40,000 nt of DNA from Neocallimastix lanati (nom. inval.) (taxonomy: Eukaryota; Neocallimastigomycota; Neocallimastigomycetes; Neocallimastigales; Neocallimastigaceae). The notes under the pieces are model-generated. The model was not told where the DNA came from, did no database searches, and saw only the letters and a program-made list of their open reading frames with translations. Location of the stretch: contig JACVTC010000293.1 in assembly GCA_016946835.1 (NCBI GenBank), forward strand, positions 10,001 to 50,000, given 5' to 3'. Position numbers and translations under genes: made by a program. Below are positions 1-40,000 of this stretch, in pieces; within the stretch, counting starts at the first letter, position 1, and each line of letters opens with the position of its first letter.

Positions 1-1
1 A

Positions 2-1015
2 TCCAATGTAACAACATTTGCTGAAATTCCAAGTGAATCTGAATATTATAATACAAAGCGAGGTGAAAATTTTATGATATTCAAAAATTCTAATTTAATA
101 ATTTTTCAATCCCCTTTTCAAGCAAAATTATTTAGGGAATATAATGATGATATATTTGTTGATGGTACATTTTTTATCGCCCCTAAATTTAGTTATCAAG
201 TATTTATTACAAGAACTTATGCTAAAGAATTAGATAGTTTTTACACTACTTCTTTTGCAATATTAAAAAATAAAGAACAAGAAACATATAAAATGTTATT
301 TGAAAAATTGAAAAAAAATGCTAATACATGTAACAATAATATTAGAATTGAACCAAAAAATTTGCATTGTGATTTTGAAAGGGCCATATCTAAAGCAGCA
401 AAAACAATATTTCCTAATACAAATATTAAATATTGCATTTGGCATTATAAAAAATCACTAGAAATTAAAAAAAATAAATTATGCTATAATGAAGTAAAAA
501 ATAATAATAATATATTTATTTATTATAAAGCTATTTCAAATTTTCCATTTATAAATCCTGAATATATATTTGATATTTATGTTATAATTAAAATTAAATC
601 CATTAAAAATAATTATTGTCAATTTTTAAAATTTTTAGAATATTTTTATAAAACATATTTAATTGATTATGATATGAAAATTTGGAATTATTATAATAAT
701 ATAGAACATATAACAAACAATGCCTCAGAATCACTCAATAATTATTTAAATAATTTATTTCCAACAAAACCATCTTTTTATGAATTAATAGATAAATTAA
801 ATGAACTTGAACATTTATCATATTATGATTATCAAAGAAAAATAAGAGGAATTTGGAAAATAAAAAAAAGAGCAATAAATAAAGCTAACGAAATCAGTGT
901 CTTAATTGAACGCTTCAAAAGTATTGAAGCCAAGTTAATTGATGCTAAATGTGATAGAAATAAAATTATTAATTTGTGGTTTGATTGTTTAACTAATTTA
1001 AATAATATAATATAA
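2..1015 (+). CDS. MULE-type transposase, 5' end cut by window edge
   Basis: This is the DDE transposase of a Mutator-like DNA transposon, which cuts and pastes the element by its terminal repeats. The frame is open from the first complete codon, so the gene starts outside the window. The Met at 74 is internal, because the residues before it (SESEYYNTKRGENF) are also present in the relative at 13039-15086. Counting from that Met, the MULE signatures are in order: DGTF near residue 30 (first Asp), CDFE near 99 (second Asp), CIWH near 121 (the CxxH typical of MULEs) and NNASES near 219 (Glu). All catalytic residues are present. The N-terminal FLYWCH zinc finger expected for this family would lie left of the window. 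The codons are extremely AT-rich. Stop TAA at 1013-1015. Family assignment is firm; activity is unknown. Confidence 0.85.
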   Translation, partial: SNVTTFAEIPSESEYYNTKRGENFMIFKNSNLIIFQSPFQAKLFREYNDDIFVDGTFFIAPKFSYQVFITRTYAKELDSFYTTSFAILKNKEQETYKMLFEKLKKNANTCNNNIRIEPKNLHCDFERAISKAAKTIFPNTNIKYCIWHYKKSLEIKKNKLCYNEVKNNNNIFIYYKAISNFPFINPEYIFDIYVIIKIKSIKNNYCQFLKFLEYFYKTYLIDYDMKIWNYYNNIEHITNNASESLNNYLNNLFPTKPSFYELIDKLNELEHLSYYDYQRKIRGIWKIKKRAINKANEISVLIERFKSIEAKLIDAKCDRNKIINLWFDCLTNLNNII

Positions 1016-1872
1016 ATATTACTTTATAATAAATAATTAAGAAATGAGGAATGACCAAATGAAATAATCAGAATTCTGTCATTCAATAATTTAATTTATA
1101 AAGCATATTAAATTTATACAGTTTTAATAAATATTCAAATACAATGTATAATTTATAGTTTTATCATTATAATTATTATTTCGTTTAATAATTTTTAAAA
1201 GAAAAGAATTATTATTAATAAAATTTATATTTTTAATAACATTTGTAATTTTATATAATTTTTTATTAATAAAATTTAAATAAAAAAATTATTATTATTA
1301 GTTTTATATTTTTAATAACATTTAAGTAAAAGAATTATTATTAATAACATTTATATTTTTATGTGTTTTTTTTTATTAATAACATTTAAGTAAAATAATT
1401 AATAATATTTATATTTTTAATAACATTTAAATAAAAGAATTATTATTAAAAAAAAGAATTAAAATCAAAAATTCTAACCATTATATGATTTATTTAATTA
1501 TTCACTTAATAATTAATTTAAAAATTGAAATAACAAAATAATACAATAAAATAATATTATGTAGTATAATATAGCTATAGCCACAAATTTATATATATCA
1601 CGTGAAAAAAATTGGCGTAATGCAACTTCCCCAATCATTAAAGTATACATTGCTATTATGATTGGTTGATATAATACTTAATCAAAATAAAAATTAAGAA
1701 GTTTATATACCTTAAAATAAAGATTTTTTTTTTTAAAGAAATATACTTTTTTTTAATATAAAAATTAAAATTATTATATATCTTTAAAATAAATATACTA
1801 TTCATTAACATTATTATTATTTAATATAATATATTTTACATAATTTAAAAGCCACATTGCGAAATGCAGCAT
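1016..1872. other. gene-free AT-rich spacer downstream of the MULE gene
   Basis: I see no coding frame here. The stretch contains a degenerate tandem repeat (1205-1450), a small 8-bp inverted repeat (CCAATCAT at 1631-1638 with ATGATTGG at 1658-1665) and, at about 1851-1868, the motif GCCACATTGCGAAATGCA, which recurs near 36605 outside gypsy 1. It probably includes 3' non-coding sequence of the left MULE. Confidence 0.5.
1205..1450. repeat. degenerate AT tandem repeat
   Basis: Roughly 50-65-bp units built from AGAATTATTATTAATAA followed by TTTATATTTTTAATAACATT recur four or five times with drift. No coding potential is apparent. Confidence 0.5.
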
Positions 1873-2420
1873 TCATAATTTGGGGGTGTCATTTCGAAAA
1901 TTTTTATTACAAAAATTCGTATTTTGTTGTATGGCTTAAATATTTTTAATTTTAAGTCACTTAATTTTATTAAAATTTTAATGAATAATAATTAATTAAT
2001 CAATTAAATAAAATTACAATTCTCAAAAAATTTCAAACACGTAATCTTACGTGGGTCGTATATCTAATTGTATCATAATTTTGTATCTTTTTTCTACAAT
2101 TTTTAAAAAGCCATATATTCACAATATGGCGTGAATAATAATTGTGGTGATATTTTATGACGTATATTTATAAGCCACCAAGAATTTGGTGAAATTCATC
2201 TGGACGAAATTCAACTTTTGGCGAAATACAACACTTCAATAAATAATAATTAGGTTAGGTATTTCTATTTAACATTAAAAAATAAAATAAAAATAAGAAA
2301 TAAGAAAACTTTTTTTTTAAACATTGAAAAATAAAATAAAAATAAATAAACGTTTTATTTTTTAATGCTTAAAAAATAAAAAAATAAATAAGAAATAAGA
2401 AAACTTTTTTTTTTAAATAT
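1873..2420 (+). repeat. left long terminal inverted repeat
   Basis: Pairs with 15366-15890 at what looks like 85-95% identity. Shared landmarks: GGGGGTGTCATTTCGAAAAT at the outer end, GTATTTTGTTGTATGGC, the palindrome CACGTAATCTTACGTG, CCATATATTCACAATATGGC, and AACACTTCAATAAATAAT near the inner third. The inner 180 bp is AAATAAA/TTTTTT-rich. The left copy has a short extra segment around GACGAAATTCAACTTTTGG relative to the right one. Confidence 0.75.
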
Positions 2421-2433
2421 TAAAAAATAAAAT

Positions 2434-2516
2434 AAAATATATTTCGATAAATACCTATCATTATTACAATATTAAAAATAAATTAATAATCAATTTAATA
2501 ATTGTTATTTTTAACA
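2434..2516 (-). repeat. internally deleted 3' LTR of copia B
   Basis: The minus strand starts TGTTAAAAATAACA like the copia A LTR and follows it to ATATTGTAAT. It then jumps to the last part (AATGATA..ATTTATCGAAATATATTTT), skipping about 180 bp of the 278-bp LTR. The terminal TGACA is missing. Confidence 0.75.
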
Positions 2517-2601
2517 CTCCTCCAAAAATTTAGCTTCAAAAAAAAAAAAAAAACTTAGCAAAAAAGAAAAAAATGAAAATAGATTTTTAATTTAATTTCT
2601 T

Positions 2602-4308
2602 TTAAAATTTCGTTAATATGGTGTTTCTGAAATTGTCCATTAAGGTCTTGTTTAAAAATTTGGTAAATCCATCTGCTAGGTTACTTTTAGATTTTACATA
2701 CTTTAGTACAATTAGTTTTTTACTGATTAAGTCTCTAATGTGATGGTACCTGATATCAATATGCTTTGATTTTGGGTTTATTGATTGATTTTCACTGTTG
2801 TATATCGTTGCTTTGTTGTCAACGAATATTGTAACATAATCGATGTTTATATTTAATTCATTCATAAAATTTCTGTACCATAAAGAGTGTTTAGCACATT
2901 CACTTAGGCTGTAATATTCGGCTTCAGCCGTGGAGGTAGAGACGCAATGTTGTAGTTTTGAATGCCAGCTTGTTGGTGTATTTCCAAGCATCATAAGGAA
3001 TCCAGAAGTAGATTTCCTTGTGTTGAGATCTCCTGCATAATCTGCGTCTACATATACCTTTAAATTCATCCCCTTTTGGATTTTAATACCATAGTTTTTT
3101 GTATGCTGGATATAATTAAAAATTTTCATAACGTTCATCCAATCTTCCATCCAAGGATCACTGGATTTCCTTGCAGCTTTACTAACAGCGAAAAGTAGAT
3201 CTGGTCTGGTGCATATTCCTAAATATAATAAGCAGCCAATAGCGCTTCGGTATTTTGTTTCATTAAATTTCTTTGTTCTCAGTTGAGGATTTTCTTTTGG
3301 AATAAGATTTTTGGTTGTTTTTATATAAGAGTCAGTACTGAATTTGTTTAAAATATCATTTACGTACCTTGATTGATGTAGAATATATCCATCTTTAATT
3401 TTATTAAATTTTATGCCAATAACGAATTCTACATCCCTAATGTCTTTTATGTTAAACTTTCTTTTAATTGATTCTTTTACTGAATTTATTTCAGCTAGTG
3501 TTCCAGCAATAAGTATGTCATCAACGTAGATTGACAAAATACATATTATTTCCTTTTTATTATTAATTTTCTTGTATAACAGGATTCACTTTTTAATCTG
3601 GTAAAACCTATTTTTATTAATTCTTCGTATAATTTATTGTTCTATTCTTTACCTGCTTGCTTTAGGCCATAGAGAGCTTTGTTTAATTTCCAAAAAGATT
3701 TCTCATAAGATTGATGTCCTTATAGAACTTTCATGTATATATGTTCATTAAGAGGAGCGTTTAAATATGCTGAATTAATATCTATTTGTTTTATTTTGAA
3801 GTTCATGTTTACTGCAATGACTGTAATGATTCGAATGGTATCTTGTTTGAGGGTAGGAGCAAATGTTTCTTTATAGTCGATACCATATTCTTGGGTATAT
3901 CCCTTAGCGACTAGTCTCGCTTTTTTTTTAATTACTTTACCATTTGAGTCTCTTTTATATTTAAATACCCACCTGGATGAAATAATATTTGATCCTGAGG
4001 GTACCATACTGACTACTGTGAATACTTTCAGTCTTTCCATATTATCAAGTTCTTCTTTTACTGATTTTAGTCATTCTGATTTATCATTTAGTTTGAATAT
4101 GTCTTTATAGTTGTAAGGTTCAATTAGTGTATTGTTATTATTACTTATCTTTTTTCTTTTATTAATACTAAATGAATTATTATTTGATTTTCTTTTAGTT
4201 CCTTCTATATATTGATAGTTTCTGTCTTTATTGTTCTCTTTATATTCATTATTAATATTATTAATTTCTTTCTGAGTCCTATTTAAATTATTATTTTTGT
4301 TATCTTCG
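2602..4308 (-). pseudogene. copia B pol remnant: reverse transcriptase and RNase H
   Basis: The intact 3' part (2602-3537) encodes the YVDDILIAG catalytic motif of RT and the copia RNase H with YVDADYAGDLNTRKSTSG and STAEAEYYSLSECAK. It is nearly identical to copia A. Upstream the frame is broken at four places by comparison with copia A: a small indel near 3585; TGG to TAG near 3640 (W in AGKEWNNKL); a TAA near 3720 in the MKAQEGHQ region; and TGG to TGA near 4070 (W in KSEWLKSV). RT motif A (QIDINSAYLNAPLNEHIYMK) survives near 3720-3790. Two of the four lesions are G-to-A changes at Trp codons. The fragment cannot make a working polyprotein. Confidence 0.85.
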
Positions 4309-5044
4309 AAAATTCCCCTCATAATTTTATCTAAAACATATTATATATTATATATGATTAATTAATAAAATTTGATTTTATTAACAAGTTTATTAATTTA
4401 TTAAATTTAATAAAAAGGTAATTACATGGTCTTTACATAAAATGATATAAAACAAAAAATGTGTAGTAATATATTTGTATATTTAATAATAATTATTAAA
4501 AATTAAATTTAATAATTATTTTATTTTATTTCAATATATATAATTATAATTATAATACTTTAATTCATATAAAATTTATATAGTTCTATATATTAGAATA
4601 TATAATTAATATGTTACCTTATTTCTTATGGGGATCGTGAATTTCACAATGGTGCATTTCGTAATATGGCGTATATTTATATTTTTAAATAAAGCCATAC
4701 ATTTTTAAGATATTGTATTCAATCGGGGGTGTGTCATTTCGAAAATTTTTATTACATAAATTTGTATTTTGTTGTAGTGCATTTCGGAAAACATGGCGTA
4801 TTATAATGTAATAAATAAATAAATGAATAAATAAATTATAAATGAATAAATAAATTTTTAAATAATAATAAAAATAATTAAGACAAACGTTTATTATGAC
4901 TAAAAAAATTTTTTTTAGAAAATTAAATAAAAATATATATATATATAATTACTACATATATAATAATTATTATATTTTTTTTATTTTATTTTAAATATTA
5001 TTAATTATTATTAATACATTAATACCTTGTTTATATTATCAACA
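4309..5044. other. gene-free spacer with a transposon-end relic
   Basis: AT-rich, without coding potential. The only recognisable piece is the inverted-repeat-like end at 4719-4790. GTGCATTTCG..ATGGCG motifs occur at about 4649-4668 and 4776-4799 and resemble the motif near 1851 and 36605. Confidence 0.5.
4719..4790 (-). repeat. third copy of the inverted-repeat outer end
   Basis: The plus strand reads AATCGGGGGTGTGTCATTTC then GAAAATTTTTATTACATAAA then TTTGTATTTTGTTGTAGTGC, matching the outer 60 bp of the repeats at 1873 and 15890. Here the minus strand gives CACTACAACAAAATACAAAT, which resembles a CACTA-type terminus. It is either the end of another family member or an internal subterminal repeat. 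Confidence 0.55.
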
Positions 5045-5912
5045 GAAAATACAGATTGAATAAAATAAAATAAAATGAAATAAAATAAAATAAAATGAAT
5101 AGTAGAAACATAAATATAAGTACAGATTGAATAAAATAAAATAAAATAAAATAAAATAAAATAAAATATAATAAAATAAAATAAAAAATAGAATATTAAA
5201 TAAGAAAGTACCAATTGAATAAAATAAAATAAAATAAAATAAAATAAAATAAAATAAAATAAAATAAAATAAAATAAAATAAAATAAAATAAAATAAAAT
5301 AAAATAAAATAAAATAAAATAAAATAAAATAAAATAAAATAAAATAAAATAAAATAAAATAAAATAAAATAAAATAAAATAAAATAAAATAAAATAAAAT
5401 AAAATAAAATAAAATAAAATAAAATAAAATAAAATAAAATAAAATAAAATAAAATAAAATAAAATAAAATAAAATAAAATAAAATAAAATAAAATAAAAT
5501 AAAATAAAATAAAATAAAATAAAATAAAATAAAATAAAATAAAATAAAATAAAATAAAATAAAATAAAATAAATAAATAAAATAAAAGTAGAATATTAAA
5601 TAAGAAAGTACAGATTGAATAAAATAAAATAAAATAAAAAGTAGAATATTAAATAAGAAAGTACAGATTGAATAAAATAAAATAAAATAAATAGTAGAAT
5701 ATTAAATATAAAGTACAGATTGAATAAAATAAAATAAATAGTAGAATATTAAATATAAAGTACAGATTGAATAAAATAAAATAAAATAAAATAAAATAAA
5801 ATAAAATAAAATTAAATAAAATAAATAGTAGAATATTAAATAAGAAAGTACAGATTGAATAAAATAAAATAAAATAAAATAAAATAATAAAATAAAATAA
5901 AATATAATATAA
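5045..5912. repeat. AAAAT microsatellite within a 52-bp-type minisatellite
   Basis: An uninterrupted AAAAT run occupies about 5220-5571. It is flanked on both sides by minisatellite units made of TAGTAGAATATTAAATAAG, AAAGTACAGATTGAAT and a few AAAAT repeats. The unit is the one that forms the array at 36664-40000. The run length should be treated as approximate, since such tracts are easily mis-assembled. Confidence 0.9.
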
Positions 5913-6568
5913 TAATTATTTTATATATATAGGAATCTTATATATTTTAATTTTTTTTCATTTATTTTTCTAAAAAAAAATTTAGTTATAATAACGTTTG
6001 TCTTTTAATTATTATATTTTATTATAGTAAATAAAAAAATTTAAATGAAAAGTAAATAATTTTAATTATTTATAATTCATATTTTCATAAACGATATATA
6101 TATATATTAATTTAAATGATATAAGAATTAAAAATTAAAACAATAAGAGTTGAATAATTGATCCTATTAAAATAATTAATTATTTGCATAGTAATATTTA
6201 TAATGTTTGATCAATATGAATCAATTATTATTAAAATATAATAATAACAATTATAATTTTAATAAAATAATAAAAATCTTTTATTGAATTTAATATTTTT
6301 AATAACATAATTAATTTGAAAAGTATATTGATATTAATAAAATTTATAATAATATAATATTGATATTGATATTAATAAAATTTATAATTATATAATATTG
6401 ATATTGATATTAATAAAATTTTAACTAGTATCAAATAAATCGGTTTTAGTTATAAATTACTTAATAAAAATAACTAAAAGATAATTTCTATTAAGATTAT
6501 TAAATAAACACAATAGGTAAATAAATTTGTATTTTTCTAGCATTTTTTTAAATTAAGGTTATTTAATT
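5913..6568. other. gene-free AT-rich sequence left of copia A
   Basis: No gene seen. At about 6321-6421 a 50-bp unit containing ATATTGATATTGATATTAAT is repeated three times. The last 55 bp (6516-6568) contain TATTTTTCTAGCATTTTTTT, which recurs at about 13004 on the other side of copia A. Confidence 0.5.
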
Positions 6569-6573
6569 GATTT
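6569..6573. repeat. target-site duplication of copia A, left copy (GATTT)
   Basis: GATTT directly before the TG of the 5' LTR is repeated at 12964-12968 directly after the CA of the 3' LTR. Five bp is the usual length for Ty1/copia integrases. Confidence 0.9.
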
Positions 6574-6851
6574 TGTTAAAAATAACAATTATTAAATTGA
6601 TTATTAATTTATTTTTAATATTGTAATAACCAACAAATTATATTTGTAACATTCATTAAAGTATAAAACCAAGTAATGATTTTATTGTTTAAAAATAATT
6701 CTTAATTTTAATAAAAGAAGGAACATAATAATAAAAGATATTTTAAATAATCGTAAAACTAAAATAAATAAATGTTTATTTTTACTGAATAATGTGTTCT
6801 ATTTTTAATAACTTAATAATGATAATTATTTATCGAAATATATTTTTGACA
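6574..6851 (+). repeat. copia A 5' LTR
   Basis: Begins TGTTAAAAATAACA and ends ATATATTTTTGACA. It matches 12686-12963 except for one base three positions before the terminal CA (G here, T there). Confidence 0.95.
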
Positions 6852-6875
6852 GATTAAGAGTCTCAATCTCTCCCG
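6852..6875 (+). promoter_or_regulatory. copia A primer-binding site, complementary to an internal part of tRNA-Lys(CUU)
   Basis: The 24 bases directly after the LTR do not start with TGG, so they do not pair with a tRNA 3' CCA end. Their complement contains TTGAGACTCTTAATC preceded by CGGGAGAG. This reads as the D-arm and anticodon arm of eukaryotic tRNA-Lys with anticodon CUU in a CTCTTAA loop. From memory of typical tRNA-Lys(CUU), about 21 of 24 positions agree. The site ends at about tRNA position 39, as in the half-tRNA priming known for Drosophila copia (which uses initiator Met tRNA). Confidence 0.65.
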
Positions 6876-6903
6876 ATTAAATAAAATAAAAGCTAAGTAT
6901 ACC

Positions 6904-6942
<39 letters not shown>

Positions 6943-7892
6943 AAAAAAATACTTTATAAATAATATAAACCTATAATAATATGATACTAATTGTTATTTA
7001 TTTATCTATATTCATATATCTAAATTAAAAATAATAGTAATAAAATATATAACATAAACTTATATAACTCAGATATCAATTATAAGATAAAAGCAATATA
7101 TAAAATGTTACCAACTAATTTAAGCCGAAAGTAAATTTAAAATGTCAGCTATATAATTTAAGCTGAAAGTGAATCTAGGATGTCAGCTATATAATTTAAG
7201 CTGAAAGTAAATTTAAGATGTCAGCTATATAATTTAAGCTGAAAGTGAATCTAGGATGTCAGCTATATAATTTAAGCTGAAAGTAAATTTAAGATGTCAA
7301 CTATATATAGTTTAAACTGAAAGTAAATTTATGATGTTAGCTATACAGTTTAAACTGAAAGAGAATCTAGGGTGTCAGCTATACAATTTAAGCTGAAAAT
7401 AAATCCAGGAGGTCAGCTACATATTTTAAGCATAAAACAATAAAATTCAAAGATTCCAGATAGAATAAAAATTGAGATAACTTAAAATTTCAACTATATA
7501 AATTTAATTAATAATATAATTTAAAATAACAATTAAATAACTTAAATTGAAAATAATGTAACCAATAGCAAAAGTCATAAGATAGTTAAAATAAATTAAA
7601 ATTATATATTGAATAGATTAAAATAATTCATAAGACATATAAAACAATATATAAAAAAAAATAAACAATAATATTAATATACTAAGATTATGTAATTTAA
7701 TAAAATAAAGAATAAATAATAGTAATATATATTTACTAATATATTATGAATAATGTCAAATTAGTCATATTAGAACAATCATGTCATGACTTTATCAATT
7801 ACTCTTAATATAAACAACACCAGATGACATCAATATGATGGTCAAGTTAATTAAACTAATTAAAAAAAAGGGGAATCTATTTAACACCAAAG

Positions 7893-7924
<32 letters not shown>

Positions 7925-8082
7925 GAAACCGTAAATTTTCGAATCCAATTAAATTTAAGATTTAAATTAAATCTAAAATCGTTAAAAAATATACATATAT
8001 AAAATAAAAAAAAATATAAAATTTTTAAGTAAAAAAATAAAATAAAAATTATATAATCATCAAAACTTAATCAATTCAATAA
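6876..8082 (+). other. copia A untranslated leader
   Basis: About 1.2 kb without a long frame. It holds a 33-A run (6908-6940), a 38-bp tandem repeat (7117-7432), a 30-A run (7893-7922) and otherwise AT-rich sequence. In retroelements the leader carries packaging and translation signals; which parts do so here cannot be told from the sequence. Confidence 0.6.
7117..7432 (+). repeat. 38-bp tandem repeat with hairpin-forming units in copia A leader
   Basis: About eight units of ATTTAAGCTGAAAGT..ATGTCAGCTATATA. Two unit types alternate: one with AAATTTAAGATG and one with GAATCTAGGATG, giving a 76-bp higher-order period over the first five units, with decay toward the 3' side. AGCTGA and TCAGCT in every unit are complementary, so each unit, or each junction between units, can form a 6-bp hairpin. 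Confidence 0.85.
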
Positions 8083-9564
8083 AGTAAATCAATATTTATC
8101 TTAACTAAATCTATAAAACAATATGCCCAGAATAGAAACAACCAAAGAAATCAAATTATTGATACCACAGAAAACAATCTTTCTGTCAAAGGATTTTCTT
8201 TTAATTATTCAGAGAATTTTAATCATATAACAGAACTAAATATTGAAAACTTCCAAAATTGGAAAACCAATATCCTATACATCTTAACAATCAACAATCT
8301 AGACGAGTATATTAGTTCCCAAAAAATAAAAAAATTAAGACGAAAGGATATAAGAGAAAATCTAGATGATTATATTATTGATAAATTTGATTCTTCACTT
8401 GTCTATGATGCTGGGACTACTCAAAAGGATATCAAAAATGATATCCTTGTAAAATGGATCATTACCAACAGTCTTGGGAATAAAACTAAAGAGATTCTGA
8501 AAGGTCATAGTAAAACAGCCTTTCAGATGTGGAATTTTCTCCAGGAATCCTTTACTCTTGGAGATGAACATAGAAAAATTATTCTGAAAAATAGAATCAA
8601 TTTCTTAAAGTTTAATATAAATGATGATATTCACATTTTTTTAGCAACTCTCCAAAATATGCTTGATGAACTAGAAATAATAGACTCAGACATTTCTGAC
8701 AATACAAAAGTCGGAATTCTTAACCGTGCTTTACCAGAAAATTTAAGGTGGATTAACGTTTTCCAATTCAACAATAATTGGAAAGAATGTTGTAACTTTC
8801 TTAAAAAGATAGTTCCAGACATTACGTTCTCTCATCTTAAAGAAAAAAAGATTCAAGAAGAAAAATCTGAAAGCATTTTTCATTTACATTCATATCCTAA
8901 GAGTAAAATTAGAGATAAGAAAAGAAAATATTCCAAAAGAAAGAATGGAAAGTGCTTTCTCTGCGGAAAATACGGCCACTATATTAAGGATTGCTTTAAA
9001 AATAAGAAAATTAGCTTTAATAAAGTGACCAAGAATAATAAATCTAATAAAGACAAAAGGGAATCAGATAAGAAATATAACAAAAATAAAATAAACAATA
9101 AGCACGTTTATTTAATAAACAATAATAAAGAATATAAAGATAATTACCAAGAAGATTTTTCAAAAGATTATTTTTCAGATAATGCTTTAGAAATCAATAG
9201 CATTGAAACAAATAATAACTATAATAAAATTAATGGAAATAAAAATAATAACTTTATAGTTTGGATCCTTGATTCTGGTGCTTCAATAAGCACCACAAAC
9301 AATATTAATTTACTCACCAATATCAAAAAATGTAATACAAAAATTTCGCTTGCAAATGGAAAGAAAATTTTATCAAACTATTACGGCGACTTTACCGGAT
9401 TCATTAATAATTATAAATTCACACTTAAAAATATTTACTATTCAAAACATATTAAAAAAAATTTAATTTCCATCAATCAGTTAATAGCACAAAACTTCAA
9501 AGTCATATTCAATAATTACAATAACTCACCACAAGCATTAATTTATAACGATAAGGATCTATAA
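8083..9564 (+). CDS. copia A gag and protease
   Basis: Structural Gag protein followed by the aspartic protease of the copia polyprotein. The N-terminal part (ELNIENFQNWKTNILYIL, about 8230-8285) is copia-Gag-like. A basic zone leads to a CCHC zinc knuckle (CFLCGKYGHYIKDC, about 8953-8994) for RNA binding. A long Asn/Lys linker precedes the protease motif WILDSGASIS (Asp codon at 9271). The frame is open from 8083, but its first ATG is only at 8527, inside the conserved Gag region. The plausible ATG at 8123 (MPRIETTKEIK) is in another frame that stops after about 35 codons, so either a small indel lies between 8123 and about 8190 or the start is unusual. The frame ends at TAA 9562-9564, before the integrase. 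Confidence 0.85.
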   Translation, partial: SKSIFILTKSIKQYAQNRNNQRNQIIDTTENNLSVKGFSFNYSENFNHITELNIENFQNWKTNILYILTINNLDEYISSQKIKKLRRKDIRENLDDYIIDKFDSSLVYDAGTTQKDIKNDILVKWIITNSLGNKTKEILKGHSKTAFQMWNFLQESFTLGDEHRKIILKNRINFLKFNINDDIHIFLATLQNMLDELEIIDSDISDNTKVGILNRALPENLRWINVFQFNNNWKECCNFLKKIVPDITFSHLKEKKIQEEKSESIFHLHSYPKSKIRDKKRKYSKRKNGKCFLCGKYGHYIKDCFKNKKISFNKVTKNNKSNKDKRESDKKYNKNKINNKHVYLINNNKEYKDNYQEDFSKDYFSDNALEINSIETNNNYNKINGNKNNNFIVWILDSGASISTTNNINLLTNIKKCNTKISLANGKKILSNYYGDFTGFINNYKFTLKNIYYSKHIKKNLISINQLIAQNFKVIFNNYNNSPQALIYNDKDL

Positions 9565-9565
9565 A

Positions 9566-12500
9566 TCAATATCCGATAATATGAACACATTCAAAATATT
9601 TACATCAGAACAACCAATTTATTTTAAGAAAAATAATATAAAAGGTAATCATGTAATTAACCATACTTTTCTGAATAAAAGTCAATTAATGGACCTTTGG
9701 CACAGACGCTTAGGCCATTTTGATATATCAAAGATCAAAGATAAGTTAAATAATACAAACGTACAAACCAAATGCGCAATATGTATTAATTCAAAATTAA
9801 AAAATAAATCTTATAAGCCTACGACAAATAAAACAAAACAAATCTTAGATCTCATACACATAGATCTAGTTGGACCAGTCACTAACTCCATAAATAACAA
9901 CAAATATTTCCTAACAATTTTAGATGATTTTTCAAGATATGGATGGGTGATCTTTACCCAAAATAAAACTGATGTTTTCAACAAATTTATTATTTGGCAC
10001 AATGAGATATATAACACCACAAACATCACTGTAAAAGCCATCCGCTCCGATAATGGAAAAGAATTTCAGAATAGTCGTTTTCAAACCTTCTGCCAAGAGA
10101 ATGGAATTAAACATGAATTCACGATTCCTTACAATCCATCTCAAAACGGTAGAGCTGAAAGGTTCAATGGTACACTTATTTCTTCTGATAAAGCACTTCT
10201 TAATGAATCTAAACTTAGTCATGACTTCTGGGAATACGCAGTAGACACTGCGAACTTCACTTACAACCGACTTCCCCACCAAGGAAACCAAAACAAAATC
10301 CCTTATGAATTATTTTATAATAAACCTGTGGATTATAGTTTCTTTCGAGTCTTCGGATGCAGAGTATATTTCTTTGTCCCAAAGGAGCTTTGTTCAAAGT
10401 TTGACAACAATTCTCATCCTGGTATTTTTCTAGGTTATAGCAACAATACTAATGGTTATAAAATTTTTGACATTATCAATAACAAAATCATCCTAGCCCG
10501 TACTGTTGAATTTATGGAAAACGAACCAGGAAACTTTTTTTTTCATAAAATATTTCCCAATAACGAATTCAGGGAGAGTAATAAGGTCAAACAATTAAGT
10601 CATTACGATTACAACAATAAAATCAATAATAAGAACAGTGGAAATATTGAAAATAATTTTGAAAGAAATATAGATACAAATAGAAAACTTAATATAAGTA
10701 ATAATAGTAATAAAAATCACATCATCAATAAATATAATGATAAAAATAGTACCACTACTGACATCAATTATAATGATGAAGTCACTATCATCAACAATAA
10801 TTCTGACAAAACAACAAAAAATGATCCAACAAAACAAAACAATAACAATCAACATAACAATTCAACAAATATTAATAATAAAATCTACAACGTAATAGAA
10901 GGTAACAAAAATAAAAATTTAAATAGGACTCAGAAAGAAATTAATAATATTAATAATGAATATAAAGAGAACAATAAAGACAGAAACTATCAATATATAG
11001 AAGGAACTAAAAGAAAGTCAAATAATAATTCATTTAATATTAATAAAAGAAAAAAGATAAGTAATAATAACAATACACTAATTGAACCTTACAACTACAA
11101 AGACATATTCAAACTAAATGATAAATCAGAATGGTTAAAATCAGTAAAAGAAGAACTTAATAATATGGAAAGACTGAAAGTATTCACAGTAGTCAATACA
11201 ATACCCTCAGGATCAAATATTATTTCATCCAGGTGGGTATTTAAATATAAAAGGGACTCAAATGGTAAAATAATTAAAAGAAAAGCGAGACTAGTCGCTA
11301 AGGGATATACCCAAGAATACGGTATCGACTATAAAGAAACATTTGCCCCTACCTTCAAACAAGATACCATTCGAATTATTACAGTCATTGCAGTAAACAT
11401 GAACTTCAAAATAAAACAAATAGATATTAATTCAGCATATTTAAACGCTCCTCTTAATGAACATATATACATGAAAGCTCAAGAAGGACATCAATCTTAT
11501 GAGAAATCTTTTTGGAAACTAAACAAAGCTCTCTATGCACTAAAGCAAGCAGGTAAAGAATGGAACAATAAATTATACGAAGAATTAATAAAAATAGGTT
11601 TTACCAGATTAAAAAGTGAACCTTGTGTATACAAGAAAATTAATAATAAAAAGGAAATAATATGTATTTTGTCAATCTACGTTGATGACATACTTATTGC
11701 TGGAACATTAGCTGAAATAAATTCAGTAAAAGAATCAATCAAAAGAAAGTTTAACATAAAAGACATTAGGGATGTAGAATTCGTTATTGGCATAAAATTT
11801 AATAAAACTAAAGATGGATATATTCTACATCAATCAAGGTACGTAAATGATATTTTAAACAAATTCAGTACTGACTCTTATATAAAAACAACCAAAAATC
11901 TTATTCCAAAAGAAAATCCTCAACTGAGAACAAAGAAATTTAATGAAACAAAATACCGAAGCGCTATTGGCTGCTTATTATATTTAGGAATATGCACCAG
12001 ACCAGATCTACTTTTCGCTGTTAGTAAAGCTGCAAGGAAATCCAGTGATCCTACGATGGAAGATTGGATGAATGTTATGAAAATTTTTAATTATATCCAG
12101 CATACAAAAAACTATGGTATTAAAATCTAAAAGGGGATGAATTTAAAGGTATATGTAGACGCAGATTATGCAGGAGATCTCAACACAAGGAAATCTACTT
12201 CTGGATTTCTTATGATGCTTGGAAATACACCAACAAGCTGGCATTCAAAACTACAACATTGCGTCTCTACCTCCACGGCTGAAGCCGAATATTACAGCCT
12301 AAGTGAATGTGCTAAACACTCTTTATGGTACAAAAATTTCATGAATGAATTAAATATAAGCATCGATTATGTTACAATATTCGTTGACAATAAAGCAACA
12401 ATATACAACAGTGAAAATCAATCAATAAACCCAAAATCAAAGCATATTGATATCAGGTACCATCACATTAGAGACTTAATCAGTAAAAAACTAATTGTAC

Positions 12501-12604
12501 TAAAGTATGTAAAATCTAAAAGTAACCTAGCAGATGGATTTACCAAATTTTTAAACAAGACCTTAATGGACAATTTCAGAAACACCGTATTAACGGAATT
12601 TTAA
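9566..12604 (+). pseudogene. copia A pol: integrase, reverse transcriptase, RNase H, with one in-frame stop
   Basis: This frame is +1 relative to gag-protease and is open from just past the gag stop (YKSISDNMNTF). Integrase starts with the HHCC finger (LWHRRLGH..CAIC, about 9700-9790). The DDE residues sit in IHIDLVGP (about 9857), IRSDNGKEF (about 10040) and GRAERFNG (about 10150). After an Asn-rich linker comes RT with motif A QIDINSAYLNAP (about 11420) and YVDDILIAG (about 11680), then RNase H (DADYAGD, STAEAEYYSL, KHIDIRYHH). The stop TAA at 12128-12130 replaces the CAA (Gln) found in copia B at NYGIKIQKGMN and cuts off RNase H; the same frame continues to 12604. All catalytic residues are intact. 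Confidence 0.9.
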
Positions 12605-12678
12605 AAGAAATTAAATTAAAAATCTATCTTCATTTTTTTTTTTCTTTGTTAAAGTTTTTTTTTTGAAGCTAGATTTTT

Positions 12679-12685
12679 GGAGGAG
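12679..12685 (+). promoter_or_regulatory. copia A polypurine tract
   Basis: GGAGGAG directly before the TG of the 3' LTR, preceded by a T-run. This is the expected plus-strand DNA primer, and copia B has the same sequence. Confidence 0.8.
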
Positions 12686-12963
12686 TGTTAAAAATAACAA
12701 TTATTAAATTGATTATTAATTTATTTTTAATATTGTAATAACCAACAAATTATATTTGTAACATTCATTAAAGTATAAAACCAAGTAATGATTTTATTGT
12801 TTAAAAATAATTCTTAATTTTAATAAAAGAAGGAACATAATAATAAAAGATATTTTAAATAATCGTAAAACTAAAATAAATAAATGTTTATTTTTACTGA
12901 ATAATGTGTTCTATTTTTAATAACTTAATAATGATAATTATTTATCGAAATATATTTTTTACA
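12686..12963 (+). repeat. copia A 3' LTR
   Basis: 278 bp, one base different from the 5' LTR. Ends ATTTTTTACA and is followed by the GATTT duplication. Confidence 0.95.
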
Positions 12964-13071
12964 GATTTAAACGATATAAATATAAATTTAAAATAAATAA
13001 ATTTTTATTTTTCTAGCATTTTTTTAAATTAAGATTATTTATTTTAAATTAATATTTATATCGTTTAAATC
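12964..13071. repeat. palindrome at the 3' end of the MULE pseudogene, target of copia A
   Basis: GATTTAAACGATATAAATAT at 12964 and its continuation to about 13001 is the inverse of 13035-13071, with one mismatch in about 37 bp and a loop of about 33 bp. Joining across copia A (6562-6573) adds about eight more paired bases (TTTAATTG). The right arm is the last coding segment of the MULE pseudogene, so the left arm is an inverted duplicate of that gene end. Confidence 0.8.
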
Positions 13072-15086
13072 AATTAAACATTCTTTCCATAATTTAATTA
13101 ATTCATTTCTGTTGCATCCATTATAAAATAAATTTATTTCCTTACTTTTGTAATTTTCAATTAAAATTTTAATTTCATCAGTTGCACTAAATATTTTTTG
13201 CTTTTTTTTTTCCAAGTTCCTTTAGTTCTCCTTTGATAATCATTATAAGATAAGTTTTCTTCTTCTTTTAATATATATATTAATTTATAAAATAAAGGTT
13301 TATTTGGAAATATATTATTTAAGTAGCTATTATAAAATTCTGATGCATTGTTTGTTAAATGCTCTATATTTTCATAATAATTCCAATTATTAACATTATA
13401 CTTAAGTAAATAATTTTTATTAAAATATTCTAAAAATTGTAGAAAATTATTATACTTTTTTTTTTGACAAATTCTTTTTATTATAATATAAATATCAAAT
13501 ATATAGTTAGGGTTTATAAACGGTAAGTTCGAAATAGCTCTATAATAAATATATACATCATTATTATTCTTCACTTCATGATAACATAATATATTTTTTT
13601 GTTTTTCTAATGATGTAGATTGTTTTTTATTTTTTAATATAGAAATGGAAGTAGTATAAAACATATTAAATTCCCCAACATAAGTTTTTGTTATAAATAA
13701 CTGATAACTAAATTTCGGTGCTGCATAAAATGTACCGTCCGCAAATATATTTTTATGATAATTCGAAAATAAATATGCTTGGAATGGTAATTGAAAGATT
13801 ATTAGATCTGTATTTTTAAATATCATAAAATTTTCATTTCTTTTAGTTTTATAATATTCTGATTCAATGGGAATATCATCTATAAAGTTTTGATTTAAAA
13901 AATAGATTATAAGTCAAAAATTATAATAACACTAAATAACACAAAAATGTTTTATAAACAAATAAGTTTTATTATATTTAGATTTTAAAATAATCTTTAT
14001 TAATTATTAGTGTTATTAACAATAAATCGTTAATAACAATTACATCGATTAAAATACATGAAATTTGGTTAACTATTTATATTTTTATCTTATTACATTT
14101 AGAATATATAATTCCTATTGAATTATATTATCTAACTATTTATTTAAAAACAATACTAACCTAAACTAATAATAAATAATTAACTATTACTAAATAAAGA
14201 GAATTATAATTAATAACTAAAATAAATATAAACAATTTCAATCGAGCTCATTTATTATTTATTTATTATTTAAATATTATTAATAAATTCTTATTATATT
14301 TTCTATTTAAAATTAATATAAAAGTTGTCATAATTATTTAATATGATTTTAGCATAAAATGCCGCAAGTTTCAACATGACTAATTGCATAGTTTCATGTT
14401 GTTAATTTATCTTGTAAAAAACCTTAACTCTTATTATTTAAATTAAATTACATAAAAAGAAATGATTTTCAATTACTAGTTTCACAAGAGAAATTTTTAA
14501 TTTATTAATATGATTGGGAAGAAGTCGAAGTTTTGTATAAAATTATTTGCAATAATTTTATACACGTGATTTTTAATAGATTTATTTCAATTTTACTTAA
14601 ATTTATGATTAAATTTAATTAAAATTTATAAAGATATTAATAATATCTTTACATCATCAAAACTTTTTATGTTTAGAGGAAATTGTTTATTTATATTTCT
14701 TATTATTTGGATCTAATTGTACTATATTTGGGACATATAAGTCCCATTTCTTGAGAAACGGCATTAAATATATGTTTAGGTTTTATATCCATAGGAATTG
14801 AATTTTTCTTAATTTCTTCCTTAATTTTATGCTTTGCTACTGATATAGACACATCAATTTCTTTTTCGAGATGGTTATGTAAACTTTCATATTTTAAAAC
14901 CTCCTTTTTATCATTTAAAATAATTAAAGATTTACATTTATTTAAAGTCTTATATTCAGTGCATCTATAAATTTTTGATTTATCTTTCCTTTGAAATGAA
15001 AAATTAAATTTGTGTTTTTTATTAATAATAATTTGTTCATTTCCTCGATTTGTTTCACTTATTTCAATTTCTATATTGTCTTCCAT
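13039..15086 (-). pseudogene. FLYWCH/MULE transposase pseudogene, split by an insertion
   Basis: A dead relative of the transposase at 2-1015. The ATG at 15086 starts a FLYWCH-type zinc-finger segment (FSFQRKDKSKIYRCTEYKTL..CKSLI..LHNHLEKE) that reads to IRSK near 14703. A small indel there shifts the frame, in which RNINKQFPLNIKSFDD continues. The gene is then interrupted at 14652 and resumes at 13880 with IPIESEYYKTKRNENF and the transposase core. The core keeps DGTF but has lost about 56 residues after ILKNKKQ, including the CDFE Asp and the CIWH motif. A further frameshift lies in an A-run near 13200. The C-terminus (NRNELIKLWKECLIDLND) runs to TAA at 13039-13041. Confidence 0.85.
13881..14652. 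mobile_element. 772-bp unclassified insertion in the MULE pseudogene
   Basis: The pseudogene reads SFDD on the right and DDIPIESEYY on the left, so the material between is foreign to the gene. ATCATC stands on both sides (13875-13880 and 14653-14658) as a probable 6-bp target duplication. The insert has no long frame. Its right end carries a perfect 10-bp hairpin (TAAAGATATT/AATATCTTTA, 14629-14651) and its left end begins TATAAAG. It may be a MITE-like non-autonomous element; I do not recognise the family. Confidence 0.65.
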
Positions 15087-15303
15087 TAATAATTAAAATT
15101 TTTCAATAAAATATTTTAATAAATATACTTTTAAATGCTTTGAAACTTTTTTTTTTTTTTTAATATTTAAAATAATAAACCTTTTTTTAATTAATTATAT
15201 AATTATTTATTATTTCTTTATTTACTATTTTATTTATTTTTATTTTTACTTTTTATTTTTATTTTTATTTTTATTTTTATTTTTATTTTTATTTTTATTT
15301 TTA

Positions 15304-15335
<32 letters not shown>

Positions 15336-15365
15336 ATTTTTTATTTTATTTTATTTTTTTTATTT
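15087..15365. repeat. 5' non-coding region of the MULE pseudogene with TTTTTA microsatellite
   Basis: Upstream of the minus-strand ATG. About 15225-15365 is a pyrimidine-rich TTTTTA/TTTTA repeat on the plus strand, passing into the right inverted repeat. Nothing coding is seen. Confidence 0.6.
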
Positions 15366-15890
15366 TTTAATGCTTAAAAAATAAATTTTTATTTATTTTT
15401 ATTTTGTTTTTCAATGTTTAAAAAAAAGTTTTCTTATTTCTTATTTTTATTTTATTTTTTAAGCATTAAAAAATAAAATGTTTATTTATTTTTTATTTTA
15501 TTTTTCAATGTTAAATAGAAATACCTAACCTAATTATTATTTATTGAAGTGTTGTATTTCGTCCAGTTGAATTTCGCCAAATTCTAGGTGGCTTATAAAT
15601 TTTCGTCATAAAATATTACCACATTTATTATTCACGCCATATTGTGAATATATGGCTTTTTAAAAATTGTAGAAAAAAGCCACAAAATTATGATACAATT
15701 AGATCTACGCCCCACGTAAGATTACGTGTTTGAAAATTTTTGAGAATTGTAATTTTATTTATTTAATTAATTAATTATTATTCATTAAATTTTTAATAAA
15801 ATTAAGTGGCTTAAAATTAAAAATATTTAAGCCATACAACAAAATACAAATTTATGTAATAAAAATTTTCAAAATGCACACTCCCATATT
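15366..15890 (-). repeat. right long terminal inverted repeat
   Basis: Reverse complement of 1873-2420, with the palindrome CACGTAAGATTACGTG at about 15715-15730 and the outer end TTTTCAAAATGCACACTCCC. It stands upstream of the minus-strand MULE pseudogene, as a 5' terminal repeat should. Confidence 0.75.
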
Positions 15891-16097
15891 CAATCATAAA
15901 CAAATATATAAATAATTATTATTTAAAAGAAATAATAATATATTTTTTCAATTAAATATTATTAAATTACTATGTCAAAAGAAATATTAATATATTCTAT
16001 AAAAAAGAATTAGAAAAAATTATTTTTAAAATTGAATATTAATAAATTATTTATATAAAAAAAGAATATTTATTATTTATTTAATTATTATTTATTT

Positions 16098-16598
16098 TGA
16101 TAAGGTTCAGTTAAGAAATTAACTTTATACACTTAAAGAGAGGCTTTAAGTATAGTTTTCTTTTAAGAACTTTTTATTTATTTATTATATATTTTTGAAC
16201 TATTTAGCTCCTTGAGCAATTAAACATTTTTTGTACTATTTATACTTTATCTTAATTATAAATTTTATATTATTATAACATATGATTTTTACTATGAAAT
16301 ATATAAATTATATTAAGGAGTAAATATCAGGTGTTATAATAATATTCTCTAATAAAATTCCTATTCTTAATAAATGTTATAAAATTACTATTTTTCTATA
16401 TGAACTATAATAAAATATTTCCTAAACTCTAATTAATATATTTTTCATATTTACTATTTATCTATTTGTTTTACATTAATTTCTTACATTTTGTATTCAT
16501 TAATTTCATTTAATACGTAATTATTATTTACATTTATATTTTATAATTATTTTATGATATTTTTACACATTTTCTTATTTTATTATCATTTCATATCA
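16098..16598 (-). repeat. gypsy 1 3' LTR
   Basis: On the minus strand begins TGATATGAAATGATAATAAA and ends CTGAACCTTATCA. The same 501 bp recurs at 36059-36559. Confidence 0.93.
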
Positions 16599-16611
16599 TT
16601 TCTCCCTCCTA
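16599..16611 (-). promoter_or_regulatory. gypsy 1 polypurine tract
   Basis: The minus strand reads ATAGGAGGGAGAA directly before the 3' LTR TG, the expected plus-strand primer. It lies ten bases past the pol stop. Confidence 0.8.
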
Positions 16612-16620
16612 TAACACAAC

Positions 16621-19560
16621 TTACTCTAAAGTTGTCTTATATTTTTGAACATTTTTAAGATGAACAGGTCTTTCAAGAACTAAACCTGTATCTGGGTCCG
16701 CTAGTTTTACCGCATTAAAATGTTTTCCAATAACCTTATAAGGGCCTACAAAATATGGATCTAATTTAAATCTACTGAAATTTTGTACTTTTACCAGATC
16801 ATTTTTCCTAATAGTATTTTGTTTATTATTTCTAAAGTTTTCATTCCTTTCTTCTTCCCATTTCTTATTAGTTTTTTTCATATTTTGGCTTGCTTCTAAA
16901 ACCCATTTATAATGATTGCAAAATTTTTCCAATAATTTTTCTTCATTTGTGGCTTGTACATTAGATGTTGGTAATGTTGTGGCTAATTCGAATGGTTGTT
17001 GGTCAATTCTTCCATATACCAACTCAAAACTGGAATGTTTGGTGGCTGTATTCCTGGAAGTTCTTAGAGCCCATAAAGCAGATGGTAACACTATATCCCA
17101 ATCTTTTTCCTTTTGACCTAAAAGGCGTAAATATTTCCCAATTTCCCTATTTCTATTTTCCGTCATACCATTCGTTTCTGGATGATATGTAGTTGAAAAA
17201 TGAATGTATACATCATATAAGTCCAAAAATATTCTTGTTAATTCTGAATTAAATTGTGGACCGTTATCTATAGTTACTACTTGTGGCGTGCCATGTCTTG
17301 CAAACACTCTACTAAAGAAATATATTACATCTTTTGAAGTGACAGTAGCCAAAGGCTCTGCTTCTACCCACTTAGTGAAATAATCAACTATCACTATGAT
17401 ATATTGATTATTTCTTTCAGTAATAGGTAATGGGCCAATAATGTCCATGCCTAAATGTATGAAAGGACCCTCGACTGGAGTGGCGTAGCGTTCTGTGGCG
17501 TCAACAGATTTATTATTTTTACATAATTGGCATTTAGAGCATAATTGAATGGTTGCTTTAACATCATTACTCATACCTTTCCAGTAGTAGTGTCTCTTTA
17601 ATCGTTGATACGTCTTGTCAAAACCCTCATGACCAATCTTGTGGGCTTCCCAGATAAGCTTTATTCTTTCTTCATATTCTTCTACAATTCTTCGGTAAGT
17701 TCCATTATCTCTGAAATATTTCTTATTATCAATTTCAAATATTTTATCTTTGATAAATTTCTTTAAGAATTCAGTGTTTTCTTCATCATTTTCTTCTAAA
17801 TTTAATGAATTTATTACTGTATCATCATCTATATTAATAATTGTATGAGATACTAAAGGAGTCACATGATCATTCAAAGAATCAAAAATTTTTTTATAAT
17901 TTAATGTATTTAAATTTTTTATGTTTTGACATTTATTATGATAGTTCTCGACTTCATACCACATTGTATATACTACATCTTTACGTGTCGGTTTGCTTCC
18001 AGAATGGATATTTAAACTTTCTAAGATATTACTAAAATCAAGGTTTGTATATTTTGGTTTATTATTATCTAAAATATTCGATAAATTATTAATACAATTC
18101 ATATCTGAAGCGCACGTTTCCTCCGTCAAGCCACTTGTAACATTATATATCGTGACTTTACTATTATTTTCTTCAATAATAGGAAGTAATCTTGAAAGAG
18201 AATCAGCCAAAGCATTCTTTTTCCCTGGTTCATATTTTACGATAACTTTTAACATGCTTAAATCAATGCACCAACGAGCGTGACGTGCATTGTTTGGTTC
18301 TTTATTATTAAATAAACCGACTAAAGGTTTGTGGTCGGTATATACGATAGTTTCATAAGGATTACCTTCAATATAAAATTTGAATTGCTTAACACAGTAA
18401 TGAACAGCTGTACCTTCCAAATCTGTTATGCTATAGTTTCTCTCAGCTCTAGATAATGAACGACTTACAAAGTGGATTGGACGTTCTAATTCACCAGCCA
18501 CTTGTAGTAGAACGCCACCCAAACCTTTTTTTGATGCATCTGTTCTAATAAGGAATTGTTTAGTATAGTCTGGAAACATTAATATTGGGGCTTTAATTAA
18601 ACACTCTTTCAATTTATTAAAACTAGTAGTTTCTTCTTTGCTAATATTAAAAGTTATACCTTTACGTAGTAATTTAGTAAGTGGTGCAGCAACTTGTGCA
18701 AATTGATTTATGAATTTACGATAGTAACCAATTGCACCTAAAAACGACTTAAGTTCTGAAACATTATTAGGAATTACCCAATTTTTTATTGCCATAACCT
18801 TTTTATCATCGGTTTTAAGTCCTTCCTTAGATATCACGTGACCTAACACATGTACCTCCTCCCTCATAAATTGACATTTTTCAATGTTAATTTTTAAATT
18901 AAATTTTTCGAAAATATCCAGAACTAAAATTAAATGTTTCACGTGTTCTTCAGGAGTTTTAGAAAAAATTAATACATCATCTATAAAAACATATACACAA
19001 ACGCCTATTAAGTCAAATAAAATTTTATTCATTTCCCTTTGGAACGTAGCAGGAGCGTTACACAGACCAAATGGCATTACCTTGAATACAAAATTGCCAT
19101 ATTTAGTGGTGAAACAGGTTTTATCCACACTGTCATCATCCAATAAAATTTGATGATAACCAGAAAATAGATCCAAAGTAGAAAAAATTTCCGCTCCTCC
19201 AAGGTTATCAAATATTTCGTCAATATAAGGCAGGGAATAAGAATCCGGAACTGTAATATCATTAAGTTTTCTATAGTCCACACAAAAACGCCAATCATTA
19301 GAATTGTTTTTGGGGACTAATACTACTGGAAATGACCATTCAGAAGATGAAGGTATTATTATTCTTTTATTAATCATGTCCTTAATATGGTCTTTAATAA
19401 TAGCTGATTTGACATTATTAGTACGATAATATCGTAGCTTAATAGGGGCAACACCCTCCTTAATTTTAATATGATGGGGTCCCAAGCTAGAAGGGGTCAA
19501 ATCATTAGTTGAGGTAGCAATAATAACTATATGGTCTTCTAAAATAGATGTGATTAAATC
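16621..19560 (-). pseudogene. gypsy 1 pol: reverse transcriptase, RNase H, integrase
   Basis: Long open part of the polyprotein. Counting from about 19500: RT with LDLFSGYH (motif A, near residue 110) and VFIDDVLIF (catalytic DD, near 174); RNase H with TDASKKGLGG (near 319) and YTDHKPL; integrase HHCC finger (HKIGHEG..CSKCQLC, near 620-655) and DDE residues in LGMDIIGPL (about 684), TIDNGPQF (about 744) and TENRNREIG (about 779). The C-terminus ends at HLKNVQKYKTTLE without a chromodomain. All catalytic residues are present. The frame is separated from the protease frame by two shifts: the protease frame stops at 19619, a middle frame (MTPSEFIHSDRMLDHVDGN) stops near 19550, and this frame then carries WKYVDLITSILEDHIVIIAT. 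Compared with gypsy 3, both shifts are lesions rather than programmed signals. Confidence 0.88.
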
Positions 19561-19618
19561 TACATATTTCCATCCACGTGATCTAACATACGGTCGCTAT
19601 GAATAAATTCACTTGGGG

Positions 19619-20655
19619 TCATCTTATCCTTAACTTTTGTGGCGTAGCAGTGTAAATTATTATTTTCATTTCATCATCAATTTTTTTTACAAAACAAGCA
19701 ATCTTTTCTGAGTCCAAATCAGAAATAGTATCACACACGTATTGACAAGAAGAGTCTTCATTAATGAAAAATAAAGCTTTTAATGGAGGTATAACAAAGA
19801 AGTTGTATTGGGCTTGCGTATAGTAACCAACTAAAATATCAAAATAGGCATCATCGTTTTCTATAATTCTAAAGGCGGTTTCGAATTCCAAAAATCCTAT
19901 TTTTACGGGTAAGAATACTAATTGACCTTGAGAGGGTTCTCCTGTAGAGAGAGCTTGTAATATTCTACCTCTACTGATACCGGCTGAAATATATTCTCCA
20001 GGTAGAGAATTAAAGAATCTGGAGGAAACAATATTAAGGTTACTACCCGAGTCTACAAGTAGTCGACACGTGACATCATCCACCGTGGCTGGAACAATAG
20101 CAATATCATCTTTCCTTACTTCCCTACTTTTACTAATATAATCATGGTCAACATTATTAACCATAGTCATTTGAACATCTAAGTTATTAAGGGCACTTAC
20201 AATATTGGTATTCTTTTCTAATTTTAGCCCCTTAATTAGGTCAGCCCTATATCTAGGACTACCATTTACCAATTGTGATAAAGATATATTGCATTTTAAG
20301 TTAGCAATATCCTTAATAATATCATAAGGTTCCACATTATTCATTAGACGTAAATTGCGTGGACATTTCTTATTGACATTGGAACCTTTATTACTTTGGT
20401 TATTGGTATTGTTATTCGTACTATCTATTATCATATTTGGATTATTAAAATTATTAATATTATTATTGTTAGAGTAACTGTTTTGTGGCGCATTACTGGT
20501 AGACAAATTTGTATCCCTATCAGGTGATAAATTAATATTTTCGGTATTTAATAAATTTGTACTACTAAAATTATTATTGTTAACATTGTTGATATAATTG
20601 TGACTACTATTATTAATATTGTCGTTATCATTATACTTGTTACTATTATTGTTAC
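19619..20655 (-). pseudogene. gypsy 1 pol: Asn-rich linker end and aspartic protease
   Basis: Continuation of gypsy 1 pol downstream of the gypsy 2 insertion. About 120 residues rich in Asn and Ser lead to a conserved segment (SYDVIKDL-like, here EPYDIIKDIANLKCNI) and the retroviral-type protease with active site RLLVDSGSNLNIV (Asp near 20050). The frame stays open to TGA at 19619-19621, before the RT linker, because of a frameshift relative to gypsy 3. An apparent N-terminal extension to 20698 is read from the gypsy 2 LTR and does not belong to this protein. The protease should mature Gag and Pol if made. Confidence 0.85.
20651..20655. repeat. target-site duplication of gypsy 2, left copy (GTTAC)
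   Basis: GTTAC before TGTAACGAAT is repeated at 33779-33783 directly after ATTCGTTACA. Five bp is standard for Ty3/gypsy. The target sequence happens to equal the terminal GTTAC inside the LTR end. Confidence 0.9.
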
Positions 20656-21266
20656 TGTAACGAATATTGGAATATCCGTGTTTTAAAGAGTGTAACACAA
20701 TAGGTAAGCACTTTTTGATTAATAAGTAATTTGGTTTTTTTTAAAATATAGTTTTATTAATTAAGAAATTTAAAAATATTAATTATAAAGATTAATTATT
20801 GTAATATTTCGAATTACTTATTAATTAATTTAATAATTAATAAAAACACAATTTTTAAAAAATATTTTTTTTTTGGCTGCGAAATTCACTCCTATTTATA
20901 GTTTTTCAAAATTTAAATCCATAAAAATTTAAAACCATAAAATCATTAAAAAGTTTCATAAAAATTGATTATTTTCGGTTAAAAAGAATCTAAAGGAAAT
21001 AATGATAAAAGATAAATTAAAATAGAATTTCTATCTGATTTGTTTCTATTAATTTCTAAGAATTTCTTTTGTTAATTTTTACAGAAATTTATACAGAAAC
21101 AAATACAGAAACAAATACAGAAATGAAGTATAAAAATTCTTTAAAATTTAAATGATATAAAATTTTAGTAAAGGTGTGAGTCGAACCCTAGTGGTTCAGG
21201 CTGAGGTCATAGTGACTAACCACTATGCCAGCATTCTAATTTCTAATTTTTTTAAGATTCGTTACA
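20656..21266 (-). repeat. gypsy 2 3' LTR
   Basis: 611 bp, TG..CA on both strands because the terminal ten bases are inverted repeats (TGTAACGAAT/ATTCGTTACA). It contains a TATA box (TATAAATA, minus strand, 20893-20900) and a tRNA-like block at 21178-21230. Confidence 0.95.
21175..21240 (-). promoter_or_regulatory. tRNA-like block with A and B boxes in the gypsy 2 LTR (3' copy)
   Basis: On the minus strand TGGCATAGTGG (21230-21220) fits the Pol III A-box consensus at every position, and GGTTCGACTC (21187-21178) fits the B box. They are 43 bases apart start to start, a tRNA-like spacing, and TTTT follows about 14 bases after the block. It does not fold as a real tRNA: the T-stem does not pair, while long hairpins do form (CATAGTG/CACTATG; TAGTGGTT/AACCACTA). 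It looks like a tRNA-derived or SINE-like promoter relic. The second copy is at 26660-26725. Confidence 0.55.
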
Positions 21267-21280
21267 TGGTCCTCCTCTAG
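21267..21280 (-). promoter_or_regulatory. gypsy 2 polypurine tract
   Basis: The minus strand reads CTAGAGGAGGACCA directly before the LTR TG. Purine-rich and in the right place to prime plus-strand DNA. Confidence 0.75.
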
Positions 21281-21490
21281 GATTCGGATGCCAGACGAAT
21301 CTTTTGCTTTAAATCTAAACTATTTCTAATTCTAACTTTTTTATAATAATAAACTATAACTAAAATACTTATAGGAGTGATAATTTAATTAATACATTGA
21401 ATAATAAAAATTACATGAATTTTAAGTTTTAAAAATAAAGTATAAAAATAAAACTATCTAGAATAAATGTTTTTGAACAATTTAAAATAA

Positions 21491-21521
<31 letters not shown>

Positions 21522-21589
21522 ATCATAAGTTAGAATGATTAATAGTACTTTGATGAAATAAAATTTATTTTTGATTAAATGATTTATAT
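21281..21589 (-). other. gypsy 2 3' untranslated region
   Basis: About 300 bp between the pol stop and the polypurine tract, AT-rich, with a 25-T run at 21491-21515. No gene seen. Confidence 0.6.
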
Positions 21590-26129
<4,540 letters not shown>

Positions 26130-26141
26130 TGGTGTTTTTAT
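26130..26141 (-). promoter_or_regulatory. gypsy 2 putative self-priming site
   Basis: The minus strand directly after the 5' LTR reads ATAAAAACACCA, with no TGG start, so it is not a usual tRNA 3'-end site. Its first ten bases are complementary to GTGTTTTTAT inside the LTR (26334-26325), 51 bases downstream of a TATA box (26385-26378). If transcription starts there, the RNA 5' end can fold back on this site, as known for Tf1-type chromoviruses. Confidence 0.5.
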
Positions 26142-26377
26142 TGTAACGAATATTGGAATATCCGTGTTTTAAAGAGTGTAATACAATAGGTAAGCACTTT
26201 TTGATTAATAAGTAATTTGGTTTTTTTAAAATATAGTTTTATTAATTAAGAAATTTAAAAATATTAATTATAAAGATTAATTATTGTAATATTTCGAATT
26301 ACTTATTAATTAATTTAATAATTAATAAAAACACAATTTTTAAAAAATATTTTTTTTTTGGCTGCGAAATTCACTCC

Positions 26378-26385
26378 TATTTATA
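26378..26385 (-). promoter_or_regulatory. TATA box in gypsy 2 5' LTR
   Basis: TATAAATA on the minus strand within CTATAAATAGGAG, the clearest TATA box in the LTR. It lies 51 bases upstream of the proposed RNA start at 26334. Gypsy 3 now separates this LTR from its outer 20 bp but leaves the TATA box and downstream region intact. Confidence 0.5.
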
Positions 26386-26659
26386 GTTTTTCAAAATTTA
26401 AATCCATAAAAATTTAAAACCATAAAATCATTAAAAAGTTTCATAAAAATTGATTATTTTCGGTTAAAAAGAATCTAAAGGAAATAATGATAAAAGATAA
26501 ATTAAAATAGAATTTCTATCTGATTTGTTTCTATTAATTTCTAAGAATTTCTTTTGTTAATTTTTACAGAAATTTATACAGAAACAAATACAGAAACAAA
26601 TACAGAAATGAAGTATAAAAATTCTTTAAAATTTAAATGATATAAAATTTTAGTAAAGG

Positions 26660-26725
26660 TGTGAGTCGAACCCTAGTGGTTCAGGCTGAGGTCATAGTGA
26701 CTAACCACTATGCCAGCATTCTAAT
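26660..26725 (-). promoter_or_regulatory. tRNA-like block with A and B boxes in the gypsy 2 LTR (5' copy)
   Basis: Same sequence as at 21175-21240. A box TGGCATAGTGG at 26715-26705 and B box GGTTCGACTC at 26672-26663 on the minus strand. In this copy the block lies in U3, upstream of the TATA box. Confidence 0.5.
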
Positions 26726-26735
26726 TTCTAATTTT

Positions 26736-27527
26736 TAATACAGAATGAACAAATAATACTAATTGTGCTAGAATAATATAAATTATTCTAACCTTATAGA
26801 TTATTCTATTCTATATAATTGGAACTTTCCAATATTCTTCAAATATTACTAAATAGAAATCTTAAGTTAATAAATCACTAATTAACTTATAATTCCTTTT
26901 TGAATTATCGATCCGATTCCATTATAATGTATTAAAAATCTTTAGCCAAGAATATTGTCCTTGCCCACTTAATATATTAATATTATATTTCTTTTGTATT
27001 ATGTTATATTGAAAATAATCAAATCTATTTAATTAGTTATTAAAATTTTCGTTATCAATTTAAGTTTATTTTTAATTACTAAATTTAACTAAGCCACAAT
27101 AAAATATTCTGTATAATCTCTTTATTTTTATTTTATATATATTAGTATTAAACTATTATTAAATAATTAATAATTCAATAATATATAACTACTATTTATA
27201 ACAATAATATTATTAACTAAAATAATAATTTAATTTCAATTTAAATGTTTTATTTATAAAAATAATTAGTAATTAGTTTATTAAAAAAATAGTTAGGCTT
27301 TACAAATTTTAATTTGATAAAAAATATAAATACATGTAATTTTAGTGAAATAAAATATAATCAATAACTTTCTTTTTATTAAATAAATAATTATATTATT
27401 ATTTTTCTTTTATAAATTTAAATAAATAAATAAATATTGATTTTAAAACAAATTATTTTTTTTTTATTGTAATTTTATTATTTGTGTTAATTATTATTAT
27501 ATTCCTAAAATTATATGAACCATACCA
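26736..27527 (+). repeat. gypsy 3 5' LTR
   Basis: Begins TAATACAGAATGAACAAATA and ends ATATGAACCATACCA. The ends are not a clean TG..CA pair at the left. The same sequence is at 32965-33758. Confidence 0.9.
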
Positions 27528-27535
27528 TGAAAAAT

Positions 27536-27552
27536 TGGTGGAGATATCGGGG
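27536..27552 (+). promoter_or_regulatory. gypsy 3 primer-binding site
   Basis: TGGTGGAGATATCGGGG eight bases after the LTR. TGG pairs with a tRNA CCA end, and the rest implies a tRNA whose 3' end reads CCGATATCTCCACCA. I cannot name the tRNA. Gypsy 1 has the same site at 36041-36055. Confidence 0.75.
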
Positions 27553-28031
27553 AATATAATAATAAATTAATACATTAGGGATAAAATTATAATATTAATA
27601 AATAATTTTTCTAATAAAACAAATAATTTTTTTAAAAAACAATTTTTATATTTTTAACTAATTATTATTAATTGTTAAAAATATTAATTAATATTAAATT
27701 AAACTAATATTCGTGCATAGATTTCCGGGTTAAGTTTATCCTACATAGTAATTGGGCTAGTAGGCTCTGGACTGCTATTTTTTATATTGAAAATAGTAAC
27801 CGTGGCACACGCGTGGCATGACACCTTTCAAGAGGTAAGCTGCACGTCAGACAGTGTGTACTATCAGATTGCACGATTATTATAATTTAATAAATGATTA
27901 ATAATAATAAATAATTAATAATTTTATTAGTTAAAAGATTTATTTTTTTTAATTTTTTTTTATTTTTACTTTTTATAACAATTTATACATTACGAGGTTT
28001 AGCATTCTATAGATACAATAAATTTTATTTA
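27553..28031 (+). other. gypsy 3 leader with a G+C-rich block
   Basis: The first and last parts are ordinary AT-rich sequence. The segment from about 27715 to 27880 is much richer in G+C, with GTGGCACACGCGTGGCATGA and AGCTGCACGTCAGACAGTG. AGAGGTAAGC at 27831 resembles a 5' splice site and TTTAG at 27998-28002 a 3' splice site, so a 168-base intron is conceivable. Packaging or translation-control RNA structure is the alternative. Confidence 0.5.
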
Positions 28032-28949
28032 ATGAGAACATCCAGTACTTCCAGTACTCCAACAGAGAGTACTCCAGAAAGTAAGCTTAGCTTCCGAGAA
28101 TTAAAGAAAGAATTAAAAGATTTTGAAAAGCTTACTAAACAAAACCTAGACATCAATTCCTGGGCAAACGAGTTAAAGGCATGGATAAAATACCAACATA
28201 TCAAGGATCCTGAAACTATTTTTACTGCTTGTATATTAACGGCTTCTGGAGAACCAAGAGAAATTATCCAAGAACTAGAAGATGGAAATGACCTTATTGA
28301 AGATGAAGATTCTGATTTCGATAGCGATAGTGAAGGAGAAGATGATGAAGAAAGTGAATCTACTAGCACCTACCCAAGCCTTGATGAAATCATAAATCAT
28401 CTGAAGACTTTCTATGGACTTAAAGAAGATCAAACCAACTTGTTACGAGAATTGCGTTCCATGAAAATAAAGAAGAACGAGAAAGTTAAAGATTTTAATG
28501 TCCGTTATAGATCTTTGTACCATAAATTGGATAAAAAGAGAAGAAGAAAAATTAGTATTTTAGATTATGCAGATTCCTTAACCAATAATCCTGACGCATG
28601 GAGAAAGGTTATGCTTAAAGACAATATTTCTATTACCAAAGCATTCGCTATAGCTGAAAAAGTTGATCGTTTATCTATTAAAAATAGTACTGAATATTAT
28701 GATAAGACTCATTACAATCTCCTTAACTCTAAAAGTAATTTTAATAAGAACATTTCAAATGATTTTAACAAACCAAAAACCCACAAAAATGTATCTATAG
28801 AAAATATCACTAACAAGATGAAAGAAATGAAAATTAGTACTTGCTGGTTTTGTAGCAATGAAGGACATACCAAACGAAACTGTCCTAAATTAAATTCTAT
28901 ATTGGAAAATAACCGCAAGAAGTTTTATGAAAATCATTTAAACCACTAA
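28032..28949 (+). CDS. gypsy 3 gag
   Basis: A 305-residue capsid/nucleocapsid protein. It starts at the first ATG after the leader (MRTSSTSSTPTES). A Ser/Thr-rich N-terminus is followed by a Gag core with an acidic loop (DEDSDFDSDSEGEDDEESES, about 98-117), a basic helix (KLDKKRRRK) and a CCHC knuckle CWFCSNEGHTKRNC near 28842-28882. The segment KKNEKVKDFNVRYRSLYHKLD corresponds to RNETVVEFNKRFKEIYKKLN in gypsy 1, a typical retrotransposon Gag motif. The last codons CAT TTA AAC CAC TAA contain the slippery heptamer T TTA AAC, through which a fraction of ribosomes should enter pol. Confidence 0.9.
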   Translation: MRTSSTSSTPTESTPESKLSFRELKKELKDFEKLTKQNLDINSWANELKAWIKYQHIKDPETIFTACILTASGEPREIIQELEDGNDLIEDEDSDFDSDSEGEDDEESESTSTYPSLDEIINHLKTFYGLKEDQTNLLRELRSMKIKKNEKVKDFNVRYRSLYHKLDKKRRRKISILDYADSLTNNPDAWRKVMLKDNISITKAFAIAEKVDRLSIKNSTEYYDKTHYNLLNSKSNFNKNISNDFNKPKTHKNVSIENITNKMKEMKISTCWFCSNEGHTKRNCPKLNSILENNRKKFYENHLNH

Positions 28950-28989
28950 AAGGGAGTAGAAGCACTCCCATCGTCAAAAAAATTGCTTC
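28937..28989 (+). promoter_or_regulatory. gypsy 3 -1 ribosomal frameshift signal: T TTA AAC plus H-type pseudoknot
   Basis: The heptamer at 28937-28943 is in exact X XXY YYZ register with gag (codons TTA 28938, AAC 28941). An 8-base spacer (which includes the gag stop) is followed by stem 1 GGGAGT (28952-28957)/ACTCCC (28964-28969). The loop AGAAGC contributes GAAGC (28959-28963), which pairs with GCTTC at 28985-28989 to form stem 2 across a 15-base A-rich loop. Slipping back one base gives TTT AAA CCA CTA AAA GGG, the start of the open pol frame. The geometry (spacer 8, stems 6 and 5, short first loop) is that of known viral frameshift pseudoknots. Confidence 0.85.
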
Positions 28990-31900
28990 AGTCTGCCATC
29001 GTCCCAAAATAGTTGACTTAAAAGAAGATGATGATTATGAAGAAACTGCTGATTTCCAAGAAGGTACTACTACGGATTATTACGAAGATTTTGATGATAA
29101 GTCGGATGGTTCCAAAGAATTGAATTACTTAGTAAACGTTATAAAGAGAAAGGCAAATCATAAAGATGAAGAGACTAGTGACCAAAGAGAAAAGAGGGTT
29201 CACCGTAGTCTAAGAGATGATCCTAAGCCAATAGTTACTCCAGGTTTACGAAAACAAAAAGAAAATCAATTAAGGGGAACATCGCGACCAGTCAAAAAGC
29301 CAACAACTCAATTACATCCTTCGATTATGGTTCAACCTAGAATAGAAAAAGAAAAGAGAATTGAGAAAGAGCTAAGAGATAAGGAAAGAGCTAGTACTAG
29401 TACTTCTGTGGAAAATAATAATAATAATAGTAATGTTAATGTTATTAATGAAGAAACTTCTCAGGAAGAAAATAATTCTAAACAAACTTTAAATAAATTA
29501 ATTCAAGAAAAATCATCAGAAAAGTCAACTGAAATTATGCCAACTAGAATTCCAAGAAGAATACAAATGCAAACTGATTGTGATAGTTATGACGTGATCA
29601 AAGATTTAAACTCCAGTAATTGCAATATTACATTTGGACAATTATTGGACGTTGCTCCAAAGATACGGTCTCAAGTATCACAAGGACTTAAATTAGAAAA
29701 GAATAATACTAAAATTTCAGGTGCAGTGGATAATATGTGTGCTACTACAATAATAACGAACAATATAGATCATACATATAAAAGTAAACATCATGAACCA
29801 CAAGAAGATGATATTGCTATGGTTGATGTAATAGTAGATGGAGTTCGTGGTAAGGCTTTAATAGATTCATGTAGCAACTTAAGTATTATCACAAAGCAAT
29901 TTTTAGATAAATTACCTTATCAGTATGAACCTATAGGAGTTAGTGCAGGACGAATACGTTTAGCAACGATGAATGATGATTACTCAGAAGATGTGTTAAT
30001 CAAAGTTCCCGTAAAAATTAATGAACTAGAACTACTTGTTACGTGTAGAATTATAGACAAGGAAGATCCATTCTATGATATATTAATCAACCTCAAAACT
30101 CAAATTGATAATCAGTTATTTATACATCCAATTAGATATAGTCTTTGTCGATTTAATGATCAAGGTTTAATTGAAGAAATTGCACCTATTAATAATGAAT
30201 ATGATGACGAAGAAAAATTATTATGTGTAATCAAAGCATTGAATCACCAAGAAGCTAAGCAACAATTGAAAACGATTGAAGGATTACCACCCATAAAATA
30301 TATATATGACAGAGTTTTTCAAAGTACAATTAATTCAAATTATAGAGAAGCTATTACTAAATTACTTGAAGAATATATTGATATAATTGCAACTTCTTCT
30401 GAAGAATTAACACCTTCAGATTTATCACCACACAAAATTATTCTTAAGGAAGGAGTTAAACCTATTAAACAAAAATTTTATCGACTTAGTAAATTAAAAA
30501 CAGATATCTTAAAAGAAGAATTAACCAAACTCATATATAAACGATTAATTGAACCTTCATGTTCAGAATGGTCATCACCAGTAGTACTTGTGCCTAAAAA
30601 GAACGGTAAATGGCGCCTGTGTATTGACTATAGGAAAGTAAATGAAGCAACTAAGAAGGATTCTTATTCTTTACCAAATATTGAGGAAATTTTTGATAGC
30701 TTAGATGGAGCAAAAATCTTCTCAACATTAGATCTTTATTCCGGTTATCATCAAATATTAATGGATGATGATAGTGTTGAAATCACTACCTTTACAACTA
30801 AGTTCGGAAACTACCAATTCAAGGTAATGCCCTTCGGTTTAACAGGTGCTCCAGCTACATTCCAAAGAGAAATGAACCGTATACTATTTCCCTTAATAGG
30901 AAAATGCGTCTATAACTTTATAGATGATATTTTAATCTACTCAAGAACTGAAGAAGAACACCTAGAACATCTTAAACAAGTCTTAGAAATATTCAAGGAA
31001 CATAAGTTAAAAATCAATATCGAAAAGTGTTCTTTCATGCAAACTGAAGTAGAAGTACTTGGACATAAAGTATCCTCAGAAGGTTTAAGTCCATTGGAAA
31101 ACAAAGTTGAAGCTATTAAAGAATGGAAGGCTCCCTCTAACATTCATGAACTTCGATCATTTTTAGGAGCCATTGGATATTATAGAAATTTTATTAAGGA
31201 CTTTGCAAAAGTTACTGCTCCTCTCTGCACTCTATTAAGAAAAGGTATTAAGTTTGAATGGAAAAAGGAACAAGAAGAAAGTTTTAAAATTCTTAAGGAA
31301 AGATTAATCAATGCCCCAATATTAAGATTTCCTAGATTTGATAGAGAATTTATTATAAGAACAGATGCTTCCTATGATGGAATAGGCGGTGTGCTTTTAC
31401 AAAAGGATGATGAAACTGGAAAGGAGCATCCGGTTCATTATATTAGTAGAAGTTTATCTAAATCGGAAAAGAATTATGGAATTACGGATCTAGAAGGTGC
31501 CGCTCTAATTTACTGTATTAATAAATTAAAATCTTATATTATGGGAAATCCTAAGCAAACTATAGTATATACAGACCATAGACCCTTAATCGGATTACTT
31601 AAAAATAAGGAACCACAAAACTCTCGCCATACAAGATGGTGTTTGACTGTCAGTATGTTAGGAATTGATTTACGATATGAAGCTGGGAAGAATAATGTTG
31701 TTGCAGACGCTTTATCAAGAATGAAAAATGAAAAAGAAAAAGTTATCTTAACAACACAAATTATCAAAGAACAAGATGAAAACCTGCTTTCAAGAACCAT
31801 TAAGGAATTTATTGAAGAAAAATTTACGACAATTGATGGTGTGGACTACTTTGTTGATGGCAATAATTATAGAAAATTAGTTACAGATACAAAAGAAAAA

Positions 31901-32941
31901 CTTCAATTAATTTTTCAAGCACACAGTATAGGACACGAAGGCTATTACAAGACATACCAACGTTTGAAAAAGAGCTACTATTGGAACAATATGGTTAATG
32001 ACATTAAGCGAATTATAGGTAAATGTGAAAAATGTCAATTAAATAAATCTCAACCATACCCTGAACCAACGGAAGATAAACCAACTGAAGTGGAAGGACT
32101 ATTTACACACTTAGGATTGGACATTATAGGACCTCTAAATAAAACCAGAAATAATAATCAATATATAATCGTTGTGGTTGATTATTTTACTAAATGGGTT
32201 GAGACAGAGCCCACTGAAAATGTTACTTCTCAGGATGTGATAAAATTTTTAATTAATGTATTTGCTCGACACGGTGTACCTCAAATTATCACTACTGATA
32301 ATGGAACACAATTTACATCAGATATGACAAAAATCTTCCTTGATTTATATGATGTATATGTTAAATTTATCACTCCATATCATCCTGAAAGCAATGGTTT
32401 AGTTGAGAATCGTAATAAAGAAATTGGAAAATTATTACGATTACTAGGAAAACAACACAAAGAGTGGGATGAAATTTTACCATCTGCACTTTGGGCTTTA
32501 AGAACTACTAAAAACTCAATTACCAACCATTCAAGCTTTGAATTAGTTTATGGAAGGGAGGACCAACAACCTTTTGACATTGCTGCCAGACCAACTAAGG
32601 GTATAAATAAGTCTTCTGACGAAATTCTACTGGAAAAATTTGTATCACACTACCAATGGGTAATGGAGGCCGCGTCTAATATCAAAAATGCTTCGAAGTA
32701 TTGGGCTACTAGGAGAGAAGAAAAGACCAGTATGAATCAAGCTAAACGAATAAAACCAGGTGATTTAGTACTAGTAAGAAACTTTAATCGAACTAAATTA
32801 GAACCTTACTTTGTTGGACCTATGAAAGTGGTAAAGAAACAATTCAATACAGTCACTTTAGCTGATCCTGCTACTAATATACAAATGAATCGTAATGTTC
32901 ATTTGAAAAATATTGTCAAGTTTAACTCAGCTTCTACCTAG
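28937..32941 (+). CDS. gypsy 3 pol: protease, reverse transcriptase, RNase H, integrase
   Basis: About 1334 residues in the -1 frame relative to gag, open from the slippery site (FKPLKGSRSTPIV). There is no suitable ATG at the beginning, as expected for a frameshift product. Counting from 28937: a charged linker (1-190), protease near 309 with KALIDSCSNLSII, where the active-site DSG reads DSC; RT with STLDLYSGYHQI (about 598) and NFIDDILIYS (about 661); RNase H TDASYDGIGG (about 808) and YTDHRPL; integrase HHCC (HSIGHEG..CEKCQLN, about 995-1030) and DDE in LGLDIIGPL (about 1061), TTDNGTQF (about 1120) and VENRNKEIG (about 1156). It ends NVHLKNIVKFNSAST, no chromodomain. Apart from the protease change it looks functional. 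Confidence 0.93.
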   Translation, partial: FKPLKGSRSTPIVKKIASVCHRPKIVDLKEDDDYEETADFQEGTTTDYYEDFDDKSDGSKELNYLVNVIKRKANHKDEETSDQREKRVHRSLRDDPKPIVTPGLRKQKENQLRGTSRPVKKPTTQLHPSIMVQPRIEKEKRIEKELRDKERASTSTSVENNNNNSNVNVINEETSQEENNSKQTLNKLIQEKSSEKSTEIMPTRIPRRIQMQTDCDSYDVIKDLNSSNCNITFGQLLDVAPKIRSQVSQGLKLEKNNTKISGAVDNMCATTIITNNIDHTYKSKHHEPQEDDIAMVDVIVDGVRGKALIDSCSNLSIITKQFLDKLPYQYEPIGVSAGRIRLATMNDDYSEDVLIKVPVKINELELLVTCRIIDKEDPFYDILINLKTQIDNQLFIHPIRYSLCRFNDQGLIEEIAPINNEYDDEEKLLCVIKALNHQEAKQQLKTIEGLPPIKYIYDRVFQSTINSNYREAITKLLEEYIDIIATSSEELTPSDLSPHKIILKEGVKPIKQKFYRLSKLKTDILKEELTKLIYKRLIEPSCSEWSSPVVLVPKKNGKWRLCIDYRKVNEATKKDSYSLPNIEEIFDSLDGAKIFSTLDLYSGYHQILMDDDSVEITTFTTKFGNYQFKVMPFGLTGAPATFQREMNRILFPLIGKCVYNFIDDILIYSRTEEEHLEHLKQVLEIFKEHKLKINIEKCSFMQTEVEVLGHKVSSEGLSPLENKVEAIKEWKAPSNIHELRSFLGAIGYYRNFIKDFAKVTAPLCTLLRKGIKFEWKKEQEESFKILKERLINAPILRFPRFDREFIIRTDASYDGIGGVLLQKDDETGKEHPVHYISRSLSKSEKNYGITDLEGAALIYCINKLKSYIMGNPKQTIVYTDHRPLIGLLKNKEPQNSRHTRWCLTVSMLGIDLRYEAGKNNVVADALSRMKNEKEKVILTTQIIKEQDENLLSRTIKEFIEEKFTTIDGVDYFVDGNNYRKLVTDTKEKLQLIFQAHSIGHEGYYKTYQRLKKSYYWNNMVNDIKRIIGKCEKCQLNKSQPYPEPTEDKPTEVEGLFTHLGLDIIGPLNKTRNNNQYIIVVVDYFTKWVETEPTENVTSQDVIKFLINVFARHGVPQIITTDNGTQFTSDMTKIFLDLYDVYVKFITPYHPESNGLVENRNKEIGKLLRLLGKQHKEWDEILPSALWALRTTKNSITNHSSFELVYGREDQQPFDIAARPTKGINKSSDEILLEKFVSHYQWVMEAASNIKNASKYWATRREEKTSMNQAKRIKPGDLVLVRNFNRTKLEPYFVGPMKVVKKQFNTVTLADPATNIQMNRNVHLKNIVKFNSAST

Positions 32942-32948
32942 CTTGAGT

Positions 32949-32963
32949 CTTAGCGGGGGCATC
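32949..32963 (+). promoter_or_regulatory. gypsy 3 polypurine-tract region
   Basis: CTTAGCGGGGGCATC lies just before the 3' LTR. AGCGGGGG is the only purine-rich block there, although it contains one C and is three bases from the LTR, so it is a weaker match than in the other elements. Confidence 0.55.
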
Positions 32964-32964
32964 T

Positions 32965-33758
32965 TAATACAGAATGAACAAATAATACTAATTGTGCTAG
33001 AATAATATAAATTATTCTAACCTTATAGATTATTCTATTCTATATATAATTGGAACTTTCCAATATTCTTCAAATATTACTAAATAGAAATCTTAAGTTA
33101 ATAAATCACTAATTAACTTATAATTCCTTTTTGAATTATCGATCCGATTCCATTATAATGTATTAAAAATCTTTAGCCAAGAATATTGTCCTTGCCCACT
33201 TAATATATTAATATTATATTTCTTTTGTATTATGTTATATTGAAAATAATCAAATCTATTTAATTAGTTATTAAAATTTTCGTTATCAATTTAAATTTAT
33301 TTTTAATTACTAAATTTAACTAAGCCACAATAAAATATTCTGTATAATCTCTTTATTTTTATTTTATATATATTAGTATTAAACTATTATTAAATAATTA
33401 ATAATTCAATAATATATAACTACTATTTATAACAATAATATTATTAACTAAAATAATAATTTAATTTCAATTTAAATGTTTTATTTATAAAAATAATTAG
33501 TAATTAGTTTATTAAAAAAATAGTTAGGCTTTACAAATTTTAATTTGATAAAAAATATAAATACATGTAATTTTAGTGAAATAAAATATAATCAATAACT
33601 TTCTTTTTATTAAATAAATAATTATATTATTATTTTTCTTTTATAAATTTAAATAAATAAATAAATATTGATTTTAAAACAAATTATTTTTTTTTTATTG
33701 TAATTTTATTATTTGTGTTAATTATTATTATATTCCTAAAATTATATGAACCATACCA
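32965..33758 (+). repeat. gypsy 3 3' LTR
   Basis: 794 bp, same as 26736-27527 apart from an extra TA (ATATATAATTGG versus ATATAATTGG) and one G/A change (TTTAAATTTA versus TTTAAGTTTA). It is followed directly by the T7 run of the gypsy 2 LTR. Confidence 0.9.
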
Positions 33759-33778
33759 TTTTTTTAAGATTCGTTACA
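33759..33778 (-). repeat. gypsy 2 5' LTR, outer 20 bp
   Basis: TTTTTTTAAGATTCGTTACA, the end of the LTR cut off by gypsy 3, followed by the GTTAC duplication and the linker of gypsy 1. Confidence 0.9.
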
Positions 33779-33783
33779 GTTAC
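33779..33783. repeat. target-site duplication of gypsy 2, right copy (GTTAC)
   Basis: Matches 20651-20655 and marks the return to gypsy 1 sequence. Confidence 0.9.
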
Positions 33784-33915
33784 TACTTATAATATCATTA
33801 TTATTATTACTATTATAAGCATTATTATTAATATCATTATCATTATAAATATTATAATTATTATTATTATTTTTATTATTATTAATATTATTAATATTAT
33901 TATTATTATTATTAA

Positions 33916-33958
<43 letters not shown>

Positions 33959-34303
33959 ATTATTATTATTATTGTTCTGAATATTTGTAATATTATTTTG
34001 TGTTTTATTTAATGATTCTTTCTTCTTTAATTTATTTAATTGTGATTTAGGAATAATTAAATTCCTTAAAGATATATTATCCTCTACATTAGTATTTTGG
34101 GTAATATTGTCTCTTGATGTTTCCTCAACATCATGAGATGAATTACCTCGTAAATTGTATTTCTTTTTATTATTATTATTCTCCTGAGAATTAGACTTCC
34201 TCTTTGCCGCAGCGATAAATAGCTTATTTGGTTTCTCAGGAGTGTAATAAGCGGCGGTTACTTTATTTTCGGGAGTCCGCAAACTCCCTTTATTTAGTTT
34301 TTT
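33779..34303 (-). CDS. gypsy 1 pol N-terminal part: linker with long asparagine runs
   Basis: The pol frame entered by -1 frameshift from gag at 34303 (KKLNKGSLRTPENKVTAAYY). It begins with about 60 residues of basic and polar linker, equivalent to the start of gypsy 3 pol (both share LKGS..TP at the beginning). It then passes into uninterrupted Asn runs encoded by AAT repeats (about 33800-33990). There is no ATG near its start. The frame is cut by gypsy 2 at 33779; a few residues and a stop read beyond that come from the gypsy 2 LTR. The rest of the linker resumes at 20655 in the same frame. The Asn runs are probably a disordered spacer before the protease. Confidence 0.8.
34254..34303 (-). 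promoter_or_regulatory. gypsy 1 -1 ribosomal frameshift signal: A AAA AAC plus H-type pseudoknot
   Basis: On the minus strand the last gag codons are GAA AAA AAC TAA, so A AAA AAC (34303-34297) is in X XXY YYZ register. An 8-base spacer TAAATAAA is followed by stem 1 GGGAGT (34288-34283)/ACTCCC (34276-34271). The loop TTGCGG offers GCGG (34280-34277) to pair with CCGC (34257-34254) across a 13-base A-rich loop. The -1 frame then reads AAA AAA CTA AAT AAA GGG, opening the pol frame. The arrangement equals that of gypsy 3, with a different heptamer and a different but still complementary second stem. Confidence 0.85.
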
Positions 34304-35241
34304 TCTTCAAGATTATCTAATTTTTCTAGGAGAGCATTTAATCTCTTCAGTTTGGGACAATCGTATTTCAAGTGTCCCTCCTGTTCACAAATGTAACAAG
34401 TCTTTATCCTTAAATTCTTCATTTTATTGGTTAGGTCTTCCATGGTGTCATTTTCTTTGGGAGACTTTCCCTTTACTTGTGGAGAAAGAGTTTTAGGTTT
34501 AATTACTATCCTATTTCTATTGTCTCCACCTTCTTGATATAAGGATCTAAAATTATTATTCTTCCTTTTATTTGTTTCATGATAGATTTCATCATAGAGT
34601 TCAGCTTTTTCATAAGCCTCCTCCAATGATGAACAACAGGAAGAATGAACTCCTGACCAAACCACAGTTCTTGGTTTCAGAGTTCCCTCGTAGTCATATA
34701 TAGAAATATATTTCTTACTTTCTTCATTTAGTTTCTTATATATTTCTTTAAATCTCTTGTTAAACTCGACTACTGTTTCATTTCTTTCAATACTCATGTT
34801 TTTAATCTCGGATAATAGCTGACTTTGTTTCTTCTCGTGTAACCATTCAGTGAGAAGAAAACTTTCTAACCCCTCCATGGAGAGATTATCAGGATTTTGT
34901 GTAACATATTCGTCAATATATTCCGGAATGTCTCCTGCGGAGGCTAATTTCATACAAAGGACTACATCATTCATATCTGTTTCTTCAAACAATTTCATCC
35001 AGGAAGTAATTTGCTTAATCCAGGACTTTACGTTTTTATTACCAGCACCTAACTTCTGGATAGCGTTTAACATTAACATTTTATCCTTTGAATCAAATGT
35101 CATTTTGGACCTAACTATTGTACTTGAATTGTCAGAGTTAAAGGGAGAATTATTAACACTACTATCTTCAAGGCTTGCGTTTGAATGGCTAGAACTACTA
35201 GAAGATGAATAACTTTTCTTATGAATAAAGAAATTTTCCAT
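34294..35241 (-). CDS. gypsy 1 gag
   Basis: A 315-residue capsid/nucleocapsid protein. The ATG at 35241 is the first after the leader, giving MENFFIHKKSYSSSSSSSHS. A Ser-rich N-terminus is followed by the Gag core (MLMLNAIQKLGAGNKNVKSW; SIERNETVVEFNKRFKEIYK) and a CCHC knuckle CYICEQEGHLKYDC near 34363-34402. The organisation and the core motif parallel gypsy 3 gag, with low sequence identity. The frame is intact. It ends NLEEKN at TAA 34294-34296, where the frameshift signal overlaps the stop. Confidence 0.9.
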   Translation of the reverse strand: MENFFIHKKSYSSSSSSSHSNASLEDSSVNNSPFNSDNSSTIVRSKMTFDSKDKMLMLNAIQKLGAGNKNVKSWIKQITSWMKLFEETDMNDVVLCMKLASAGDIPEYIDEYVTQNPDNLSMEGLESFLLTEWLHEKKQSQLLSEIKNMSIERNETVVEFNKRFKEIYKKLNEESKKYISIYDYEGTLKPRTVVWSGVHSSCCSSLEEAYEKAELYDEIYHETNKRKNNNFRSLYQEGGDNRNRIVIKPKTLSPQVKGKSPKENDTMEDLTNKMKNLRIKTCYICEQEGHLKYDCPKLKRLNALLEKLDNLEEKN

Positions 35242-35745
35242 ATATTAGATGTAACAATATATAAAGCAATATATATTGTTATATTAAATATCTTTTAATA
35301 AAATTTTTTAATGAATAAAACGTGTTAAAAATAATAAATATAAATATATTGAATTATAAAATTAATTACAATTCAATATAATATAAGAGTAAATAAATAA
35401 CAATAACTATTATAAATATATTGAATTATATTAGATATTATATCAATATGACTCAATATTTGTTATTTGAAAATAAATTAAATTTAAAATTGTAAATTAT
35501 ATACTTTCAACAAAAATAAAATATAAATTCATATATAGTTAAATATAATAAAATGAATTATTAAAATTATAATATATATGAATATAATAATATTAAAATC
35601 ACTATCAACTATAAAATAAAATATATTATAATATATTATTAAATATAATTATTAGATATAATAAAATAATTTACTATATAAAATAATATATTGAAATAAT
35701 ATATATAAAATTTAAAATAATATATAGAAATAATATATGGAAAAA

Positions 35746-35794
<49 letters not shown>

Positions 35795-36040
35795 TATAAG
35801 TTTGACCAAAATTTCTATATTAATAACTCTTCGTAATACTAATTTAAAATATTTTCAATCTTCCTTAATTCTATAATTAAAAGTTCCACATCCACACTCT
35901 TCTTTAACTTTTAATTATAAATTAAATCACCTTTTTAGATTGAATTAATTCAAATAAAGGATTCTTTAAGTTATTGTAAATAGAAATTTATATATAAAAT
36001 AAAATAAATTTTGTAAAAATTAATATACTTCCTCCTTGAA
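35242..36040 (-). other. gypsy 1 leader
   Basis: Untranslated region of about 800 bp, AT-rich with imperfect ATATTA repeats next to gag and an A9T44 tract (35741-35793, plus strand). No reading frame and no G+C-rich block like that in gypsy 3. Confidence 0.6.
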
Positions 36041-36055
36041 CCGATATCTCCACCA
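36041..36055 (-). promoter_or_regulatory. gypsy 1 primer-binding site
   Basis: The minus strand reads TGGTGGAGATATCGG three bases after the LTR end, pairing with a tRNA 3' end CCGATATCTCCACCA. The site is shared with gypsy 3 (27536-27552). I cannot name the tRNA. Confidence 0.8.
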
Positions 36056-36058
36056 ATT

Positions 36059-36559
36059 TGATAAGGTTCAGTTAAGAAATTAACTTTATACACTTAAAGA
36101 GAGGCTTTAAGTATAGTTTTCTTTTAAGAACTTTTTATTTATTTATTATATATTTTTGAACTATTTAGCTCCTTGAGCAATTAAACATTTTTTGTACTAT
36201 TTATACTTTATCTTAATTATAAATTTTATATTATTATAACATATGATTTTTACTATGAAATATATAAATTATATTAAGGAGTAAATATCAGGTGTTATAA
36301 TAATATTCTCTAATAAAATTCCTATTCTTAATAAATGTTATAAAATTACTATTTTTCTATATGAACTATAATAATATATTTCCTAAACTCTAATTAATAT
36401 ATTTTTCATATTTACTATTTATCTATTTGTTTTACATTAATTTCTTACATTTTGTATTCATTAATTTCATTTAATACGTAATTATTATTTACATTTATAT
36501 TTTATAATTATTTTATGATATTTTTACACATTTTCTTATTTTATTATCATTTCATATCA
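36059..36559 (-). repeat. gypsy 1 5' LTR
   Basis: 501 bp, differs from 16098-16598 at one base by eye (AATAATATATTT here, AATAAAATATTT there). Confidence 0.93.
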
Positions 36560-36663
36560 ATTTGATTATTATTTATTTGATTATTAAAAAAAGGCACATA
36601 CAAAAATACGCCACATTGCGAAATGCACTAGATTCATTTCTTATAAATAGTTTAAATTATATT
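36560..36663. other. flank of gypsy 1 with a recurring terminal motif
   Basis: Contains CGCCACATTGCGAAATGCAC at about 36604-36623, almost the same as the motif near 1851 and related to GTGCATTTCG..ATGGCG near 4649 and 4776. It may be the end of a DNA transposon in the locus where gypsy 1 landed. Confidence 0.45.
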
Positions 36664-39600
36664 GAATAAAATAAAATAAAATAAAATAAAATAAAATAAA
36701 ATAAAATAAAATAAAATAAAATAAAATGAAATAAAATAAATAGTAGAATATTAAATATAAAGTACAGATTGAATAAAATAAAATAAAATAAATAGTAGAA
36801 TATTAAATATAAAGTACAGATTGAATAAAATAAAATAAAATAAATAGTAGAATATTAAATATAAAGTACAGATTGAATAAAATAAAATAAAATAAATAGT
36901 AGAATATTAAATAAGAAAGTACAGATTGAATAAAATAAAATAAAATAAATAGTAGAATATTAAATATAAAGTACAGATTGAATAAAATAAAATAAAATAA
37001 AATAAAATAAAATAAATAGTAGAATAATAACTATAAAGTACAGATTGAATAAAATAAAATAAAATAAATAGTAGAATATTAAATATAAAGTACAGATTGA
37101 ATAAAATAAAATAAAATAAATAGTAGAATATTAAATATAAAGTACAGATTGAATAAAATAAAATAAAATAAATAGTAGAATATTAAATATAAAGTACAGA
37201 TTGAATAAAATAAAATAAAATAAATAATAGAATATTAAATATAAAGTACAGATTGAATAAAATAAAATAAAATAAATAGTAGAATATTAAATTTAAAGTA
37301 CAGATTGAATAAAATAAAATAAAATAAATAGTAGAATATTAAATATAAAGTACAGATTGAATAAAATAAAATAAAATAAATAGTAGAATATTAAATAAGA
37401 AAGTACAGATTGAATAAAATAAAATAAAATAAATAATAGAATATTAAATATAAAGTACAGATTGAATAAAATAAAATAAAATAAATAGTAGAATATTAAA
37501 TTTAAAGTACAGATTGAATAAAATAAAATAAAATAAATAGTAGAATATTAAATATAAAGTACAGATTGAATAAAATAAAATAAAATAAATAGTAGAATAT
37601 TAAATATAAAGTACAGATTGAATAAAATAAAATAAAATAAAATAAAATAAAATAAATAGTAGAATATTAAATATAAAGTACAGATTGAATAAAATAAAAT
37701 AAAATAAATAGTAGAATATTAAATATAAAGTACAGATTGAATAAAATAAAATAAAATAAATAGTAGAATATTAAATATAAAGTACAGATTGAATAAAATA
37801 AAATAAAATAAAATAAAATAAAATAAATAGTAGAATATTAAATATAAAGTACAGATTGAATAAAATAAAATAAAATAAATAGTAGAATATTAAATATAAA
37901 GTACAGATTGAATAAAATAAAATAAAATAAATAGTAGAATATTAAATATAAAGTACAGATTGAATAAAATAAAATAAAATAAATAGTAGAATATTAAATA
38001 TAAAGTACAGATTGAATAAAATAAAATAAAATAAAATAAAATAAAATAAATAGTAGAATATTAAATATAAAGTACAGATTGAATAAAATAAAATAAAATA
38101 AATAGTAGAATATTAAATATAAAGTACAGATTGAATAAAATAAAATAAAATAAATAGTAGAATATTAAATATAAAGTACAGATTGAATAAAATAAAATAA
38201 AATAAATAGTAGAATATTAAATATAAAGTACAGATTGAATAAAATAAAATAAAATAAATAGTAGAATATTAAATATAAAGTACAGATTGAATAAAATAAA
38301 ATAAAATAAATAGTAGAATATTAAATATAAAGTACAGATTGAATAAAATAAAATAAAATAAATAGTAGAATATTAAATAAGAAAGTACAGATTGAATAAA
38401 ATAAAATAAAATAAAATAAAATAAAATAAAATTAAATAAAATAAAATAAAATAAAATAAAATAAAATAAAATAAAATAAAATAAAATAAAATAAATAGTA
38501 GAATAATAACTATAAAGTACAGATTGAATAAAATAAAATAAAATAAAATAAAATAAAATAAATAGTAGAATATTAAATATAAAGTACAGATTGAATAAAA
38601 TAAAATAAAATAAATAGTAGAATATTAAATATAAAGTACAGATTGAATAAAATAAAATTAAATAAAATAAAATAAAATAAAATAAAATTAAATAAAATAA
38701 ATAGTAGAATATTAAATATAAAGTACAGATTGAATAAAATAAAATAAAATAAAATAAAATAAAATAAAATAAAATAAATAATGAAGTAATATAGAAGTAA
38801 TATAAAAGAATAAAGTATTAATAAAAATAAAATAAAATAAAATAAAATAAAATAAAATAAAATAAAATAAAATAAAATAAAATAAAATAAAATAAAATAA
38901 AATAAAATAAATAAAATAAAATAAAATAAAATAAAATAAAATAAAATAAAATAAAATAAAATAAAATAAAATAAAATAAAATAAAATAAAATAAAATAAA
39001 ATAAAATAAAATAAAATAAAATAAAATAAAATAAAATAAAATAAAATAAAATAAAATAAAATAAAATAAATAGTAGAATAATAACTATAAAGTACAGATT
39101 GAATAAAATAAAATAAAATAAATAGTAGAATATTAAATATAAAGTACAGATTGAATAAAATAAAATAAAATAAAATAAAATTAAATAAAATAAAATAAAA
39201 TAAAATAAAATAAAATAAAATAAAATAAAATAAATAGTATAATAATAACTATAAAGTACAGATTGAATAAAATAAAATAAAATAAATAGTAGAATAATAA
39301 TTATAAAGTACAGATTGAATAAAATAAAATAAAATAAATAGTAGAATATTAAATAAGAAAGTACAGATTGAATAAAATAAAATAAAATAAATAGTAGAAT
39401 ATTAAATATAAAGTACAGATTGAATAAAATAAAATAAAATAAATAGTAGAATATTAAATATAAAGTACAGATTGAATAAAATAAAATAAAATAAATAGTA
39501 GAATATTAAATATAAAGTACAGATTGAATAAAATAAAATAAAATAAATAGTAGAATATTAAATATAAAGTACAGATTGAATAAAATAAAATAAAATAAAA

Positions 39601-40000
39601 TAAAATTAAATAAAATAAAATAAAATAAAATAAAATAAAATAAAATAAAATAAAATAAAATAAATAGTAGAATAATAACTATAAAGTACAGATTGAATAA
39701 AATAAAATAAAATAAATAGTAGAATATTAAATATAAAGTACAGATTGAATAAAATAAAATAAAATAAATAGTAGAATATTAAATATAAAGTACAGATTGA
39801 ATAAAATAAAATAAAATAAATAGTAGAATATTAAATATAAAGTAAAGATTGAATAAAATAAAATAAAATAAATAGTAGAATATTAAATATAAAGTACAGA
39901 TTGAATAAAATAAAATAAAATAAATAGTAGAATATTAAATATAAAGTACAGATTGAATAAAATAAAATAAAATAAAATAAAATTAAATAAAATAAAATAA
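36664..40000. repeat. 52-bp minisatellite array with embedded AAAAT runs, continues past window edge
   Basis: More than 50 units of about 52 bp: AGATTGAAT, three AAAAT repeats, AAATAGTAGAATATTAAATA and TAAAGTAC. Variants include TAAGAAAGTAC, ATTTAAAGTAC and AATAATAACTATAAAG. In places the AAAAT part has expanded to long runs (for example 38820-39065). Groups of variant units recur, for example ATAATAG followed by ATTTAAAG at about 37224 and again at 37431, a period of about four units. It has no coding potential. The unit is shared with 5045-5912. Confidence 0.93.

Follow-up and report, generated by a model that had tools for sequence, protein, structure and literature searches.

The stretch of Neocallimastix lanati DNA analysed here (40,000 nucleotides, hereafter referred to as the window) raises the question of how two Ty3/gypsy retrotransposons come to carry the same short RNA structure at their gag-pol junctions, and how their pol frame, being -1 relative to gag, is reached by the ribosome. 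Judging from the junction sequences that could be compared, the gag-pol junction of a large group of non-chromodomain Ty3/gypsy elements of anaerobic gut fungi is very probably a -1 frameshift signal with a predicted H-type pseudoknot.

In the mechanism proposed, a ribosome reaching a heptamer of the form X XXY YYZ would meet a short H-type pseudoknot 8 nt downstream. Stem 1 of this pseudoknot would consist of 5 bp, being GGGAG/CUCCC or, less often, GGAAG/CUUCC or GAGAG/CUCUC, and stem 2, usually of 4-7 bp, would join the stem 1 loop of 8 nt to a site 9-15 nt beyond. Some ribosomes would then slip back by one base, thereby bypassing the gag stop codon, which lies within the spacer or shortly past it, and generating Gag-Pol. 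We infer slippage, its rate and the role of the pseudoknot as stimulator from the anatomy of the junction and the selection acting upon it.

Gag-pol junctions of two nested elements

The window, with a G+C content of 23.1%, is part of a 199-Mb genome assembled in 762 contigs, to which all genome-wide counts refer. Both of its junctions (Table 1) belong to Ty3/gypsy LTR retrotransposons, as is evident from the Pfam domain order of the two pols (RVT_1, RNaseH, Integrase_H2C2, rve) and from their LTR pairs. No match to a Chromo domain, the criterion for a chromovirus, was obtained in the pol of gypsy 1 or gypsy 2 at E 0.01. Gypsy 2 (plus strand) sits as an insertion within gypsy 1 (minus strand), and both insertions look young because their LTR pairs are 99.6% identical. 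The sequence TTGGTGGAGATATCGG, located at or just past the end of the 5' LTR, is common to gypsy 1 (36056-36041, minus strand) and gypsy 2 (27535-27550, plus strand), and is likely to be a primer binding site shared by the two elements.

The surroundings are likewise rich in mobile DNA. A third LTR element (20649-26736, minus strand), which contains a chromodomain, a single gag-pol ORF (21593-25453) and LTRs that are 99.3% identical, separates the parts of gypsy 1 together with gypsy 2. An element judged by eye to be copia-like (6574-12967, plus strand) contains two ORFs, 8083-9564 and 9542-12130, which differ in frame (+1) and the second of which is split by a stop, and an inverted partial copy of this element is found at 2461-4307 (minus strand). 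A MULE-type transposase fragment (Pfam; 2-1015, plus strand) is related to an inverted fragment at 13161-13913 (minus strand; 75-78% identical), and long AT-rich tandem arrays of AAAAT-type units (4985-5900 and 36536-39700) flank the nested elements. An Rfam scan of the window returned 0 matches at the gathering score.

Table 1 Features of the gypsy 1 and gypsy 2 elements and their gag-pol junctions (window positions).
Feature	Position	Strand	Remark
Gypsy 1 element with nested insertions	16096-36562	-	LTRs 16096-16601 and 36057-36562
Gypsy 1 gag ORF, 315 aa, CCHC knuckle near C-terminus	34294-35241	-	zf-CCHC 1.6e-05 (Pfam)
Gypsy 1 slippery heptamer (A AAA AAC), in phase with gag	34297-34303	-	
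Gypsy 1 gag stop TAA, directly 3' of heptamer	34294-34296	-	
Gypsy 1 8-nt spacer TAAATAAA, containing the gag stop codon	34289-34296	-	
Gypsy 1 stem 1, 5' arm GGGAG	34284-34288	-	Possible sixth pair T34283-A34276
Gypsy 1 stem 1 loop TTGCGG (6-bp reading of stem 1)	34277-34282	-	
Gypsy 1 stem 2, 5' arm GCGG, inside stem 1 loop	34277-34280	-	
Gypsy 1 stem 1, 3' arm CTCCC	34271-34275	-	ACTCCC at 34271-34276
Gypsy 1 A-rich loop from stem 1 to stem 2, 13 nt	34258-34270	-	
Gypsy 1 stem 2, 3' arm CCGC	34254-34257	-	
Gypsy 1 pol, N-terminal part, -1 frame	33764-34306	-	Broken off by gypsy 2 insertion
Gypsy 1 pol, RT-RNaseH-integrase part	16621-19596	-	Pfam
Gypsy 2 element	26735-33759	+	LTRs 26735-27528 and 32964-33759
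Gypsy 2 gag ORF, 305 aa	28032-28949	+	
Gypsy 2 slippery heptamer (T TTA AAC), in phase with gag	28937-28943	+	
Gypsy 2 stem 1 hairpin GGGAG-TAGAAGCA-CTCCC	28952-28969	+	
Gypsy 2 stem 2, 5' arm GAAGC(A)	28959-28964	+	
Gypsy 2 stem 2, 3' arm (T)GCTTC	28984-28989	+	
Gypsy 2 pol (RT-RNaseH-integrase), in the -1 frame with respect to gag	28931-32941	+	Pfam

The initial annotation had described the gypsy 1 junction as A AAA AAC, 8 nt, GGGAGT-TTGCGG-ACTCCC, 13 nt and CCGC, and all of these pieces were recovered at 34303-34254 on the minus strand; its description of gypsy 2 was found to be equally accurate, the same layout being present at 28937-28989, with the gag stop located three bases further on than in gypsy 1. 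The Gag proteins of the two elements, which had been called much diverged, are indeed so, with 27% identity over 276 aligned positions, the RT-integrase parts being 59% identical (515/874).

Spacer and stem 1 among the junctions of the genome

Allowing for at most two mismatches, the motif GGGAGTN6ACTCCC was matched twice in the window (0.09 expected) and at 201 places in the genome, the reversed control yielding 0. The pattern AAAY-N8-GGGAG-N8-CTCCC was encountered at 1123 places of the genome (548 + 575), its backward version at none. Combination of TTTAAAC with the hairpin at other distances gave 1 place for spacers of 0-7 nt and 0 places for spacers of 9-24 nt (backward control 1), these two counts pertaining to TTTAAAC only and the count of 1123 for 8 nt to the wider AAAY; the 8-nt spacer is nearly exclusive.

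Junctions were gathered in two ways, namely by Gag protein matches, which presuppose no stem, and by stem 1 patterns, which do, the 3' arm of stem 2 being absent from every search pattern. Gag protein matches retrieved 132 loci (a count of loci, some of which overlap or are near-identical), of which 120 have, besides a heptamer and the 8-nt spacer, every one of the five pairs of stem 1, with G-U counted as a pair. The other 12 comprise three with one broken stem 1 pair (such a break being seen in the single copies L063, L316 and L363) and nine without stem 1, the latter including two with a different Gag C-terminus (L047, L064), one that is interrupted (L057), one that has lost the hairpin (L318), three that are decayed or off target (L317, L331, L351) and two taken to be stretches that end short of the junction (L342, L362). 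In L299 and related loci, the zinc knuckle of Gag is separated from the heptamer by a very long Asn-rich tail.

When the variable positions were clustered at 75% identity, 43 clusters were obtained; removal of 7 chance matches located away from gag ends and of 3 decayed variants left 33 families, 22 of which contain protein-retrieved copies, and the later addition of three more (L364, L365 and L367) brought the number of families compared to 36. This set, drawn from the first places of the pattern listing and from protein matches, represents at least 36 families and is no census. Four heptamer types occur across the families, and a non-canonical heptamer, TTTGAAC, is present in two copies (L307 and L359).

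Stem 1 had initially been read as 6 bp: the hairpin itself was confirmed, but its sixth pair (T-A) is possible in 4 of the 36 families, and a 6-bp stem 1 was consequently rejected as a family rule, the stable core being 5 bp. In gypsy 2, the A of this sixth pair can lengthen stem 2 instead (GAAGCA/TGCTTC). The idea that stem 1 extends downwards into the spacer throughout was also rejected, since by eye this is possible in some families and not in others.

Across the 36 families, stem 1 is GGGAG/CTCCC in 27, GGAAG/CTTCC in 8 and GAGAG/CTCTC in 1, the corresponding numbers being 16, 5 and 1 among the 22 families with protein-retrieved copies. Among the 33 families aligned as ungapped rows, both sides have changed at pair 3 in five families (G-C to A-U) and at pair 2 in a single family; the other three pairs (1, 4 and 5) are invariant. 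GGAAG/CTTCC is also found in L364 and L365, which are families of another loop type, so that the change at pair 3 seems to have arisen in two classes separately. In the covariation rows, which were chosen for one of the three stem 1 types (the choice-free figure being the 120 of 132 loci mentioned above), 0 of 500 shuffles reach either the number of paired cells or the covariation score; the families share descent, and shuffle counts, here and below, are not probabilities. Slid versions of stem 1 pair at most 71.5% of the cells as compared to 100% in register, and RNAalifold returned the same five pairs. Two further measures were unremarkable, the number of pairs changed on both sides being matched by 13 of 500 shuffles and the number of further pair types by all 500.

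Stem 2, class D and alternative readings

For all 36 families, the best helix between the stem 1 loop and the downstream sequence has a mean stacking score of -6.19, compared to -3.46 upon swapping of loops and -2.63 upon shuffling of the downstream sequence, each control reaching the observed value in 0 of 1000 trials. When the 14 families of class D are left out, a class set apart only after its missing stem 2 had been seen, the mean becomes -8.76 versus -5.28 (swap) and -2.92 (shuffle), with 0 of 1000 for both, and reduction to 10 families, each with a different loop core, again gave 0 of 1000 for both controls. Outside class D, stem 2 pairs in 22 of 22 families, gypsy 1 and gypsy 2 included, with its 3' site 9-15 nt downstream; L367, which has no stem 2, was assigned to class D on the strength of a downstream CAAACC and of its sister copy L371, the tally otherwise being 22 of 23. 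The sampled DNA consists of one fungal genome and one distinct contig (L224, itself of class D), and the stem 2 results apply to this genome.

About eight distinct stem 2 helices were distinguished, among them GAAGC(A/U)/(U/A)GCUUC, GCGG/CCGC, GCAAU/AUUGC, UGUACU/AGUACA, AGUG/CACU, GAACGUU/AACGUUC and UCAAU/AUUGA, with up to 7 bp in L365; the stem 2 of L348 has only 3 bp by score (GCG/CGC) and that of L263 only 4 bp. Some class A families have A-U as the junction pair of stem 2, and L055 has U-A. The recurrent K-I-A protein motif overlaps with the 3' arm of stem 2, and in L364 and L365 KIA is replaced by KIE, the loop differing correspondingly. The proposal that this conserved RNA structure argues for selection on RNA is borne out, in that stem 1 covaries and stem 2 pairs through several unrelated sequences.

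Class D retains the stem 1 hairpin, and no stem 2 above chance was detected in its 14 families, 2 of which reach a score of -5 (loop swap 331 of 1000, shuffle 527 of 1000). The claim that stem 2 pairing is maintained therefore holds over all 36 families and in 22 of them, and is not supported above chance in these 14. The class D loop is AAGGNNNN in 13 families, AAGAACAA in L367 and AAGGACAA in its sister copy L371. A loop GG is accompanied by CC at downstream nucleotides 11-12 in 13 of 13 AAGG-loop families and, at the level of copies, in 43 of 45, L312 and L337 being the exceptions, which amounts to two pairs and no demonstrable helix. The spacer is without a stop codon in the class D copies L320, L354-L358, L360 and L361, gag continuing through the hairpin in L320 to a stop 10 codons past the heptamer. 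It is conceivable, if unlikely, that the letters of stem 1 are under selection beyond their pairing, GGGAG/CUCCC being read by the ribosome or by a host RNA-binding protein, and that class D is a second architecture, in which the loop GG and the downstream CC replace stem 2; if so, the lineage would document switching between a pseudoknot and a near-hairpin as stimulator.

Class D also bears on the reading according to which stimulation is due to the stem 1 hairpin alone and stem 2 is incidental or a minor modulator, since these 14 of 36 families keep stem 1 with a stem 2 not above chance, and in gypsy 1 a competing 7-bp extended hairpin rivals stem 2. Set against this are the 22 families that keep stem 2 by means of about eight unrelated sequences, a result attained in 0 of 1000 trials by swap and shuffle alike and holding over all 36 families, and we consider the hairpin-alone reading quite improbable. 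Still less probable is access to pol by another route, be it stop readthrough, re-initiation or a spliced transcript. The gag stop of gypsy 1, being located immediately after the heptamer, speaks for such a route, but in all 33 families tested the heptamer lies in phase with gag and pol is in the -1 frame, whereas readthrough would stay in frame 0. In the same 33 families the gag stop is found within 10 codons, and the -1 frame is open for at least 52 codons in 32, mostly through to the end of the stretch, the exception being L275 with 14 open codons.

That the conserved letters represent only the pol-frame protein, G[SR]xxTP ... KIA, we regard as barely credible. G, T/S and P and a downstream K-I-A or N-Q-T do recur in many families, but Pro is changed to Ser where stem 1 is GGAAG/CTTCC, and GSxxTP to ESxxPL where it is GAGAG/CTCTC (ESSRPL in L348, L349 and L353), with pairing being kept; protein as the sole constraint on stem 1 is refuted by this retention of pairing through amino-acid changes. 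The initial annotation, which would have been refuted by a stem 1 hairpin constrained by protein alone, is thus upheld, G[SR]xxTP giving way to GRRxTS, GSSQSS or ESSRPL with pairing intact. Furthermore, Gly and Pro at the site are encoded by GGG and CCC in 27 of 36 families, as opposed to 14 of 189 Gly codons (GGG) and 26 of 209 Pro codons (CCC) in five pol pieces, some stem 1 sites included. At conserved G/P/T/A/V positions of pol, codons are identical in 0 of 43 columns among gypsy 1, gypsy 2, L224 and L237, and in 8 of 101 and 6 of 52 columns in two sets of three pols, gypsy 1 and gypsy 2 sharing the codon at 50 of 136 such columns. Because amino acids change with pairing kept and synonymous sites elsewhere in pol differ, stem 1 is constrained at the RNA level.

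Relatives beyond this genome and known frameshift systems

The search for Gag relatives returned 51 proteins, those bearing a name being labelled Orpsp1_1 (a code which we take to denote Orpinomyces), Piromyces sp. E2 and Neocallimastix sp. 'constans'; the closest, 98% identical, may be of the same species as the studied genome. A knuckle is present in 41, and 37 of these 41 end in LN followed by 0-2 residues, as expected from T TTA AAC plus a stop. Three of 120 pol relatives (P0092, P0097 and P0161) start within the transframe stretch, with GSLCSP, GRRKTS or GSKQSP.

Outside the genome, the pattern AAAC-N8-GGGAG-N8-CTCCC (14 specified bases) has an in-frame upstream CCHC at 2 of the 177 matches listed, these being L224 and L237. 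The Gag of L237 is 100% identical to copies in the studied genome, for which reason L237 is not independent, and L224, which is arranged as in class D, does not exceed 79% identity to the studied genome. Within genome_contigs, L237 and L224 are filed under Methanosphaera and Erysipelotrichaceae MAGs; as they carry retrotransposons of the fungal group, both contigs appear to be contaminants of the MAGs. Among viral contigs, a search with pol yielded no confirmed relative, and the L224 junction had no match in a phage search.

The initial annotation knew of no description of this pseudoknot family, and in the open-licence literature on frameshift pseudoknots, Ty3/gypsy elements and anaerobic-fungal transposons, as far as its texts were available (extracts of PMC8778642 included), there is apparently none of this signal. 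The signal is of a known kind, and the junctions constitute a new, large and well-supported family of it. With a fixed spacer, a nearly fixed stem 1, about eight stem 2 helices and more than 1000 copies, they provide a natural mutational series in one genome, on which the part played by stem 2 and by loop length in setting the frameshift rate can be tested directly, as can, with class D, the ability of a 5-bp hairpin to act without stem 2. The signal also offers a handle for the annotation of split gag-pol genes in anaerobic fungi.

A survey of animal retroelements published in 2003 is reportedly a paper by Gao and others. According to the available extracts of PMC5009743, -1 pol frames were found in 28 of the 51 animal retroelements of the 2003 survey, and the animal LTR retrotransposon survey, as summarised in those extracts, names no conserved pseudoknot family. 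In the same extracts, a -1 signal is said to comprise a heptamer and an H-type pseudoknot separated by 5-9 nt, a range within which the 8-nt spacer of the present junctions falls. As in MMTV and SRV-1 gag-pro, a heptamer is followed by an H-type pseudoknot with two short stems, and five class A families have an unpaired A between the stems like the wedge A of MMTV, as far as the extracts of PMC5009743 describe it. Unlike MMTV and SRV-1, the hosts are fungal Ty3/gypsy elements, stem 1 is nearly fixed as GGGAG/CUCCC, and the stems abut directly in 14 of the 22 families outside class D. PEG10 and PNMA, which are Ty3/gypsy-derived mammalian genes, resemble the present junctions by description, in that frameshifting occurs with a pseudoknot as stimulator, as stated for PEG10 in those extracts (PMC5009743); in contrast to the mobile, multi-family lineage of the gut fungi, they are single host genes. 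Another fungal retrotransposon, Tca2 of Candida albicans, has a potential pseudoknot past the gag stop, but its gag and pol are, according to the extracts of PMC2194720, separated by a UGA codon bypassed by hypothesised readthrough, unlike the -1 heptamer of the gut-fungal elements.
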